From NCBI RefSeq assembly GCF_009299835.1, contig NZ_VKCZ01000019.1:62001-126000 (forward strand): a DNA stretch of 64,000 nucleotides. Direction: 5' to 3'. Both the position numbers and the translations under genes were made by a program. How positions within the stretch are numbered: the first letter of the stretch is position 1; every line of letters starts with the position of its first letter. Under the pieces are notes generated by a model. It was not told the origin of the DNA, searched no databases, and was given only the letters and a program-made list of their open reading frames with translations. Source of the DNA: Microlunatus speluncae. GTDB taxonomy: Bacteria; Actinomycetota; Actinomycetes; Propionibacteriales; Propionibacteriaceae. Of this stretch, positions 1-64,000 are shown one piece after another.

Positions 1-96
1 TCCACCTCGCTTCGGGCACTTCGGACGTGGGCACTCTATCCGTCGGCGCGGCGTCGGCCGGGCTCCGACGGCCGCCGACCCGACGTGGTCCACGGG

Positions 97-513
97 TCAA
101 TCGACCTGGAATCGATAGACCGCCGGGGGAGACCGGTCGTCCTTGATCGTCGCGGTGCCAGGCCGGGCGGTCTCCGGAATGTGGACCGTGACGTTGAAGC
201 CGAAGTCCTGGCCGGCGGGCGTGAAACGGCCCAGCCGCTGTGGTTGGCCGCCGGGCAGGGTGAGGGTCAACTCCACGTCCGGCAGCGGAACCAGCGGATC
301 ATTGCGACAGGTGTCGTTGCAGGTGCTGGTGTACCAGTGCCCATAGATCTCGACGCTGTCCCCGGCGCGCACGGTAGGGGTTGGTGCGCCGTAGCTGCCA
401 GCTGGTGGTTGGTCGTCGAGGTAGGGCCCGACGCAGGATGCCGCGCAGCCAACGGAAACCGTGCATGCCACGAGCAGCGGCATCAGGAGCAGTAGCCAGC
501 AAAGGCGCTTCAT
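97..513 (-). CDS. Small predicted lipoprotein
   Basis: The 138-residue product starts MKRLCWLLLLMPLLVAC, a short basic head, a hydrophobic stretch and a lipobox (LVAC), so it should be exported and lipidated at about Cys17. The mature part is a compact, probably beta-rich domain with several cysteines (GCAASC, CNDTC) and no catalytic motif that I recognise. It lies downstream of and in the same direction as the Fic gene with a gap of about 100 bp. Function unknown; the lipoprotein call rests only on the signal and lipobox. Confidence 0.7.
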   Translation of the reverse strand: MKRLCWLLLLMPLLVACTVSVGCAASCVGPYLDDQPPAGSYGAPTPTVRAGDSVEIYGHWYTSTCNDTCRNDPLVPLPDVELTLTLPGGQPQRLGRFTPAGQDFGFNVTVHIPETARPGTATIKDDRSPPAVYRFQVD

Positions 514-609
514 GAATGGATTGTGGTCGAACCGAACTCGGAGAACCGCACGACAGCCAAGATCGCAAACCGATCGTGACGACTATGGACGCTCCGGCAC
601 CGGCCTTCC

Positions 610-1332
610 TCAGGGCAAGCGGCGCCGGGACCAGGTCGCGGTTCGACCCACCGAGTCTGGCTCGACGTGGCCGGCGGCTTTGAGTTGATTGAGCACCAAT
701 CGAATCGTCTGGTCGGAGACCCCTGGCAGCGCGACCCGGATGTCGCCGATCTGGAACGAGGCGGGTGCGTGGTTGACCACGTAGTCGCGGACCCGGTCTT
801 GTTTGCTGCCGTCTGACCGGGCCCGGGAGGTGAGTGAGGCGAACTCCTCATAGGACCTGGCGACGATGGTGACGATGGTGACGAAGTATCGGAGCCAAGG
901 CCACGGATCGTGTCGGGCTCGGTGCCACTGTGCGGTCGAGCCGAGCAGCGCTGCGTAGTAGGCATCCGCCGACTGCGCGATGGACGTTTCGAGCGAGACA
1001 TAGCGGGTCACCTCGTAACCGGCATCCTGGAGCAGCGCGTTGGTGAGCGCCCGAGTGATCCTGCCGTTTCCATCGAGGAATGGGTGGATCGTGAGGAGAT
1101 CGAGCGCGAAGAGCCCGATCATGATCACGGGATGATGCCGGGCATCCTGCTGGGCCGCGAGATACCGATCGATCAACTCGGCGACATGGCCCGGTGTTTC
1201 GGCCGCTGAAACGGGAGTGAACCGCTTGACCCGGGTCCCGTCCGGAAGCCGGTCGACGACGACATTGTCGGTCGTCTTGAACGGACCCCCGGTTACCTCG
1301 GTGTAGCGGAACAGCAGCCGGTGCAAGTGCAT
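610..1332 (-). CDS. Fic-domain protein with C-terminal winged helix; N-terminal coding region lacks a start codon
   Basis: Fic proteins transfer AMP or other nucleotides to protein hydroxyls. The catalytic motif HPFLDGNGRITR is intact (antisense around 1050-1090), and the last 60 residues (FQIGDIRVALPGVSDQTIRLVLNQL is the region) look like a winged helix, typical of Fic proteins that regulate their own genes. The coordinates use the only canonical start (ATG at 1332). However, the same frame stays open upstream to about 1533 and encodes a conserved Fic N-terminus that includes the inhibitory-helix motif SSAIEG. No ATG, GTG or TTG occurs in that extension, and a TAA closes it at 1534-1536. The gene is therefore either truncated or uses an unusual start. 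A palindrome lies immediately upstream. Confidence 0.75.
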   Translation of the reverse strand: MHLHRLLFRYTEVTGGPFKTTDNVVVDRLPDGTRVKRFTPVSAAETPGHVAELIDRYLAAQQDARHHPVIMIGLFALDLLTIHPFLDGNGRITRALTNALLQDAGYEVTRYVSLETSIAQSADAYYAALLGSTAQWHRARHDPWPWLRYFVTIVTIVARSYEEFASLTSRARSDGSKQDRVRDYVVNHAPASFQIGDIRVALPGVSDQTIRLVLNQLKAAGHVEPDSVGRTATWSRRRLP

Positions 1333-1522
1333 GATCAGCCCGACATTGAGTGGTTGCCATGGTTCGCGGTAGAGGTGGTCGAGGGCCGCCCGATAGCCGG
1401 CCAGCTCCTGCTCGCTGCGGGTTCGGAGATGCTCCGAGTCGCCTTGAACGATTTCGGCAGCGCGCCGGCGATCCTCGACGACGACTCCTTCGATGGCTGA
1501 CGATGCCTCGATGCTGGCGACT

Positions 1523-1557
1523 AAACTAACTAATTAACAGGGCAGATTAGTTAGTTT
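1523..1557. promoter_or_regulatory. 11-bp inverted repeat upstream of the Fic gene
   Basis: AAACTAACTAA (1523-1533) and TTAGTTAGTTT (1547-1557) are perfect reverse complements separated by 13 bp. This is a strikingly AT-rich island between the Fic gene and the GNAT-like gene. Each arm also contains the tandem element CTAA-CTAA. It is a good candidate operator for the winged-helix part of the Fic protein. It overlaps the first codons of the open Fic frame. Operator function is inferred. Confidence 0.5.
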
Positions 1558-1573
1558 GGTCAGTTCTTGGCGG

Positions 1574-2266
1574 TCAGGACGAGAGCCAGACCCGATGCGG
1601 GCCGACCGGGGTGAAGCTGGCAGCGAGGGCGTCGGTCAGGTCCTGGTCGCGTTCGTAGCCGACCAGGTCGCGGCCCGGGAAGAGCAGCTCGGCCATGATC
1701 ATGATCTCCGCCCAGCCGCCCGGTTCGACATCGGCCCAGACGTTCGACACGGCGACGACTGACCCGGTCCGGTGCAGCACGGCACCGCCGGTCAGCCGGC
1801 CGTCCCGGGTCCGGGCCAGGATCCGCAGCTCCGGCAGCCGCAGGGCGGCCTCGGTCAGCACGCCGACGTAGTCGTGCCGCCGGCTCCACTCCGCCAACAG
1901 TTCCGGCGACGTGATCACGGACCAGTCCTCGGGGTGAGCGGCTCCCGTTCGGGGCGCCGGCGCGTGCACCCAGGTGGCGTCGAACAGCACGGTGAAGCCC
2001 TGGTCGGCAAGATCAAGATCGACGAAGTTGTCGGCGATCGAGGAGTCGAAGTCGGGGCCGAGCAGTTCGATCACCCGGGCCGGTTCCAACCCGGGCTGCA
2101 GCGTCATCGCGCCCGAGTGCCAGGGCGGCCCCGGATCGGTGCCGAGCCAGAGCCCGTCGACCGTCCGGAATCCCTTGCCGTGCAGGCCGTAGGCCATTTC
2201 GTACCAGGCTCGGCTGGCGCCGGTCGCGGCCGCCAGTCGATCATCCGGAACCCGTACGTCACTCAT
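1574..2266 (-). CDS. GNAT-like protein of unknown substrate
   Basis: The product has 230 residues. The C-terminal third (VLTEAALRLPELRILARTRD..., then GYERDQDL and the terminal PVGPHRVWLSS) resembles the end of GNAT acyltransferases, where a late Gly-Tyr-Glu stretch precedes the last strand. I do not see a clear acetyl-CoA P-loop (R/Q-x-x-G-x-G/A), so the assignment is weak. Its ATG overlaps the stop of the PucR-family gene by 4 bp (ATGA), so the two are co-translated and probably functionally linked. Confidence 0.5.
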   Translation of the reverse strand: MSDVRVPDDRLAAATGASRAWYEMAYGLHGKGFRTVDGLWLGTDPGPPWHSGAMTLQPGLEPARVIELLGPDFDSSIADNFVDLDLADQGFTVLFDATWVHAPAPRTGAAHPEDWSVITSPELLAEWSRRHDYVGVLTEAALRLPELRILARTRDGRLTGGAVLHRTGSVVAVSNVWADVEPGGWAEIMIMAELLFPGRDLVGYERDQDLTDALAASFTPVGPHRVWLSS

Positions 2267-3471
2267 GGCTTCAGCAGTCGGCCGAGGGTGAGCGCCATCC
2301 GCAACGTGTACGCGTCCCGGGGATCGGTCGGGCTGTAGCCGGAGACCTCGTGGATCCGGCGCAACCGGTAGCGCACCGTGTTGGCGTGCACGAACAGCGC
2401 CCGCGCAGCGGCCTCGACCGAGTTGCCGTGATCAAGGAACATGATCAAGGTCTCCAGCAGTCCGCCGCCGGCCTGGGTGAGCGGGAGATAGACGTCGTGG
2501 GCGAGAGCACGACGGGCGTGCCCGTCGCCGGACAGGGCTCGCTCGGGCAGCAGGTCGAGCGCGTCGACCGGCCGCGGCGCCTCCGGCCAGGCGGCGGCCG
2601 CGCGGAAGCCGGAGAGGGCACCGCGAGTGCTCGCCGGGGCGTCCATCAGATGCTCCACGGCCGGGCCGACCACGACCGGGCCCGGGCCGAACCGATCGAC
2701 GAACCGGGCTGTCGCCTGGGCCGCCCGGCCCGGCTCGGCGAGCTCGGTGCCGCCGAGGATGATGGCCAGCCGATCGCCCTGGACGGCGCCGAGCATGTCC
2801 AGGCCATCGTTCATCGCGGCCCGCCGGATCGACTCGACCGCCTGGTTCGGTTCCTTCTCCGGTGCGGGCCCGACCACGACGACGACCGTCGTCGCCGAGC
2901 CCCAGCCCAGCGTCGAGGCGCGGGAGAGCACCGCCTCGTCGGTCTCGCCGCGGAGCACCGCGTCGACCACCAACGCCTCCAGCCGGGCATCCCAGGCGCC
3001 GCGCAGCTCGGCCGCCCGGGCGTAGATCTCGGCGGCCGAGAAGGCGATCTCCCGGCTGTAATGCAGGATCCCCGCGTGCAGCACCGGTCGGTCGGCGCGC
3101 GGCATCAGTTCGTCGATCTGCTGCTCGACCACGTCGGTCGTGGTGCGGACCAGCTCGACGGTCTGATAGAGCGAGATCTTCCGGGCCAGCTCGCGCGGCG
3201 CCGAACCGAAGACGTCGATCGTGCTCGGGTCGGCCGGGTCGGGCTCGCTGAACCAGCGGACGAAGCCGTCGATGCCGGCCTGCGCGACCAGCGTGATCCA
3301 GGACCGGTCCTTGGCGTCCAGCCGGCCGAACCAGGGGTGCCGCGACTCCATCTCGGCCACCGTCGCGGTCGCCATCGCACCGGTCACGGCCGCCAGCCGG
3401 CGCCCGATCGCGGCCCGCGTCTTGGCCGAGGGGAGCAGCGACCTGATGATCCCTCGAGTGGTCGCAGCCAT
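2263..3471 (-). CDS. PucR-family regulator, FasR-like
   Basis: The product has 402 residues. The N-terminal region (ESRHPWF...DRSWITLVAQAGIDGFVRWF, then VFGSAPRELARKISLYQTVELVRTT) matches what I know of actinobacterial FasR, the activator of fatty-acid synthase genes. The C-terminus carries the PucR helix-turn-helix (SVEAAARALFVHANTVRYRL). In Streptomyces and mycobacteria fasR stands next to aceE and in front of fabD-acpP-fabH/F. Here neither neighbour is present: the next gene in the operon is a GNAT-like gene, and aceE is about 18 kb away. It could be FasR or a paralogue. The family is certain, the target genes are not. Confidence 0.8.
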   Translation of the reverse strand: MAATTRGIIRSLLPSAKTRAAIGRRLAAVTGAMATATVAEMESRHPWFGRLDAKDRSWITLVAQAGIDGFVRWFSEPDPADPSTIDVFGSAPRELARKISLYQTVELVRTTTDVVEQQIDELMPRADRPVLHAGILHYSREIAFSAAEIYARAAELRGAWDARLEALVVDAVLRGETDEAVLSRASTLGWGSATTVVVVVGPAPEKEPNQAVESIRRAAMNDGLDMLGAVQGDRLAIILGGTELAEPGRAAQATARFVDRFGPGPVVVGPAVEHLMDAPASTRGALSGFRAAAAWPEAPRPVDALDLLPERALSGDGHARRALAHDVYLPLTQAGGGLLETLIMFLDHGNSVEAAARALFVHANTVRYRLRRIHEVSGYSPTDPRDAYTLRMALTLGRLLKP

Positions 3472-3490
3472 GCGCTGAGCCTATTGCAAC

Positions 3491-3709
3491 CCCGACTTGT
3501 CAGAACTAGGGAACGCTCTGGCGTGCCCTAGTGGTGTGGTCAGGAAGTTGTGTGACGTTTGCCGGCGCCCAGGCACGCACCTCGCTGCGTTCTCCTCAGT
3601 CGATCTATGACCCGATAGGTCTTCCTCGTCGGCCTGGCGATGCACGCACCTGAACACCGGCAAACGTCACACAACTTCCTGACCACACCACTAGTTCTGA
3701 CAAGTGGGG
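3491..3709. repeat. Palindrome of the TTGTCAGA family, split by an insertion
   Basis: If 3532-3690 plus one CTAG copy is removed, 3491-3531 joined to 3695-3709 forms a hairpin of about 26-bp arms with two mismatches, starting CCCGACTTGTCAGAACTAGG. It has the same outer arms as the hairpins at 12058, 21835 and 57880. Unlike those it lies between divergent genes (fasR-like and pirin), so it is not obviously a terminator here. Confidence 0.7.
3532..3690. mobile_element. MITE-like 159-bp element with 34-bp terminal inverted repeats and CTAG target duplication
   Basis: Positions 3532-3565 (begins TGGTGTGGTCAGGAAG) and 3657-3690 (ends CTTCCTGACCACACCA) are perfect inverted copies of 34 bp. CTAG directly flanks both ends (3528-3531 and 3691-3694), as expected for a 4-bp target duplication. 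The 91-bp interior has no coding capacity and contains a 10-bp direct repeat, GCACGCACCT (3573-3582 and 3642-3651). The insertion interrupts an older palindrome that closes perfectly once the element is removed, which is strong evidence for transposition. No matching transposase is in the window, so it must have been mobilised in trans. The parent IS family is unknown. Confidence 0.8.
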
Positions 3710-3733
3710 GTTGGGCGTCATTAGGGTGAGGGG

Positions 3734-4768
3734 GTGAGTGATGTCGAGGCCCGGCCGGGGGAGTACGACTGCGGGTCGGCGGGTGCCGAGGGGCCGGAGG
3801 CGCTGCTGCTTCCGGCGCGTACGGTCTGGCTGGGCAAGACCACCCAGGTGGCGCGGGCGTTGCCGGACCGCACCGTGCGAATGATCGGCGCCTGGTGCTT
3901 CCTCGACCACTACGGGCCGGAGGACGTCAGCGACTCGCCCGGGATGCGGGTCTGGGCCCATCCGCACACCGGGCTGCAGACCGTGACCTGGCTGCTGGCC
4001 GGTGAGATCGACCACGCCGACAGCCTCGGCAGCCGGGTCCGGGTGCGGCCCGGCGAACTGCACCTGATGACCGCCGGCCGCGGGATCGTGCACAGCGAGC
4101 TGTCGCCGGCCGCCAAGCCGCCGATCAGCTTTTCGGGGTCCCCGCGGCGCAGTTCGGGGGAGCGCAGCGGAGGAGAACTGCGTCGTGCGGTGTTCCTGCA
4201 CGGTCTGCAGCTGTGGCTGGCGCTGCCCGACTCGGCCCGGTTCACCGAGCCGCGGTTCGTGTCCCATCCGGAGTTGCCGGTGATCACCGGCAACGGCGTG
4301 ACCGGGATCGTGCTGCTCGGCGAGATCGACGGGGTGGCCTCGCCGGCCGACACGTACACGCCATTGCTCGCGGTCGACCTCGACCTCGAACCGGGAGCCG
4401 AGATCACCCTGCCGCTGACTCCGGAGTTCGAATACGGAGCCTTCACGGTGAGCGGGACGGCCGACGTCGCCGGGACCCGGGTCGAGCATGATCAACTGCT
4501 GTATCTCGGCACCGGCCGGCGCGAGCTGGGATTGCGCAGCCGGGAAGGTGGTCGGATCCTGTTGCTCGGCGGCGAACCGTTCGCCGAGGAGATCGTGATG
4601 TGGTGGAATTTCGTCGGTCGTGATCATGACGAGGTCGCCGGCTACCGACAGGCCTGGCTGGATCGGGCCGATCGGTTTCCGCCGGTGGTCGACCGGTCCG
4701 AGCCGGTGATGGAAGCGCCGGCGATGCCCAGTGTGCCGTTACGGCCGCGGCCGCGCCGCCGGCGTTGA
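3734..4768 (+). CDS. Pirin family protein
   Basis: The product has 344 residues from GTG. It is a bicupin pirin: the N-terminal cupin carries the metal-binding HPHTGLQTVTW block followed by HADSLGS...PGELHLMTAGRGIVHSE, and the second half has the LHGLQLWLALP segment that opens the pirin C-terminal cupin. Bacterial pirins include quercetinase-type dioxygenases and metabolic regulators, so the exact role is open. There is an extra Ser/Arg/Gly-rich insertion (around residues 135-155) between the HSE metal site and LHGLQLW. The start was chosen because MSDVEARPGEY begins just after the upstream palindrome and no better start is available. Confidence 0.9.
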   Translation: MSDVEARPGEYDCGSAGAEGPEALLLPARTVWLGKTTQVARALPDRTVRMIGAWCFLDHYGPEDVSDSPGMRVWAHPHTGLQTVTWLLAGEIDHADSLGSRVRVRPGELHLMTAGRGIVHSELSPAAKPPISFSGSPRRSSGERSGGELRRAVFLHGLQLWLALPDSARFTEPRFVSHPELPVITGNGVTGIVLLGEIDGVASPADTYTPLLAVDLDLEPGAEITLPLTPEFEYGAFTVSGTADVAGTRVEHDQLLYLGTGRRELGLRSREGGRILLLGGEPFAEEIVMWWNFVGRDHDEVAGYRQAWLDRADRFPPVVDRSEPVMEAPAMPSVPLRPRPRRRR

Positions 4769-4820
4769 CCGGCCGAAGCCGACCCTGTCCGGAAGACCGG
4801 ACGCCTATTCGAGAAGGGGA

Positions 4821-5864
4821 ATGACCGTGGATCCCGTGGTCGCGTTGCGAGAGATCGCCTTCCTGCTGGAACGGAGCCGGTCCGACACCCACCGGGTCAA
4901 GGCGTACCGGCGCGCGGCCGACACGGTTGATGCCATGCCGGTCGACGTACGTCATGATCATCAGGAGCGCAACAGCTGGGCCAAGGTGGCCGGGATCGGG
5001 CCCAAGACGGCTGCCGTGATCGGTCAGGCGATGGCCGGCTCCGTGCCTGAATATCTGGCTCAGCTGCGGGCTGCGACCGCGCCGCTGGTCGAGGGTGGCG
5101 AGACGATGCGGCAGGCGCTCAAGGGTGATCTGCACTGCCATTCCGACTGGTCCGACGGCGGTAGCCCGCTGGACGAGACCATGATCACCGCCCGGTCGCT
5201 CGGCCACGAATACTGCGCGATCACCGACCACTCGCCGCGGCTCACCGTGGCCCGCGGCCTGACCACCGAACGGCGGCGGCAGCAGCTGGCAGTGATCGAG
5301 GACCTGAACGAGGCCCTGGCGCCGTTCCGGATCCTGAAGGGGATCGAGATCGACATCCTCGAGGACGGCTCGCTGGACGGTGAGGACGAACTGCTGGCCG
5401 ACCTGGAGCTCGTCGTCTCCAGCGTCCATTCCAAGCTGCGGATGGATTCGGAGTCGATGACCCACCGGATGGTCGCGGCGATCGCGAACCCGCGGACCAA
5501 CATCCTCGGCCACTGCACCGGCCGACTGATCCAGGGCGATCGCGGCACCCGGCCGGAATCGACCTTCGACGCCGAGGTCGTGTTCGAGGCCTGCCGGACG
5601 TTCGGCGTCGCGGTGGAGATCAACTCCCGGCCGGAACGCCGTGATCCGCCGACCCGGCTGCTGCAGTTGGCCGTCGAGATGGGCTGCCTGTTCTCGATCG
5701 ACACCGATGCTCACGCGCCCGGTCAGCTGGAGTTCCTGGCGTACGGCTGCGAGCGCGCGGAGGCCGCCGGCATCGACCCGGATCGGGTGATCAACACCTG
5801 GCCGGTGCAGCGGCTGCTGGACTGGTGCGCGGGCGACCTACCTGGGCGACACGACACTAGATAG
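4821..5864 (+). CDS. PHP-domain hydrolase (PolX C-terminal-like) with helix-hairpin-helix
   Basis: The start is ATG 4821, preceded by GAGAAGGGGA. Residues 1-70 form a polymerase-X-like HhH region (SDTHRVKAYRRAADTVDAMP, WAKVAGIGPKTAAVIGQAM). The rest is a PHP metal-dependent phosphoesterase: GDLHCHSDWSDGG, AITDHS, KGIEIDIL, SSVHSKLRM, ILGHCTG, EINSRPERRDPP and a final SIDTDAHAPGQL, so all usual metal ligands are present. The protein resembles the PHP module of bacterial DNA polymerase X without the polymerase domain. Histidinol-phosphatase-like activity is also possible. Confidence 0.88.
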   Translation: MTVDPVVALREIAFLLERSRSDTHRVKAYRRAADTVDAMPVDVRHDHQERNSWAKVAGIGPKTAAVIGQAMAGSVPEYLAQLRAATAPLVEGGETMRQALKGDLHCHSDWSDGGSPLDETMITARSLGHEYCAITDHSPRLTVARGLTTERRRQQLAVIEDLNEALAPFRILKGIEIDILEDGSLDGEDELLADLELVVSSVHSKLRMDSESMTHRMVAAIANPRTNILGHCTGRLIQGDRGTRPESTFDAEVVFEACRTFGVAVEINSRPERRDPPTRLLQLAVEMGCLFSIDTDAHAPGQLEFLAYGCERAEAAGIDPDRVINTWPVQRLLDWCAGDLPGRHDTR

Positions 5865-5874
5865 GGTCGAGTCC

Positions 5875-6627
5875 GTGGACGATTCCGATCTTGCCGCGGA
5901 CCTGGTGCGAGACGCGGGCACGCTGGCCGCGAAAATGCTGGCCGACGGCCTGGAGACGCACTACAAGACGTCGGTCTCCGACGTCGTCTCGGCAGCCGAT
6001 CATGCCGCCGAGGAACGAGTGCTGAGCAGGCTGATCGAGCATCGGCCCGACGACGGGGTGGTCGGCGAGGAAGGGGCGAGCCGGCCCGGCCGACGGACCT
6101 GGTACATCGATCCGGTCGACGGTACGTACAACTTCCTCAATCAGATCCCCTACTGGTGCTCGGCCATCGGGCTGGCCCAGGACGAGCTGCCCGTGGTCGG
6201 CGCGGTCTACTACCCGGCGATGGACGAACTCTGGGTCGGCGGCCCCGACCGGCCCACCACCCGCAACGCTGTGCCCGTCCCGACTCTCGAGGACCAGCCG
6301 TTGGAACGGATCTCGGTCTGCACCTACCTGCATCCGAACCGGTTCGACGATGCGGACATGTTCGAGCCGTGGCGCGCCGTCATCGCAGCCACCGCGACGA
6401 TCCGGATGCTCGGCTCCGCCTCGATCGACCTGTCCGGTGTGGCGACCGGCCGCTCCGGTCTGTTCCTGCAGAAGAACCTGAACCTGTGGGACTGGCTGCC
6501 CGGCGCAGCCCTGGTCCAGGGCGCCGGCGGCGTCGCCGAGATCTTCCCGCACCGCGGCCAGAGCTGGAATCTCGCCGGCTCCGCCCAAGCCGTGGCCGAA
6601 GCCAAGGCCCTCATCCTCGGCTGCTGA
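5875..6627 (+). CDS. Inositol monophosphatase family phosphatase
   Basis: The product has 250 residues from a GTG 10 bp after the PHP gene, so they are probably co-transcribed. It shows the family motifs in order: GVVGEEGA (metal-binding Glu), WYIDPVDGTYNF (the DPxDGTxN signature) and LWDWLPGAALVQGAGG near the C-terminus. Such enzymes are Mg- or Li-sensitive phosphatases acting on inositol phosphate, histidinol phosphate or fructose-1,6-bisphosphate, and substrate cannot be told from sequence. A repeat-rich gene-free region follows. Confidence 0.88.
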   Translation: MDDSDLAADLVRDAGTLAAKMLADGLETHYKTSVSDVVSAADHAAEERVLSRLIEHRPDDGVVGEEGASRPGRRTWYIDPVDGTYNFLNQIPYWCSAIGLAQDELPVVGAVYYPAMDELWVGGPDRPTTRNAVPVPTLEDQPLERISVCTYLHPNRFDDADMFEPWRAVIAATATIRMLGSASIDLSGVATGRSGLFLQKNLNLWDWLPGAALVQGAGGVAEIFPHRGQSWNLAGSAQAVAEAKALILGC

Positions 6628-6630
6628 ATC

Positions 6631-6718
6631 TCTCGCGCACCCGGGCTCGCGCCCTCGGTGTCTCGCGCTCCGGGTTCGCGCCCTCGGCGTCTCGCCTTCC
6701 GGGAGTTGCGTACTCGGC
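6631..6718. repeat. Three tandem ~29-bp units
   Basis: Units begin TCTCGCG or TCTCGCC at 6631, 6661 and 6690 and share a CGGG...CTCGGcG tail. The first two are close copies and the third is diverged. They begin 3 bp after the phosphatase stop codon. Confidence 0.65.
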
Positions 6719-6889
6719 CTCCCTCTCCTGGGGATTTGCCGCTCGCGGCACGTCTTTGCGCGACTTGGGAGCGGCCGGTGCCGGCTGGGCCGTGTTGAGC
6801 GGTTGCGCGATGGGCTTCTGCGGTATGCATGGGTGAAGTCGATGGTCGGGTCGAGGGCGCGGCGGGGAGGGCGGTTGCCGGTCTTGGCC

Positions 6890-6989
6890 GGTGTGGCCGG
6901 TTCGATCTGGCTTCGCGGCCGTTTCTGAAGCTTCGCGCCGTCTATTGGTGGGGCGGAGGGCGAGTAGGTGGGGCGGAGGGTGAGATTGC
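6890..6989. repeat. 100-bp direct repeat, copy 1
   Basis: This copy differs from 7169-7268 by a single base (TCTATTGG versus TCTGTTGG). It contains CTTCGCGCCGTCTATTGGTG and the paired GGGCGGAGGGcGAG elements. Similarity outside the 100 bp is weaker but extends for some tens of bases upstream. A shortened, diverged third copy is at 7434-7480. Confidence 0.85.
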
Positions 6990-7168
6990 CGGGTCGGGCT
7001 GCCCTCCGACTCGCGGTGTTGGGTCTCGCGGTCGTCGGCGTCGTGGAAGGCGGTCCGCGGGCCGAGGTGTTGGCGGCGCGGTGGGTGCCCGCGGTGGGTC
7101 CGCGCCGTCACGGGTGGGGCGGTGGTCGGGTCGCCGGCGCGCCAGGAAGGGCGGGTGCCGGTTTGACT

Positions 7169-7268
7169 GGTGTGGCCGGTTCGATCTGGCTTCGCGGCCG
7201 TTTCTGAAGCTTCGCGCCGTCTGTTGGTGGGGCGGAGGGCGAGTAGGTGGGGCGGAGGGTGAGATTGC
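7169..7268. repeat. 100-bp direct repeat, copy 2
   Basis: 99 of 100 bases are identical to 6890-6989, with a start-to-start distance of 279 bp. The near-identity in noncoding DNA implies recent duplication or gene conversion. Confidence 0.85.
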
Positions 7269-7433
7269 AGGGCCGGTCGGGCCGGTTGGCTCTCCGGCTC
7301 GCCGGGGTTCGGGTCTCGCCGTCGAGTGGGTTTGGCATCGGCGTCGCCTGGGCCGAGGCAAGGCAGCTCATGGCTCGGCTCGCGGGGCCGGGGACTTGCC
7401 GGTCCACAGGTCTGCTTCGCTCCACTTTCTCGG

Positions 7434-7480
7434 GCTTCGCGCCCTCTATTGGTGGGGCGAAGGGCGAGTAGGTGGCGCGG
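7434..7480. repeat. Diverged third copy of the repeat
   Basis: It shares CTTCGCGCC(C/G)TCTATTGGTG, GGGCG and GGGCGAGTAGGTGG with the 100-bp copies but has GGGCGAAGGGC where they have GGGCGGAGGGC. The change makes a CTTCGC...GCGAAG hairpin possible. Confidence 0.6.
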
Positions 7481-7548
7481 AGCGGGTGTGCCGGCTCGGC
7501 CGGGCGTCCGGGTCTCGGTCCTGGGGAGCGGGGATCGCGCCGCCTGTA

Positions 7549-7567
7549 GCTGGGGCGAAGCCCCAGC
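7549..7567. terminator. Strong GAA-loop hairpin, possible terminator of the nitroreductase operon
   Basis: The sequence GCTGGGGCGAAGCCCCAGC forms an 8-bp perfect stem with a GAA loop. It is 110 bp beyond the nitroreductase stop (minus strand). No U-run follows, so termination activity is uncertain. Confidence 0.4.
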
Positions 7568-7677
7568 AGAGGCCGCGCGACGGTGCCGAAAGGATCGGTC
7601 GGGCCGCGGAGGGCCCACGAGTGGACTGGTTGGCCACGGGTTTGGGCGATTCCGGTGGTCAAGGTCCGCCCGCGGGG

Positions 7678-8886
7678 TCAGGGGGTGTCGGTGAGGCGGT
7701 GGGAGCGCGGGGAGGTGCCGTCGGGGTGGCCGGAGCTGAAGACGGCGAGGGGGAGCTGGCTGCGGGACAGTCCGAGGCGGGCGTGGAGGGCGGCGGCGGC
7801 GAAGGGCGCGTCGATGATCTCCGAGTGGGGTGCGACGCGTTGGCCGTGCCGGTGGGCGTGCAGCCAGCAGCGGAGCAGGGCTCGGCCGGCCTCGATCAGC
7901 GCGGCGGCGCCGATCCCGGCCGGGCTCGTGGACCCGGCGGACCCCGCGGGCCGGGCGGACCCCGCGGGCTGGGCGGACCCCGCGGGCCCGGCGGACCCCG
8001 TGGACGCGTCGGACCCGGCAGACTCGGAGGCGAGCCTGGGGTCGGCGATCAGGACGAGATGATCGACTCCGGCGACGTTGCTGACCGGGGCACGGTCCGG
8101 TGGGCGGTCGCCGGTCCGGGCTCGCCAGAACAGTTCCAGCGGGGTCCCGATCGCGGTCACCAGCCGCAGGGTGGCCCGAGAACGTGCGGGATGGCGGAGC
8201 CAGGAGCGGAGGAGCCGGCCGACCCCGGTGGGTAGGCCGAGGGAGCGGACGTCGAGGCCGTCGCGCCGGGTCCGGGCGTCGGCCGGAGTGAACCGGAGCC
8301 AGGCGATCAGCTCCGACAGCACCAGCGGGTGTGAGAGCAGATAGCCGGTGCCGAGGCGGAGCAGTCGGTGCATCGCGGGCGAGTCGAGGCGTCGCAGTTG
8401 CAGCCAGGGCGGCAGGTCGCAGTCGGTCAGGTCGTCCCACAGTTGCGGCCCGGGGATCAGCCGACCCCGGAACACGGCTCGCTCGGCGACGTCGGTCGCG
8501 CTGAACGGCGAGGCCGCGGCACCCGGGACGAGCTCGACCCGGGCCACGGGCCGACCGAAGTCCGGCGCGCCGGTCAGCTCGAGTTGGTCCACCTGCTCCA
8601 CCGCCGGCAAGATCGTGATCATGGTCCGCAACCCCGCGGTGGCCGCGACGATGGTGAAGCACTCCAGCCAGGCGCCCAGCGCCAGCAGGGTGTCCCGGCC
8701 GGTCTGGTCGCCGGCCGGCAGGGTTCGCCGCGGGTCGACCGCAAGATCAACACCGCCGTCCCGGATCCGGGTCGCCCACGGCTGGGTGTTGTGCGCGGAG
8801 GGTGCCCGACCTGCCGCGCGGATCAGGTCCAGCAGTTGATCATGGTCGGGCTGCCGGTGATCATCGTCGGTCGTCGTCACCGGCAC
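7678..8886 (-). CDS. Nitroreductase-fold protein with a hexapeptide-repeat insertion
   Basis: The product has 402 residues. The nitroreductase/Acg-type FMN-binding motif is near the start (RAAGRAPSAHNTQPW), followed by a fold resembling the Acg family of actinobacterial nitroreductase-like proteins. Around residues 290-325 there is a low-complexity insert of PAGSA(Q/R/G) repeats (GSAGPAGSAQPAGSARPAGS) encoded by an 18-bp DNA repeat. The insert probably forms a flexible loop. It is the last gene of an operon beginning at 12029, with a gap of about 40 bp to the preceding GNAT-like gene. Substrate unknown. Confidence 0.75.
   Translation of the reverse strand: MPVTTTDDDHRQPDHDQLLDLIRAAGRAPSAHNTQPWATRIRDGGVDLAVDPRRTLPAGDQTGRDTLLALGAWLECFTIVAATAGLRTMITILPAVEQVDQLELTGAPDFGRPVARVELVPGAAASPFSATDVAERAVFRGRLIPGPQLWDDLTDCDLPPWLQLRRLDSPAMHRLLRLGTGYLLSHPLVLSELIAWLRFTPADARTRRDGLDVRSLGLPTGVGRLLRSWLRHPARSRATLRLVTAIGTPLELFWRARTGDRPPDRAPVSNVAGVDHLVLIADPRLASESAGSDASTGSAGPAGSAQPAGSARPAGSAGSTSPAGIGAAALIEAGRALLRCWLHAHRHGQRVAPHSEIIDAPFAAAALHARLGLSRSQLPLAVFSSGHPDGTSPRSHRLTDTP
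7937..8008. repeat. 18-bp tandem repeat, four units, inside the nitroreductase gene
   Basis: Units start at 7937, 7955, 7973 and 7991 with the core GCGGACCCCGCGGG. Read on the minus strand they encode PAGSAx hexapeptides. The copy number is likely to vary between strains by slippage, keeping frame because the period is a multiple of three. Confidence 0.85.
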
Positions 8887-8926
8887 CCCGCGGTCGTCCG
8901 GCCGGCGGTCAGGCGCGCGGTCGCGG

Positions 8927-10072
8927 TCATCGGTGCTGCCGGGGATGGGTTACCGGGCGGCGGTAGAAGGTGTAGCCGTGCAGCGGTTGGCCGCCGACCC
9001 GGGTCAGTTGCCGGGCGGAGGCGGGATTGTCCCGGCCGATGTAGGTGGTCCGGATCCGTCGGTAGCCGCGGGTCTGCAGGTTGGCGTACAGCTGCCGGAC
9101 CAGCAGGGTGATCACCCCGCGGCCCTGCAGCCCGGGCACGGTGCCCTGGACGATCCCGATCGCCTCGCTCCGGTACGCGCTCGGGGTGATCAACAACCGA
9201 AGCAGCTGCAGCGGCCCCATCCGGCCGCCGGTCCGCTGCAGGAACAGGCTCAGGTCGGGGACGAAGAGCACGAAGGCGACGACCCGGCCGGCGTCGTCGT
9301 AGGCGAGCAGCAGCAGCTTCTCGTCCAGCAGATAGGAGAGCCCGTCGGTGGCCAGGGCCAGCTCGGCCGGGGAGATCTCGGTGTAGTACGGAAGTTGATC
9401 AAAGCTCGCGTTCAGGGCGACCAACAGATCAGCGAGCTGGCGCCGGATGAACCGTCGGCGGCCGTACTCGATCCGCAGCCCGGCGTCCCGCCACTCGGCC
9501 GCGCTCGGGGCGCCGCCGGAACGCTCGACCGTCGCCGCGGTGATCGCCAATTGCCAGGTGTCGGCCGGAAACCACTCCTGGTAACCGTGGGCGGCGTAGT
9601 CGAGGAGATAGCGGCCGGGATTCCAGGCCGAGTCGACGAAGCCGCGGTCGCTGAAGCCGCTGGTGATCACGCCGCCGGACTGGTTCGGCAGCAGGTTGAC
9701 CGGGCCCAGCAGCGCCACCCGATCGGCGTCCGACGCCCGCCGATCAAGGTGTACGGTCAGCGCGCCGAGGGCTGTGGCGTCGGCGAACTCGCACAGCCCG
9801 AACAGCTGCAGTCGCTCGCCCAGCTTGGCGTCCAGGCGGGGATCGTGGTGACTGACGCAGCGGCCGACGGCCGCACCGGACGCGTCCCGGGCCAGCCAGA
9901 ACTCGACCGGCCGGCCGAACGCGTCGCCCTTGGTCCACCAGCGATGCAGCGTCGGTCGCGGCACCGGGACATAGCGGTCGGCCGGATGCAGCCGCAGCGG
10001 CAGCGCGACGAAGTCGGCGAAGTCGCGCCGGGTCAGCACCGGCACCACGCGGGGCAGGGCGGCGGGAGTCAT
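8927..10072 (-). CDS. GNAT-superfamily-like protein, large uncharacterised type
   Basis: The product has about 381 residues. The N-terminal half (DFVALPLRLHPADRYVPVP...FWLARD...GPVNLLPNQSGGVITSGFSD) resembles a family often mislabelled dATP pyrophosphohydrolase, and the C-terminal half (GIVQGTVPGLQGRGVITLLV, RIRTTYIGRDNPASARQLTRVGG) has the shape of an acyltransferase core with the Q-x-x-G-x-G-like loop and a late N-x-x-x-x-x-x-x-x-x-G segment. The start was chosen at ATG 10072, which overlaps the preceding stop (ATGA); ATG 10078 is an alternative with a GGAGG upstream. The second-to-last gene of the 12029-7678 operon. Confidence 0.6.
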   Translation of the reverse strand: MTPAALPRVVPVLTRRDFADFVALPLRLHPADRYVPVPRPTLHRWWTKGDAFGRPVEFWLARDASGAAVGRCVSHHDPRLDAKLGERLQLFGLCEFADATALGALTVHLDRRASDADRVALLGPVNLLPNQSGGVITSGFSDRGFVDSAWNPGRYLLDYAAHGYQEWFPADTWQLAITAATVERSGGAPSAAEWRDAGLRIEYGRRRFIRRQLADLLVALNASFDQLPYYTEISPAELALATDGLSYLLDEKLLLLAYDDAGRVVAFVLFVPDLSLFLQRTGGRMGPLQLLRLLITPSAYRSEAIGIVQGTVPGLQGRGVITLLVRQLYANLQTRGYRRIRTTYIGRDNPASARQLTRVGGQPLHGYTFYRRPVTHPRQHR

Positions 10073-10473
10073 CGCCATTCCGGCTGGTCCTCCTCGGCCC
10101 GCCAGAGCCCGTTGGTGTAACCGTCCGGATCGCCGGTGTAGAAGCGAATGAAGCCGGCGTCCGCCGGTCGGCGACCGGTCCGGGGGTGGGGCGCCATCAC
10201 CCAGCGCACCAGGTCCCGGTGGATCGGCGTCCGGGCGAAGGTGGTCAGCTCGGCCCGAGTGCTGAAGCCGATCAACAGGCCGATGCTCCACGGCGGCACC
10301 CAGTAGGAGTGGTGCCAGCAGTAGCCGGGCGCGGCTCGGAGCTGCCGGTCCACCCGGGGCCAGCGCAGGATCTGGGTGATCATCGGCCCCGGCCCGCTGA
10401 AGCCGTTCAGACCGACGAAGACCGCCTCCGCCCGAGCGTGCCGGGGCGCGGCTGAGAAGTCCGTGCTCCTCAT
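10069..10473 (-). CDS. Small ferredoxin-fold protein, DUF4188/antibiotic-monooxygenase-like
   Basis: The product has 134 residues. The order of features (VFVGLNGFSGPG, HHSYWVPPWSIGLLIGFSTRAELTTFAR, HRDLVRWVM, GFIRFYTG) resembles dimeric alpha/beta-barrel proteins of the DUF4188 or ABM type, in which a Trp-rich strand is followed by a helix containing the F-A-R element. No cofactor motif is needed in these families. It overlaps both neighbours by 4 bp, so it is translated with the adenylating enzyme before it and the GNAT-like protein after it. The fold call is a resemblance, not proven. Confidence 0.5.
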   Translation of the reverse strand: MRSTDFSAAPRHARAEAVFVGLNGFSGPGPMITQILRWPRVDRQLRAAPGYCWHHSYWVPPWSIGLLIGFSTRAELTTFARTPIHRDLVRWVMAPHPRTGRRPADAGFIRFYTGDPDGYTNGLWRAEEDQPEWR

Positions 10474-12029
10474 CGGCCGCCGTCCTCACGATCCACCAGA
10501 TAGACGTTCTTGATCTTGGTCCGGGCGGATGAGAACGGGCCGGTGCCGTGATCATGGACCAGCACCCGCAGCTCGGCCGAGGTCGGGTCCTCGGCCAACG
10601 ACTGGGCGAAATCGCGGGACACCGACGCCAGATGCCTGATCACCCCGGCCCGGGCCCGGCCGGCGAGGTCGGCCCGTTCGGCGTCGGTCAGCCCGGAGCG
10701 CGGCCGCAGCTCGAGATGCACGGAAGGCCGGGCTTCGGAGTCACCGATGTCGTCGACGCTGAGCTTGAACGACTCGATCCGGTCCGCGTACGGATTGTCG
10801 TCGTAGAGCCCGTTCTCCACGTCCAGCGGATAGATGTTCGCGCCCAGGTAGGAAATGGTGGAGTCCTTGCGGCCGAACAGCAGCACGAACGGCAGCTTCA
10901 TCCGCTGGCTGGCGAACGCCCGCTCGAAGCCGTACGCCAACCGGGGAAAGGCCGCCAACCGCTGCCGCAGCTCCGGGAACGTGATCAACTTCGCCTCGTC
11001 GCCGATGTTGTAGCGCAGCTTCGGCGCCAGCACGGCGGTGGAGTTGATCGTCACCACCAGCTCGTCGTCCGGCGTCGTCTCGAAGTAGGTCTCCAGCGGG
11101 TTGTACTGGAACACCATCGGGGTCCGGTCCTCACCGGGGCCGAGCAGCGCGTGCCGCACCTCCGGCCGGGCCAGCAGCACCCGGCGGATCCACACGGCCA
11201 GGTCGGTCTCGCCGCCCATCCCGATGGTCAGATCCGACGCACCGTAACCGGAATAGACCCGGACGAACCTTTCCTCCAGGTAGTCCCGCAGCCCCTCGGT
11301 CAGCGCCTCGCCGCCGACGAACCCGTGCAGGGTGTGGCGGTCCCAGTCGAACTGCTCGTCGTCCAGCCGATCTCGCAGATGCTTGAGGAACGGGGGATAG
11401 GCGCTGATCAAATAGACGAAGCCGGGGCCGAAGTGCCGCAGCGTGTCGACGATCTTGTCCAGGTCGGGACCGGTGTTCTTCACCATGGCCACCCGGGCCA
11501 TCGCGATCCCGGTGTTGGTGCCGGTGGCCCAGGCGCCCATCGAGAAGGCGTTGATGCAGAACAGCTGCCGGGAGCCGAAGAGCAGGGTGATGTAGCCCGC
11601 GACGTTCTTGTGCACGGTCCGCAGTTCGCGCCGCGACCGGACCCAGTTGAAGGCCTGGCCGGACGACCCGCTGGACTCGTCCACCACGGTGCCGGCGGTG
11701 ACGATGGTGCCGTGCCAGCAGCGGTCCGCCTCGCTGTAGGCCCGGACATAGCTGTCCTTGGCGGTCGCCGGATAGCTGGTCAGGTCCCACCAGCGGAACC
11801 GGAATCCATGATCAGCAAGGAAGGCCGAGTAGGCCGGAACGTCGAGATTCGCGTGCTGGCAGGTCATCCAGGCGTTGAGCCGGGCGAACCGGCCGAGCGC
11901 CGGATGATAATTGCGGGCGGTGAAACGCCACAGAGCGGGATGCGACCGGTAGATGCCGTAGACGGCGGTCAACGCGGCCGACCCGGCTCTCAGTGCGGTC
12001 CGTCGGATCCGCGAGCCAAGGGCCATCAA
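10470..12029 (-). CDS. CapK/PaaK-like adenylate-forming enzyme
   Basis: The product has 519 residues and belongs to the ANL superfamily, in the branch of phenylacetate-CoA ligase, coenzyme F390 synthetase and CapK. Visible motifs are the phosphate-binding loop DESSGSSGQAFNW (about residues 115-125), the YSGYGASDL substrate/AMP loop and the YNIGDEAKL motif. The enzyme should activate a carboxylate as an acyl-adenylate, making a thioester or an amide. It is the first gene of the operon that continues with the ABM-like, GNAT-like and nitroreductase genes, a set that suggests assembly and tailoring of a small molecule rather than degradation. Confidence 0.75.
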   Translation of the reverse strand: MMALGSRIRRTALRAGSAALTAVYGIYRSHPALWRFTARNYHPALGRFARLNAWMTCQHANLDVPAYSAFLADHGFRFRWWDLTSYPATAKDSYVRAYSEADRCWHGTIVTAGTVVDESSGSSGQAFNWVRSRRELRTVHKNVAGYITLLFGSRQLFCINAFSMGAWATGTNTGIAMARVAMVKNTGPDLDKIVDTLRHFGPGFVYLISAYPPFLKHLRDRLDDEQFDWDRHTLHGFVGGEALTEGLRDYLEERFVRVYSGYGASDLTIGMGGETDLAVWIRRVLLARPEVRHALLGPGEDRTPMVFQYNPLETYFETTPDDELVVTINSTAVLAPKLRYNIGDEAKLITFPELRQRLAAFPRLAYGFERAFASQRMKLPFVLLFGRKDSTISYLGANIYPLDVENGLYDDNPYADRIESFKLSVDDIGDSEARPSVHLELRPRSGLTDAERADLAGRARAGVIRHLASVSRDFAQSLAEDPTSAELRVLVHDHGTGPFSSARTKIKNVYLVDREDGGR

Positions 12030-12057
12030 CGAATCCTAAGGACCCAAAGCTCACGAA

Positions 12058-12119
12058 CCCCCCGACTTGTCAGAGTCTCACCACGTCATAGCGTGGTGAG
12101 AGTCTGACAAGTCGGGGGG
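12058..12119. terminator. TTGTCAGA-family hairpin after the glycan operon
   Basis: Arms of about 27 bp with one mismatch begin CCCCCCGACTTGTCAGA and close with TCTGACAAGTCGGGGGG. The minus-strand stop codon at 12121 sits directly beside it, so it probably terminates the 14763-12121 operon. It shares the inner CTCTCACCACG element with the hairpin at 21835. Confidence 0.7.
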
Positions 12120-12120
12120 T

Positions 12121-12744
12121 TCAGGCGGTGGCGGTGCGGGCGACCGAGAGGGCGGAGGGGCCGTGGATCTCGACCTCGATGCCGTCGGCCGCGACGATGT
12201 CCAGGGCCTTCCGGACCAGCCGGACCTGATCACCGGAGCGGTGCAGGTCGACGTCGAAGCCGCGGACCCGTTGATCGAATCGGGTGTCGGTGGACCAGTA
12301 GCGCAGCCCGACCCCGTACACGTCGATCCGCCGGACCCCGCACCAGCGCAGGATCTGCAGGGCGCCGAAGATCACGTTGTAGCCGTGCCCCAGGCCGATC
12401 CGCGGATCCCGGGAGAAGGTCTCGTAGTCGAGCATCCGGATCGCGATCAACCGGTCGTCGACGATCCCGGCCTGGTGGGCGATGTCGGCGTTGGCGGCGA
12501 AGAACCTGGTCCGGCACAGGTACGGCAGCAGGGCGTCGGGCTTGGTCGCGATGAAGCGCTCGTCCTGGATCCAGCACAGGTCGGCCATCGCGTCGTGCTC
12601 GGCCATCAACTTCAGGCCGGCGTTGACCGTCACCACCCGGACCGACGGCCGCGGCCGCCAGTCGCTCGCGGACGGTCCGTTGCCGACCAGATCGATCGAC
12701 GCCCCGGCGAGATGATCACGCAACCGCGTCAGCCCGCTCGCCAT
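12121..12744 (-). CDS. Sialyltransferase/DUF115-like glycan enzyme
   Basis: The product has 207 residues. It opens with IDLVGNGPSASDW, the GNGPS nucleotide-sugar motif typical of GT42 sialyltransferases and of the DUF115 (Maf/MptE-like) fold, followed by VVTVNAGLKLM. It later has GHGYNVIFGALQILRWCGVRRIDVYGVGL, matching the second half of that fold. The ATG lies inside the end of the preceding glycosyltransferase gene (29-bp overlap). It probably modifies a surface or secreted glycan. The sugar donor is not predictable. Confidence 0.6.
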   Translation of the reverse strand: MASGLTRLRDHLAGASIDLVGNGPSASDWRPRPSVRVVTVNAGLKLMAEHDAMADLCWIQDERFIATKPDALLPYLCRTRFFAANADIAHQAGIVDDRLIAIRMLDYETFSRDPRIGLGHGYNVIFGALQILRWCGVRRIDVYGVGLRYWSTDTRFDQRVRGFDVDLHRSGDQVRLVRKALDIVAADGIEVEIHGPSALSVARTATA

Positions 12745-13723
12745 GCTCCACCTTCCCGCCGCGATAGATCTCGTCGTAGATGCCGACCACCCGCTCGGCC
12801 GACATCACCCGCCAGTAGTAGTCGTGCGACGCGTCCATCCAGTCCGCCAGCAGCCGGCGATCGGAGGCGAGCCGGCCCAGTTGCTCGGCGAACTCGTCCA
12901 CATCGGTGCGCAGGAACGGCGGCGGCTCGTTGGTCTGGAACCCCATCGCGAAGGCCGCCAGCGACAGCTGGTCGGCGCCGTTGACGACGACGTTGCCGGC
13001 CGCCATGCCCTCATAGGACACCAGGTGGAAACCCCCGGTGAGGATCTCGTCGATGCTGACGTCGGCCACCGTCCGGGTCGCCGACAGCCGCTCCGGAGAG
13101 ACGTCGGTGACCCGGACCAGCTCGAACCGCCGGTTGACGGCGAGCGCCTCCAGCAGCGCATCGAAGACCGGCGAGGTCTTGCTGCTCCATCGGGCCCGGG
13201 ACGGCGTCGACGGCGAGAAGACCACCCGGACCGGACCGTCGAACCGCGGCCGGGATCGGCGCTGCGGCGTGAGCCAGTCCCGGTACAGACAGTTCGGCAC
13301 CGGCGTCATGGTCGGGAACAGCCGCGGATGGATCTGCGACACCGCCAGCCGGGCCCGCCACTGCAGGCCGAGCGAGGCCGACAGATCCTGATAGATCGGG
13401 CGTTCCCGGGTCGGTGAGTGCACCTGATAGATCAGCGTGCGTTCGTTGATCCCGTCGATCGACGCGAGCCAGGCCAACGCGAACGGGGCGACCAGGTTGT
13501 GGACGTGGATCACGTCGGCCTCGGTGACGTGCTGCCGGACCAGCTCGGCATCGAGCGCGTTGGGTCGGACCGGGATGCAGTTGACCGACATCAGGTCGCG
13601 GAAATGACCAAGATCACCGGTCCGGAAATGGACGGCATCGTAGCCGTACAACTGATTCTGGGCGCGGGCCAGCATGCCGGGCGCCCCGGCCAGCGCCGAG
13701 CCGGACAGGTGAACGATCTTCAT
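12716..13723 (-). CDS. GT4-like glycosyltransferase
   Basis: The product has about 335 residues from ATG 13723, which follows TTGGAGA at a good spacing. The N-terminus MKIVHLSGSALAGAPGMLAR and the VIHVHNLVAPFA segment are typical of GT-B enzymes, with a C-terminal half carrying SYEGMAAGNVVVNG in place of the usual E-x7-E donor-binding region. The overlap with the neighbours on both sides shows an operon. The acceptor is unknown; a cell-surface polysaccharide or glycolipid is likely from context. Confidence 0.65.
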   Translation of the reverse strand: MKIVHLSGSALAGAPGMLARAQNQLYGYDAVHFRTGDLGHFRDLMSVNCIPVRPNALDAELVRQHVTEADVIHVHNLVAPFALAWLASIDGINERTLIYQVHSPTRERPIYQDLSASLGLQWRARLAVSQIHPRLFPTMTPVPNCLYRDWLTPQRRSRPRFDGPVRVVFSPSTPSRARWSSKTSPVFDALLEALAVNRRFELVRVTDVSPERLSATRTVADVSIDEILTGGFHLVSYEGMAAGNVVVNGADQLSLAAFAMGFQTNEPPPFLRTDVDEFAEQLGRLASDRRLLADWMDASHDYYWRVMSAERVVGIYDEIYRGGKVEHGERADAVA

Positions 13724-14763
13724 CGCGGTCTCCAAGAAGGCGTCGGCGAGGGCGACTGGATCCGCAGCCGCGCGCCACGTTCGATCAACCGTTGCAGCAG
13801 GACGGCCGGCTGCTCGGCGCGGATCAGAGTCTCGTGGCTGTAGAGGAAACGGGAATGGACGGCGATCACCAGTGACAGGTCGATCAACGCGTCGAGGTAT
13901 TCGGCGAAGCTGGACAGCACGCTGGCGTCCAACTCCTCCGGAATGACGCAGACGATGTCGATCTCGGAGTCGACTCCGGCCGGCAGTTCGTCGATGTCGC
14001 CCAAGATCGCGAAGTGATAGCCGGGCGGTCGTTCCAGCGACCCGCTGACCAGCGCCTTGATCTGGGCCAGTGCCTCATCGGGCTCGGAAAACGTTGTGGT
14101 GAAGGGAATCCGCAGGTCCGCGTACGGCTCCGGGTCGACCCCGTCGGCGATCAACAGGGCGTCGACCTCGGCGAAACAGGACGGTGGGAACGGGCTGGGC
14201 CGGGTCAGCACCGCGACGGTCCGGGTCCGGCCCCAGGTCGAGGCCACCGACAACGACGTCCGGGTCGGCGGGTCGAGCACGACGACCAGGTTGCGCTGCT
14301 CGGTGAACTGATCGACGGTCGGTTGGATCCGGGTCCGGGACAGCAGCGTGAGCAGGTCGTGCGCCGAGGTGAGCTGCGGATTGCGCTCGTCGATCACGCA
14401 GACCAGGTCGCGGTTCTTCGACGGGAAGACCCGGCGGCCGAGCTCGTTGGCCAGGGCGGTGGCGTCGGTGTCCTTGTTGACCCGCCAGACGGCGATGTGA
14501 TCCCAGCGGGAGATCCGGAGCGGATCGGCCCAGACCACGCCCCGGAGCCCGGCGAAGAAGTCGTCCGCGCCGGGCCCGATGTCGATCTTGGAGCCGACCT
14601 TGATCCGGAGCGCGATCGGGACCCGGCTGCCGTGGTGATTCAGTGGCTTCCGGACGATGCTGAACCGGAGCGCCTGGTAGTGGCGATTGCCTCGGATCCG
14701 CTCGTTCTTGGTGATTTTCTGGACCAGTTTGTTGCGCGCCAGAGTGCGGACCAGATTTGCCAC
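13720..14763 (-). CDS. Uncharacterised protein of the glycan operon
   Basis: The product has about 347 residues from GTG 14763 (start MANLVRTLARNKLVQKITKNERIRG). A longer frame is open upstream, but its extra residues are low complexity. Residues 60-120 contain DDFFAGLRGVVWADPLRISRWDHIAVWRV, and the C-terminal part has YHFAILGDIDELPAGVDSEIDIVCVIPEELD, which resembles nucleotidyltransferase-like or glycosyltransferase-helper proteins found in polysaccharide loci. No catalytic motif is secure. Its stop overlaps the next ATG by 4 bp, making it the first gene of the three-gene operon. Confidence 0.55.
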   Translation of the reverse strand: MANLVRTLARNKLVQKITKNERIRGNRHYQALRFSIVRKPLNHHGSRVPIALRIKVGSKIDIGPGADDFFAGLRGVVWADPLRISRWDHIAVWRVNKDTDATALANELGRRVFPSKNRDLVCVIDERNPQLTSAHDLLTLLSRTRIQPTVDQFTEQRNLVVVLDPPTRTSLSVASTWGRTRTVAVLTRPSPFPPSCFAEVDALLIADGVDPEPYADLRIPFTTTFSEPDEALAQIKALVSGSLERPPGYHFAILGDIDELPAGVDSEIDIVCVIPEELDASVLSSFAEYLDALIDLSLVIAVHSRFLYSHETLIRAEQPAVLLQRLIERGARLRIQSPSPTPSWRPR

Positions 14764-14888
14764 GGGCAAGACCGTACCAGTCCCGGATGGGCCGTCGGTC
14801 CACCGATTTCGGGCTCGGGTTCGTTCGTCAGCTGTCGACCATCTGATGGTCACCTTCCGTTCATCTGAAGGATTCCGGACGGATGCGA

Positions 14889-15254
14889 TCAGTCCCAGGC
14901 CTGGGCGATCGTCTGCCGGATGATCTTGCCGTCGCGGACCGTGGAGACGGCCAGACAGGTGACGCTGTTGCCCTCGGGATAGCGGCAGTGCTGCTCGAAG
15001 GCGACGCCGTTGGCGTCGGCGACCAGCTGCGGCACCGTGTGCACGATGTCGCGGCCACAGATGTCGCGGAAGTAGGCACCGATCTCCTCGGTGCCAATCA
15101 GCACCAGCGGCGATGCCGGTGGATGATCGCGGTCGACGACATTGATCACGGCGTCGCCGGCGTAGAACGCGGTGAGGGTGGCGGCATCGCGCCGGGTGGT
15201 GGCCGCGATGAGGGCGGTGCCGTCCACGCCGGCGCCGGTGGTTGTGGTGGTCAT
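14889..15254 (-). CDS. NTF2-like/SnoaL-like protein
   Basis: The product has 121 residues with the NTF2-fold pattern: an N-terminal helix with RRDAATLTAFYAGDAVINVVD, a middle GTEEIGAYFRDICGRD helix and a C-terminal sheet ending DGKIIRQTIAQAWD. Such proteins are isomerases, cyclases, hydrolases or binding proteins. It lies 55 bp downstream of the methyltransferase in the same direction and is probably co-transcribed with it. Function unknown. Confidence 0.7.
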   Translation of the reverse strand: MTTTTTGAGVDGTALIAATTRRDAATLTAFYAGDAVINVVDRDHPPASPLVLIGTEEIGAYFRDICGRDIVHTVPQLVADANGVAFEQHCRYPEGNSVTCLAVSTVRDGKIIRQTIAQAWD

Positions 15255-15309
15255 GATGATCTCCTTGGATCGATGGTGGCTGCCGTTGGTCGGAGCCGAG
15301 TGAAGTTGA

Positions 15310-16392
15310 TCAAGGTCTGGCCTCGAGGACGAGGTTGACCGGACTGGTGGCGGCGACCCGGACCCGGCCGAAGCCGGCGTCGCGGAGCACCGAGCTGAGG
15401 ACCGCCGGGCCGGCCTGCGTGCCGAGTGCCCGTCGCCCTTCCTGCTGCAGTGAGCAGGGCGTGCAGATCATGGTCGAGGCGCCGTAGAACACCCGGCCGA
15501 GCGGATGGAGATTGTCCTCGATCCGGTCGCCGGCCATCGGCTCGACGACCATCAGCGTGCCGTCGGCGCCGAGCAGCCCGCGGGCGGCGCGGGCGGCGGC
15601 CGCCGGATCACCCAGGTCGTGCAGGCAGTCGAACATCGTCACCAGGTCGGCCGATCCCGGTGGCAGCGAGGACGCGTCGGCCACCTCGAACGTGACCCGG
15701 CCGTCGAGACCGGCGGCCGCGGCCCGGCGGCGAGCGACCGTGATCGAGGCCTCGTGATAGTCCACGCCGAGGAAGGTCGACCGGTCGAAGGCCTGGGCCA
15801 TCAGCACGGTGGAGGAGCCGTGGCCGCAACCGACGTCGACGACCCGGCCGCCGGCCTCGAGCTTGGCGACGACGCTGTCCAGCGCCGGCAGCCAGGTGCC
15901 GACCAGGCTCTCGACATAGCCGGGGCGGAAGAAGCGCTCGGTGCCCTCGAACAGTTCCGGATCGTGTTCGTGCCAGCCGAAACCTGCTTCGGTACGGAAG
16001 CACTCCTCGATCTGGTCCACGTCGCGCAGGGTGGCCAGGGCCAGCTGCATCGACGCGGCGAAGAACGCCGGACTCTCCGGCTGGGCCAGGACGAACGACT
16101 GCTCGGGGGTGAGCGACCAGGTGCCGGCCGCCGGGTCGTACTGGACGTAGCCGCCGGCGGCCTGGCCGGACAGCCAGGGCCGCAGATAGATGGCGGAGGT
16201 GCCGGTCCGCCGGGCCAGTTCCTCGACCGTCACCGGGACGCCGTCGGCCATCGCCCGGTAAAGCCCGAGCCGGTCGCCGAGGACCACCAGGCCGGCGTTG
16301 AAGGTCGCCCCGAGGTCGCCGATCATGAGGCCGAGCAGGGCGTTCAGCCGATCGGTGTCGACGGCGCCGGGGCCCGCGATGGTGGTGGACAT
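15310..16392 (-). CDS. Class I SAM-dependent methyltransferase
   Basis: The product has 360 residues. An N-terminal winged-helix dimerisation region (LGLYRAMADGVPVTVEELARRTG) precedes the SAM-binding motif GRVVDVGCGHGSSTVLMAQ (about residues 177-195) and a second acidic motif, FLGVDYHEASI. This layout is that of methyltransferases acting on natural products or steroids. It is divergent from the BTAD regulator, with only 120 bp between the starts, so regulation by that protein is likely but inferred. Confidence 0.85.
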   Translation of the reverse strand: MSTTIAGPGAVDTDRLNALLGLMIGDLGATFNAGLVVLGDRLGLYRAMADGVPVTVEELARRTGTSAIYLRPWLSGQAAGGYVQYDPAAGTWSLTPEQSFVLAQPESPAFFAASMQLALATLRDVDQIEECFRTEAGFGWHEHDPELFEGTERFFRPGYVESLVGTWLPALDSVVAKLEAGGRVVDVGCGHGSSTVLMAQAFDRSTFLGVDYHEASITVARRRAAAAGLDGRVTFEVADASSLPPGSADLVTMFDCLHDLGDPAAAARAARGLLGADGTLMVVEPMAGDRIEDNLHPLGRVFYGASTMICTPCSLQQEGRRALGTQAGPAVLSSVLRDAGFGRVRVAATSPVNLVLEARP

Positions 16393-16512
16393 GAGGCTCT
16401 CCTCTCCTCGATCCGCCGGGCGCGGACCGGATGTCGCCGAGCGTGCCCGGCCGGCCGTCGATTCACCGTCAAAACAGCGTCAACGCCAGGAGCCGGGACT
16501 TACCCTGGTGAG

Positions 16513-19500
16513 ATGCTCCGCTTGCGGATCTGCGGGCCGATGGCCGCCGATCTGGCGGGGATCCCGCTCGCCCTGCCGAGCAGCGAACGGGCCCGGGCGC
16601 TGATCGCCTGGCTGGCGCTGCACCCCGGACGAAACGCCCGGGCCGCGGTGGCCGCCGGGCTGTGGCCGGACGCCGGCGCGGACCGGGCCCGGGCCAATCT
16701 GCGCACCGCCGTCTGGGCCGTCCACACGGCGTGGGGCGATGCCGCCGCGGTGCTCGAGACGACCCGGACCACGCTGGCGCTGGTCGACGTGGCGGTCGAT
16801 GTCGACGACGAGCCGTCACCCGACCGGGCCCCGGACGAGCTGCTGCCGGAGCTGGCCGACGACTGGGTGTTCCGGGCCCGGGCCGAGCTGGTCGATCGCC
16901 GGGCCCGGCGCCTGGTCGAGCTGGCCGACCGGGCCGAGACGGCCGGCGCCGGGACCGACGCGGTCGGCTGGTCGCGGCAGCTGGCCGCCCTGCGCCCGCA
17001 CGACGAGTCGGCCCACCGGGCGCTGGTGGAGCGGTTGTTGCGGGCCGGTGAGCGGGCCGAGGCGGTGCTGGTGACCCGGGAGTTCGCGCGGCGGCTACGG
17101 GAGGAGTTGGGCGTACGGCCCTCGCCCGCGACCCGGGCCGTGCACGCGCGGACCGACGGTGGCCGGGGAACGAGCCGACGGATCCAGATCTTCGGCCGGT
17201 CGGCGGAACTGGCCTGGCTGGCCGAGCGCTGGCGGGAGGCGGCGAACGGGCGCGGGCAGGTGGTCGTGCTGGCCGGCGAGGCCGGGATCGGCAAGACCAC
17301 GCTGCTGGCAGAGCTGGCCCGCCGGGTCGCCGATCAGGGTGGTCACACCGCGGTCGCGGCCGCGATCGACGTGGCCGGGGAGACGCCGTTCGCCGCCTGG
17401 CTCGAGCTGGCCCGGTCCCTGGTCGGCGGCGTCCGGCAGGTGCCGGCCGCGGCGACCTGGCCGGAGGAGCTGAACCGGCTGTCGCCCGGGCTCGGCGCCC
17501 GGCTCGGCCACCCGCACCCGCCCGCGCCGGCCACCGCCCCGGAACTCGAACGGCTCCGGGTGTCCGAGGCGCTGCTGCGGCTGGTCGAGTGGTCGTGTCT
17601 GGAGCGGCCGACGCTGCTGGCCGTCGACGACGCCCAGCGTGCGGACCGGGCGAGTCTGCGGCTGGCGGCGTACGTCGGCCGTCGGCTGCCGCAACTGCCC
17701 GCGCTGCTGCTGCTCGCCCGGCGGGACGGCGCGCGACGGCCGGAGGTCGACCAGCTGATCGCCGACCTGAGCGGGCACGGGGTCCCGGTGAGCACGCTCG
17801 CGATGCCGCCGATCAGCGACCGGGACGTGGCCGCCCTGACCCGCGCCCTGCATGATCTCGACGCCGGCCGGCTGGCCAAGGTGATCGGCGCGGCCGAGGG
17901 CAACCCGCTGCTCGCGGTCGAGGCCGCCCGGACCATCGTCGCCGGCGGCGAGGGCCCGCCGCCCAACCTCCGCGCGGCCGTCGCCGCGACGATGAGCCGG
18001 CTGCCGGCCGCGACCGTCGCGCTGGTCGAGCTGGTGGCCGCGGCGGGCCGGCCGCTGTGGCCCGGCGAGCTGGCTCGGCTGCCGGTCCCGGTCCCGGCCG
18101 ACGCGGTGGCCGGCTCGGAGGGGCTGTTGACCCGCCGGGACGGGCGGCTCGGCTTCCGCCACGAACTGCTGCGGGCGGCGGTCTACGCCGACCTGGCCGA
18201 CCCGGCCGGCCTGCATGACCGGCTCGCCGACGGGATCGAGCCGACCGAGCACGTCGAGCGGGCCCATCACCTGGCCCTGGCCGGCCGGGGTCGGGAGTCG
18301 GGTCGCGAGCTGGCCGCCGCGGCCGCCCGGGCGCGATCCGTGGGAGCGCTGGACGAGGCGGCCGAGCTGCTCCGGCGGGCCGTGGCGGTCGATCCGGCGG
18401 ACGGCGGGCTCTGGCTCGAGCTGGCGGAGGTCTACGCCTGGGCGCACCGGCAACCGGAGCTGGAGCTCGCCTGGTCCGAGGCCCTGGTTCGGCTGCCCGC
18501 AGCGGCGCTGCCGGCGGCGTGGTGTCGGCGCGGCCGGCAGTTCCGGACCGTCAGCTGCCATCCGGCGGAGTCACTGCGGGCCTATCGCACGGCCCGCTCC
18601 CTGCTCACCGCCGACCCTGATCCGGCCGTGCTGGCCGAGGTGCTGGTCGGCCTGGCCTGGGGCGACGCCGTCGCCGGCCCCGGCACCGACAGCGAACGGC
18701 TGCTGGCCGAGGCTTCGGCGCTGACCGACCTGCGCTCCACGCTGAGCGCAGACGTGCTGGAGATCAGGATGCAGGCACTGATCCGGCAGGCTCGGTTCGC
18801 CGAGGCGGCGGCATTGATCGCCGACCCGAACGATCCCGTCGTCCGCCGGGTCGAGGCCGCCCCGGACCGGGCGTACACCGTGTTCGTCAACGCCGCCTGT
18901 GCCCTGCTCTGCGACGGGCGGGACGAGCCGGCGCTGGTGATGATCGACCGGGCCTACGAGGCGAGTGCGGCGGTGACCGGTCTGGCGCTGAAGACGCTCG
19001 CGGCCAAGGCGCAGATCCTGGCCCGGCTGGGCCGGCACGACGAGGCCGCGCGCGCCGCGGACGAGGTGCAGGACTGGGCCGACCGGATCGACGATCCGGT
19101 GCTGGCTGCCACCGCGACCCACGACCGCGGCCTGCTGGCGCTGCGCGCCGGACGGTACGGCGAGGCGGCGGAGCTGATCGGCCGTGGCCTGGCGGCGGGC
19201 GCCGAAGTCAGCCGGGTGACCGCCGGTCTGGTCCGGGCCGAGGCGCTCGCGCTGGCCGGCCGACCGGAGGAGGCCACCGCCCAGCTCCGCGCCGCCCTGC
19301 AGGAGTCGGTCGGCCGGGCCGATCAGGCCTGGGCGCTGGTGCCGCGGGTGGCCTGGGTGCAGGCCCTGATCGCCCAGGCCCGGGGCAGCTTCGGCCTGGC
19401 CCAGCGGCGGCTGGCGGAGTCGGCGGCGGCCTGGCAGCGGGTCGCCGGAGCCGCCGCGGGCGAAGCGGGCGACGGCTATCTGGCCAGCCTGGTCGACCTG

Positions 19501-19608
19501 GGCCGGCCGCCGATCATCGGTCTGGTCGAGCCGGGACGCGAGCTGGAGCGGATCGCGGAACTGAGCGCCCGGGTCGATGCCGCGGCCGCCGTCGAGTCGG
19601 TGCGGTGA
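16513..19608 (+). CDS. BTAD/AAA transcriptional regulator with TPR-like tail
   Basis: The product has 1031 residues from ATG 16513 (GGTGAG upstream). The N-terminal winged helix covers about residues 1-90 (SSERARALIAWLALHPGRNARAAV), the BTAD helical domain 95-215 (RPHDESAHRALVERLLRAGERAEA...LREELGVRPSPATRAVHA), and an AAA/NACHT-like ATPase follows with Walker A GEAGIGKTT (about 256-264) and Walker B LLAVDDAQ (about 368-375). The remainder is helical-repeat sequence. There is no C-terminal LuxR helix-turn-helix. Such SARP-like proteins activate specialised-metabolism genes. The flanking methyltransferase and SRPBCC genes are obvious candidate targets. Confidence 0.85.
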   Translation: MLRLRICGPMAADLAGIPLALPSSERARALIAWLALHPGRNARAAVAAGLWPDAGADRARANLRTAVWAVHTAWGDAAAVLETTRTTLALVDVAVDVDDEPSPDRAPDELLPELADDWVFRARAELVDRRARRLVELADRAETAGAGTDAVGWSRQLAALRPHDESAHRALVERLLRAGERAEAVLVTREFARRLREELGVRPSPATRAVHARTDGGRGTSRRIQIFGRSAELAWLAERWREAANGRGQVVVLAGEAGIGKTTLLAELARRVADQGGHTAVAAAIDVAGETPFAAWLELARSLVGGVRQVPAAATWPEELNRLSPGLGARLGHPHPPAPATAPELERLRVSEALLRLVEWSCLERPTLLAVDDAQRADRASLRLAAYVGRRLPQLPALLLLARRDGARRPEVDQLIADLSGHGVPVSTLAMPPISDRDVAALTRALHDLDAGRLAKVIGAAEGNPLLAVEAARTIVAGGEGPPPNLRAAVAATMSRLPAATVALVELVAAAGRPLWPGELARLPVPVPADAVAGSEGLLTRRDGRLGFRHELLRAAVYADLADPAGLHDRLADGIEPTEHVERAHHLALAGRGRESGRELAAAAARARSVGALDEAAELLRRAVAVDPADGGLWLELAEVYAWAHRQPELELAWSEALVRLPAAALPAAWCRRGRQFRTVSCHPAESLRAYRTARSLLTADPDPAVLAEVLVGLAWGDAVAGPGTDSERLLAEASALTDLRSTLSADVLEIRMQALIRQARFAEAAALIADPNDPVVRRVEAAPDRAYTVFVNAACALLCDGRDEPALVMIDRAYEASAAVTGLALKTLAAKAQILARLGRHDEAARAADEVQDWADRIDDPVLAATATHDRGLLALRAGRYGEAAELIGRGLAAGAEVSRVTAGLVRAEALALAGRPEEATAQLRAALQESVGRADQAWALVPRVAWVQALIAQARGSFGLAQRRLAESAAAWQRVAGAAAGEAGDGYLASLVDLGRPPIIGLVEPGRELERIAELSARVDAAAAVESVR

Positions 19609-20009
19609 GTCCGATGCCGTCGTTCACGCTGAACCGTCGCAGCGCCGGTCCGGTCGAGGCGGTGTGGAAGCTGCTGCACGACCCGACCCGGTTCCCCGAC
19701 TGGTGGCAGGGCGTCGAGACCGTCGCGGTGCGCACGGCCGACCCGGACTCTTCGGCGTACACGATGTGGCCGGCCGGCTATCCCGACTTCCCGATGGAGC
19801 AGCGGCTGGACGCGACGCCCGGCCGGGTCACCATCTCCTGCCTGGTCTCGGAGCTGATCTTCGTCTGGCGGCTCCGCGAGGACGGCAGCGGCACCGAGAT
19901 CGAAGTCACCGTCGAGCTGCCCGAGCGGGAGGCCCGTCGGCTCGATGATCAACGGCGGCTGATCGAGGAGTCGCTGCTGACGTTGGCCCGGCTGGCCGTC
20001 GACGACTGA
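19605..20009 (+). CDS. SRPBCC/polyketide-cyclase-like protein
   Basis: The product has 134 residues. The GTG at 19605 overlaps the stop of the regulator gene (GTGA); ATG 19614 is an alternative. The START-like pattern is clear: SFTLNRRSAGPVEAVWKLLHDPTRFPDWWQGVETV at the N-terminus and a long C-terminal helix with RRLIEESLLTLARLAV. The cavity fold binds a hydrophobic ligand. Translational coupling to the regulator suggests ligand sensing or a shared pathway, but that is inference. Confidence 0.75.
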   Translation: MSPMPSFTLNRRSAGPVEAVWKLLHDPTRFPDWWQGVETVAVRTADPDSSAYTMWPAGYPDFPMEQRLDATPGRVTISCLVSELIFVWRLREDGSGTEIEVTVELPEREARRLDDQRRLIEESLLTLARLAVDD

Positions 20010-20124
20010 CCGGGTTTCTGTCAGCTGTTGCTGGCCTGTTCGTCACCTTCCCGACATCTCCGACCCCTCTGCTGGGTACGCGAGCGGCACCGGCCGCTCG
20101 CCTCAGAGAGCTTCAGGGGTGACG

Positions 20125-21831
20125 ATGTCCGCGACGGTCGACGGCGCGCCCCGGCCCGTCCTTGATCAGGAGCGCCGGTCGGTCCGGGCCGTGCTGCCGA
20201 CCATGATCATGACGGCGATGATCTTGGTCGCGGCCGGATGTGCGCTGCTGCTGCCGCTGAACGGCGACGTCCGATTCGAGGCCGGCGTCGAGCAGACGTC
20301 ACCCCGGCCGGTGGCCGACACGTTCACCCATCGCCCGCTGGCGTACCGGCTGATCATGTCGGCCGTCTTCGCCCCGGCCCGGCTGTTGGGCGAGAGCAGC
20401 CGCGGCTTCGAGCTGGCAATGCAGGCCTCCGCGCTGCTGCTCTGCGTGCTCGCCGCCCTGCTGCTGCACCGCGCGTTGACCGATCGCGGTCTGCCGACCG
20501 CGACCACGCGGCCGCTGGCAATCGCGGTCGGCGGCTGCATCGGCTTGCAGGGCGCGGTCTCGGTCTGGGAGCCGGACTGGCTTGCGCTGCTGCTGACCGC
20601 GCTCGCCGTGTCGGTCGGGCTGCTCGGCCGCGACGATCGCCGGACCTGGCTGCCGGCGGCGGTCGGCGCCGGCGTGCTGCTGGCCGCCGCGGCGTCGATC
20701 AAGTTCGTCACGCTGCCGATCGCGTTGATCGGGCTGGTGCTGATCACCGTCCTGCACCGGCGCCGGGCGATCGCCGCGACGTTGGCGGCCGGGGCCGCCG
20801 GGATCGCCGGGATCGGGCTGACGGCCTGGCTCTGGCCGCGTGAGTTGCGGTGGCTGGCCGAGCTCTCGGCCCTGCAGCCGCCCAACACCGAACCGGTCTG
20901 GCGGGCCTTGCTCGGGCTGGGCTGCGCGCTGCTGGCCTGGCCGGTGACGATCATGCTCCCGGCCGCGCTATCGGTGCTGATCGCCGGCCGGCCGGCGCGG
21001 GTCAGGCTCGGCCACGGTGCGGTCGCGGCCGTGGTGCTGCTGCTCGCGTCGCTGCCCGCGGTCGTCCAACAGCAGTTCTTCATCTATCACTTCGTCGCGT
21101 TCCCGGTGATCACGGCCGCCGTGCTGGTGCTGGCCGTCGTCCGGGCCGACCGGCGGACGGCGGCCCGGTTGGTGATCGGCACCGCACTGGCCGGGCTCAC
21201 GACCGCGGTGATCATCCGGCTGCCGGCACCCTGGCGGGTTGATCATCCGGCCGCGTTCGTGACCGGCCTGATCGCGGCCATGATCATCGCCGTTCTGATC
21301 GTGCGCCGGCCCGGCCGAGCGTCCGGCCCGGCGCCGAAGATGGCGGTGACCGCGGCGGCCGCCGTCTGCTGCGCGAGCATGATCGGCATCGTCGCGCCGG
21401 GGCCGACCGGCACGGCCCCGCTGAGTGAGCTGCCGCAGACCGGGCTGGTCAACATCTACACCGCCGAGGCGTCCGATCAGCGCCAGGAGTCGGCCCGGCA
21501 GGTGCGCCGGTTGATCGGCGTCGACACCCCGGTGCTCTATCTCGCCTTCGGCGACGTCAACTATTTCGTCCGCAACCCGACGCCCTGCGACTATCCGGCA
21601 GCCGTCTGGCTGCAGCGCGCCCGCTACAACCCGTCGGTCGTCGACACCACCAGCTACGCCGAGAACCTCGCCTGTCTGGACGACCCGGCGCCGCGGTTCC
21701 TGCTGATCGACGGCGGCTGGTTCCAGCTGCCCAAACAGCCGGACCAGGTGCAACGCCTGATCACCACCCGCTACGCCTGCACCGACGCCCGGAAGATCGA
21801 CGACCTCCTGATCTGCCCCCGCCGCCCCTGA
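20125..21831 (+). CDS. Polytopic membrane protein, glycosyltransferase-like
   Basis: The product has about 568 residues from ATG 20125 (AGGGG upstream; a GTG at 20119 is also possible). It has around ten to twelve hydrophobic segments, an early extracytoplasmic loop with acidic residues (NGDVRFEAGVEQ...ADTFTHRPLAYRLIM) and a soluble C-terminal domain of about 130 residues (YTAEASDQRQESARQVRRLIG..., CDYPAAVWLQRARYN). This layout resembles GT-C enzymes that use polyprenyl-phosphate sugars, but the DE/ExD catalytic motif is not obvious. It is convergent with aceE. Confidence 0.6.
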   Translation: MSATVDGAPRPVLDQERRSVRAVLPTMIMTAMILVAAGCALLLPLNGDVRFEAGVEQTSPRPVADTFTHRPLAYRLIMSAVFAPARLLGESSRGFELAMQASALLLCVLAALLLHRALTDRGLPTATTRPLAIAVGGCIGLQGAVSVWEPDWLALLLTALAVSVGLLGRDDRRTWLPAAVGAGVLLAAAASIKFVTLPIALIGLVLITVLHRRRAIAATLAAGAAGIAGIGLTAWLWPRELRWLAELSALQPPNTEPVWRALLGLGCALLAWPVTIMLPAALSVLIAGRPARVRLGHGAVAAVVLLLASLPAVVQQQFFIYHFVAFPVITAAVLVLAVVRADRRTAARLVIGTALAGLTTAVIIRLPAPWRVDHPAAFVTGLIAAMIIAVLIVRRPGRASGPAPKMAVTAAAAVCCASMIGIVAPGPTGTAPLSELPQTGLVNIYTAEASDQRQESARQVRRLIGVDTPVLYLAFGDVNYFVRNPTPCDYPAAVWLQRARYNPSVVDTTSYAENLACLDDPAPRFLLIDGGWFQLPKQPDQVQRLITTRYACTDARKIDDLLICPRRP

Positions 21832-21834
21832 AAC

Positions 21835-21892
21835 CCCCGAGTTGTCAGACTCTCACCACGCCAGGGCATGGTGAGAGTCTGACAACTCGGGG
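21835..21892. terminator. Bidirectional TTGTCAGA-family terminator
   Basis: Arms of about 28 bp begin CCCCGAGTTGTCAGACTCTC, with a single G-T style mismatch. It fills the 66-bp gap between the convergent membrane-protein and aceE genes, so it can serve both. It has no U-run, so action may depend on stem strength or Rho. Confidence 0.75.
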
Positions 21893-21897
21893 TTGGG

Positions 21898-24669
<2,772 letters not shown>

Positions 24670-25005
24670 TGAAGGCTCCTCTTCATCAACTCCCGGCGGG
24701 GTGTGCCGGGACCCTGCACTCACGGATACACCCAATCCTGTCACTCCGGCGGAAGGAAGTCTCAACCGCGTCCCGGCGGACGAATCGAGCGAGGCTCCCC
24801 CGGGAGACGTCCTACCTCCTGGGCCTAGCTCGTGCACGATCGTCGGGCAGATGCGAGAATTTGTGCGAGACTCGCCGGGGCGTGTCCAGGGTTCCCCCAG
24901 GACGTACGGCTCTGGCAGGCTGGGCGCCACGTATTAGTTCCCTCGGGTTCGTCCGCGTGCCAGCGGGTGGGTCCGGGGGAGGGGAACTCGAGTGGAGGCA
25001 GGGGA
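24670..25005. other. Divergent promoter region between aceE and DUF3052
   Basis: 336 bp without a gene. It must hold the promoters of both aceE and the DUF3052-peroxiredoxin pair. I see a possible -10 TATTAG near 24932 in the DUF3052 direction, without a good -35. I do not see a clear operator or riboswitch. Confidence 0.5.
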
Positions 25006-25428
25006 GTGAGTTCGTCAAGGCCCGAGGCCGAAGGTCCCGGGGACAACAAGCTGGGTCTGACCAGCGGGCAGGTCGTGCAGGAACTCGGCTGGGACGAGGA
25101 TGCCGACGAGAATGTCCGAGTCATGGTCGAGGACTCGATCGACGGCGAGTTGTTCGAAGAAGTCATGGAAGCCGCCGAGGTCGTCCTGATGTGGTGGCGG
25201 GACAGCGACGGTGATCTTGCGGACGGTCTGGTCGACGCGTTGACCGACCTGGCCGAGGACGGTTACGTCTGGCTGATGACCCCCAAGGTCGGCCGCGAGG
25301 GTTTCGTCGATCCGACCGATGTCGCCGAGGCCGCGGTCTCAGCCGGGCTGTCGGTCACGATCGGGGTGTCGGTGTCCTCCGACTGGGCCGCCAACAAGCT
25401 GGTGCGGCCCAAGAGCGGGCGGCGGTGA
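25006..25428 (+). CDS. DUF3052 protein
   Basis: The product has 140 residues from GTG 25006 (GGGG just upstream), giving MSSSRPEAEGPGDNKLGLTS. The body matches the actinobacterial DUF3052 family (Rv2239c type): GLTSGQVVQELGWDEDADENVRVMVEDSIDGELFEEV..., MEAAEVVLMWWRDSDGDLADGLVDALTDLAEDGYVWLMTPK...GLSVTIGVSVSSDWAANKLVRPK are the conserved stretches. Position opposite aceE and before an AhpE-type peroxiredoxin is the same as in mycobacteria and Streptomyces. Function unknown; conserved linkage hints at redox or pyruvate metabolism. Confidence 0.85.
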   Translation: MSSSRPEAEGPGDNKLGLTSGQVVQELGWDEDADENVRVMVEDSIDGELFEEVMEAAEVVLMWWRDSDGDLADGLVDALTDLAEDGYVWLMTPKVGREGFVDPTDVAEAAVSAGLSVTIGVSVSSDWAANKLVRPKSGRR

Positions 25429-25885
25429 CGGCGTAGCACCGCTTCGCACCGGCGATCGGGCGCCGGAATTCGTCACCCGTAATCAGCACGGACAGGATCT
25501 GCGGCTGTCCGCGATGCATGGCCGGCGGGTGGCTCTGATCTTCTACCCCTGGGCCTTCTCCTCGATCTGTACGTCGGAGTTGACCGAGCTCCGCGATGCC
25601 CAGCCGAGGCTGGCCGCTCTCGACCTCGAGGTGCTGGCCGTCTCCTGCGACCCGATGTTTTCGCTCCGGGCCTACTCCGATGCCGAACGGCTCCCGTTCG
25701 ACCTGCTCACCGACTGGTGGCCGCACGGCCGGATCGCCGGCGACTACGGTGTCTTCGACCCCGAGCGGGGCTGCGCCCTCAGGGGTACGTTCATCGTCGG
25801 CCCGGACGGGGTGCTCGAGCACGCCTCGGTGACCGCCATCGGTGAGCGGCGTGACCTGCTCGCCCTCCTCGGCGCCGGGGGCTGA
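25319..25885 (+). CDS. AhpE-type peroxiredoxin, start uncertain
   Basis: The domain begins at about 25433 (VAPLRTGDRAPEFVTRNQHG) and includes the peroxidatic motif YPWAFSSICTSELTEL, corresponding to the P-x3-(T/S)-x2-C of one-Cys AhpE. The rest (LEVLAVSCDPMFSLRAYSDAERLPFDLLTDWWPHG...GTFIVGPDGVLEH) is typical. No ATG, GTG or TTG lies in frame near the expected N-terminus: codon 25433 is GTA, and the only canonical start is ATG 25319, deep inside the DUF3052 gene. I give that frame, but the true start could be a non-standard codon just after the DUF3052 stop. Confidence 0.8.
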   Translation: MSPRPRSQPGCRSRSGCRCPPTGPPTSWCGPRAGGGDGVAPLRTGDRAPEFVTRNQHGQDLRLSAMHGRRVALIFYPWAFSSICTSELTELRDAQPRLAALDLEVLAVSCDPMFSLRAYSDAERLPFDLLTDWWPHGRIAGDYGVFDPERGCALRGTFIVGPDGVLEHASVTAIGERRDLLALLGAGG

Positions 25886-25973
25886 TCCGGTCGGGGTGGG
25901 AGTTGCCGGGAGCGCCGTCTCGAACAGGCACTCCCGAAGGGCACCAGCCATGCAGTTCATTCACGAGACATCG

Positions 25974-26519
25974 TCAGGCATGGGCGCGACGGGCCGTGCC
26001 GCCGACGATGACCTCGATCCCGAACCGGAAGTCGTCGGGCACCTGCTCCTCCCGCTCGGCGCCGCGGGGCAGGTGGCCGGCGCGTTCGAGTTCGCTCCGG
26101 TTCTGCTCCTCGGCGACGGAGCCGAGCACGTAGAGCACCAGGGTTCTTCCCGCCCAGCGGGCCTGGTCCGACGACAGCCCGCTGCCGAAGCTCTCGTACA
26201 GCTTTCGCAGCGGACGCAGGCCGTCGGGACGGAGGGCGAGCGCGAAGGAGACGACTTCGGCGCCGTCGCGAACGGCGAGCAGGGCCGCTCGGAGGTCGAT
26301 CGCGGCTTCGATCGGATCGGCCGGCGCCGGGCTCAGTGGGGCGATGATCCGCTCGGCCAGGTCGGCCAGGAGTTCCTGCTTGCTCGGCACATGCCAGTAG
26401 AGCGCGCCGGGGGCGACGCCGAGATCGGTGGCCAGCCGGCGCATCGACAGCGTCGCCAGGCCGTGCTCGCGGAGCAGCCGGAAGCCGCAGTCGAGGATCT
26501 GGTCTCGGTTCAGTGCCAC
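25974..26519 (-). CDS. bioQ: TetR-family repressor BioQ
   Basis: The product has 181 residues from GTG 26519. It has a TetR helix-turn-helix (ILDCGFRLLREHGLATLSMRRLATDLGVAPGALYWHVPSKQELL) and a TetR_C-like ligand domain. It is divergent from the biotin operon, and the intergenic region has a perfect CTTGAACAGTGTTCAAG palindrome, matching the TGAAC-N3-GTTCA box known for actinobacterial BioQ. The role as biotin-locus repressor follows from position plus operator. The protein family alone would not show it. Confidence 0.8.
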   Translation of the reverse strand: MALNRDQILDCGFRLLREHGLATLSMRRLATDLGVAPGALYWHVPSKQELLADLAERIIAPLSPAPADPIEAAIDLRAALLAVRDGAEVVSFALALRPDGLRPLRKLYESFGSGLSSDQARWAGRTLVLYVLGSVAEEQNRSELERAGHLPRGAEREEQVPDDFRFGIEVIVGGTARRAHA

Positions 26520-26555
26520 CCGTGCTCCCGTCTCGATCTCGGCGGCGATGCTACT

Positions 26556-26572
26556 CTTGAACAGTGTTCAAG
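26556..26572. promoter_or_regulatory. BioQ operator overlapping the bioBA start codon
   Basis: The 17-bp perfect palindrome CTTGAACAGTGTTCAAG is centred at 26564. The GTG start of bioBA (26564-26566) lies inside it, so the operon transcript must be leaderless or nearly so, and repressor binding would cover the transcription start. It is 37 bp from the bioQ start, so bioQ is likely autoregulated. Confidence 0.8.
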
Positions 26573-28999
26573 AGCGCTGTTGAGTTGACTGCCCTGGCCG
26601 ACCGGCAACTGGCCGGTGGCGTCCTCACCGAGGACCAAGGGCTCGCTCTGCTGGCTACCCCGGGCCACCTGCTGCTCGACCTGGTGGCCGCCGGCGGTCG
26701 GCTCCGGCGGGCCGCGTTCGGGACCACCGTGAAGGTGAACTACCTGGTCAACCTCAAGTCCGGGCTCTGCCCCGAGGACTGTGGGTACTGCTCCCAGCGG
26801 CTCGGCTCGGCAGCGGAGATCCTGAAGTACTCCTGGCTGAGCACCGACGAGGCCGTCGCGCAGGCCACGGCCGGGGTGCGCGGCGGTGCGTCCCGCGTCT
26901 GCCTGGTCGCCAGCGGCCGAGGCCCGGCGACGCGCGACCTGGACCGGATCGCCGACGTCGTCGGCAACCTCAAGCGGGAGCATCCCGAGGTCGAGGTCTG
27001 CGCCTGCCTCGGCCTGCTCCGCGACGGTCAGGCGGAACGGCTCCGCGAGGCCGGCGTGGACGCCTACAACCACAACCTCAACACCAGCGAATCCCGCTAC
27101 ACCGAGATCTGCACGACCCACGAGTACGCCGACCGGGTGGCCACCGTCGAGAAGGCCCGCGGCGCCGGCCTGTCCCCGTGTTCCGGCCTGATCGTCGGGA
27201 TGGGGGAGAGCGACCGCGAACTCGTGGCCGCGGTGTTCGCGCTGCGGGAGCTGGGCAGTGACTCGATCGCGGTCAACTTCCTGATCCCGTTCGAAGGCAC
27301 GCCGCTGGCCGGGGTCAACCTGCTGTCACCGGAGCACTGCCTGCGGATCCTCGCTCTGGTCCGCTTCGCCTGCCCGCGGTCGGAGGTACGGCTGGCCGGG
27401 GGTCGGGAACTGCACCTGCGGACACTGCAGCCGCTGGCGTTGCACCTGGCCAACTCCCTGTTCCTCGGTGACTACCTGACCAGCGAGGGGCAGGCCGCGC
27501 AGGCCGACCTGGAGCTGATCGCCGACGCCGGGTTCGAGGTGTTGAAGGCCGGGGCCGATCCGGCTCCGGAGCCGGTACGGGTGCCGACGGTGGTCCCGCG
27601 GCGGCGCGGGGCGGGGACGCTGATCGCGCCGAACGCGGAGACCGGACCCGCTGCGGAGCCGGATCCGGCCGAGATCGGCGGCGATCTGATCGAGCGGGAT
27701 CGCGGCCTGCTCTGGCATCCGTACGCGCCGCTGGACGGACCGGCCCCCTATGCGGTGACCCGGGCCGAGGGAGTCCGGCTCGGGCTGACCGGGCCGGACG
27801 GCCGGCGCCACACGGCGATCGACGCGATGAGTTCGTGGTGGACCGCTGTGCACGGCTACCGGAATCCGGTCCTGGACCGGGCGGCGACCGAACAGGTGGG
27901 CCGGTTCAGTCACGTCATGTTCGGCGGGCTGACTCACGAGCCGGCGGTCCGGCTCGCCGAACGCCTGGTCCGGGTGGCGCCGGCCGGGCTGCGGCACGTC
28001 TTCTTCGCCGACTCCGGCTCGGTCGCGGTCGAGGTCGCGATCAAGCTGGCGCTGCAGTATCAGGCGGCGGCCGGACGACCGGGACGGCAGCGGCTGGCCG
28101 CGCTGCGCGGGGCCTATCACGGTGACACGGCCGCGGCGATGAGCCTGGGCGACCCGGACAGCGGGATGCACGCGGTCTTTCCCCGATTGCTGCCGGAGCA
28201 GGTCTTCCTGCCGCAACCGCCGGCCGCGGCCCTGGTCGCGGGGCGGATCGCCGGTGAGACGGACCCGGCGGCCGTGGACCGCTGGATCGCCGAGGTCGAG
28301 TTGATCATCGCCGAGGCCGCGGATCGGCTGGCCGCGATCATGGTGGAACCCGTGCTGCAGAACGCCGGCGGCATGCACGCCTACCCGCCGCGCTGCCTGG
28401 CCGCGTTGCGACGGATCGCCGATGATCATGATCTGTTGTTGATCACCGACGAGATCGCCACCGGGTTCAGCCGGACCGGGCCGCTGTTTGCGGTGGACTG
28501 GGCCGGGATCGCGCCGGACGTCGCCTGCGTCGGCAAGGCTCTGACCGGCGGCTACCTGTCGCTGGCCGCCGTGCTGTGCCACCCGCGGGTGGCCGAGGCG
28601 GTGACCCGTTCGCCGCAGCGGGCGCTGCTGCACGGCCCGACCTTCATGGCCAATCCGCTGGCCTGCTCCGTGGCCGACGCCTCCCTGGGGCTGCTCGAGT
28701 CGATGCCGGTCCGGGACCTGGTGGAAGGCATCGGTGCCGGGTTCGCGACGGCGCTCGAACCGGCGCGGGCGCTGACCTGCGTCCGGGACGTACGGGCGCT
28801 GGGCGCGGTCGGCGTGATCGAGTTGACCGGCCCGGTCGACGTGCCCGCAGTGACGCGGGCGGCCCTCGATCTCGGCGTCTGGCTGCGGCCCTTCCGCAAC
28901 CTGGTCTACGCGATGCCGCCGTACGTCACCGAAGCCGACGACGTGGCCCGGATCGGCGCCGCCATGGTGGCCGCGGTGGACCGGGTGCACGGGCGGTGA
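26564..28999 (+). CDS. bioBA: Biotin synthase-DAPA aminotransferase fusion (BioB-BioA)
   Basis: The product is an 811-residue single frame. Residues 1-345 are BioB, a radical-SAM enzyme that inserts sulfur into dethiobiotin: cluster motif C69-x3-C73-x2-C76 (CPEDCGYC), [25 protein letters not shown] and [13 protein letters not shown]. After a Pro/Ala/Arg-rich linker (about 335-380), residues 380-811 are BioA, which aminates KAPA using [57 protein letters not shown] and the PLP lysine in [13 protein letters not shown]. The two enzymes act at steps 2 and 4 of the pathway, with BioD between them. I know BioA-BioD fusions but not this one. Both halves look complete. Confidence 0.9.
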
Positions 29000-30111
29000 A
29001 CGGGCTCGAAGCACGGCTCGCGACGGCGGCCCGGGGCCGGGCCCGGCATCGGATGATCAGGACGGCCGAGCCGCGCCCGGCCGGGATCGACCTGGCCTCC
29101 AACGACTATCTCGGCCTGATCCGGGACCCGCGGCTGGTCGCGGCGGCGGTGACGGCGCTGCAGCGGTACGGCACCGGCGCCGGCGCTTCCCGGGTCGTCA
29201 CCGGGACGGTGCCGGTGCACCGAGAGCTCGAGGACGAGCTGGCGGCGTTGACCGGTCAGCCGGCGGCGCTGGTCTTCGCCAGCGGCTACGCGGCCAACCT
29301 CGGCTTGCTCGGATCGATCGGCGGGCCGGGCACCATGATCGCGCTGGACGCGCACGCGCATGCTTCGCTGATCGACGGTGCCCGGCTGTCTGGCGCGGTC
29401 GTGCGTTTCTGGCCGCACAACGATCTGGCCGCGCTGGCCGAGCTGCTGGGCGCCGCCGACCGCCGGGTCGTGGTCGTCGTCGAGTCCGTCTACTCGGTGC
29501 TCGGTGACGCGGCCGACCTGCCCCGGCTGGCGGAGCTGTGCGCGGACCGGGACGCGACCCTGGTGGTGGATGAGGCGCACGGTCTCGGGGTGACCGGAGC
29601 CGGCCACGGCTCGGTGTGGGCCGCCGGGCTGGCCGGGGTCGGTCACGTGCTGGTCACCGCGTCGCTGTCCAAGGCGCTCGGCGCGCAGGGCGGGGTGGTG
29701 CTGGGCTCCGACCGGCTCCGGGAGCACTTGATCAACACCGCGCGGACCTTCGTCTTCGACACCGGTCTCGCTCCGGCGGCGGCTGCGGCCGCCGCCGAGG
29801 CGTGCCGGATCGTCCGCTCGGAGCCGGAGCGGGTCGCCGCCCTGCGGGCCGTGGCGGAGGCGATCGCCGCCGGTTGGGGCCGGCCGGTCGCGGCCGGAGC
29901 GGTGCAGTCGCTGCCGGCCGGGAGCGCCGGGGCGGCCGAGAGCGTCGCCCGGCAGCTGACCACCGAAGGCGTCCTGGTCGGTTGTTTCCGGCCGCCGAGC
30001 GTGCCCGACGGCATCTCCCGGATCCGGCTCACCGCCCGGGCCGATCTTGATCCGGCGATGGCCCTCGGGGTGGCCCGGCGCGTGCCGGCCCTGCTGGCGG
30101 GAGCGGAATGA
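28996..30111 (+). CDS. bioF: 8-amino-7-oxononanoate synthase
   Basis: The product has 371 residues, starting at a GTG that overlaps the bioBA stop (GTGA). It condenses pimeloyl-CoA or pimeloyl-ACP with alanine. PLP-fold marks: [82 protein letters not shown] and the lysine motif [13 protein letters not shown]. It is translationally coupled to both neighbours. Confidence 0.94.
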
Positions 30112-31175
30112 CCGGGTGCCCGGTGCGATTCGGCGGGACGGACTATCAGCAGGTCGAGGATCCCGCCGCCGTCCGGGAGGTGTTCGGCCGGGTGGCCGAC
30201 TTCCCACCGGCGAACGCGCTGACCGCGGCCCAGCCGCTGAGCCGGGCCGCCCTGGACGTGCTGGCCGGCGCGGGGGTCTCGCTGCCCCCGGTGTTGGCGT
30301 CGGCGTCCGGGGAGCTGCATGCCCGGACCCGGCGGGTCGTGGCCCGCTTCTTCTCGCCGGGCCGGTCGGCGGCGACGGAGCCGGCCATCGTCGCTCGTAC
30401 GATCGCGGCGACCGAGCGGATCCGGGCCGGTCTCGGAGCCGGTCCGGTGGATCTGGCCACCGAGCTGTCCCGGCAGGTGCCGGCGGCCGTGCTGGGCGAG
30501 CTGATCGGGGTGACGCTGCCGCCGCCGGAGGTGCTGCAACCCTGGAGCCGGGACTCCCTGGAACTGTTCTGGGGCGCGCCGGACGGCGACCGGCAGCTGC
30601 AGTTGGCCCACTCGGTGGCGACCTTCTACCGCTGGCTGCACGCTCAGGTCCTGGCCTGCGAGGGGCCGGCGGACGGGCTGTTCGGTGCGCTCCGGGCGGC
30701 CGGATTGTCGCTGCGCCAGCGCTGCTCGCTCGGCTTCTTCTTGATCATCGCCGGCCAGGAGACGACCGTCCAGTTGATCAACATCGGGCTGCTGCGAGCG
30801 ATCACCCGCACCGGTTGCTGGGCGGAGCTCGCCGATCGGGACCGCGCCGGCCACTTCGTCCGGCGGTTGCTCGCCACCGAGTCGTCGGTGCCGGCCTGGC
30901 GCCGGATCGCCGGCCAGGACGGCACGATCGCGGGCCGGCCGGTCGTCCGGGGCACCGAGCTGTTGCTCCGGCTGACCGGCGATGATCATGGTCTGGCGTT
31001 CGGCTACGGCGTCCACCGTTGTCTGGGGGCGACCCTGGCCGAGCTGGAGACGACCCTGGTGCTGCACACCGCCGCCCGCGAGCTGCCCGGCCTGGAGCTC
31101 GCCGGACCCGAACCCGACTGGATCAGGCTGCTCTGCTTCCAGACCCCGCGCACGGTCCTGGTCCGGGCCGGATGA
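30108..31175 (+). CDS. Atypical cytochrome P450 in the biotin operon (BioI-like candidate)
   Basis: The product has 355 residues, shorter than the usual 400. The I-helix IIAGQETTVQLI and the haem loop LAFGYGVHRCLGA (Cys305) are intact. The K-helix ExxR, aligned against the following SPV-type element, reads RLLA (in VRRLLATESSV), so the normally invariant Glu and Arg appear to be missing; rare P450s are known to lack it. The gene overlaps bioF and bioD by 4 bp each. In Bacillus, BioI cleaves acyl-ACP to pimeloyl-ACP, so the same job here would feed BioF. No bioC, bioH, bioW or ferredoxin gene is nearby. Confidence 0.75.
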   Translation: MTGCPVRFGGTDYQQVEDPAAVREVFGRVADFPPANALTAAQPLSRAALDVLAGAGVSLPPVLASASGELHARTRRVVARFFSPGRSAATEPAIVARTIAATERIRAGLGAGPVDLATELSRQVPAAVLGELIGVTLPPPEVLQPWSRDSLELFWGAPDGDRQLQLAHSVATFYRWLHAQVLACEGPADGLFGALRAAGLSLRQRCSLGFFLIIAGQETTVQLINIGLLRAITRTGCWAELADRDRAGHFVRRLLATESSVPAWRRIAGQDGTIAGRPVVRGTELLLRLTGDDHGLAFGYGVHRCLGATLAELETTLVLHTAARELPGLELAGPEPDWIRLLCFQTPRTVLVRAG

Positions 31176-31849
31176 TCACCCGTTGGCCGCCGGTCTCGCT
31201 GATCACCGGCACCGACACCGGCGTGGGGAAGACGATCACCGCGGCGGCGCTGGCCGCCGTGCTGCTGGCCGAGGGCCGGTCGGTCGCCGGCTACAAGCCG
31301 GTCCAGGCCGGGGATCTCGACGAGGAGCCGGACGCGGTCCGGGCCGCCAGGTTGTCCGGAGCGACCTGGCGGCAGGGCATCGGCCTGCGCGACCCGATGG
31401 CGCCCCTGGCCGCGGCGGAACGGGAGGGCCGATCCCTGCCCACGCTGCAAGATCACCGGGACCGGATCACCGAACTCCGGCGGAGCCACCGGCACCTGGT
31501 GATCGAGGGTGCGGGCGGAGTCCTGGTCGAGCTCGATCACGCGGGCACGACGATCGCCGACCTCGCCCGCTCCATCGGGCCGGCCGCCGGGGTGATCGTG
31601 GTCTGTCGCAGCGGGCTCGGCACGCTGAACCACACAGCGCTCACCCTCGAGGCCTTGCGCCACCGCGGCGCCACCGTCGCCGGGCTGGTGATCGGCAGCT
31701 GGCCGCCGACCCCGACCCCGATCGACCTCGACAACCGTGACCGCCTGGCCCGCCTCGGCGCCCCGCTCCTGGGCTGCATCCGGTCGGGAGCCGGCCGGCT
31801 GACCCCGGCCCGGTTCCGTACCGCTGCGTCCGAATGGTTTCGGCCCTGA
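31172..31849 (+). CDS. bioD: Dethiobiotin synthetase
   Basis: The product has 225 residues from ATG 31172, overlapping the P450 stop (ATGA). It closes the ureido ring of dethiobiotin using CO2 and ATP. The P-loop GTDTGVGKT, the substrate strand GYKPVQAG, the EGAGGVLVEL switch region and the VIVVCRSGLGTLNHTALT segment are all present. It is the last gene of the operon. About 20 bp after the stop there are several GATCA/TGATC elements, and no clear terminator. Confidence 0.93.
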   Translation: MITRWPPVSLITGTDTGVGKTITAAALAAVLLAEGRSVAGYKPVQAGDLDEEPDAVRAARLSGATWRQGIGLRDPMAPLAAAEREGRSLPTLQDHRDRITELRRSHRHLVIEGAGGVLVELDHAGTTIADLARSIGPAAGVIVVCRSGLGTLNHTALTLEALRHRGATVAGLVIGSWPPTPTPIDLDNRDRLARLGAPLLGCIRSGAGRLTPARFRTAASEWFRP

Positions 31850-31904
31850 CCGCGTACGACCTTGATCACGGCGCGGCGGCCCGAGAGAAGCTGATCAAGA
31901 AGGG

Positions 31905-32285
31905 TCAGCCGGCGGCGATGGCCTCGATCTCCACCAGCAGCCGCGGGTCGGCCAGCTGACCGACGATCAGCAGCGTCGCCGCCGGGCCCGGCTGAGGCAC
32001 GGCGCCACCGCCGGCCTGGAAGAACCCCTCCAGGTTGGCCGGGTCGGTCAGATAGATCGTGTATTTGATCACCTGCTCGGTCGTCAGGCCGGCCTCGTCC
32101 AGCACGGCCTGCAGATTGCCGATCGCGATCGTGGTCTGCTCGGCGATGCCCTCGCCCATCGTGCCGTCGCCCCTGACTCCGACCTGACCGGAGACGAACA
32201 GCAGCCGCTCGGGCTGGGTGATCAAGACGCCGGGGCTGAGGAAGGGTTGCGGGGCGATGCTGGCCGGATTGATGTGAGTGATCAT
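31905..32285 (-). CDS. RidA/YjgF-family protein
   Basis: The product has 126 residues from ATG 32285 (MITHINPASIAPQP). It shows the family pattern FVSGQVGVRGDGTMGEGIAEQTTIAIGNLQAVLDEAGLTTEQVIKYTIYLTDPANL (given by its usual order of strand, helix, strand) and ends LADPRLLVEIEAIA, with the conserved Arg before the VEIEAIA strand. RidA enzymes hydrolyse reactive enamines or imines from PLP enzymes. It is convergent with bioD, and an operon with the following gene is excluded. Confidence 0.85.
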   Translation of the reverse strand: MITHINPASIAPQPFLSPGVLITQPERLLFVSGQVGVRGDGTMGEGIAEQTTIAIGNLQAVLDEAGLTTEQVIKYTIYLTDPANLEGFFQAGGGAVPQPGPAATLLIVGQLADPRLLVEIEAIAAG

Positions 32286-32482
32286 GATCGGTCCTTGTCT
32301 GTCGGATCGTTCCCTGACGGAGCTGCCGGACCGCAATCGGGCGGGACCGGCGGCCCGGGGACTCGACCTCGCACCGAAGGCCCCGAACGTGCACCAGCAT
32401 GCCGGGCGCCACTGACAACCGGGCTCGGCGACGGGTCGCGCGGCACCGATCGGATGGCCGGGTGGTGGGCGATACTCGCGGG

Positions 32483-33283
32483 ATGACGATCATCCGGCGG
32501 ACAGTGCGGCGCTGGGTCGCGCTGGCGGTGACCGGGCTGCTGGCGGTCGCCGGCTGTGCGTTGCTGCCGCCGGAGCCGGTGCCGCTGGTGCCGTTCACCG
32601 ACTTCAGCATCACCACCACCGGCGGCATCGCCGGGATCTACCGCGAGCTGCGGATCTCCGCCGACGGTGACGTCCTGGTGCTCTCCGACGATCCGCGCGT
32701 CGGCCGGATCGGCCGGGCCACTCTGGACCGACTGCGGACCCTGCTGGAGTCGGAGGGACTGCGCCGCGACGTGGCGCGGTTGCGGGACGACCGGAGCGAG
32801 TCCCGGTGCTCCGACGCGTTCCAGACGACGCTGCGGATGGGCGAACTGGTGGCGACCGGGACCGACACCTGTGGCCTGGTGCCGACCCCGGCGCTGGACG
32901 AGCTCGACGTGATCGTCCAGCCGTTCTGGAAGGGCTTCTTCGAGGAACCGCTGCCGGAGGGTCCGCGGCCGCCCCGGATCGTGGTCCAGGCCGTGCAGTC
33001 CGGTCAGCCGACGCCGACGCGCATCGAGCTCGAAGGTGACCGGGCCACCCTGTTCTCCAGCGGCACCAAGCCGGACACCAGCGTGCTCGACCCAGAACTG
33101 CTGGCCGTGCTGCAGGTGCTGGCCGCGGCGCCGCCCTGCCGGCCCGACCACGAGCTCGACGACGGCTACCGGATCCGGATCGGTGATCAACCGCCGAGCC
33201 CAGTGATCGGCGGCCGCCCCGGCCGGACCTGCCCGGAGCTGAGCACGATCGCGGCCATCGCCCTGGACGCCGTCGACGCCTGA
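32483..33283 (+). CDS. Predicted lipoprotein
   Basis: The product has 266 residues from ATG 32483. MTIIRRTVRRWVALAVTGLLAVAGC is a lipoprotein signal with lipobox VAGC (Cys25). The mature domain has two similar regions of about 100 residues (ISTTTGGIAGIYRELRISADGDVLV and IQAVQSGQPTPTRIELEGDRATLF style), each with a strand-turn-strand pattern and Cys pairs. No known domain. Divergent from ridA. Confidence 0.7.
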   Translation: MTIIRRTVRRWVALAVTGLLAVAGCALLPPEPVPLVPFTDFSITTTGGIAGIYRELRISADGDVLVLSDDPRVGRIGRATLDRLRTLLESEGLRRDVARLRDDRSESRCSDAFQTTLRMGELVATGTDTCGLVPTPALDELDVIVQPFWKGFFEEPLPEGPRPPRIVVQAVQSGQPTPTRIELEGDRATLFSSGTKPDTSVLDPELLAVLQVLAAAPPCRPDHELDDGYRIRIGDQPPSPVIGGRPGRTCPELSTIAAIALDAVDA

Positions 33284-33339
33284 CCGGGTCCAGCCCTCGT
33301 TCGCCGGATCGCCCTTCGACCCGATGCGATATCCACGAG

Positions 33340-33430
33340 GATGGCGGTACGGCTGGAAACACCAAGTACTCAGCGGAGTTCAGGGCTAAGTGCTACTCAT
33401 CGACAGCCAGCACGACGGGAGTAGGCAATG
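33340..33430 (+). pseudogene. Short relic of an IS3-type transposase OrfA
   Basis: Read from 33340, the frame gives DGGTAGNTKYSAEFRAKCYSSTAS. The segment TKYSAEFRA is the usual beginning of IS3-family OrfA proteins (KYSxEFRADAV). After about nine matching residues the similarity ends, and there is no start codon, no OrfB and no inverted repeat. It is only a trace; it could be coincidence. Confidence 0.35.
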
Positions 33431-33967
33431 GGTGAGCTGATCAGTGCTGGAGGAAGTACCGAACGTCCGACGGGAGCGGAGGTGGCGGGTCCGGTCGGTC
33501 GAAGCCTGATCGTCGCTCAATCAGAGCGCGCGGCAGTCGTGATCACTCACATCGAGGCCTACAGCGACGCGCTGACGTTTGATCTCCAGCTTCGAGTAGC
33601 CCCTGGCTTCGCCGAGGTGGAATCGATCGCCCATGAGTGCCTATCCCTCGTTCGTCGGGCTGCGGGTCGTTCAGACGGTGAGGCCTTAACTGGGATCAGT
33701 TCCGCGCTGGACGGCCTGCAGTTCGACGTCGCTACGGGCGAAACGCCATCCCGGCTGTCCTCGGCCGGCGCCTGGGGCGGCGGTGTGGCCGCTGGGTTCG
33801 GTCTCTGGCGCGTGTCCTACGTCCTCAGACCTCGCCCGGAGAGAGTGGAGTTCACTGCTCGGTGGCCGATGCTCGAAGTGCCTGAATCGGCGGCGGTCCT
33901 CGACGCAGCCGATCTCCAGGCAGCCGTGGAAATGATCACGACCCTGTTCAGCGATCAAGGTCGATAG
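33428..33967 (+). CDS. Uncharacterised 179-residue protein
   Basis: The start is ATG 33428 (GGGAGTAGG just upstream). The protein is mostly beta-rich: VVITHIEAYSDALTFDLQLRVAPGF, then FDVATGETPSRLSS, WRVSYVLRPRPERVEFTARWPMLEVPES, and a helical end. I recognise no family. The repeated FTARWP/LRPRP pattern suggests a single sheet domain. Codon use is less extreme than in flanking genes, and transposase and integrase relics lie on either side, so it may have been acquired. Confidence 0.6.
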   Translation: MGELISAGGSTERPTGAEVAGPVGRSLIVAQSERAAVVITHIEAYSDALTFDLQLRVAPGFAEVESIAHECLSLVRRAAGRSDGEALTGISSALDGLQFDVATGETPSRLSSAGAWGGGVAAGFGLWRVSYVLRPRPERVEFTARWPMLEVPESAAVLDAADLQAAVEMITTLFSDQGR

Positions 33968-33981
33968 CCGGCCGCCCGGCG

Positions 33982-34009
33982 CGACAACAGATAGTTCATT
34001 TTGTTGTCG
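33982..34009. terminator. Hairpin after the 33428 gene
   Basis: CGACAACA (33982-33989) pairs with TGTTGTCG (34002-34009) around an AT-rich loop containing ATTT. It lies just after the 33967 stop. Weak as a terminator because no U-run follows. Confidence 0.4.
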
Positions 34010-34061
34010 ATCTGGTCGGCGGTCGCCTGGCCGGGTGACTGCGGGGGAAGGCCTTTGACCG

Positions 34062-35090
34062 ATGACACCTGTCTCCAGACAACGCCGACTACTGCCGCTG
34101 GTGGCGATCGCCGCAGCCGCCTTGATCACCGGCTTCTTCGCCATCCCGGCTTACGCTGACGACCCGATGAAGCCCGAGCCGTGCCCGACCGAGAACATCG
34201 CCGACGACCAACTGGCCGACATCGCCGACTGCGATCCGACCGGGCTGACGATCCGAACCCGCTCCGGAGCCACGATGGGCGTTCCGGAGAAGGGTGTGTC
34301 GGTCGTGGCCAGTTGGATCCGCGACGACGGCATCGTCGACCATCCGGTGACGGTCTTCCAGTCGGAGGAGGGTGGAGTCGCGATCAGCGAGGGCAGTTCC
34401 GTCTACGCCGGCAGCACCCAGGAAGCACGATCCAGCCTGAACGCTAGACACCAGCGCAACGCCGAGGAGAGCCAGCCCTCGGCGCCGCTGGCGGTCAGCA
34501 AGTGCAGCTCGGCCGCACCGTACGTCCGCTTTTCCAAGTGGGGCAACGGCGGTGAGTACAAGTGGTACTACAACTCCGCCGGACAGCCAGACACCTTCGC
34601 CCGGACCCGGATCAGCTCCGCCGGCGCCACCATCGCCGGCGGCCTGAGCAGCACGTGCGGAAACCTCTCCAACGGCTCCACCACGCCCTACGGCGGAACA
34701 ACAACCGGAGCCATCAACGTCAACTCGAACGGCTGTCCCGACAATTACAGCGGCTTCAACGCTCAAGGCTGGGGGGCCCTCACCGGACCCCAAGAAAAGT
34801 GGCTCGCGCTCAACTGCACCTGGTACACCGTGTACATACGCCACTCCGACACCAAGTTCGACCTCACCGGACGCTCCTGGTGGACCGGCGCTACGACGTC
34901 GGGATGCAGCGGCAAATGGGACCTCCAAGGTGTCGCGACCCACGAGTTCGGACACGCCCTCGGCCTCGACCACGTCCACGAATCGGAGCCCCAGGTCATG
35001 AACCCTGGCCTGGCCGGAACCTGCAACTGGTCCTGGCGCCAACTCGGGCGGGGCGACCAGAACGGCCTCCGGGCCCAGTACGGCTCATAG
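34062..35090 (+). CDS. Secreted matrixin-like metalloprotease
   Basis: The product has 342 residues. The signal peptide MTPVSRQRRLLPLVAIAAAALITGFFAIPAYA is followed by a pro-like region, and the mature part ends with the metzincin zinc motif HEFGHALGLDH (about residues 294-304; His294, His298, His304, catalytic Glu295) and a Met-turn VMNPG. The Cys residues and aromatic strands before it (CSSAAPYVRFSKWGNGGEYKWYYNS) are typical of a secreted beta-rich subdomain. The role is extracellular proteolysis. It is followed 10 bp later by a small membrane protein. Confidence 0.85.
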   Translation: MTPVSRQRRLLPLVAIAAAALITGFFAIPAYADDPMKPEPCPTENIADDQLADIADCDPTGLTIRTRSGATMGVPEKGVSVVASWIRDDGIVDHPVTVFQSEEGGVAISEGSSVYAGSTQEARSSLNARHQRNAEESQPSAPLAVSKCSSAAPYVRFSKWGNGGEYKWYYNSAGQPDTFARTRISSAGATIAGGLSSTCGNLSNGSTTPYGGTTTGAINVNSNGCPDNYSGFNAQGWGALTGPQEKWLALNCTWYTVYIRHSDTKFDLTGRSWWTGATTSGCSGKWDLQGVATHEFGHALGLDHVHESEPQVMNPGLAGTCNWSWRQLGRGDQNGLRAQYGS

Positions 35091-35100
35091 GATTGACACC

Positions 35101-35268
35101 ATGCGAACAGCAACCAAAGCCGCCATCGGCGTCGCCATCGCTGTCGCGGTCGTCATCGGGGTCGTGGTCCTCGTCCGCGCGCTCATTCCCCCGATGATGG
35201 TCCGAACCTGCGCGGATACAGGCGAGGCGGATACCAGCTTCTGTACTAGCAGGCCGGTCGGTCCGTAG
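35101..35268 (+). CDS. Small single-span membrane protein (55 residues)
   Basis: ATG 35101 begins ten bases after the protease stop. The product is MRTATKAAIGVAIAVAVV... with one transmembrane segment (about residues 6-27, ending VLVRALIPP) and a short outer tail with two cysteines (RTCADTGEADTSFCTS). The frame ends at TAG 35266-35268. Close spacing suggests it is co-transcribed with the protease. It could be an export or activity partner; that is guesswork. Confidence 0.5.
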   Translation: MRTATKAAIGVAIAVAVVIGVVVLVRALIPPMMVRTCADTGEADTSFCTSRPVGP

Positions 35269-35416
35269 CAAGAGTGTGGGCAGCCGCAACGCCTCAGCAC
35301 GCCCGGACACCGCTGTTCGCCGCTCGGCGACCCTGGACCACCACCACCGTCGCCTAGCTTGACCGTCATGGATCAGACTCGGGGGCCCCGGCGGCCAGCG
35401 CCCGGTCGACAGCACT

Positions 35417-35935
35417 ACGCCGGCCGAGTTCGCACGCGTCGTCGACCAGCTGGTGGTGGTCCAGCCGTCGCCCGCGGCCGCCAGCAGGGTCGTGGCGCCG
35501 TACATGACGGCGCTGCCGGTGCGGATCTCCGCCGACGTCCTGGCCGCCGCCGATCCAACGGCCGCGCTGGCGGCCCGGTTCCTGCTTCGCGTCTCCCGCA
35601 ACACCCGCCCCGTTTAGGCCGCGGCCCTGGCCGAGGGGTTCAACTTCGCCCGCCAGCTCGACGTCGAACCCCTGCAGGCCAAGATCGACCACGCCGACGT
35701 CTACGCCCTGTACCTGCGCGAACACCCGTATCGGGGCGGCCGGCCGTTGAAGTCGGCCACCGTGCCAGCGCAAGCTGCCGACCCGCTCCAGCTTCTACCG
35801 CTACGCCGTCGAGACCCGGGTTCTGTCCGAATCGCCGTTCCTCGGCGTCACCCGGCCCAAGCTGCCGGCCGAGTCGACCACGGGTCGGGCTCGGCCCGGT
35901 CGAGATGTCCTCGCCGGCCCAGAAGCCGACCAAGA
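35417..35935 (+). pseudogene. Degraded tyrosine recombinase (N-terminal part only)
   Basis: Frame 1 from 35417 reads TPAEFARVVDQLVVVQPSP...AARFLLRVSRNTRPV, then an in-frame TAG (35615-35617), then AAALAEGFNFARQLDVEPLQ...YALYLREH. After a frameshift, frame 2 from 35784 reads RSSFYRYAVETRVLSESPF and TRPKLPAEST. A third frame from 35884 gives VGLGPVEM. Together these reproduce, in order, the SAM-like core-binding domain of actinobacterial integrases (FLxxYxxNTR, SxFYRYAVE, RPKxPxESxTxGL). The catalytic domain is missing. At least one stop and two frameshifts make it a pseudogene. Confidence 0.7.
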
Positions 35936-36030
35936 TCACGAGTGAACTGCGAGCCGGTGTTCGCCGGGGGGCGGGTTGTTGCCGGAGGGCACGAACCCTG
36001 AGCGTCTTCGACAACCGCCTGAGACAGCAA

Positions 36031-36058
36031 GAGGCCCGCCGCATCAGCATCGGGCCTC
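36031..36058 (+). terminator. Rho-independent terminator-like hairpin
   Basis: GAGGCCCG (36031-36038) pairs with CGGGCCTC (36051-36058), followed by TTTCC. It is just beyond the integrase relic and opposite the end of the small membrane gene. Confidence 0.55.
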
Positions 36059-36108
36059 TTTCCTGGGCGTCTCCCGAACGTAGCCGTTTTGCGCCAATGG
36101 TGGATCAC

Positions 36109-36363
36109 TTACGCCGGCACGGTCCCGCGTTTCCAGCGGATAGCGGTGTGAACTGCCGTTGCCACGACAGCCAGAACCATGAAGACGACGTGCATTTCGT
36201 TCGTTCCCGGCGGGTCGGCCCAAGGTCCGTAATAAAACCGAATGCTCATAATGAGCATGGTTGCGCCAAATGCGACGAGCAGAAGCACGCCGAGTTCAAG
36301 GACGAAAGTCAGCGCACACCAAACGATCAACTGCCAACGTCCATCGGGTCGAATCATGGGCAT
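36109..36363 (-). CDS. Small membrane protein with two transmembrane segments
   Basis: The product has 84 residues from ATG 36363 (MPMIRPDGRWQLIVWCAL), with GAGGG a few bases upstream on the coding strand. Two hydrophobic helices (LIVWCALTFVLELGVLLLVAFG and VVFMVLAVVATAVHTAI) flank an outer loop with SIRFYYGPWADPPGTNEMH. No family recognised. A longer frame extends upstream to about 36570, but that part is low complexity. It lies in the AT-richer accessory stretch. Confidence 0.5.
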   Translation of the reverse strand: MPMIRPDGRWQLIVWCALTFVLELGVLLLVAFGATMLIMSIRFYYGPWADPPGTNEMHVVFMVLAVVATAVHTAIRWKRGTVPA

Positions 36364-36805
36364 GTCATCCCTACCCTCCAAGTGCCGCCAAACAGCCCAC
36401 TGAGTTTGATCCATTGAGGACCGGACAAAAGATTTAGTAAATCGCCGCGCATGGGGATAGGTGCTAGTGCAGCGACGGCCATCAACGCGACAACTAACTT
36501 TCTCCCGACATAAGCTCATCCCCGGTTGAGTTCCTGTGGAGTGACATAAATCACTCCCAGATGGCGACACGCTAACACGACAACGCGGCGAAATTTGGCT
36601 ACTTCAGAATCTTCGCAGCAGCGAACCGGAGGGCAACTGAGCACGATGACACTGGGACTCATCGGCCGCGCCGCACCGCCCCCGCGCTCTGCTCGTGCAC
36701 TGTTACGCCTAGGTGCGCGACGAATACGAACGGGTTTACGGCGAGCTCTGAGTTCGTCGCCGCGGTACCGTGAGCCCTTCGCCCCGTGACGATGTGGAGG
36801 TGCCG
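36364..36805. other. Gene-poor AT-richer stretch
   Basis: About 440 bp with no gene that I can support. G+C is visibly lower than in the flanks (for example ATAAATCACTCCC, GGCGAAATTTGGCTACTTCAG), consistent with a remnant of transferred DNA. I see no tRNA, direct repeat or attachment-site pair. Confidence 0.5.
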
Positions 36806-37159
36806 GTGAAGCGGAAGGATCGCAAGCGGCTCGAGGCCTTCGTCCGAGACCGTACCGACGAACTGTCCGATCCGCGGGTCGCGGCGTCCCACCAGGCGTT
36901 GTTGACGCTGACCGAGTTGCTACGCAAAGAGGCGGCCCGGGAGGCCACCTGGGACTGGATCGAGGCCGCGGCGCTGGGCGGCTTCGACGGTGGCGGGGGA
37001 GAGCGTTGGGCGGACGACCTGATCGGCGAGAACGTCTTCGGCGACGATCCGGAATCCCAGGCGACCACGGTGATCACCGCGATCCACCAGGCGCTGGCGC
37101 TGGCGCATGCTGATCATCCCGACTACGACTCCGGCTGGAGTCCGCGCCGCCGCGACTGA
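36806..37159 (+). CDS. Uncharacterised 117-residue protein
   Basis: I chose GTG 36806, which has GGAGG five bases upstream; an earlier GTG at 36770 would add 12 residues. The product (MKRKDRKRLEAFVRDRTDELSDPR...) is a helical, charged, probably cytosolic protein with a middle segment EATWDWIEAAALGGFDGGGGERWADDLIG and a DHPDYDSGWSPRRRD tail. No family recognised. Confidence 0.55.
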   Translation: MKRKDRKRLEAFVRDRTDELSDPRVAASHQALLTLTELLRKEAAREATWDWIEAAALGGFDGGGGERWADDLIGENVFGDDPESQATTVITAIHQALALAHADHPDYDSGWSPRRRD

Positions 37160-37164
37160 CCCGT

Positions 37165-37593
37165 TCAGGTCCGGGTCGGGCGCCCGGCCCGGATCGCCTC
37201 GGTGATCAACGGGAGCTGCCAGAACAGTTGGACGACGCCGATCGCCTTGACCCACCGCGGTTTCGATTCGTCACGCAACAGGTCGGCGGTCAGTTGCAGC
37301 TTGGCCGGCATCACCGCCACGAAGAACGCGGCGGCGAGGGCGGCCGCGGGGCGCCGGGCCCGGGTCGTGGTCAGGCCCGCGCCGATTACCAGCGCGGCGG
37401 AGCCGGACAGGTAGGTGTAGGTCCGGGCCCGGCCCGGCAGCGCCGGCGGGATGATCGCGTCGAACCGGCGCGGGACGAGGAAATGCGCGCAGCCGGCGCC
37501 GAGCATGATCACGGCGAGCCGTCGGGCGGCCGATCGTTGCGGCCCGTCGGGCCGTGGGCCGGTCATTGGTGTCTCCGGTTCAGTGTTGATCAT
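37165..37593 (-). CDS. DoxX-like membrane protein
   Basis: The product has 142 residues from ATG 37593, which overlaps the stop of the SRPBCC gene (ATGA). It has four hydrophobic helices and DoxX-like features: ARRLAVIMLGAGCAHFLVPRRFD, IIPPALPG, TYTYLSGSAALVIGAGL, FFVAVMPAKLQLTADLL. DoxX proteins form oxidoreductase-linked membrane complexes in other bacteria. Here it completes an ArsR-SRPBCC-DoxX operon. Confidence 0.7.
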   Translation of the reverse strand: MINTEPETPMTGPRPDGPQRSAARRLAVIMLGAGCAHFLVPRRFDAIIPPALPGRARTYTYLSGSAALVIGAGLTTTRARRPAAALAAAFFVAVMPAKLQLTADLLRDESKPRWVKAIGVVQLFWQLPLITEAIRAGRPTRT

Positions 37594-38090
37594 GGAACGG
37601 CCTGGTAGCGGGGTGCCAGCTCGTCGTAGCGCTGGATCCAGTTCGGGACCGGTCGCTCGGCCAGTTGGGCGGCGAGCCGATCGAGGTAGGCGTGAGTGCC
37701 GGGCAGGAAGCCGCGGGCGTTGTCGAGGCCGAGGCCGCGATGGGTGAAGCGCAGCAGGGTGCCGTCGCCGTCCCGGGACAACGCGTATCGGACCACGCCG
37801 GGCTCGATCGGTGCCTGCCGCCACTCGTGCTCCAGCACGTGCGGCGGATCCCAGACCAGGATCCGGCCGGTCATCCGCTTGTCCGCCACCGGGGCCGCCG
37901 GGCCGGTCGGCACCAACTCGATCAGGCCGCCGACCCGGCCGTCGATGCTGGTCGGGCCGAACCACTGCCGCCGCTGGGCCGGATCGGTCAGGGCTGACCA
38001 CACCTCCTCGATCGGGTACGGCAGCCGGCGGACGAAGCTGATCACGGTCTGGTCCTGATCATGACCGAGTCGCCCGTCCTGATCACTCAT
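37590..38090 (-). CDS. SRPBCC/AHSA1-like protein
   Basis: The product has 166 residues from ATG 38090. AHSA1 features: FVRRLPYPIEEVWSALTDPAQRRQWFGP, GGLIELVP, GRILVWDPPHVLEHEWR and a C-terminal helix with LDRLAAQLAE. Its start overlaps the end of the ArsR gene by 8 bp. ArsR-SRPBCC pairs are common in actinobacteria, and the SRPBCC partner is thought to bind the effector or a related small molecule. Function is not known. Confidence 0.8.
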   Translation of the reverse strand: MSDQDGRLGHDQDQTVISFVRRLPYPIEEVWSALTDPAQRRQWFGPTSIDGRVGGLIELVPTGPAAPVADKRMTGRILVWDPPHVLEHEWRQAPIEPGVVRYALSRDGDGTLLRFTHRGLGLDNARGFLPGTHAYLDRLAAQLAERPVPNWIQRYDELAPRYQAVP

Positions 38091-38412
38091 CGGGATGCGT
38101 CGTCGGGTCGTGGCGGCTGGCCAGGTGGAGTTCAAGATCAACCAGATGGCCGGCCCAGAACCGGCGATAGCGCTCGATCCACTGATCGATCTCGGCCAGC
38201 CCGGCACCCCGCAACGCGTAGATCCGCCGCTGCCCGTCCGGCCGCACCTCGACCAGCCCGGCCTCACGCAGGATCCGAAGATGCCGCGACACGGCCGGCT
38301 GACTCAACCGCGGCAACGTCGCCACCAGCCCCCCCGCCGGCTGCTCACCCTCCGCCAGCAACTCCAGCAGCGTCCGCCGATTCGGCTCCGCCACCGCCTC
38401 GAACACGTCCAC
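38083..38412 (-). CDS. ArsR-family repressor (first module)
   Basis: The product has 109 residues from GTG 38412. Winged helix: MDVFEAVAEPNRRTLLELL, LSQPAVSRHLRILREAGLVEVRPDGQRRIYALR. It lacks metal-binding cysteines, so it is of the non-metal ArsR type. The promoter just upstream has ATATA and TATAT elements separated by about 12 bp, a likely operator/-10 region (38419-38440). Confidence 0.82.
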   Translation of the reverse strand: MDVFEAVAEPNRRTLLELLAEGEQPAGGLVATLPRLSQPAVSRHLRILREAGLVEVRPDGQRRIYALRGAGLAEIDQWIERYRRFWAGHLVDLELHLASRHDPTTHPDE

Positions 38413-38888
38413 ACCAGAAATATAACAGAGTCCCTATATACGCCAACTGAGATATGTCGCCGGGAGAAGTCAGTGGTGGGGTGTTCCAGCACCGACGCCA
38501 TCGGCGAGTCGCCCGGTGCCGGGGTGGTTGTGGGCGAACCCGATCTGGCGGCGTGCAACGGTGGTCAGTGGAGGAGTGTCGTGATTTCACTGCGTGCGAG
38601 GTGGTTAAGCGTTTAAAGTCGAGCTACCCGTCCGCACGCAGTGAAATAACGACACCGGATCAACCCACAGCGATCAGCGAGTCGGCCGACCCGCGCAAGC
38701 GGACACCGGCCCGGCCCCTTTCTGCCGAAAGCTGTCCACCGCCCAGGCCGGTGGCGCGGGACTCGGGCTGATCCCCGGAAGGTCGCGACAGGTCGAGTGG
38801 TCCGACCGTCGAGCACGCATCGGTGCCCAACGACCCGGGAAATCAGCAGCACGCAGTCGGCGTCCCTGTCGCCGCGTAGGGTGCTGTC
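38413..38888. other. 476-bp intergenic region with a large inverted repeat
   Basis: This region holds the ArsR promoter at its left end and the 23-bp inverted repeat at 38576-38655. The open frames that cross it are low complexity. I see no gene in it. Confidence 0.6.
38576..38655. repeat. 23-bp inverted repeat with one mismatch
   Basis: Arm 38576-38598 begins GTGTCGTGATTTCACTGCG; arm 38633-38655 is its reverse complement apart from one base. The 34-bp loop is AT-rich (TTAAGCGTTTAAAG). It looks like a solo palindromic repeat or the end-to-end remains of a small mobile element. No target duplication is evident. Confidence 0.75.
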
Positions 38889-39434
38889 GTGGCTGACGAC
38901 GAGGTGACGCTTCGCCCGATCGAGGAGACCGACCTCTCCTTCCTGCAACAGATGATCAGCGATCCGGAGAACGCCGGATCCTTTATGTGGCAGGGTTTCC
39001 GGGATCCGCGTGAGTGGCGGTCGCGGTGGCAGGCCGGCGGTCTGATCGGCGACTCCGGCGGGGTCGTCCTTGTCACGGCGGGCGGAGAGCAGGCGGGCTG
39101 CATTTCTTGGGATCGGCACCACTGGTTCGGCCGGGACTGCTGGAGCCTCGGCATCGAGCTCGCCCGGGCGAGGCGCGGCCGGGGCATCGGGACCCGGGCC
39201 CACCGGCTCCTCGTCGACTACCTGTTCGCCCAGACGCTGGTGCACCGGATCGAGGCCTACACCGAGACCGACAACATCGCCGAACGGCGAGCGCTGGAGA
39301 AGTCCGGCTTCACGCTCGAGGGGACGTTGCGCGACGCCGGCTTCCGCGACGGACAGTGGCGCGATGGCGTGCTGTATTCCCGCTGCCGCCGATCCGATTC
39401 ACCGGACGAGCCGCCGACCGCGCCATTAGCGTGA
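38889..39434 (+). CDS. GNAT acetyltransferase, RimJ/RimL-like
   Basis: The product has 181 residues from GTG 38889. GNAT marks: VTLRPIEETDLSFLQQMI, LGIELARARRGRGIGTRAHRLLVDYLF (acetyl-CoA loop RRGRGIG), HRIEAYTETDNIAERRALEKSGFTLEGTLRDAGFRDGQWRDGVLYS (conserved N-x3-A-x2-A-x2-K/G region and C-terminal strands). This subgroup acetylates N-termini, amino acids or small amines. It is followed after 4 bp by another GNAT gene. Confidence 0.88.
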   Translation: MADDEVTLRPIEETDLSFLQQMISDPENAGSFMWQGFRDPREWRSRWQAGGLIGDSGGVVLVTAGGEQAGCISWDRHHWFGRDCWSLGIELARARRGRGIGTRAHRLLVDYLFAQTLVHRIEAYTETDNIAERRALEKSGFTLEGTLRDAGFRDGQWRDGVLYSRCRRSDSPDEPPTAPLA

Positions 39435-39438
39435 CGAC

Positions 39439-40014
39439 ATGACGATCGAGGTGCGACCGGCGACCCGCTTCGCCGACGTTGCGACGATGCTGGGCCCGAA
39501 GAAGAGTCCGGACTCGAGCGTGTGCTGGTGTCTGAGCCATCGGGTCGATGCCAAGACGAACCGATCGCTGGCCGGACGCGAGCGGGCCGACTATGTCCGC
39601 AAGCTCTGCCGCCACACGGTGCCGCCCGGCGTGCTCGCCTACGACGGCGACGACGTGGCCGGCTGGGCCGGCATCGCGCCGCGGGCCGAGCTTCCGGTCG
39701 CCCGCTCGACCAAGATCAAAGCCGTCGACGACCTGCCGGTCTGGTCGATCTTCTGCGTCCGCGTCCGCTCCGGCTTTCGCGGCCGCGGGATCGCCCACGA
39801 GCTCGTGGCCGGCGCGGTCGATCTGGCTCGCAGCCAGGGTGCGCCCGCCGTCGAGGCGATCCCGGTCGACAACCGCGGCCAGAAGGTCGACCTCACCATG
39901 GCCTTCGTCGGCACCCGCTCCCTCTTCGAGCAGGCCGGCTTCACCAAGGTGGCCGACACCGAATCCGTCACCGACGGCTTCCCTCGCGTCGTCATGCGAC
40001 TCCCGCTCGAGTGA
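39439..40014 (+). CDS. GNAT acetyltransferase
   Basis: The product has 191 residues from ATG 39439. It has WCLSHRVDAKTNRSLAGRERADYVRKLC, a GNAT-like VWSIFCVRVRSGFRGRGIAHELVAGAVDLARSQG (acetyl-CoA loop RGRGIA), and the late FVGTRSLFEQAGF segment. It is in an operon with the preceding GNAT gene. Substrate unknown; the N-terminal Cys-Trp-Cys and basic helix are typical of uncharacterised actinobacterial GNATs. Confidence 0.85.
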   Translation: MTIEVRPATRFADVATMLGPKKSPDSSVCWCLSHRVDAKTNRSLAGRERADYVRKLCRHTVPPGVLAYDGDDVAGWAGIAPRAELPVARSTKIKAVDDLPVWSIFCVRVRSGFRGRGIAHELVAGAVDLARSQGAPAVEAIPVDNRGQKVDLTMAFVGTRSLFEQAGFTKVADTESVTDGFPRVVMRLPLE

Positions 40015-40130
40015 CTTCCTGCGGGATCAACAAGGAGACTGAGCACGAGATCGTCAGATTTCTGTCGGGCGATGTTCCCGCAGCCTGGAAGAAACTTCTC
40101 GCGCAAGATTGGCCACACGCACCGCGGTGA

Positions 40131-40970
40131 GTGGAAAATACGTCGCCCAACCCTGCGTCCCGCTGGGACCATGGCCGGGTGTTCCACGAATCGGCGGCCG
40201 ATCAGGAGTTCCGGGACCTGCTGGCGCGGGTCTCCGACGACGATCGCGTCGCCGGTGTGGTGCTCACCGGCTCCCGGGCGCGCGAGGGAGCGGCGACGGA
40301 GCGTTCCGACTACGACGTGTACCTCGTGACGTACGGCGACCCGGCCGCGCTGCCGGACGGAGAGCGGCGCCGGGGCAGCAAACTCGACGTCGTGCCGATG
40401 TCCCTCGCGGACTTCCGTACCCACGCGACGCCTGGAACGGCGGCCGAGTGGAACCGCTACGCCTTCGCTCACGCCCGTGTCCTCCGGGACACGGGTGACG
40501 GCGAGATCGCCCGATTGGTCGCAGCCAAAGGAACCCTGGCCCCGGACGAGGCACGGCAGCGGGCTGCCGGCTGGCTGGACGCCTTCTGCAACTCCCTCTA
40601 CCGCTGGCTGAAGAACGACCGCGACGGCCGCCGCGCCGAAGCCCGGCTGGACGCCGCGGAGTCGCTGCCCTGGCTGCTCGGCTTCCTCTTCGCGGTGCAC
40701 GCCCGGGTCCGCCCGTACAACAAGTGGCTGCTGCAAGACCTGGCGGAGCATCCACTCGGGCCGCCCGAGCTCGCAGCCGAGCGGTTCGGGCCGCTGCTGG
40801 AAGAGGTCCTGGACACCGGCGCCGCGACGGCCGGCCACCGGCTCTTCGCGATCATCGAGCCGCTCGCGCGATCGGCCGGGCACGGCGAGATTCTCGACGA
40901 GTGGGGCGACGACGTGGCGCTGATGCGCGGAGCTGAAGATCGGTGGGCGCAAAGGGACTCGAACCCCTGA
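40131..40970 (+). CDS. Nucleotidyltransferase-fold protein
   Basis: The product has 279 residues from GTG 40131. It has the polymerase-beta motif GSRAREGAATERSDYDVYLV (about residues 47-66; acidic metal ligands in SDYD), then a helical domain with RWLKNDRDGRRAEARLDAAESLPWLLGFLFAVHARVRPYNKWLL. The pattern resembles aminoglycoside nucleotidyltransferase-like proteins. The last residues, AQRDSNP, are encoded by the 3' end of the antisense tRNA-Val, so the natural C-terminus could be shorter if the ending was acquired from read-through. Confidence 0.7.
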   Translation: MENTSPNPASRWDHGRVFHESAADQEFRDLLARVSDDDRVAGVVLTGSRAREGAATERSDYDVYLVTYGDPAALPDGERRRGSKLDVVPMSLADFRTHATPGTAAEWNRYAFAHARVLRDTGDGEIARLVAAKGTLAPDEARQRAAGWLDAFCNSLYRWLKNDRDGRRAEARLDAAESLPWLLGFLFAVHARVRPYNKWLLQDLAEHPLGPPELAAERFGPLLEEVLDTGAATAGHRLFAIIEPLARSAGHGEILDEWGDDVALMRGAEDRWAQRDSNP

Positions 40971-41017
40971 CCCCCTGCTTGTAAGGCAGGTGCTCTAACC
41001 AACTGAGCTATGCGCCC
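40944..41017 (-). tRNA. tRNA-Val, anticodon UAC
   Basis: The minus strand folds as a cloverleaf: acceptor GGGCGCA/TGCGCCC, D-arm AGCTCAGTTGGTTAGAGC, anticodon stem CCTGC/GCAGG with loop CTTACAA (anticodon TAC), and T-arm with GGTTCGAGTCC. The discriminator is A and the CCA end is not encoded. Confidence 0.95.
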
Positions 41018-41090
41018 GCAACTGGCCTGCGGTCCGACAACCCTAACGGCGGCCGGGGCAGCCGCCAAAGTCGATTGTGTGCTCACCTCC

Positions 41091-41118
41091 TTGACACATG
41101 TCGATATGGGCATATGAT
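41091..41118 (+). promoter_or_regulatory. Sigma70-type promoter of the second ArsR module
   Basis: TTGACA (41091-41096) and TATGAT (41113-41118) are 16 bp apart. The predicted transcription start falls at about the ArsR ATG (41125), so the mRNA is probably leaderless. The direct repeat ATATG-GGC-ATATG (41104-41116) overlaps the -10 box and may be the ArsR binding site. Confidence 0.65.
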
Positions 41119-41124
41119 CTTGGT

Positions 41125-41484
41125 ATGCCCAGGGCAGCGACCACCTCCGACGTGTTCAACGCGGTGGCGGAGCCGTGTCGGCGGGAGATCCTCGGGGCGC
41201 TGGCGGTGGAGGAGTGTTCGGTCGGAGATCTGGTCGGCTCGTTGCAGCTGTCGCAGCCGGTGGTTTCCAAGCACCTGGCGGTGTTGCGGGCGGTGCGACT
41301 GGTGGACGTACGCAATGACGGCCGGCGCCGGGTCTATCGGCTGGTGCCGACGGCGCTGTTGCCGATGGAGGAGTGGCTGGCGGGGTTTCGGCATCTGTGG
41401 TCGGCGCGGCTGGATCGGTTCGACGACGTCCTGGCCGAGTTGCGTGATGATCATGACCGGCGGACGGCGGAGTCCGACCGATGA
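41125..41484 (+). CDS. ArsR-family repressor (second module)
   Basis: The product has 119 residues from ATG 41125 (MPRAATTSDVFNAVAEPCRR). Winged helix: CRREILGALAVEECSVGDLVGSLQLSQPVVSKHLAVLRAVRLVDVRNDGRRRVYRLV. As in the first module, metal-binding cysteines are absent. The gene starts at the expected leaderless transcription start and overlaps the SRPBCC gene by 4 bp. Confidence 0.85.
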   Translation: MPRAATTSDVFNAVAEPCRREILGALAVEECSVGDLVGSLQLSQPVVSKHLAVLRAVRLVDVRNDGRRRVYRLVPTALLPMEEWLAGFRHLWSARLDRFDDVLAELRDDHDRRTAESDR

Positions 41485-41966
41485 TCAACAGCACCAGTGT
41501 GACGCTGCCGAGCGACACCGAGATCGTGATCACCCGGATGTTCGACGCACCACGTGAGCTGGTGTTCACGGTCTGGACCACGCCGGAGTACGTACGCCGC
41601 TGGTGGACCTCGACCGACGCGCCGCTGATTGTCTGCGAGATCGATCTTCGAGTCGGCGGCCGGTGGCGCTACGTCTCCCGTGACGCGGCGGGCACCGAGC
41701 TCGGCTGGTTCGGCATCTATCGGCAGATCGAGGCGCCGCGTCGGCTGGTCACCACCGAGGGATTCGAAGGCAACCCGGGCGTCGAGGCGATCACCGACCT
41801 GGCCCTCATCGAACGGGACGGCCGGACCACGATGACGGTCACCGTCCGGCACGCCAGTCGTGAGCATCGCGACAATCACGTCAGCTCCGGCATGGAGGCC
41901 GGCCTGAACCGGTCCCTCCGCCGAATCGATGGCATTCTTGACCAACTCATGAAGGAGCACCGATGA
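41481..41966 (+). CDS. SRPBCC/AHSA1-like protein
   Basis: The product has 161 residues from ATG 41481 (ATGA overlap with ArsR). AHSA1 pattern: EIVITRMFDAPRELVFTVWTTPEYVRRWWTSTDAPLI, CEIDLRVGGRWRYVSRD, LGWFGIYRQIEAPRRLVTTEGFEG, TMTVTVRH and a C-terminal helix with SLRRIDGILDQLMKEHR. It is a closer relative of the ArsR-paired family than the first module's copy, judging from the RWWTS and GRWRY features. Confidence 0.85.
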   Translation: MINSTSVTLPSDTEIVITRMFDAPRELVFTVWTTPEYVRRWWTSTDAPLIVCEIDLRVGGRWRYVSRDAAGTELGWFGIYRQIEAPRRLVTTEGFEGNPGVEAITDLALIERDGRTTMTVTVRHASREHRDNHVSSGMEAGLNRSLRRIDGILDQLMKEHR

Positions 41967-42529
41967 ATTCACCCGACGTCACGCCGGCCGAGCGCTATCG
42001 CCAGGTCGCCGCGGCCTTCACCGATCGGGTCCAGGGCGTCCCGGACGGCGGCTGGTCCCGGCCGGCTCCGCCCGACGGCTGGGCCGCGCGGGACGTGGTC
42101 AACCATCTGACCGAGTGGTTTCCCGCGTTCCTCAACGCCGGCACCGGGATCACGCTGCCGCAGGGTCCACCGGTCAGCGACGACCCGCTGGCCAACTGGA
42201 CCACGGTGAGTGACGCGGTGCAGGGTCTGCTCGACGACCCGGGGACGGCCGACCGCGTCCTTGATCATCCGGTGGCCGGCCGGCATCAGCTTGATCAGGC
42301 CATCCACAATTTCTTCACGGCCGACGTGTTCATGCACACCTGGGATCTGGCCCGCGCCACCGGTCAGGATGAGACCCTCGACGCCGACTATGCCGCGGAA
42401 CTGCTGGCCGGCATGGAATCCCTGGACGAGGTGCTCCGGTCCAGCGGCCAGTACGGGCCGAAGGTCGAGGTGCCCGAGGATGCGGACGTGCAGACGAAAC
42501 TGATCGCGTTCATCGGCCGGCAGCCCTGA
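41963..42529 (+). CDS. TIGR03086-type DinB-fold protein
   Basis: The product has 188 residues from ATG 41963 (ATGA overlap). It is a mycothiol-type maleylpyruvate-isomerase-like helical bundle: PPDGWAARDVVNHLTEWFPAFLNAG (a metal-site His with the Trp-Ser-x-Asp pattern), DQAIHNFFTADVFMHTWDLARATGQDETLD (second His pair). The third gene of the ArsR operon. It may use mycothiol or metal to isomerise or detoxify an electrophile. The function is not known. Confidence 0.85.
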   Translation: MNSPDVTPAERYRQVAAAFTDRVQGVPDGGWSRPAPPDGWAARDVVNHLTEWFPAFLNAGTGITLPQGPPVSDDPLANWTTVSDAVQGLLDDPGTADRVLDHPVAGRHQLDQAIHNFFTADVFMHTWDLARATGQDETLDADYAAELLAGMESLDEVLRSSGQYGPKVEVPEDADVQTKLIAFIGRQP

Positions 42530-42533
42530 CCGG

Positions 42534-43538
42534 GTGACTGTCGAGATCTTGTTCTCCGCCGCTGATCGGTACTACCGGTTTGCGGTGCAGGAGTTGAAAC
42601 GATCATTCCCGGTGGTTGATCATGTCGCCGTCGGTGAGGACGCCGGCCTGATCCGGCTGGACGGCGCCGGCCTGGCCGAGGTGGCGGACGCGGCACGAAC
42701 CGGCGGGCTCCGGTTCGTCCGCCACCTGGCCGAGGTTGCGGAGCACCGGGCGGCCGGCGACGCGGCCGATCCCGAGATGATCATCGAGCTGGCCGAATCG
42801 GCCGCCGGTGCGACCGAGCCGATCGCCGTCCAGGTCTGGGCCAGCGGTCGCAGCCGGCATCGTCCGGAGGCGGTACGAGCGATGATCGCCGACCGCCTCA
42901 CCGCGGCCGGACGGACCGTGCAGCGGGCCGGTTGCGCGACGGTGCTCGCGGTCTGCCTCGGCGAACGGCGGGTGGTGATCGGCCGCACCCGCGTCGCCGA
43001 CGCGCTGTCGGACTGGCCCGGCGGGCGGATGCGGCTGGCCGAGTCGCCGCAGCAGATCTCGCGGGCCGAGCACAAGCTGGAGGAGCTGTTTTCCCTGCTG
43101 CCGTTGACGATCACCGGTGACGCGCTCGACCTCGGCGCCAGCCCGGGCGGCTGGACCAGGATCCTGCTCGAGCGGGGAGCCCGACGAGTGCATGGCGTCG
43201 ACCCGGGGGAGCCGGCACCGTCGCTGGCCAGGCGGCCGGAGCTGAGCTGGCACCGGACGACCGCGGGGGAGTTCCTGCGTCGCAGCAAACGGACGTTCCA
43301 GGTGATCGTGAACGACATGCGGATGGACCCGCTGCTTTCGGTGCAGACCATGATCACGGCCGCTCCGTTGCAACGCCATGGTGACTTGATCATTATCACA
43401 CTGAAGATCACGACCAACCGGCCGGTTGAGTTGATCGACCGCGCCCTGGATGATCTCGGCGAGCGATACAAGATCATCTTCGCTCGCCAGTTGCATCACA
43501 ACCGAAACGAAGTTACGGTCGTCGGCCGACGGCGGTAA
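42534..43538 (+). CDS. RlmM/FtsJ-type 2'-O-ribose methyltransferase-like protein
   Basis: The product has 334 residues from GTG 42534, 5 bp after the DinB-fold gene. An N-terminal THUMP-like half (EILFSAADRYYRFAVQELKRSF, VGEDAGLIRL) is followed by the Rossmann methyltransferase: ALDLGASPGGWTRILLERGARRVHGVDPG, then LSWHRTTAGEFLR, QVIVNDMRMDPLLSVQTMI and IIITLKITTNRPVELIDRALDDLGERYKIIFARQLHHNRNEVTVVG. This order matches RlmM, which methylates C2498 of 23S rRNA in gammaproteobacteria. An actinobacterial RNA substrate is inferred. Confidence 0.75.
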   Translation: MTVEILFSAADRYYRFAVQELKRSFPVVDHVAVGEDAGLIRLDGAGLAEVADAARTGGLRFVRHLAEVAEHRAAGDAADPEMIIELAESAAGATEPIAVQVWASGRSRHRPEAVRAMIADRLTAAGRTVQRAGCATVLAVCLGERRVVIGRTRVADALSDWPGGRMRLAESPQQISRAEHKLEELFSLLPLTITGDALDLGASPGGWTRILLERGARRVHGVDPGEPAPSLARRPELSWHRTTAGEFLRRSKRTFQVIVNDMRMDPLLSVQTMITAAPLQRHGDLIIITLKITTNRPVELIDRALDDLGERYKIIFARQLHHNRNEVTVVGRRR

Positions 43539-43620
43539 CGTCGCCGTCGCAGATCGTCACGGGGCTTTTACAGCTCGAAAGCTGGCCCTGAGGCTCATTT
43601 CTTGAGTATCGTACGAAGGA

Positions 43621-43634
43621 GATTGTCAACAATC
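43621..43634. promoter_or_regulatory. GntR/FCD operator copy 1 (transporter)
   Basis: GATTGTCAACAATC is a near-perfect palindrome 75 bp before the transporter ATG. It matches the copies at 46672 and 54017 and the TNGTNNNACNA-like sites of FCD regulators. Confidence 0.7.
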
Positions 43635-43708
43635 CTACGGCCGCTGGCGCCCGGAGGCGCCGACGACCATGGCTCGGCGCCGCCCGGGCCGGGACGGAGG
43701 AGAGTTCG

Positions 43709-45097
43709 ATGACCGATGCAACAGCCGCAGAATCCAAGCCACCACAGGAGGTGGATGCGAAGACGCTCCGCCGAGCGGTGGGGGCGTCGGCCATCGGCAA
43801 CGCGACAGAGTGGTTCGACTACGGTCTGTACGCCTACGGCACCGCCTACATCACGGCCAATCTGATCCCGGGTGAGAACGTACTCATCACCCTGGGCATC
43901 TTCGCCGTGTCGTTCCTGATCCGGCCGCTGGGCGGTCTGGTCTGGGGGCCGCTGGGCGACAGGCTCGGTCGCAAGCAGGTCCTGGCGATCACCATCCTGA
44001 TGATGTCCGGGGCCACGCTGTGCCTCGGCCTGCTGCCGACCTTCGAGACGATCGGCTACGCGGCACCGTTGCTGCTGATCCTGCTCCGGTTGATCCAGGG
44101 CTTCTCCACCGGCGGCGAGTACGGCGGCGCCGCGACGTTCATGGCCGAGTACGCGCCGGACAAGCGGCGTGGCTTCTTCGGCAGCTTCCTCGAGTTCGGC
44201 ACCCTCGGCGGCTTCTCGCTGGGCGCCCTGTTGATGTTGCTGGCCCAGTTGGTCCTTGGCCAGGAGGCCATGATGGCCTGGGGCTGGCGGATTCCGTTCC
44301 TGGTCGCGGCGCCACTGGGACTGATCGGGCTCTATCTGCGGAGTCGGATGGAGGACACCCCGGTCTTCCAGGAACTGGAGGAGACCGGTCAGAAGGAAAC
44401 CGAGACGAGGACCCAGTTCCGGGACATGTTCCTCGGCTACTGGCGGCCGATCCTGCAGCTGTTCGGGCTGGTGATCGCGCTGAACGTGGTCAACTACACC
44501 TTGATCGCCTACACCCCGACCTACTTGCAGGAGTCGATCGGTCTCGACGAGAACGGTGCGCTGATCGTTCCGATCATCGGCCAGTTGGCGATGATGATCT
44601 TCCTGCCCTTCGCGGGTGCGCTGTCCGACCGCGTCGGTCGCAAGCCGATGTGGTGGGCCTCGCTGATCGGCCTGTTCGTGATGGCCACGCCGATGTACAT
44701 GTTGATGGGCACCAACGCGGTCGGAGCGGTGATCGGCTTTGCCGTCATCGGCCTGCTGTACGTGCCGCAGTTGGCCACCATCTCCGCGACCTTCCCGGCC
44801 ATGTTTCCGACCCACATCCGGTTCGCGGCGTTGGCGATCGCCTACAACGTGGCGACCTCGCTCTTCGGCGGCACGGCTCCGGCGATCAACGAGGCTCTCA
44901 TCGGCGCGACCGGAAACAGCCTGTTCCCGGCGTTCTACATGATGGCCGCCTGTGCCGTCGGCGCCGTGGCCTTGATCTCCGTGATCGAGACGAAGGGAGC
45001 ATCGCTGCGCGGCCGCGGCGTGCCCGGCGTGATCTCCCGGCCGGCGGGCCGCCGACCCGGACCGCGTGGGCCGGTGCCGGAGCCGGACGCGAGCTGA
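43709..45097 (+). CDS. MFS symporter, metabolite:H+ (ProP/MHS-like)
   Basis: The product has 462 residues from ATG 43709 (GGAGGAGAG upstream). Twelve transmembrane segments and MHS motifs: IGNATEWFDYGLYAYGTAYI, VSFLIRPLGGLVWGPLGDRLGRK, GGEYGGAATFMAEYAPDKRRGFFGSFLEFG, YWRPILQLFGLVIALNVV, and GALSDRVGRKPMWW. This subfamily includes ProP (proline, betaine, ectoine) and ketoglutarate permeases. The GntR-type operator in front and the DoeA-like genes downstream make a compatible-solute-like substrate plausible. Confidence 0.88.
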   Translation: MTDATAAESKPPQEVDAKTLRRAVGASAIGNATEWFDYGLYAYGTAYITANLIPGENVLITLGIFAVSFLIRPLGGLVWGPLGDRLGRKQVLAITILMMSGATLCLGLLPTFETIGYAAPLLLILLRLIQGFSTGGEYGGAATFMAEYAPDKRRGFFGSFLEFGTLGGFSLGALLMLLAQLVLGQEAMMAWGWRIPFLVAAPLGLIGLYLRSRMEDTPVFQELEETGQKETETRTQFRDMFLGYWRPILQLFGLVIALNVVNYTLIAYTPTYLQESIGLDENGALIVPIIGQLAMMIFLPFAGALSDRVGRKPMWWASLIGLFVMATPMYMLMGTNAVGAVIGFAVIGLLYVPQLATISATFPAMFPTHIRFAALAIAYNVATSLFGGTAPAINEALIGATGNSLFPAFYMMAACAVGAVALISVIETKGASLRGRGVPGVISRPAGRRPGPRGPVPEPDAS

Positions 45098-45126
45098 TCC
45101 GTTGTTCTGGGAGCCCGTCGAAGCTT

Positions 45127-45315
45127 GTTCGTTCCCTGAGCCTGTCGAAGGGCAAGCCAGCTGGGTGCCCTTCGGTTTTCGGCCTGACGGCCGGAAAGAG
45201 CGCGCCAAGGACGGGCGCGGCGAAATCCTGCCGTCCGGGTCCACTCGGCGGGTGCCCGGGTCCCGCGACCCGAATCCAGACAGGGCTTGCCCTTCGACAG
45301 GCTCAGGGAACGAAC
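45127..45315. repeat. 31-bp perfect inverted repeat
   Basis: Arm 45127-45157 (GTTCGTTCCCTGAGCCTGTC...) and arm 45285-45315 are perfect reverse complements 127 bp apart, with the core CCTTCGACAGGCTCAGG. A partial copy, CAGGGAACGAACG, follows at 45372. The spacer also holds a terminator-like hairpin after TTCGGTTTT (45173-45197). The element is a common type of dispersed repeat in high-GC bacteria. It fills most of the 290-bp gap between the transporter and the aminotransferase. Confidence 0.8.
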
Positions 45316-45387
45316 ACTCCAGCTGGACTGTGCCCGTCCGACACCGCCCGATCCAAGATCATCGGTGGATCCAGGGAACGAACGTGA

Positions 45388-46638
45388 TCACAGCACGGCG
45401 TTCACCGCGTCGGCCCAGATCCCGGCGGCCTCGTCCACCTCGGCCGGGGAGACGACCAGGGCGGGGATGAAGCGGACGACCTGGCCGTAGGCGCCGCAGG
45501 TCAGCAGCAGGAGTCCGCGGCGCGAGGCTTCCTGCTGCGCCGCTGCGGCGGTCGCACCGTCGGGGTTGCCGGCGGCGTCGCGGAACTCGTTTCCGATCAT
45601 CAGGCCCAGGCCGCGGACGTCGGTGATCTGATCATGGTCGGCCGCGACTGCGGTCAGGGCGTCCTTGAGTTGCCGCCCCCGTTCGGCCGAGTTCTGCACC
45701 AGGCCCTCGTCCTCGATCACCTGCAGGGTGGCGCAGGCGGCGGCGCAGGCGACGGCGTTGCCGCCGTAGGTGCCGCCCTGCGATCCGGGCCAGGCCCTCT
45801 CCATCAGCGCGGCCGGCGCCGCCATCGCGGACAGCGGGAAGCCGGAGGCGAGGCCCTTGGCCGTGATCAATACGTCCGGCCGGACGCCGAAATGATCACC
45901 GCCCCAGAACGTCCCGGTACGGCCGAAGCCGGTCTGGATCTCATCGATCATCAGCAGGCAGCCGTGCCGGTCGGCCCGCTCCCTCAGGCCGGCGAAGAAC
46001 CGCTCGTTGCCCGGCACATAGCCGCCCTCGCCGAGCACCGGCTCGACCAGGAAGGCCGCGGTGTCGGCCGGCGCGGACACAGTCTGCAGCAGATAGTCGA
46101 GCTGCCGCAGCGCGAAGTCGGTGCACTCCTCCTCGGACCAGCCGAAGTGGCCGGGATCCGGAAACGGCGCCAGGTGCACGCCGCCCATCAGCGGGGCGAA
46201 GCCGGACCGGAACCGGGTGCCCGAGGTGGTCAGCGACGCCGCGGCCACGGTCCGGCCGTGGAACCCGCCGTGGAAGACGATCACGTTCGGCCGCCCGGTT
46301 GCCTGCCGGGCCAGCCGGATCGCCGACTCGATCGCCTCCGAACCCGAGTTGGCGAAGAAGACCCGGTCCAACCCCGATGGCAGCACGGATCCGAGCCGTT
46401 CGGTCAGCTCGAGCAACGGCCGATTGCGTACGGTCGTGTACTGCGCGTGGATGATCGTCGCGACCTGACGCTGGGCCGCCTCCACCACCACCGGATGACA
46501 GTGGCCGGTGCTGGTGACGCCGATCCCGGCGGTGAAGTCGAGGTAGCGACGATCATCGGCGTCGAAGATCAGGACACCGGAGCCGCGGTCGGCGAGGATC
46601 GGGTTCGCCTGGGTCAGGATCGGGGAGAGCTCGGCCAT
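45388..46638 (-). CDS. Class III aminotransferase (4-aminobutyrate/diaminobutyrate type)
   Basis: The product has 416 residues from ATG 46638. Class III pattern: DFTAGIGVTSTGHCHPVVV, FFANSGSEAIESAIRLAR, FHGGFHGRTVAAASLT, EPVLGEGGYVPG, DEIQTGFGRTGTFWGGDHFGVRPDVLITAKGLASGFPLSAM (PLP lysine about 261), GTYGGNAVACAA. Such enzymes transaminate omega-amino groups (GABA, 2,4-diaminobutyrate, ornithine). In the pathway suggested here it would remove the 4-amino group of diaminobutyrate (DoeD role). The operator at 46672 is 34 bp upstream. Confidence 0.9.
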   Translation of the reverse strand: MAELSPILTQANPILADRGSGVLIFDADDRRYLDFTAGIGVTSTGHCHPVVVEAAQRQVATIIHAQYTTVRNRPLLELTERLGSVLPSGLDRVFFANSGSEAIESAIRLARQATGRPNVIVFHGGFHGRTVAAASLTTSGTRFRSGFAPLMGGVHLAPFPDPGHFGWSEEECTDFALRQLDYLLQTVSAPADTAAFLVEPVLGEGGYVPGNERFFAGLRERADRHGCLLMIDEIQTGFGRTGTFWGGDHFGVRPDVLITAKGLASGFPLSAMAAPAALMERAWPGSQGGTYGGNAVACAAACATLQVIEDEGLVQNSAERGRQLKDALTAVAADHDQITDVRGLGLMIGNEFRDAAGNPDGATAAAAQQEASRRGLLLLTCGAYGQVVRFIPALVVSPAEVDEAAGIWADAVNAVL

Positions 46639-46671
46639 GATCGTCCTCTCGAAGGCTGCGTCGGATAGTAG

Positions 46672-46684
46672 GATTGTTGACAAT
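46672..46684. promoter_or_regulatory. GntR/FCD operator copy 2 (aminotransferase/dehydrogenase)
   Basis: GATTGTTGACAAT, followed by A where the other copies have C. It is in the 103-bp divergent region between the aminotransferase and the aldehyde dehydrogenase, so it could control both. Confidence 0.7.
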
Positions 46685-46741
46685 AATCGAGGGTAACAAG
46701 AGGGCTGTCGGCAGGTCGAGGCCAGCGAGTACCGTGGCCCC

Positions 46742-48226
46742 ATGAGCGCGACGCAGACCCCGCAGTCCACCCGTCCGGCCGTCGTCGACGCGGTGCCGAA
46801 ACAGCTCTTCGTCGGCGGCGCCTGGGGGCCCGCGGCGGAGGGGCGGACCTTCGAGGTGCTCAACCCGGCGACCGGCGAGGTCCTCGCCGAGGTGGCCGAC
46901 GCCAGCCCGGCCGACGGCCGGCGGGCGCTGGACGCCGCGGCCGCCGCCCAGCCCGCGATGGCGGCCCTGTCGCCACGGCAGCGGGCCGACATCCTGACCC
47001 GGGCGTTCGACCTGCTGCACGAGCGAATCGACGACCTGGCGCTGCTGATGACCTCGGAGATGGGTAAGCCGCTGGCCGAGGCCCGGGGCGAGATCGTCTA
47101 TGCGGCCGAGTTCTTCCGCCATTTCGCCGGCGAGGCGGTCCGGATCGACGGCGGCTACCAGACCTCACCCGCCGGCGACGCCCGGTTCTTGATCACCAAG
47201 CAGCCGGTCGGCGTCACGTTGTTGATCACACCGTGGAATTTCCCGATGGCGATGGGCACCCGCAAGCTCGGCCCGGCGATCGCCGCCGGCTGTGCCAGTG
47301 TGATCAAGCCGGCGCCGCAGACCCCGCTGTCGATGCTGGCCTTGATCGACATCCTGCGCGAGGCCGGGATGCCCGACGGCGGCGTCAATCTGATCACCTG
47401 CACCGACGCCGCCGCCGTCCTGGAGCCCATGATCAGATCCGGGCTGGCCCGCAAGCTGTCCTTCACCGGCTCGACCAAGGTCGGCCGGATCCTGCTCGAG
47501 CAATGCGCCGAGAAGGTGCTGCGGACGTCGATGGAGCTCGGCGGCAACGCGCCGTTCGTGGTCTTCGACGACGCCGACCTGGACGAGGCGGTGGCCGGCG
47601 CGATGCAGGCCAAGATGCGCAACATGGGCGAGGCCTGCACCGCCGCGAACCGGATCTACGTCCAGGCCGGGGTGATCGAGGAGTTCGGCCGCCGGCTGGC
47701 GGCGAAGATGGCCGAGCTCCGGGTCGGCCCCGGCACCGACGACGGCGTCCAGGTGGGCCCGCTGATCGACCAGGCCGCGCTGACCAAGGTTTCCGAGCTG
47801 GTCCGGGATGCCCTCGATCGCGGCGCGTCGGTGCTCACCGGCGGCGAGCCGATCGACGGCCCCGGCTACTTCTTCCGGCCGACCGTGCTGTCCGGGGTGC
47901 CGCGGGAGGCCAAGATGAGCTCGGAGGAGATCTTCGGGCCGGTGGCGCCGCTGACCCCGTTCGGCGACGAGGAGGAGGCGGTCGCGCTGGCCAACGACAC
48001 CGAGTTCGGCCTGGTGTCGTACGTCTTCACCAACGATCTGCGGCGGGCGCTGCGGATGGCGGAGCGGATCGAGTCCGGCATGGTCGGGCTCAACCAAGGC
48101 ATCGTGTCCAACCCGGCCGCGCCGTTCGGCGGAGTCAAGCAGTCCGGGCTCGGCCGCGAGGGCGGCGCGATCGGCATCGACGAGTTCCTGGAGACCAAAT
48201 ACATCGGCATCGCGATGCCGAGTTGA
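46742..48226 (+). CDS. NAD(P)-dependent succinate-semialdehyde-type dehydrogenase
   Basis: The product has 494 residues from ATG 46742. ALDH marks: PWNFPMAMGTRKLGPAIAAGCASVIKPA (cofactor loop), SFTGSTKVGR, MELGGNAPF (general base Glu), and catalytic Cys299 in NMGEACTAANR; EEIFGPVAPL and QSGLGREGG follow. It oxidises a semialdehyde to the acid. In an ectoine-type route the substrate would be aspartate semialdehyde (DoeC role). A SAT/GabD role is equally likely from sequence alone. Confidence 0.9.
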   Translation: MSATQTPQSTRPAVVDAVPKQLFVGGAWGPAAEGRTFEVLNPATGEVLAEVADASPADGRRALDAAAAAQPAMAALSPRQRADILTRAFDLLHERIDDLALLMTSEMGKPLAEARGEIVYAAEFFRHFAGEAVRIDGGYQTSPAGDARFLITKQPVGVTLLITPWNFPMAMGTRKLGPAIAAGCASVIKPAPQTPLSMLALIDILREAGMPDGGVNLITCTDAAAVLEPMIRSGLARKLSFTGSTKVGRILLEQCAEKVLRTSMELGGNAPFVVFDDADLDEAVAGAMQAKMRNMGEACTAANRIYVQAGVIEEFGRRLAAKMAELRVGPGTDDGVQVGPLIDQAALTKVSELVRDALDRGASVLTGGEPIDGPGYFFRPTVLSGVPREAKMSSEEIFGPVAPLTPFGDEEEAVALANDTEFGLVSYVFTNDLRRALRMAERIESGMVGLNQGIVSNPAAPFGGVKQSGLGREGGAIGIDEFLETKYIGIAMPS

Positions 48227-48229
48227 TCA

Positions 48230-48826
48230 TCACTCGGCCGGGGCAGACAGGACGCTCCGGGCGAGGCTCTGCAGTGCGGCGACCCGTTGCTCGGCGGTGA
48301 TTCCCTGATCGATCAGGTGCTGCTGAAGTTCGCCGGCCAGCGGCGCGAGCAGAACGTCGGCCAGGGCATCACCCGGGTCGGCAGCGCCGGCATCGCGCAG
48401 CAGCACCTGCAGATGCAAGCGCCAGAAGGCATACGCTCCGGTACGAAAGCGCGCGGCCCCGGTCTCCGCGGCCAGCGCCAGCTGCAGATGCCGGTCGAGC
48501 AACTCGACCATCGCCGCGTAGAACGCCGCCAGCCGCTCGGCCGCCGGCGCCCCCGGCCCGAGCGGCGGCGGCCCCGAGATCATCCGCTCCTGCAGCCGCC
48601 GTTCGTGCTCGTCCAGCATCGCGACCGCGAGCGCCGCCCGGTTGGGATAGCGCCGATACAACGTCCCCTTGCCGACCCCGGCGGCCCGGGCCACGTCCTC
48701 CATGCTGACGTCGGTCGCACCGCGTTCGGCGAACAGCCGCTCGGCGGCCGCCAGCACCTTCGCGCGGTTGCGCTGGGCGTCCGCCCGCTCCGGCCGGTCG
48801 GCCGGATCCGCCGTCGGTAGCGTCAC
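48230..48826 (-). CDS. TetR-family regulator
   Basis: The product has 198 residues from ATG 48826. N-terminal HTH: NRAKVLAAAERLFAERGATDVSMEDVARAAGVGKGTLYRRYPNRAALAVAML. C-terminal helical ligand domain typical of the TetR group with AFYAAMVELLDRHL and LLAPLAGELQQHLID. It is divergent from the NTF2-like gene and has a palindromic site in the shared promoter region, so it probably controls that gene and itself. It interrupts the catabolic regulon. Confidence 0.85.
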   Translation of the reverse strand: MTLPTADPADRPERADAQRNRAKVLAAAERLFAERGATDVSMEDVARAAGVGKGTLYRRYPNRAALAVAMLDEHERRLQERMISGPPPLGPGAPAAERLAAFYAAMVELLDRHLQLALAAETGAARFRTGAYAFWRLHLQVLLRDAGAADPGDALADVLLAPLAGELQQHLIDQGITAEQRVAALQSLARSVLSAPAE

Positions 48827-48844
48827 GCCGCGAGACTACCAACT

Positions 48845-48900
48845 GGACGCGCGTCCGTTTCGCTTGTACTCTCGAAATCGAAGAAGCGGACTCCAGTCCG
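48845..48900. promoter_or_regulatory. Probable TetR operator pair
   Basis: GGACGCGCGTCC (48845-48856) is a perfect palindrome, and CGGACTCCAGTCCG (48887-48900) is a second. Each is followed by TTTCGC (GTCCGTTTCGC occurs twice). They lie 20-75 bp upstream of the divergent TetR and NTF2-like starts. Confidence 0.65.
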
Positions 48901-48925
48901 TTTCGCTGGTCCGGAAAGGATGATC

Positions 48926-49357
48926 ATGGGCGCACCGTCTCCCGAACTCGTCGACGAATGGCTCGGCCGCGCGTTCAATACCGGCGATGTCGAGGCCGCC
49001 GCGGCCCTGTATCACCCGGAGGCGCGGGTGGTCCGGCTGGACCGGGTGCACGGCGACGACGCGGTGGCCAAGGGGGCCGCGGGGATCAGGGAGGTGATGG
49101 CCGGCTACATCGGGCTGAACCCCCGGATGGACGTCGTGGTGCACCACGTCACCCGGGCCGGTGACTTCGCGCTGGTGCGCTCCCAGTGGTTGATCACCGG
49201 TACGAAGTCGGACGGCGAACCGCTCGAACTGCACCACCACGGGATGGAGGTGATGCGCCGGCTGCCGGACGACAGTTGGGTCTTCTACATCGATCATCCG
49301 TACGGTGCCGACTCGTCCTGGGCCGTCGACCGGCCCGCGCCCGCGCCCGCAAACTAG
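48926..49357 (+). CDS. NTF2-like (YybH/DUF4440-type) protein
   Basis: The product has about 143 residues from ATG 48926 (AAAGG six bases upstream; ATG 48920 also possible). NTF2 pattern: LVDEWLGRAFNTGDVEAAAALYHPEARVVRLD, GAAGIREVMAGYIGLNP, DFALVRSQWLITG. Its end overlaps the stop of the convergent GntR gene by 4 bp. Function unknown; regulated by the neighbouring TetR gene. Confidence 0.75.
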   Translation: MGAPSPELVDEWLGRAFNTGDVEAAAALYHPEARVVRLDRVHGDDAVAKGAAGIREVMAGYIGLNPRMDVVVHHVTRAGDFALVRSQWLITGTKSDGEPLELHHHGMEVMRRLPDDSWVFYIDHPYGADSSWAVDRPAPAPAN

Positions 49358-50040
49358 GGCTTGTTGGCCACCGGCGGGACGACCTGGGCCAGCCGGCCGA
49401 CGGCGTCGGCCATGTGCGCGATCAGCAGCCGGTCGAACCGTTTCTGATCACCCTCCCGCATCGCCTCGGCCAGCGCCTTGTGCTCCGGCACCCGCTCGTC
49501 CGGCGGGGGATAGCTGCCGCCGAGCGCGTTGATGCAGAGCTTGGTCTCGGTCATCAGGGTGCGGTGGATCCGAGACAGCCGCGGGCTCTTCGCCTGCGCC
49601 ACCAGGCACTCGTGGAACTTGACGTCCCACTGACCCATCGCGACGACATCGTTGCGCTTGCCGGCCCGCTCCATGTCCCGCCAGACCTTGATCAACCGCT
49701 CACCGGCGCGCTCCGGGTTCCCGGAGCGGAAGATCTCCTGGGCCGCCGACCGTTCGATCGCCTCCCGGGCCAGGTAGATGTCCCGGACGTCGGCCTCGGT
49801 CAGCTCGACGACGAACAGGCCGCGGTTCTTGATCGAGACCAGCAGACCTTCCTGGGTGAGCCGTTGCATGCCCTCCCGGAGCGGCCCGCGACTGACGCCG
49901 AACTCCCGCGCGAGCTCGACCTCGTGCAATTGTTCACCGGCGGCGAAGTGCCCGCTGTGGATCGCCGAGCGGAGCCGGTCGGCGATGATGCTCGCGGTCG
50001 ACACGGCCGAGAGCGGCTCGATCAGGCGGCGTTCGGGCAT
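49354..50040 (-). CDS. GntR-family repressor, FCD subfamily
   Basis: The product has 228 residues from ATG 50040. HTH: ADRLRSAIHSGHFAAGEQLHEVELAREFGVSRGPLREGMQRLTQEGLLV. FCD domain with the metal/ligand pattern DVRDIYLAREAIERSAA, DVKFHECLVAQAKSPRLSRIH, EHKALAEAMREGDQKRFDRLLIAHM. It is the last gene of the minus-strand hydrolase operon and the only GntR gene in the window. Three operator-like palindromes stand in front of the transporter, the aminotransferase and its own operon, so it is their likely repressor. Confidence 0.88.
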   Translation of the reverse strand: MPERRLIEPLSAVSTASIIADRLRSAIHSGHFAAGEQLHEVELAREFGVSRGPLREGMQRLTQEGLLVSIKNRGLFVVELTEADVRDIYLAREAIERSAAQEIFRSGNPERAGERLIKVWRDMERAGKRNDVVAMGQWDVKFHECLVAQAKSPRLSRIHRTLMTETKLCINALGGSYPPPDERVPEHKALAEAMREGDQKRFDRLLIAHMADAVGRLAQVVPPVANKP

Positions 50041-50049
50041 GGCTCCGCC

Positions 50050-50784
50050 TCACCGATCGGGGCCGGCGAACAACCGGCCGAGACCGGGCCAGTCGAGCGT
50101 TCCGCCGGCGATCCGCAGGCCCTGCCAGACGGTCACCTGGTTGGCGGTCAGCACCGGCTTGCCCAGCGCGTCCTCGAGATCATCCAGCCAGAGCAGGGAA
50201 TGCATCGCCGTGTCCGGCACCAGCACGGCCTCCGCCTCCGGATGATCATGATCGACGGCGAGCTTGATCACGTCCTCCCGGCCCAGCGTGCCGACTTCGG
50301 CCGCGGTCATGATGTCCCGGCTGCCCCAGTGCACCACCTCGATCTCGCCGACACCGAGGAAGTCGACGAACCGGGCCGCCACGTCCGCCGGGTACGAGGC
50401 CGCCACGGCGACCCGGCGCAGCCCGAGCGAGCGGGCCGCCTCGACGAACGCGATCGAGGTGGAGGAGGCCGGTTTCCCTTGTGCGGCGGCGATCTGCTCG
50501 ACCTGCTGCCGGGCGCCGTCCCAGCCGAAGACGAAACTGCCCGAGGTGCAGGCCCACATGATCGAATCCGGCTCACTCGCGGCCAATCGCTGCGCGCCCT
50601 CGGCCAGCCGGGCGTCGCTGCCGAGATCGAGCAGGGCGTCCACCCGGTGCGCGTCCTCGCCCACGCTGGTGTGCACCAGGGGCAGCCGAAGTCGTCCCTC
50701 CAGCCGCTCGGCCAGGGCCGGGAAGTCGTCCTCGGCGCTGAACCCCGGATACAGCAGGCCGACCGTCACCGGTGCGTTCGTCAT
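50050..50784 (-). CDS. Asp/Glu-racemase-fold protein, EutA-like, second Cys replaced
   Basis: The product has 244 residues. It belongs with maleate isomerase, arylmalonate decarboxylase and EutA. The first catalytic Cys is present (Cys79 in WACTSGSFVFG). At the second site, where its paralogue at 53234 has SCT (Cys207), this protein has PDT (Asp191). It thus retains only one of the two Cys, the opposite of arylmalonate decarboxylase. It should bind a substrate with a carboxylate next to a chiral centre. Same operon as the M20 and DoeA-like genes. Confidence 0.75.
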   Translation of the reverse strand: MTNAPVTVGLLYPGFSAEDDFPALAERLEGRLRLPLVHTSVGEDAHRVDALLDLGSDARLAEGAQRLAASEPDSIMWACTSGSFVFGWDGARQQVEQIAAAQGKPASSTSIAFVEAARSLGLRRVAVAASYPADVAARFVDFLGVGEIEVVHWGSRDIMTAAEVGTLGREDVIKLAVDHDHPEAEAVLVPDTAMHSLLWLDDLEDALGKPVLTANQVTVWQGLRIAGGTLDWPGLGRLFAGPDR

Positions 50785-50802
50785 CAGCTACCCCTCCACC
50801 TG

Positions 50803-52023
50803 TCAGGCCGGCGCTTTGTCGTCCAGCGTGCCGATCAGTCGCAGCGCCGCCAGGGCGTACGTCCTCGCCGCGGTGACCAGGTCGGCCACCGGGACCGACT
50901 CGTTCGGCCGGTGTGCGTGCTCGTTCACCGAACCCGGCCCGAGCACGACCACCGGCACCCCGGCGTCGCGGGCGATGAAGCCGCCGTCGCAGGCGGCGGT
51001 CCAGCCACCGAGGCCCCAGCGCGGTCCGCTGGCGTCGGACAGCGCCGCCTCCACCGCCTGGACCAACGGATGATCGGGCGGAGTCTCGAAGCCGGGCATG
51101 TCCATCGTCATCCGGGCCCGGACCGACAGCCCGCGCGCCGCCAGCCCAAGATCATCGAGCCGGCGCCGGATGTCGTCCAGCACCGCACTGGCGGATTCGC
51201 CGGGTAACAGCCGCCGGTCCGCGACCACGGTGCACTCGCCGGCCACCACGGTCGGGCCGGTGCCGCCGGTGATCGTGCCGATGCTCCAGGTCGCCGGCCC
51301 GGCCAGCAGGTGGGCGCTGGTCGCCAGCTCGCTCTGCCAGGACTCGATCGCGGTGATCACGGCCGCGGCGCCGGAGATCGCATTCGCCCCATCGGAAGGG
51401 TTTCCGGCGTGCGCCGGCCGGCCGGTGATCACGAACTCGACGTAGGAATCGCCGCGGGTGGCGATGATCGTCTGCAGCTCGGTCGGCTCGGCGACGATGC
51501 AGCCGGCGAACGGGCCGATCGGGCCGCCGAGGTAGTGCCGGATGCCGAGTCCGTGGTCCTCCTCGTCGACGACCGCGGCGAGTTCGACCGGCCCGGCCAA
51601 CCGGACCCGGGCCTGCCGGATCGCCGCCATCGCGGTCAGGCAGGCGGCCAGCCCGCCCTTCATGTCCGTGGAACCGCGGCCGTACAGCCGGCCGCCCGAG
51701 ATCTGCCCGCTCCACGGGTCGCCGGTCCAGCCGTCGCCCAGTGGGACCACGTCGGTATGGCCGAGGAACAGCAGGCCGGGCTCGGTGCCGCCGGGCAGCC
51801 GGACCGAGACATTGGATCGATCTTGGGCGACCTCGCTGGTGATCACCTCGAGGTCGAGGCCGGACGCGAGATCGGACAGCACGGCGACGGTCGGCGCCTC
51901 GCCACCGGGCGGATTGACATTCGGTACGTGCCGGGCCGGTGCCCGCACCAGCGCCACGGCGAGCCGGGTCACCAGACCCTCGTCGATCTGGTCCAGCACC
52001 GCTTGTTCGGTCGTGGAAAGCAC
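50803..52023 (-). CDS. M20 peptidase/deacylase, ArgE/DapE-type
   Basis: The product has 406 residues. Zinc ligands: FLGHTDVVPLG (His, Asp), RGSTDMKGG (Asp), DEEDHG (catalytic and bridging Glu), EPTE, and EHAHRPNES (C-terminal His). Lid-domain RGDSYVEFVITGRPAHAGNPSDG is present. These enzymes hydrolyse N-acyl amino acids. In an ectoine-type pathway this could deacetylate N-acetyl-2,4-diaminobutyrate, replacing the usual DoeB. Coupled to neighbours by short gaps. Confidence 0.88.
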   Translation of the reverse strand: MLSTTEQAVLDQIDEGLVTRLAVALVRAPARHVPNVNPPGGEAPTVAVLSDLASGLDLEVITSEVAQDRSNVSVRLPGGTEPGLLFLGHTDVVPLGDGWTGDPWSGQISGGRLYGRGSTDMKGGLAACLTAMAAIRQARVRLAGPVELAAVVDEEDHGLGIRHYLGGPIGPFAGCIVAEPTELQTIIATRGDSYVEFVITGRPAHAGNPSDGANAISGAAAVITAIESWQSELATSAHLLAGPATWSIGTITGGTGPTVVAGECTVVADRRLLPGESASAVLDDIRRRLDDLGLAARGLSVRARMTMDMPGFETPPDHPLVQAVEAALSDASGPRWGLGGWTAACDGGFIARDAGVPVVVLGPGSVNEHAHRPNESVPVADLVTAARTYALAALRLIGTLDDKAPA

Positions 52024-52037
52024 CGTGGGGTTGATGG

Positions 52038-53237
52038 CTATCTCCTCACCTCCAGGTCACGGGGCAACCTGCAGAGCGGCTCGGCACCGCCAGCGGAGAT
52101 GATCACCGGCTCGGACAACTCGTACCCCCAGCCGTCCATCCACAGCCCCAGAATCACGTGCAAGGCCATGCCGGCGGTGAAGGTCCGAGTCTCCTCGGCT
52201 CGGAGGCTGATCGTCCGCTCGCCCCAGTCGGGAGGATAGCCGACGCCGATGGAATAGCCGATCCTCGATTCCTTGGTCAGACCGCGGGCGTTGATGATCC
52301 GGCTGAACGCGGAATGTGCCTCTCGGATGGCGGTGCCGGGGGTCATCGCGGCCAGTGCGCCGGCCATCCCGTCCTTGATCACCGCGGCTGCTTCGGCGAG
52401 TCGCGGCGGCGGGTCGCCGAGCATGACGGTCCGGGCCAGCGGCGCGTGGTAGCGCTGATAGGCCCCGGCCAGCTCGATCGTCGTCGCCTCGCCGGTCCGG
52501 AACGGCCGTTCGGACCAGGTGAGATGCGGGGTGCCGGCGTTCACCCCGGTGGGCAGCAGCGGCACGATGGCCGGGAAGTCGCCGCCGTGATCATCGGTGC
52601 CGGCGGCCTGGGCGGCGAGGATCTCGGCCGCGACGTCGCACTGGCGCCGGCCGGGGACGACCGCCTCGAGCGCTACCCGCATCGCCTGCTCGGCCAGCCG
52701 GCCGGCGACCCGCAGCCGCTCCTGCTCGGCGGCGGACTTGATCAGCCGGACCCAGTTGACCAGCGCCTCGCTGTCCACCAGCCGAGCTCGGCCGACTCGG
52801 GCACAGAGCGACTGGTAGGCGCGCACCGAGAAGAAGTGCGCGTCGCCCTCGACGGCGATGATCGACTCCGGCCCGTCCGGCAGCAGCCCCAGCTCGCGGG
52901 CCCGGTCGGCGATCCAGTCGAACGGATGGACGTCGATCCGGTGCACCAGGGCCTCCGGATAGCCCTCGATCCGGTCCGCCGGCAGCCGGGCCGTGGCCGT
53001 GGCGCCGTTCGCGTCCATCGCCCGCAGGAACAGCCGCGGCTCACCCACGGCCGGAACGATCAGGCACTGCGGCATGTAGAACGACCAGGCGTCGTAGCCG
53101 GTCAGATAAAACAGGTTGGCCGGATCGGCGACGACCAACGCCGACCATGATCGCGGCACCATCGCCTGCTGCACCCGGAGCACCCGGTCGGCGTACTCCT
53201 CCTCGGTGACGGGTTTGATCATGCCCGGACCGATCAC
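52038..53237 (-). CDS. M24-family ectoine hydrolase-like protein (DoeA/EutD)
   Basis: The product is about 399 residues. I take GTG 53237, which overlaps the EutA-like stop (GTGA); ATG 53222 is an alternative. It matches my memory of DoeA in several long stretches: NLFYLTGYDAWSFYMPQC, RAMDANGAT, VHRIDVHPFDWIA, GGDFPAIVPLLPTGVN, TPHLTWSERPFRTGE, YQRYHAPLARTVMLG, GYPPDWGERTISL. DoeA opens the ectoine ring to N-acetyl-diaminobutyrate. The usual M24 metal ligands are not all present, as in DoeA/creatinase relatives. The name is a homology inference. Confidence 0.78.
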   Translation of the reverse strand: MIGPGMIKPVTEEEYADRVLRVQQAMVPRSWSALVVADPANLFYLTGYDAWSFYMPQCLIVPAVGEPRLFLRAMDANGATATARLPADRIEGYPEALVHRIDVHPFDWIADRARELGLLPDGPESIIAVEGDAHFFSVRAYQSLCARVGRARLVDSEALVNWVRLIKSAAEQERLRVAGRLAEQAMRVALEAVVPGRRQCDVAAEILAAQAAGTDDHGGDFPAIVPLLPTGVNAGTPHLTWSERPFRTGEATTIELAGAYQRYHAPLARTVMLGDPPPRLAEAAAVIKDGMAGALAAMTPGTAIREAHSAFSRIINARGLTKESRIGYSIGVGYPPDWGERTISLRAEETRTFTAGMALHVILGLWMDGWGYELSEPVIISAGGAEPLCRLPRDLEVRR

Positions 53238-54007
53238 GATTGTCCGGCCAGCGTCTGCCCGGGGCCGATCAACTGGCGCCCGGTCAGCCGCAGCGCGGCC
53301 CAGACCGTCGCCTGGTTGGCCGAGATCACCGGGATGCCGAGATCGACCTCGAGCGGGGCGATCAGGTCGTAGCTGCTCAGGTTGGTGCAGGAGATCAACA
53401 CCGCCTCGGCGCCGGACCGCGGAATGCCCATGATCATCCGCGCCGTGGTCCGGTACGGGACCTGCCAGATCTTGCCCTTCAGGCCGAGGAATCCCTGCCC
53501 GGACACGGAAACCCCGGCCTCGTCGAGGAAGGCGACCAGCCGCTCCGTGACCGCGGCGTCGTACGGGGTCGCCACGCACACACTGCTCACGCCGAGGGCG
53601 GCCAGGGCGGCGAGCAAGGCCCCCGAGGTGGTGATCGCCGGGGCGCCGCCGGCCAGCTCCATCGCCACCGCCAGCTCCCGCTCGCCCGCCAGGCCGTGGA
53701 CGAAGCTGCCCGAGGTGCAGGCGTACGCGTAACCGACCGGCTCGATCACCTTGAGGTCGGTGACGCACTGGCTGATCTGATCAAGGTCGGCCAGCACCTC
53801 GGACTGCTTCAGGCTGACCGGCACCGCGGCGTGCGGCGTCCGGGTGCAATGCAGGCTGACATCGTTCGGCAGCCAGCGGCTCAGCTCGTCGTCCAGGGCC
53901 ATGTCAAAGGGGGCCACGACCCCGATCCGGACCCGGTCCGCAGGGCCGGTCAGGCGGTCGACCGCGCGGGTCCGGGGCGCCGACCTCATCATGGGAGCAT
54001 CATGCAT
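53234..54007 (-). CDS. Asp/Glu-racemase-fold protein, EutA-like, both Cys present
   Basis: The product has 257 residues. Both catalytic cysteines are in place: Cys97 in YACTSGSFV and Cys207 in LISCTNLSSYD, and VISANQATVWAALRL is a characteristic C-terminal motif of the family. EutA is a required protein of hydroxyectoine/ectoine use in some proteobacteria. This gene is first in the minus operon (54007-49354), whose promoter region carries operator copy 3. A start at ATG 53989 is also possible. Confidence 0.78.
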   Translation of the reverse strand: MHDAPMMRSAPRTRAVDRLTGPADRVRIGVVAPFDMALDDELSRWLPNDVSLHCTRTPHAAVPVSLKQSEVLADLDQISQCVTDLKVIEPVGYAYACTSGSFVHGLAGERELAVAMELAGGAPAITTSGALLAALAALGVSSVCVATPYDAAVTERLVAFLDEAGVSVSGQGFLGLKGKIWQVPYRTTARMIMGIPRSGAEAVLISCTNLSSYDLIAPLEVDLGIPVISANQATVWAALRLTGRQLIGPGQTLAGQS

Positions 54008-54016
54008 CCCGGATCA

Positions 54017-54049
54017 GATTGTTGACAATCCTGTCGCCGGATTTCTAAT
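54017..54049 (+). promoter_or_regulatory. Divergent promoter with GntR operator copy 3
   Basis: GATTGTTGACAATC (54017-54030) is a near-perfect palindrome. It contains a consensus -35, TTGACA (54022-54027), which is 16 bp before TCTAAT (54044-54049). The predicted start is at about 54056-54059, and the dehydrogenase GTG is at 54059, so that transcript is likely leaderless. Binding would directly cover the -35 box. It is also 9 bp from the divergent EutA-like start. Confidence 0.8.
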
Positions 54050-54058
54050 CTCGCCGTT

Positions 54059-55042
54059 GTGAGCCCCGCCCGGACCGAGACCGTCATGACGGTGCTCTGC
54101 GGGCCGGACGGGGTTCGGCCACGTGGCCTGGAGCGCGTCGCCGAACGGGCCGAGCTCCGCTACGTCGACGCCGCCGGGCTGACCGACGGGCTGGCCGGAG
54201 CTCGCGCGCTCTTCCTCTGGGACTTCTTCTCCACCGCGGTCGCCGACACCTGGCCGGCCGCCGCGGAGCTGGACTGGATCCACGTCGCCGCGGCCGGGGT
54301 GGACTCGCTGCTCTTCGACGGTCTGGTCCGGTCGCCGATCACCGTCACCAACGCCCGCGGCACCTTCGACCGGCCGATCGCCGAGTTCGTCCTGACCTCG
54401 ATCCTTGATCACCTCAAGGGTGTGCATCTGACCCGGTACCAGCAGCGCGAGCAGCACTGGCGGCATCGGGAGACCCTGCTGGCCGAGGGGCGGACGGTGT
54501 TGATCATCGGCACCGGTCCGATCGGCCGGGCCACCGCCCGGCTGCTGCGGGCCGTCGGGTTCGAGGTCCGCGGCGTCGGCCGCGTCGCCCGGGAAGCCGA
54601 TCCGGACTTCGGCACCGTCGGGTCCAGTGCGACCCTGGTCGACCAGATCGGCTGGGCCGATCACGTGGTCGCCGTGGCCCCGCTCACCCCGCAGACCTGG
54701 CACCTGCTCGGACCGGACGTCTTCGCCGCGATGAAGCCGACGGCGCAGGTGATCAACGTCGGCCGCGGCCCGCTGATCGACCAGCAGGCCCTGCTCGCGG
54801 CGCTGACCGGGGGCCGGATCGCCGCCGCCGCGCTCGACGTGTTCGCCACCGAGCCGCTGCCCGCCGATCATCCGCTGTGGAACGCTCCCGGCGTGGTCGT
54901 GTCACCGCATCTGTCCGGCGACGTCGTCGGTTGGCGGGACACGCTGGGCCGCCAATTCGCCGACAACGCCCTGCGGTGGTTGGACGGGCGGCCGTTGTTC
55001 AATGTCGTCGACAAACGTCGCGGCTACGTGACAGTTTCATGA
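54059..55042 (+). CDS. D-isomer-specific 2-hydroxyacid dehydrogenase
   Basis: The product has 327 residues from GTG 54059. NAD-binding motif VLIIGTGPIGRATARLLRAVGFEVRGVGR, catalytic Arg in INVGRGPLID, Glu in FATEPLPADHPLW and His in VVSPHLSG. It reduces or oxidises a 2-keto/2-hydroxy acid. It is divergently transcribed from the hydrolase operon, shares the operator with it, and its place in a cyclic-amidine pathway is not obvious. Downstream an amidase gene follows after 39 bp. Confidence 0.88.
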   Translation: MSPARTETVMTVLCGPDGVRPRGLERVAERAELRYVDAAGLTDGLAGARALFLWDFFSTAVADTWPAAAELDWIHVAAAGVDSLLFDGLVRSPITVTNARGTFDRPIAEFVLTSILDHLKGVHLTRYQQREQHWRHRETLLAEGRTVLIIGTGPIGRATARLLRAVGFEVRGVGRVAREADPDFGTVGSSATLVDQIGWADHVVAVAPLTPQTWHLLGPDVFAAMKPTAQVINVGRGPLIDQQALLAALTGGRIAAAALDVFATEPLPADHPLWNAPGVVVSPHLSGDVVGWRDTLGRQFADNALRWLDGRPLFNVVDKRRGYVTVS

Positions 55043-55081
55043 TCAGCTAGGGAGCTTCATGATCAAGAAGGCGTGCCGGCG

Positions 55082-56509
55082 ATGACCGACCTGTCGATGC
55101 TCAGCGCGACCGAGCTGGTCGCCGGCTACCGTTCCGGGGACTTCACCCCGGTGGACGCGACCCTGGCCGCGCTGGCCGCGATCGAGGCCCACGACCGGGC
55201 GGTCAACGCCTTCGTCCTGGTCGATCCGGAGCGGGCGCTGACCGCGGCCGAGTGGTCGGCCCGGCGCTACGCCGCCGGCGCCCCGACCGGGCCGGGCGAC
55301 GGCGTCCCGACTTCGATCAAGGACATGTTCCTGACCGAGGACTGGCCCACCCGCCGGGGGAGTGCGCTGATCCCGGCCGACGGTCCGTGGCTGGACAGCG
55401 CGCCGCCGGTGGCCCGGCTGCGGGAGGCCGGTGCCGTACTGCTGGGCAAGACGACGACCCCCGAGTTCGGCTGGAAGGGCGTGACCGACTCGCGCGCCTT
55501 CGGCGCGACCGGCAACCCGTGGGATCCGGCCCTGACCGCCGGCGGATCGAGCGGCGGTTCGGCCGCCGCGGTCTGCCTCGGCATGGGCGCCTGGTCGATC
55601 GGCACCGACGGCGGCGGCTCGGTCCGGATCCCGGCATCGTTCACCGGCACCGTCGCGCTGAAGCCGACCTACGGCCTGGTACCGATCTATCCGCCGAGCC
55701 CGTTCGGCACGCTCTCCCACGCCGGCCCGATGACCCGCACCGTGACCGATGCCGCGATCATGCTCGACCTGCTGGCCCGGCCCGACCCGCGGGACTGGTC
55801 GGCCCTGCCGACCCCGGCCGCCTCGTTCCTTGATCAACTCGAGCACGGGGTCGACGGCCTGCGGATCGGGTTCTCGCCCGATCTCGGCTTCGTCCGCAAC
55901 GATCCGGAGGTCGACCGTTGCGTCCGGGCCGCGGTCGACGTGCTGGCCGGGGCCGGGGCCCGGGTGGAGGAGGTCGAGCTCGGCCTGGAGGATCCGGTCG
56001 ACGCGTTCTCGGTGCTCTGGTTCGCCGGCGCGGCCAAGGTGCTGGAGGCGTACGGGCCGGGGATCGAGGACCGGATCGATCCCGGGCTGCGCCGCGGCGC
56101 CGAGTACGGCCGCACCCTGTCCGCCTCGGACTATCTGGACGCGACCGCGGTCCGGATGCGGCTCGGCACGCTGATGGGGGAGCTGCACGAGTCCTACGAC
56201 GTGCTGGTCACGCCGACGATGCCGCTCGCCGCCTTCCCGCTGGGCCGGGACGCCCCGCCGGACTGGCCGTCGGACGACTGGACCAGCTGGACCTCGTACA
56301 CCTATCCGTTCAACCTGACCCAGCAGCCGGCCCTGAGCGTGCCCTGCGGCTTCACCGAGGACGGCCGCCCGATCGGCCTGCAGTTCGTCGGGGCGCGCCA
56401 CGCCGACGGCCTGGTGCTCCGCGCCGGCCGCGGCTACGAGCGGGCCACGGACTGGGCCACCCGGCGACCGGCGCTGCTCTCCCGGGACCGTCCGGCCGAA
56501 GCCACCTGA
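55082..56509 (+). CDS. Amidase (amidase signature family)
   Basis: The product has 475 residues from ATG 55082 (AAGAAGG upstream; GTG 55073 also possible). Ser-cisSer-Lys triad: Lys in VPTSIKDMFL, Ser in GGSSGGSAAAVCLG and nucleophile Ser in GTDGGGSVRIPAS. These enzymes hydrolyse carboxamides or half-amides. Position after the dehydrogenase and before DUF3830 indicates membership of the regulon. It could open or clip an amide intermediate of the pathway. Confidence 0.9.
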   Translation: MTDLSMLSATELVAGYRSGDFTPVDATLAALAAIEAHDRAVNAFVLVDPERALTAAEWSARRYAAGAPTGPGDGVPTSIKDMFLTEDWPTRRGSALIPADGPWLDSAPPVARLREAGAVLLGKTTTPEFGWKGVTDSRAFGATGNPWDPALTAGGSSGGSAAAVCLGMGAWSIGTDGGGSVRIPASFTGTVALKPTYGLVPIYPPSPFGTLSHAGPMTRTVTDAAIMLDLLARPDPRDWSALPTPAASFLDQLEHGVDGLRIGFSPDLGFVRNDPEVDRCVRAAVDVLAGAGARVEEVELGLEDPVDAFSVLWFAGAAKVLEAYGPGIEDRIDPGLRRGAEYGRTLSASDYLDATAVRMRLGTLMGELHESYDVLVTPTMPLAAFPLGRDAPPDWPSDDWTSWTSYTYPFNLTQQPALSVPCGFTEDGRPIGLQFVGARHADGLVLRAGRGYERATDWATRRPALLSRDRPAEAT

Positions 56510-56543
56510 CCCGGCGTTCTTGATCACCTGCGAAAGGATCTCC

Positions 56544-57041
56544 ATGACCCGCTACATCACTGTCACCCTCGAGGCCCGCGGAGTGACCTGCCGGGCCCGG
56601 CTGCTGGACGACGAGGCCCCCCGAACCGCCGCCGCGGTCTGGGACGCACTGCCGCTGTCCGGGCCGGTGCACCACGGAAAATACGCCCGGAACGAGATCT
56701 ACAATCTCGTCCCGGCCTTCGCGAAAACCGAACCAGGCAAGGAGAACACGACGGTCACCCCGATCCCCGGTGACCTCTGCTACTTCGCCTTCGATGCTGA
56801 TGATCTTGGTAATCCGGCCTACGGCTACGAGTCCGACTCCGGCCCGGGCGAGCTGTCCAAGATCATCGACCTGGCCGTCTTCTACGGCCGGAACAACCTG
56901 TTGATCAACGGCGACCAGGGCTGGGTCCCGGGCAACGTCTTCGGCACCATCGAGGAAGGCCTGCCGGAGCTGGCCGCCGCCTGCCAGGACGTCTGGATGG
57001 GCGGCGCCCGCGGCGAAACCCTGACCTTCGCCCGCGCCTAG
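56544..57041 (+). CDS. DUF3830 protein
   Basis: The product has 165 residues from ATG 56544 (AAAGGA upstream). DUF3830 has a cyclophilin-like fold and commonly lies next to racemase, amidase or hydantoin-type catabolic genes. Here: RYITVTLEARGVTCRARLLDDEAPRTAAAVWDALPLSGPVHHGKYARNEIY, PIPGDLCYFAFDADD, LAVFYGRNNLLINGDQGWVPGNVFGTIEEG. It is 34 bp after the amidase, presumably the last gene of that operon. Function unknown. Confidence 0.85.
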   Translation: MTRYITVTLEARGVTCRARLLDDEAPRTAAAVWDALPLSGPVHHGKYARNEIYNLVPAFAKTEPGKENTTVTPIPGDLCYFAFDADDLGNPAYGYESDSGPGELSKIIDLAVFYGRNNLLINGDQGWVPGNVFGTIEEGLPELAAACQDVWMGGARGETLTFARA

Positions 57042-57104
57042 CCCGCCGGCCAAGACTCCGCCCAGTGGCCTGACCCACGGTGTCGCAGCGGGGTCGGGGG
57101 GCGA

Positions 57105-57176
57105 AAGTCGCCACAGGTAGAGAAATTCGCCGATTCCGGGCCGAGACAGGTGCGGAAGTCGCCACAGGTAGAGAAA
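57105..57176. repeat. 21-bp direct repeat, two copies
   Basis: AAGTCGCCACAGGTAGAGAA plus one A occurs at 57105-57125 and 57156-57176, 51 bp apart, in the noncoding gap before the next membrane-protein gene. Possible tandem binding sites or recently duplicated sequence. The flanking 57042-57309 gap has no gene. Confidence 0.8.
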
Positions 57177-57309
57177 CGCACCGCTCGGGTTGGGGTCGAA
57201 GGGGGAGTGAATCGGGCGGTCGGGGTGCAGGAGGGGCGTTGATCCGGCACCGGACGACCGAACCGGACCAGGGCGCGCCCCATCGGCCCGGGGAGCCGTA
57301 GGGTGAGGC

Positions 57310-57879
57310 GTGATGGAAGGCAATGACACCGCGCATCCGATCCTCCGGCTGGTTCTCGGCCTGGGGGCCGGCGCGCTCACGCTGATCGGCATGATCCGCC
57401 TGGTCGCCGGCAACTTCGACGGCCGGCTGGCGGTGTTCGCCTGGGTCGTGGTGGCCCTGGCCATGATCCCGTGGATCGGCTACTGCGCCTGGCGCAGCTG
57501 GCACGGCCGATTGAATCTCAAACGCGCGCTCGTGGTCGCGATCCTGGTCGTGGTCGGGCTGGTCGTGGTGTGGCTGTTCGTGCTGGGCCCGGTGATCGGG
57601 CTCGCCTGCTCCCTGGCGGCCTTCGTGCTGATCTGGATCAGCGACTGGCCCGGGAAGCGGGCGACCGGCGAGGAGAAGTTCGTCGCGTTCGAGGAGTTGG
57701 CCGAATCGACCGAGGACGATCCCGACCCGGATGAGCCGTCACGGAACGATCCGCCACGGAACGATCCGCCGCGGCAGCACGATCCGCCGCGAGACGACGC
57801 CGACCCGGACGCACCGACCCGGCAGCGCAGCACCGCTCCCGGCCGCATCACCGGCGCCCTGGACCAACCCTCCACCTGA
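57310..57879 (+). CDS. Membrane protein with charged Pro/Asp/Arg tail
   Basis: The product has 189 residues (GTG 57310; ATG 57313 is close). Three to four transmembrane helices (LVLGLGAGALTLIGMI, LAVFAWVVVALAMIPWIGYC, ALVVAILVVVGLVVVWLFV, GLACSLAAFVLIWI) are followed by a low-complexity cytoplasmic tail containing RNDPPRNDPPRQHDPPRDD and acidic runs. No known domain. Convergent with the ROK gene. Confidence 0.65.
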   Translation: MMEGNDTAHPILRLVLGLGAGALTLIGMIRLVAGNFDGRLAVFAWVVVALAMIPWIGYCAWRSWHGRLNLKRALVVAILVVVGLVVVWLFVLGPVIGLACSLAAFVLIWISDWPGKRATGEEKFVAFEELAESTEDDPDPDEPSRNDPPRNDPPRQHDPPRDDADPDAPTRQRSTAPGRITGALDQPST

Positions 57880-57933
57880 CCGAGTTGTCAGAACTGAGTT
57901 GTGCCCTGGGGCTACTCAGTTCTGACAACTCGG
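57880..57933. terminator. Bidirectional TTGTCAGA-family hairpin
   Basis: A perfect 20-bp stem (CCGAGTTGTCAGAACTGAGT and its complement at 57914-57933) with a 14-base loop. It lies between the convergent membrane-protein and ROK genes. Confidence 0.8.
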
Positions 57934-57942
57934 TGGGGTTGG

Positions 57943-58863
57943 TCAGTTGAGGCCGAAGGCGAGGGCGGCGGCACCGAGCAAGCCCGCGTTGGCCAGGACT
58001 GCCGGCCGGACTTCCAGCTCGCTGACGTACGGCAGCACGGCGAAGTCGCGCAGATGCCGGCGCAACGGTTCGAAGATCACGTCGCCCGCCTTGGCGACCC
58101 CGCCGCCGAGCACGACGGTGGCAATGTCCAGCTCGGTCGCGGTGGTCGCCAGGCCCGCGGCCAGGGCACGCATCCCGCGATCGATGACGCTGGTCGCGAT
58201 CGGGTCGCCGTCCCGCGCCGCCGCGGTCAGGGCCCGGGCGTCGTCGGGTCCGGTCCAGCCGGCCTGCCGGGCGGCGGCCACCATCCCGGGCCCGCGCGCG
58301 TACAGCTCGACGCAGCCGTAGCCGCCGCAGACGCACCGGGCGCCCCAGGCGTCGACGGTGATGTGGCCGAGGTGGACGGCGTTGCCGGTCATCCCGCCGA
58401 CCAGCCGGTCCCGCAGCACCGCGCCGCCGCCGACCCCGGTCGACACGACCACGCCGATGATCGAATCCAGATCCCGGCCCGCGCCGAGCCAGTGCTCACC
58501 AAGGGCGAAGCAGTGCCCGTCGCCGGCCAGCCCGACCAGCGGCTCAGAACCGGTCAGTTCCTTGATCACCGTCCGGGTGCGCGGCACGATCGGGAAGCCG
58601 CGCCAGGCGCCGATGTTGACCGGCGACACGGTCCCGGCCGGCTCGTCGATCGGCCCGGCCGAGCCGATCCCGACCCGCGGTGCCGGTGTGCCCGGCTCGA
58701 GCAACTCGGTGACGGCGGTCGCGAGCGCGCCGAACACCTCGTCGGGGTCGGCCGTCCGCGGCGTCGGCTGCTCGGTCTGCCGGCCGATCGCGCCGGTGTC
58801 GTCCACCAGCGCGGCCGCGATCTTGGTCCCGCCGACGTCGATCGCCAGCACCTGCTCGGTCAT
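57943..58863 (-). CDS. ROK-family sugar kinase
   Basis: The product has 306 residues from ATG 58863. MTEQVLAIDVGGTKIAAALVDD is the phosphate-binding start, and the ROK zinc motif HITVDAWGARCVCGGYGCVELYA (Cys-x-Cys-Gly-x2-Gly-Cys) is intact. A GVVVSTGVGGG phosphate-2 loop and a VLGGGVAKAGD adenosine motif follow. It phosphorylates glucose or an amino sugar in the cytosol. It lacks the N-terminal HTH of ROK repressors. Confidence 0.9.
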   Translation of the reverse strand: MTEQVLAIDVGGTKIAAALVDDTGAIGRQTEQPTPRTADPDEVFGALATAVTELLEPGTPAPRVGIGSAGPIDEPAGTVSPVNIGAWRGFPIVPRTRTVIKELTGSEPLVGLAGDGHCFALGEHWLGAGRDLDSIIGVVVSTGVGGGAVLRDRLVGGMTGNAVHLGHITVDAWGARCVCGGYGCVELYARGPGMVAAARQAGWTGPDDARALTAAARDGDPIATSVIDRGMRALAAGLATTATELDIATVVLGGGVAKAGDVIFEPLRRHLRDFAVLPYVSELEVRPAVLANAGLLGAAALAFGLN

Positions 58864-58940
58864 CGGGCTCCTCCCCGTCGGTCGGAGAGCTTAGTGGTGC
58901 CTCAGCCTGAACCGGCAGGCGAGTTCAGGGTGAAGGCGGA

Positions 58941-59019
58941 GTGACCGGAATCCCGCACTCGTCGGCGAGATCCGCCTTCCGGCACGCGTTTTCGGCGACT
59001 GTTGCTGGATTCCGGTCAC
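58941..59019. repeat. Inverted repeat GTGACCGGAATCC in the prfB upstream region
   Basis: GTGACCGGAATCC (58941-58953) and its exact complement (59007-59019) are 53 bp apart. A second dyad, CCTGAAC (58906-58912)/GTTCAGG (58923-58929), lies just before. They occupy the divergent gap between the ROK gene and prfB and may be regulatory or an old repeat. Confidence 0.55.
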
Positions 59020-59084
59020 CGAGTCGGCACCCTCATCGAGCGGTCGGTGCCGCGCTGTGGACCGAGTCAGTAGAGTGACCGGTT

Positions 59085-60197
59085 GTGGCAGTCTCAGATT
59101 TTCCCGCAGAGCTCGCCGAGCTGGGCAAGGCCCTGGACTCGATCGAGGCCGTTCTCGACCCCGAAGCCAAGCGGGCGGAGATCGCCGAGCTGGAGATCGA
59201 GGTGGCGGCGCCCGACCTCTGGGACGACCAGGCCAACGCCCAGCGGGTGACCTCGCGGCTGTCCGTGCTGCAGTCCGAGGTGGAGCGGATGGCCCGGCTG
59301 CGCTCCCGGCTGGACGACTTGGGCGTGCTGGTCGAGCTGGCCGAGGAGGAGAGCGACGCCGGCAGCCTGGCCGAGGCGGAGTCGGAGCTGACCGGGCTGC
59401 GGTCCGAGATCGACGCGCTCGAGGTGCGGACCCTGCTGGCCGGCGAGTACGACGAGCGCGAGGCGTTGATCACCATCCGGTCCGAGGCGGGCGGCACCGA
59501 CGCGGCGGACTTCGCGGCGATGCTGCTCCGGATGTATCTGCGATGGGCCGAGCGGCACTCGTACTCGACCGAGGTCTATGACACCTCCTATGCCGAGGAG
59601 GCGGGGATCAAGTCGGCCACCTTCACGGTCAAGGCGCCGTTCGCGTACGGCACGCTGTCGGTGGAGCAGGGCACGCACCGGCTGGTCCGGATTTCGCCGT
59701 TCGACAACCAGGGCCGGCGGCAGACGTCGTTCGCGGGGGTCGAGGTGCTGCCGGTGACCGAGGAGGCCGACCACATCGACCTGCCCGAGGCCGACCTGCG
59801 GATCGACGTCTTCCGGTCCTCGGGTCCGGGCGGGCAGAGCGTCAACACCACGGACTCAGCGGTCCGGATCACCCACCTGCCGACCGGGATCGTGGTTTCC
59901 TGCCAGAACGAGAAGTCCCAGCTGCAGAACAAGGCGGCGGCGCTGCGGGTGCTCCAGTCCCGGCTGCTGGAACGCGCCCGGCAGGAGCGGGAGGCGGAGC
60001 TGAACGCGCTCCGCGGCGACGGCGGTAACAGCTGGGGCTCGCAGATGCGGTCCTACGTGCTGAATCCGTTCCAGATGGTCAAGGACCTGCGCACCAACCA
60101 CGAGGTGTCCAATCCGGACGCGGTCTTCGACGGCGACATCGACGGCTTCATCGACTCCGGGATCCGCTGGCGCCGGACCTCCGCCGCGGCCAACTGA
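59085..60197 (+). CDS. prfB: Peptide chain release factor 2
   Basis: The product has 370 residues from GTG 59085. It reads UGA/UAA stop codons. The anticodon-like SPF tripeptide is in [15 protein letters not shown], and the catalytic GGQ is in [14 protein letters not shown] (about residue 250). N-terminal helical PCRF domain present. There is no in-frame stop early in the gene, so the programmed frameshift of enterobacterial prfB is absent, as usual for actinobacteria. Confidence 0.96.
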
Positions 60198-60204
60198 CCG
60201 GCCG

Positions 60205-61593
60205 GTGACTCGGGAGGACTGGTCGGCCGAGCTCTCCGCGCTGGCCGTACGGCACGGCGTGCCCGGCGCTGTGCTCGGCGTGATCGACATCGGCGCCGAC
60301 CAAGCCGCGGACCGTTGCCGGGTTGCCGCGCACGGAGTGATCAACACCGGCACCGGCCAGCCGGTGCTGCCCGAGACGGTGTTTCAGATCGGTTCGATCA
60401 CGAAGCCGTACACCGCGACCCTGATGGCGCAGGCGATCGACGAGGGCCGGACGGCGCTGGACCAGCCGGTGATCGAGATCCTCGGCCCCGGGGTGGCGCT
60501 GACCGCCGATCCCGTGGCGTCGTCCATGATCACGATCGGCCACCTGCTGACCCACCGGTCCGGCATCGACGGCGACCTCTTCGCCGACACCGGCCGCGGC
60601 GACGACTGCCTCGAGCGCTACGTCGAACTGCTCGCCCGATCGACCCAGATGTTCCGCCCGGGCAGCCGGTACTCCTATTCGAATGCCGCCTGGGTGGTGG
60701 CCGGCCGGGTCCTCGAGATCCTGTACGGGCGCCCGTGGCGGCTGGTGCTGCGGGACAAGATCATCGAGCCGCTCGGCCTGACCCACACCTCGACCCTGGC
60801 CGAGGAAGCGATCCTGCACTCGGCCGCGGTCGGCCACACCGGCGGTCCGGGGGAGCCCCGGCACCCGGTTGATCACTGGACCCTGCCGCGGTCGATCGGA
60901 CCGGCCGGCTTGATCAACTCCACCGCCGCGGAGCTGCTCGCGGTGGCCGCCGAGCACGCCCGGGACGGCGGCCGGCTGCTGTCGCCGGCGGCGGCCGCGT
61001 CGATGCGAGCCGACTACGGCGCGAACCCGCCCGGCCTGCAGATCGAGGGCCATCAGGGTCTCGGCTGGATGGTCGGTCGTTGGCAGGGGCACGAGGTGTT
61101 CGGGCACAACGGGCTGACCGTGGGCCAGTCCGCGTACGTGATCGTGGTGCCGTCGCTGCGGGTCGCCGTCTGTCTGCTCACCAACGGGCCCGGTGCGGCG
61201 AACCTGTGGTTCGAGCTGCGCCGAGAGGTGCTGGCCGACCGCGGGCTGACGGTGCCGCCGAGCACGCTCGAACCGACCGGGACCGAGGCCGACCTCGCCC
61301 CCTGGCTCGGCCGCTACGGCCGGGTCGGCGAACGGATCGAACTGGTCCGTTCCGAGACCGGCTACCGCGCCCTGATCGAGGAGGACATCGATCTCGGCGA
61401 CGAGCCGGAGACCCAGGAGTTGGAGCTGCACCCGGTCCGCGACGGGCTATGGGCCGGCCGCTCCGCCGGTCAGCTGTCCTGGACCCAGTTCCGGGTCGGC
61501 ACGTTCACCGATGCCGAGCTCCCGCCGACCAGCCCGCCGGCCGATCGCCGCTACCTCTACGCCGGCTCCCGGATCAACCACGTCCTCAGCTGA
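60205..61593 (+). CDS. Serine hydrolase, class C beta-lactamase/D-aminopeptidase-like
   Basis: The product has 462 residues from GTG 60205, 7 bp after prfB. Penicillin-binding-fold motifs: GSITKP (Ser-x-x-Lys nucleophile), YSYSNAAWV (Tyr-x-Asn) and VFGHNGLTVGQSAYV (HxG in place of KTG). No signal peptide is evident, so it is probably cytosolic. The C-terminal about 130 residues form a separate beta-rich domain. It is an esterase or peptidase rather than a drug-resistance enzyme. Confidence 0.85.
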   Translation: MTREDWSAELSALAVRHGVPGAVLGVIDIGADQAADRCRVAAHGVINTGTGQPVLPETVFQIGSITKPYTATLMAQAIDEGRTALDQPVIEILGPGVALTADPVASSMITIGHLLTHRSGIDGDLFADTGRGDDCLERYVELLARSTQMFRPGSRYSYSNAAWVVAGRVLEILYGRPWRLVLRDKIIEPLGLTHTSTLAEEAILHSAAVGHTGGPGEPRHPVDHWTLPRSIGPAGLINSTAAELLAVAAEHARDGGRLLSPAAAASMRADYGANPPGLQIEGHQGLGWMVGRWQGHEVFGHNGLTVGQSAYVIVVPSLRVAVCLLTNGPGAANLWFELRREVLADRGLTVPPSTLEPTGTEADLAPWLGRYGRVGERIELVRSETGYRALIEEDIDLGDEPETQELELHPVRDGLWAGRSAGQLSWTQFRVGTFTDAELPPTSPPADRRYLYAGSRINHVLS

Positions 61594-62410
61594 CCGTCCC
61601 GGCGCTCACCTGGACCGGCGGAGCTCGGAGGGTGCCGGGGGAGGTGCCGGTTTCGGCCTTGATGTGGCGGCTGAGGTGGCTGACGGAGTCGTAGCCGCAC
61701 AGGGTGGCGATCTTCTGCAGGGTCAGGGTGGAGTTGCGCAGGTAGCCAAGTGCGTGGCGGAGCCGGACCGATCGCAGGTACGCGCGCGGGCTGATCCCAC
61801 GGAGCCGGCCGAAGTAGGACCGCAAGGCCGACGGGGAGCAGGACAGCTCGACGCACAGGTCGGCGACCCGCAGCCGGTCGGCGAAGCGCTGCTCGATCAG
61901 CCATTCCGCCGCGGCGACGGTCTGTTCGGCGACCCCGACGGATCGTTCGGCCGCAGCCCGGCGCAGCTGCAGGTCGAGCTGTTCGGTCAACAGCGCGAGC
62001 ATCCGGTCCCGGTCCCGGTCCCGGTCCGGGGCGGGGCGCAGGAACTCGTGGGTGATCGCGTCGAAGAGCCGGCCGAGCGAGCCGGCGCCGTCGTCGAAAC
62101 TGGCCCGCGGCCAGGCCCGGTCCGGCGGCGCGTCGAGCTGGATGTAGCGGTTGGCGTAGCCGGTCACGGTCAGTTCGGCGTGCGGCGTGGCGGGCGGCGT
62201 CGCCAGGATCGTGCCCGGGACGCCGTCGTACGTCTCGTCACCGATCGGGCAGCGGGCCCGGCCGCTGGCGTAGTAGACGACCTCCCAGCTGCCGTGGGAG
62301 TGCAGCGGGAAATCCTGCCCGGGCCCGGCGACGTGCGCACCGGCACCGATCAGTCGTGGCACAGCGGGCGGTCCTGGCGGTTCGTGCATAGGGTGCGTCG
62401 CCTCCTGCAT
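61586..62410 (-). CDS. AraC-family regulator with cupin N-terminus
   Basis: The product has 274 residues from ATG 62410. N-terminal cupin (DFPLHSHGSWEVVYYASGRARCPIGDE..., LATPPATPHAE) and C-terminal double HTH (FADRLRVADLCVELSCSPSALRSYFGRLRGISPRAYLRSVRLRHALGYL, LTLQKIATLCGYDSVSHLSRHIKAETGTSP). It is divergent from the dioxygenase gene and probably controls it. Its 3' end overlaps the serine-hydrolase gene by 8 bp. Confidence 0.88.
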   Translation of the reverse strand: MQEATHPMHEPPGPPAVPRLIGAGAHVAGPGQDFPLHSHGSWEVVYYASGRARCPIGDETYDGVPGTILATPPATPHAELTVTGYANRYIQLDAPPDRAWPRASFDDGAGSLGRLFDAITHEFLRPAPDRDRDRDRMLALLTEQLDLQLRRAAAERSVGVAEQTVAAAEWLIEQRFADRLRVADLCVELSCSPSALRSYFGRLRGISPRAYLRSVRLRHALGYLRNSTLTLQKIATLCGYDSVSHLSRHIKAETGTSPGTLRAPPVQVSAGTVS

Positions 62411-62491
62411 TCTGCTCGCCTCCCGATCGCGGCAGGGTCGAGGTCAAGCACATCAGGCGGCGACGGGCGTCCGCAACGAAAGGTGCAAGCG

Positions 62492-63265
62492 ATGGACATG
62501 GAGACGGCACTGCGCGACCTCGGCGTCGCCGACGACACGTTGACCGCGGCGGAGCGGGAGCAGCTGGACCGGGACGGCTTCCTGCCCCTGGAGGGCATCA
62601 TCAGCGCCGAACAACTCGCCGCGTTCAACGCGCGGCTGGCCGAGCTGACCGCGGCCGAGGGCGGCCAGGCCGGGGTCGAGGTGCATCAGGAGCGCGGCAC
62701 CGATCGGCTGGCCGACCTGGTGAACAAGGACCCGATGTTCGAGGTCTGCTTCTCCCACCCGCGCGTGCTGGCGGCGATGCGGCACGTGTTGGGCGCCTCG
62801 TTCCGGCTGTACTCGCTGAACGCCCGGTCGGCGCTGCCGGGCCAGGGACACCAGGGCCTACACGCCGATTACGGGGTGCCGGTGACGGCGGGCGAATACC
62901 TGGTCTGCAACTCGATCTGGCTGCTGGACGACTTCACCGCCGAGAACGGCGCGACCCGGATCGTCCCGGGCACCCATCGCAGCGGCAAGCTCCCGGGGGA
63001 CGTGATGCCCGATCCGACCGCTGCCCATCCCGATGAGGTGCTGTTGCTGGCCCCGGCCGGCACCGTGGTGATCTTCAACAGCCATCTCTGGCACGGCGGC
63101 ACCCAGAACCGGACCGACCGGCCGCGGCGGGCGATGCACTCCTGTTTCGCCAGCCGCGAGCTGCCGCAGCAGCTCGACCAGCAGGCGTACATCCGGGTGA
63201 ACACGTTCGCCCGGCTGAGCCCCGCCCAGCGGTACGCGCTCGACGTGGCGATGCCCGGCGCCTGA
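62492..63265 (+). CDS. Phytanoyl-CoA dioxygenase family protein
   Basis: The product has 257 residues from ATG 62492 (AAAGG upstream). Fe(II)/2-oxoglutarate dioxygenase features: QGLHADYGVPVTAGEYL (His-x-Asp iron ligands), NSIWLLDDFTAENGATRIVPGTHRSGK, and VVIFNSHLWHGGTQNRTDRPRRAM (distal His and the 2-OG Arg). PhyH enzymes hydroxylate small molecules, ectoine among them, but I see no EctD-specific signature. Divergent from an AraC regulator. Confidence 0.88.
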   Translation: MDMETALRDLGVADDTLTAAEREQLDRDGFLPLEGIISAEQLAAFNARLAELTAAEGGQAGVEVHQERGTDRLADLVNKDPMFEVCFSHPRVLAAMRHVLGASFRLYSLNARSALPGQGHQGLHADYGVPVTAGEYLVCNSIWLLDDFTAENGATRIVPGTHRSGKLPGDVMPDPTAAHPDEVLLLAPAGTVVIFNSHLWHGGTQNRTDRPRRAMHSCFASRELPQQLDQQAYIRVNTFARLSPAQRYALDVAMPGA

Positions 63266-63398
63266 CCGCGGCCGCTCGACGCGCCAACGGGTGCCAATGG
63301 TCTTGGATCACAGAACGGTCACCTAGACTCTGCTCTGGCCGGTTTCCGGCGCTCTACTAGGAGCGCCCTCAAACGTCTAGCCCGGCCGAGGCACAACT

Positions 63399-64000
63399 GT
63401 GATTCGTTTCGAGAATGTTTCCAAGGTCTATGCCAATCAGCGCCGGGCGGCGCTGGACGAGGTCGACGTCGAGATCGAGAAGGGCGAGTTCGTCTTCCTG
63501 GTCGGCGCGTCCGGGTCGGGCAAGTCGACCTTCCTCCGGCTGATCCTGCGCGAGCAGCGGCCGACGGCGGGTCACGTCTACGTCGCCGGACGGGACCTGA
63601 ACCGGCTGCACTCCTGGAAGATCCCGAGCATGCGCCGCCAGATCGGCACCGTGTTCCAGGACTTCCGGCTGCTGCCGAACAAGACCGTGCACGAGAACGT
63701 CGCGTTCGCCCTGCAGGTGATCGGCAAGCCGGCCTCGGTGATCCGCCGGGTCGTGCCCGAGGTGTTGGACCTCGTCGGCCTCGACGGCAAGGGCGACCGG
63801 ATGCCGGACGAGCTGTCCGGCGGCGAGCAGCAGCGGGTGGCGGTGGCCCGCGCGTTCGTCAACCGGCCGAAGATCCTGATCGCGGACGAGCCGACCGGAA
63901 ACCTGGATCCGGCGACCAGCGTCGGGATCATGAAACTGCTCGACCGGATCAATCGTTCGGATACGACGGTGCTGATGGCCACCCACGACTCGACCATCGT
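63399..64000 (+). CDS. ftsE: Cell-division ATP-binding protein FtsE (cut by window end)
   Basis: The frame from GTG 63399 ([22 protein letters not shown]) runs off the end. ABC ATPase motifs: Walker [10 protein letters not shown], signature [16 protein letters not shown], Walker [14 protein letters not shown] and the start of the switch His (TVLMATHD). With FtsX it regulates septal peptidoglycan hydrolysis. In actinobacteria ftsE normally follows prfB closely and is followed by ftsX and smpB; here three genes lie between. Confidence 0.94.

Follow-up and report, generated by a model that had tools for sequence, protein, structure and literature searches.

Ectoines are common bacterial osmolytes, and the canonical proteobacterial cluster comprises EhuABCD or UehABC, EutABC, DoeA/EutD, DoeB/EutE, Ssd, Atf, and the regulator EnuR. 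Ectoine breakdown has been demonstrated in Proteobacteria and, according to a 2026 survey, not before in Gram-positives; the survey describes putative ectoine clusters of Gram-positives and archaea, those of Bacillota having EutD with abgB (termed an amidohydrolase) and without eutE, and its abstract also claims ectoine clusters in Actinomycetes (Boas Lichty et al. 2026, PMC13188858).

The locus considered here lies in a 64,000-nucleotide stretch of the Microlunatus speluncae genome (the window), and the assembly scanned has 6,787,844 bases in 21 contigs (97.4% complete, 7.8% contamination). Its features are as follows:

43621..43634, no strand: operator 1, GATTGTCAACAATC, 5' of the symporter gene
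43709..45097, plus strand: MHS-family (ProP-like) symporter; PRK10642 401 bits, under the cut-off of 544
45388..46638, minus strand: AT3, class III (GABA/diaminobutyrate-type) aminotransferase; profile and domain matches, searched as 45388-46644
46672..46685, no strand: operator 2, GATTGTTGACAATA, in a divergent promoter; its final base deviates
46742..48226, plus strand: SSADH, succinate-semialdehyde-type dehydrogenase; TIGR01780 564 bits, under the cut-off of 646
48230-48826: TetR gene, between SSADH and gntR
48920-49357: SnoaL-like gene, between SSADH and gntR
49354..50040, minus strand: GntR regulator, with GntR HTH and FCD domain
50050..50784, minus strand: AMD1, EutA-like Amdase-family protein; second catalytic Cys replaced by Asp
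50803..52023, minus strand: M20, ArgE/DapE-type deacylase; TIGR01910 224.7 bits, over the cut-off of 217.6
52038..53237, minus strand: M24, DoeA-like hydrolase, proposed (hydroxy)ectoine ring opener
53234..54007, minus strand: AMD2, EutA-like Amdase-family protein; both catalytic Cys present
54017..54030, no strand: operator 3, GATTGTTGACAATC, in a divergent promoter
54059..55042, plus strand: HADH, D-2-hydroxyacid dehydrogenase; profile and domain matches
55073..56509, plus strand: amidase-signature amidase, PRK06169 (NF004815) equivalog; 708.2 bits against a cut-off of 506
56520..57041, plus strand: DUF3830 protein, cyclophilin-like fold; relatives suggest a start at 56544

Profile and domain searches, including PF17645 for both Amdase proteins, showed that an earlier note on this DNA had named the genes correctly in kind. 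The gntR gene is the final one of the run AMD2-M24-M20-AMD1-gntR, and the amidase and DUF3830 genes are adjacent in theirs. Neither the TetR nor the SnoaL-like gene, both absent from the earlier note, has its own exact operator, and tblastn found no counterpart of either in L004, the nearest relative, whose symporter is 90% identical to that of the window. A DoeA-like M24 protein, a EutA-like protein, SSADH- and aminotransferase-type enzymes, and a GntR-superfamily regulator are common to the canonical cluster and the window, and Ehu importers are found in the canonical cluster and in relatives of the window cluster. In contrast to the canonical cluster, the window has M20 and no DoeB, EutB, or EutC over cut-off, its regulator combines a GntR HTH with FCD instead of being a MocR-type EnuR, and it has two Amdase paralogues and an added amidase, DUF3830 protein, and D-2-hydroxyacid dehydrogenase. 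It also differs from the Bacilli clusters of PMC13188858, for which eutB/eutC, PucR, thrA, and adh are described; the words "amidase" and "hydroxyacid" are absent from the main text of that survey, and its Fig. 7 possibly includes the present cluster type.

Judging from sequence, the locus is probably (at about 0.7) a GntR(FCD)-repressed regulon by which ectoine and/or 5-hydroxyectoine are imported and catabolised; many Actinobacteria have regulons of this type. In its first route (route A), the symporter would import the solute, the DoeA-like M24 hydrolase would open the tetrahydropyrimidine ring to give N-acetyl-(hydroxy)diaminobutyrate, M20 would remove acetate in place of DoeB, and the class III aminotransferase and semialdehyde dehydrogenase would lead to (hydroxy)aspartate.

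The three palindromes reported in the earlier note were present at the positions given for them. Allowing up to three mismatches, the operator had seven matches in the window, compared with a mean of 1.36 in shuffled sequences, none of which (0 of 100) reached seven; as a palindrome is scored once per strand, these represent three true sites plus one three-mismatch match at 15510. The 12-bp core ATTGTNNACAAT with up to two mismatches had five matches, a count reached by 13 of 100 shuffles and by itself unremarkable, so that the weight rests on the three exact matches. Scanning the whole 6.79 Mb assembly revealed exactly three exact sites of ATTGTYRACAAT, all at the named promoters of this regulon, and no exact site of the reversed control pattern; the operator is not common elsewhere in the genome. 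In relatives, the site was detected in all 33 testable divergent HADH promoters (31 exact, two with one mismatch), in 17 of 17 SSADH/AT3 promoters tested (16 exact), and at the symporter promoter in three of five gntR-bearing loci tested (two exact, one with one mismatch), and the same operator was also found at AMD1 promoters across loci. Twenty-four gntR-bearing loci contained 77 exact sites, many of them from Kribbella loci, versus 0.017 expected from base composition. Between 14 and 34 exact sites were present in each of five genomes among the 16 relatives scanned, and every one of these five was a Kribbella genome. The regulon of genome G002 is divided between two places about 75 kb apart, HADH-M24-aminotransferase-M20-DUF3830-AT3 and SSADH-amidase-symporter-gntR-AMD1-AMD2-Ehu, with operators at both. 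Operator 3 overlaps a TTGACA hexamer (54022-54027) lying 16 bp before TCTAAT (54044-54049) on the plus strand, both read by eye; a promoter scan of the divergent region listed only a minus-strand pair. The restriction of the operator to these genes and its recurrence at the same promoters in relatives argue for the single GntR regulon envisaged earlier, whose predicted operator is a short palindrome at the target promoters, linked to an FCD-type GntR gene. GntR would bind ATTGTYRACAAT and be released on the appearance of a pathway intermediate.

The M24 protein scored 393.6 bits against TIGR02993 (DoeA), under the cut-off of 613, and its best PDB match was the ectoine hydrolase DoeA (E 4e-100). 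Eleven residues (W51, S52, Y54, D75, H104, P229, K322, D337, E340, T342, and E373) were found in 5/5 canonical DoeA rows and 49/49 actinobacterial rows, and in 0/11 outgroup rows except for T342 in one. Y54 and E255 of the window protein align to Tyr52 and Glu255, DoeA-specific active-site residues of the R. pomeroyi enzyme. Many positions that are invariant in the five canonical rows carry another residue throughout the 49 actinobacterial rows, among them 44 (W to Y), 50 (G to A), and 56 (H to P). In the tree, M24 belongs to its own actinobacterial clade of 55 rows (support 97/97) within a 67-row DoeA-like group, where the branch joining it with canonical DoeA has support 85/90. Measured against the DoeA placement asked for in the earlier note, it lies outside the canonical clade and inside this wider group, and its grouping with DoeA as opposed to DoeA_2-like or PepQ-like proteins is tentative.

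Since the window has an MHS symporter and not Ehu, the importer evidence comes from relatives. Importer proteins linked to the cluster in three loci (L037, L121, and L122) were covered by the NCBIfam ectoine/hydroxyectoine Ehu cut-off test, with 262.7 and 259.1 bits for EhuB (cut-off 190.9), 369.6 for EhuA (345.4), 260.5 for EhuD (205.2), and 223.0 for EhuC (196.95). All four Ehu genes were matched in L006, L012, L035, and L037, which have M24, and in L121, L122, L125, L126, and, more weakly, L134, which carry the amidase, DUF3830, AMD1, and AMD2 genes without it. Among solved structures, 2q88 was the best match for the L121 binding protein (E 7e-47; next 4e-24). These importers and the DoeA-specific residues of M24 suggest an ectoine-type substrate, as anticipated in the earlier note, most likely ectoine/hydroxyectoine. 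As the linked importers indicate these two compounds directly, the alternative of that note (a cyclic amidine, imide, or N-acyl diamino acid related to them) becomes unnecessary, though a close analogue is possible.

None of DoeB, EutB, and EutC passes its cut-off anywhere in the genome, in agreement with their reported absence: the best scores were 198.2 bits versus 402.7 for DoeB/EutE (a gene on contig C17 without an exact operator), 281.6 versus 413.35 for EutB, and 59.5 versus 471.65 for EutC, the latter two not on the window contig C15. The suggested substitution of M20 for DoeB is supported by two patterns: 29 of the 33 loci that have both M24 and HADH also have M20 within range, and M24, M20, and ProP occur together in Priestia megaterium.

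The distribution across loci shows that amidase, DUF3830, AMD1, and AMD2 form a co-inherited, separable module (module B), with both amidase and DUF3830 in 26 of 55 loci and no module B member in 25. This co-inheritance had been missed in the earlier note. The best score for the DoeA-like M24 is 86 bits or less in 14 of the 15 genomes that carry DUF3830, and in other genomes module B occurs without M24, either next to Ehu importers or with the same operator. Of 14 fetched loci that contain full module B and no DoeA-like M24, nine of the ten with gntR had an exact operator and none of the four without gntR did; AT3 was at least 59% identical in five such loci, about 30% in four, and not seen in range in five. 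In the module-B locus L120, AT3 and SSADH are each 78% identical to those of the window. Some of these loci thus do without ring opening by M24, a fact that a simple ectoine route leaves unexplained, and the picture of one pathway with unplaced extra genes does not hold, since the amidase, DUF3830, and two EutA-like genes are separable and found without a DoeA-like M24 elsewhere. The HADH gene, likewise considered foreign to the known route, does have a place in such clusters: a haloarchaeal cluster has a D-2-hydroxyacid dehydrogenase close to M24, and among the genes of ectoine clusters the legend to a figure in a review names one for a hydroxyacid dehydrogenase whose role is undefined (PMC5924519).

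With regard to individual members, AMD1 and AMD2 match PF17645 and solved AMDases; TIGR02990 (EutA) gives the pair scores of 95.0 and 82.5 bits, under its cut-off of 318, and in the tree AMD1, AMD2, and EutA (two rows) each form a group of their own. Both cysteines of the racemase type are present in AMD2. At the second catalytic site all 34 AMD1 orthologues have Asp instead of Cys, and at the first site 30 of the 34 have Cys and the other four Ser, unlike the Gly74/Cys188 of wild-type AMDase (PMC4996985). The amidase carries GGSSGG, an amidase-signature motif, at residues 157-162. The DUF3830 protein is approximately 72% identical to 3kop, a structure without known function from Arthrobacter sp. 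FB24 whose title says no more than that the fold is cyclophilin-like, and no paper naming DUF3830 was found in the literature searched. By fold, its nearest enzymes of known function are the Pictet-Spenglerases KslB (E 2e-7) and McbB (3x27, E 3e-5), which form beta-carboline-type products, as their structure entry titles indicate, and have the fold core in common with DUF3830 in chains at least 100 residues longer; the DUF3830 model is moderate (pLDDT 67.9, pTM 0.70), with a TM to KslB of about 0.6 by query length and below 0.42 by target length.

Module B is found elsewhere without route A, often with the same repressor and partly with the same aminotransferase. It would process a second ectoine-family member, either hydroxyectoine or an N-acetyl isomer not accepted by M20, and would fill the role that EutA/EutB/EutC have elsewhere; AMD2, with its two Cys, would act as an epimerase, and the amidase would hydrolyse an amide. 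We infer the hydroxyectoine role from likeness to EutABC, whose precise activities are described as unknown (PMC8739950). EutB-like genes in module-A-only loci would support the replacement of EutB by module B; one lies beside HADH in only two of five (L032 and L055), which counts against it, and one module-B locus, L009, also has a EutB-like gene. Quite speculatively, module B and HADH may represent a second, M24-independent ectoine-family route, in which DUF3830 would use a fold like that of Pictet-Spenglerases hydrolytically, to open or rearrange the cyclic amidine, and AMD1, with its Asp for Cys, would be a catalytic type new to the Asp/Glu-racemase superfamily; one repressor would then govern both routes in the window organism.

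A rival reading, in which module B is by itself a complete DoeA-independent route for ectoine or hydroxyectoine, would have DUF3830 opening the cyclic amidine, the amidase deacetylating, and HADH, AMD1, and AMD2 handling side products, so that the window organism has M24 plus M20 and DUF3830 plus amidase in parallel. It draws on module B beside Ehu importers in genomes without M24, on the L120 enzymes, on the adjoining amidase and DUF3830 genes of the window, and on the likeness of DUF3830 to imine/ring-forming enzymes; however, that likeness comes from a moderate model and gives no reaction, and L119 has DUF3830 locally with M24/M20 and its amidase elsewhere, which leaves this reading tenable but rather doubtful.

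Less probable still is a compound releasing GABA or a beta-amino acid (a cyclic amide, hydantoin-like compound, or N-acyl amine), with M24 being a hydrolase that resembles DoeA but has another specificity. The best-scoring families are GABA/ornithine-type aminotransferases for AT3 and succinate-semialdehyde dehydrogenases for SSADH, which makes a GABA-yielding substrate possible, and the sub-cut-off score of M24 and its many changed positions fit this idea; yet annotated SSADH and aminotransferase-family genes also occur in a canonical ectoine cluster, and Ehu importers pass the ectoine cut-offs in relatives with and without M24. That two unrelated pathways without a common substrate share a promoter region and repressor by chance or operon drift appears very improbable: the two modules do occur apart, but many loci share one operator at the promoters of HADH, AT3/SSADH, AMD1, and the symporter, G002 has it at both places, and Ehu importers adjoin either module.

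The observation of the earlier note is therefore confirmed and its interpretation partly supported. As a candidate for ectoine and/or hydroxyectoine catabolism, the regulon defines precisely which genes to test in Actinobacteria such as Kribbella, Microlunatus, and Ornithinimicrobium, offers a likely context for DUF3830, and sets apart two enzyme modules whose comparison could reveal the EutA-type step.

The genes of the cluster were called in the window by ORF and family searches and are arranged as follows.

43709-45097: symporter
to 46638, minus strand: class III aminotransferase (AT3)
46742-48226: dehydrogenase of the succinate-semialdehyde type (SSADH)
54007 down to 49354, minus strand: run AMD2-M24-M20-AMD1-gntR, with gene ends close or overlapping (AMD1 and AMD2, EutA-like paralogues of the Amdase family; M24, a DoeA-like hydrolase; M20, a protein of the ArgE/DapE type)
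54059-57041, plus strand: run D-2-hydroxyacid dehydrogenase (HADH)-amidase-DUF3830

The three palindromes that an earlier note had reported were present where it placed them (43621-43634, 46672-46685 and 54017-54030), and the 6.79-Mb assembly has exactly three copies of the 12-bp core of this operator, ATTGTYRACAAT, all within this cluster; the reversed control pattern gave no site in the whole assembly. Within the divergent promoter, a TTGACA hexamer (54022-54027) shares bases with the operator, and TCTAAT (54044-54049) stands 16 bp further on, both read by eye, the consensus promoter scan demanding an A that is absent from TCTAAT. Such an operator over TTGACA would be in keeping with a repressor that covers a -35 box. 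A TetR-type gene (48230-48826) and a SnoaL-like gene (48920-49357) lie between the dehydrogenase and gntR, neither with a counterpart in the nearest relative, L004, by tblastn. Carriage of the cluster on plasmids was considered, against which stands the blank search for DUF3830 among 72,556 plasmid records (tblastn, E 1e-5). A search of the own genome for ectoine synthase was blank, as was its control search.

A total of 55 loci from relatives were collected in one genome-contig scan with the M24 protein as query. The operator was found in the divergent HADH promoter of all 33 testable loci (31 exact, two with one mismatch), in the SSADH-AT3 intergenic region of 17 out of 17 (16 exact) and upstream of AMD1 in 16 of 20 gntR-bearing loci (15 exact), and it preceded the symporter in three of five gntR-bearing loci versus one of 14 without gntR in range. 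In the window and in L004 (Microlunatus parietis DSM 22083, a relative that shares the gene set), only a few bases separate AMD1 from the preceding M20 gene, so no AMD1 promoter of its own is expected there. Eleven Agrococcus loci showed only M24, M20 and the symporter, with no operator even allowing one mismatch, and exact operators were present in 10 of 31 loci without gntR in the fetched range, some of them short contigs and others from Kribbella. The genome count and the conservation across species rule out chance palindromes. The genome scan proposed in the same note also speaks against an operator common genome-wide, a possibility rejected for the own genome, with its three sites only, and for 11 of 16 related genomes, which hold one to six exact sites each (1 to 34 over all 16; 14-34 in five Kribbella). 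In one genome (G723), the sole exact operator lies beyond the fetched stretch (L034), whose divergent-promoter site has one mismatch. In another (G002), two regions separated by about 75 kb carry the operator: the first has HADH-M24-aminotransferase-M20-DUF3830-AT3 and the second SSADH-amidase-symporter-gntR-AMD1-AMD2-Ehu genes (for an ectoine/hydroxyectoine importer); at the level of sequence, this split is natural evidence for a putative regulon acting in trans. Taken across species, the comparison shows that these genes form a predicted regulon.

The five Kribbella genomes with 14-34 exact operators each (G711, G713, G715, G716 and G717) carry some of them within genes, and seven of the Kribbella loci (L010, L011, L013, L014, L016, L022, L024-L026) have a copy inside the M24 gene, near locus position 10831-10876, exact or with one mismatch. 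These many sites could reflect a regulon that has grown, or operators within genes that act as road-blocks. In addition, a stretch (L148) from the genome of L030 (Mycobacterium sp. AZCC_0083, G718 C3) has two more exact operators away from the cluster, at positions 6765 and 16822, which lie upstream of two other GntR-like genes at distances of 150-310 bases.

Among solved structures, the M24 protein matches DoeA best (6twj/6twk, E about 4e-100); it is 41-44% identical to annotated plasmid DoeA proteins, and the DoeA-specific residues are kept in all 49 actinobacterial rows compared. Its score falls below the cut-off for DoeA, and it belongs to a clade of its own in a tree of 78 rows (drawn from the window protein and 92 orthologue rows, leaving out L001-L003, L007, L058, L059 and most of L071-L088). 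A structure paper on EutD reportedly describes the roles of Tyr52 and Glu255. The M24 query matched 28 Klebsiella plasmid records, and one of the fetched loci (L092, Klebsiella pneumoniae IncFIB plasmid NZ_CP031815.1) carries annotated EhuABCD, a EutB-like PLP enzyme, EutC, DoeA and DoeB. M24 and M20 also occur together in Priestia, where EutB, a cyclodeaminase and ProP accompany them, and a haloarchaeal cluster combines M24 with an amidohydrolase, a D-2-hydroxyacid dehydrogenase, an FAD/Fe-S protein, GdhB, threonine ammonia-lyase, a class III aminotransferase and a BCCT transporter. According to the accessible portion of Boas Lichty et al. 2026 (PMC13188858), eutD of Bacillota occurs with abgB and without eutE, and clusters in Actinomycetes are claimed from homology alone; the idea that an amidohydrolase takes the place of DoeB has therefore been published in part.

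The earlier note had read all these genes as one pathway, which was not borne out, since the M24/M20 path and a second module (module B: amidase, DUF3830, AMD1 and AMD2) separate among genomes. Gene presence was scored by tblastn with author-set identity and coverage thresholds, weaker relatives counting as absent. All four module-B genes were present in 19 of the 55 loci and all but AMD1 in range in seven more, while 25 had none, among them distant relatives and L007, a contig of 5.8 kb; the remaining four had AMD1 and/or AMD2 only, three (L020, L021, L035) starting at or near a contig end and L058 being a fragment hit. DUF3830 and the amidase were never found apart (0/55). M24 and HADH occurred without the amidase in L017, L023, L032, L033 and L055 (plus L020 and L035), and the genomes of the first five yielded no DUF3830 and no amidase over the NF004815 cut-off, weaker amidases only; this cut-off was passed by one of 15 genomes tested, G002, which also has DUF3830. 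A EutB-like gene in place of module B was seen in only two of these five loci and is not claimed. Conversely, the DUF3830 family was detected in 37 of 346 Actinomycetota genomes, and 14 of 20 surroundings fetched, their frames only partly checked for intactness, contained the amidase, AMD1 and AMD2 (13 also HADH). None of 15 DUF3830-bearing genomes, 14 of them the sources of these loci, passed the DoeA model cut-off: 14 gave at most 86 bits or nothing (window M24, 393.6), and G483 has a DoeA_2-like protein of 173 bits in its cluster. Among module-B loci without a DoeA-like M24, the exact operator was present in nine of 10 with gntR versus none of four lacking it. As AT3 is close in just five of these 14 loci (at least 59% identity; about 30% in four, out of range or absent in five), the case for a shared pathway end is only partly made. 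A further aminotransferase, of class I/II (F2, PF00155), was found in 31 of 33 loci with M24 and HADH, and not in the window or L004.

Many related clusters contain a long oxidase of the FAD-linked type, for example at L010 12509-16135, L008 12632-15865 (PF01565 and PF02913) and L147 4264-7188. Its family counts 16 loci, and it is also seen in the haloarchaeal cluster and the second locus of G002, with no match in L004. Other Actinomycetota (L135-L138) have DUF3830 proteins of a more distant subfamily, scoring about 80-115 bits; the stretches fetched there contained neither module-B genes nor the operator.

AMD1 and AMD2 share 30% identity and form, with EutA, three separate groups. Among intact rows above 50% (AMD1) or 40% (AMD2) identity and 75% coverage, counted without L003 and L059 from the own genome, AMD2 retains both superfamily cysteines in 43/43 orthologues. 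In AMD1 the second site is Asp in 34/34, and the first is Cys in 30 and Ser in four. AMDase uses its second Cys to protonate the intermediate and carries Gly74 at the first site (PMC4996985, in part); AMD1 fits neither the cysteine pair nor the AMDase arrangement. DUF3830 is about 72% identical to a solved structure from Arthrobacter sp. FB24 (3kop). A first model was too weak (pLDDT 59); one from a 27-sequence alignment (pLDDT 67.9, pTM 0.70) agrees with 3kop (query TM 0.77-0.82), which is possibly in the AlphaFold training data. The next fold match was the Pictet-Spenglerase KslB (E 2e-7), with TM values reaching 0.62 by query and 0.41 by target, followed by McbB; behind these came the hypothetical protein 2nnz and ordinary cyclophilins. 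At the sequence level, a profile search gave 3kop and a weak 2nnz only. The modelled fold suggests possible imine or cyclic-amine chemistry. A search of the accessible literature found no paper naming DUF3830.

The strongest indication of the substrate comes from importers in relatives. Cluster-linked proteins of L037 (with M24) and of L121 and L122 (module B without M24) exceeded the NCBIfam EhuA, EhuB, EhuC or EhuD cut-offs in a scan covering five importer proteins, and all four Ehu genes were found in L006, L012, L035, L037, L121, L122, L125 and L126 with the Sinorhizobium meliloti set (tblastn), which matched L134 more weakly; L125 is, like L121, a locus that has module B and lacks M24. 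The closest solved relative of the L121 binding protein is 2q88, named as the EhuB structure in the accessible part of PMC13342039. Other module-B loci have a BCCT transporter (PF02028 in L129, the one scanned), and a window-like symporter occurs in L120, L123 (65%) and L128 (47%). An ectoine-family substrate is thereby supported by association.

On GntR control of actinobacterial ectoine utilization, the accessible literature turned up only a MocR study and a review. GntR most likely keeps the three promoters shut until a product derived from an ectoine builds up. By analogy with DoeA/DoeB/Atf/Ssd chemistry, as described in parts of PMC8739950 and PMC5924519, we infer that the solute would be imported and its ring opened by M24; M20 would then deacetylate the product, AT3 would transaminate it and SSADH would carry out the oxidation. 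Module B may bring in a second compound of the ectoine family.
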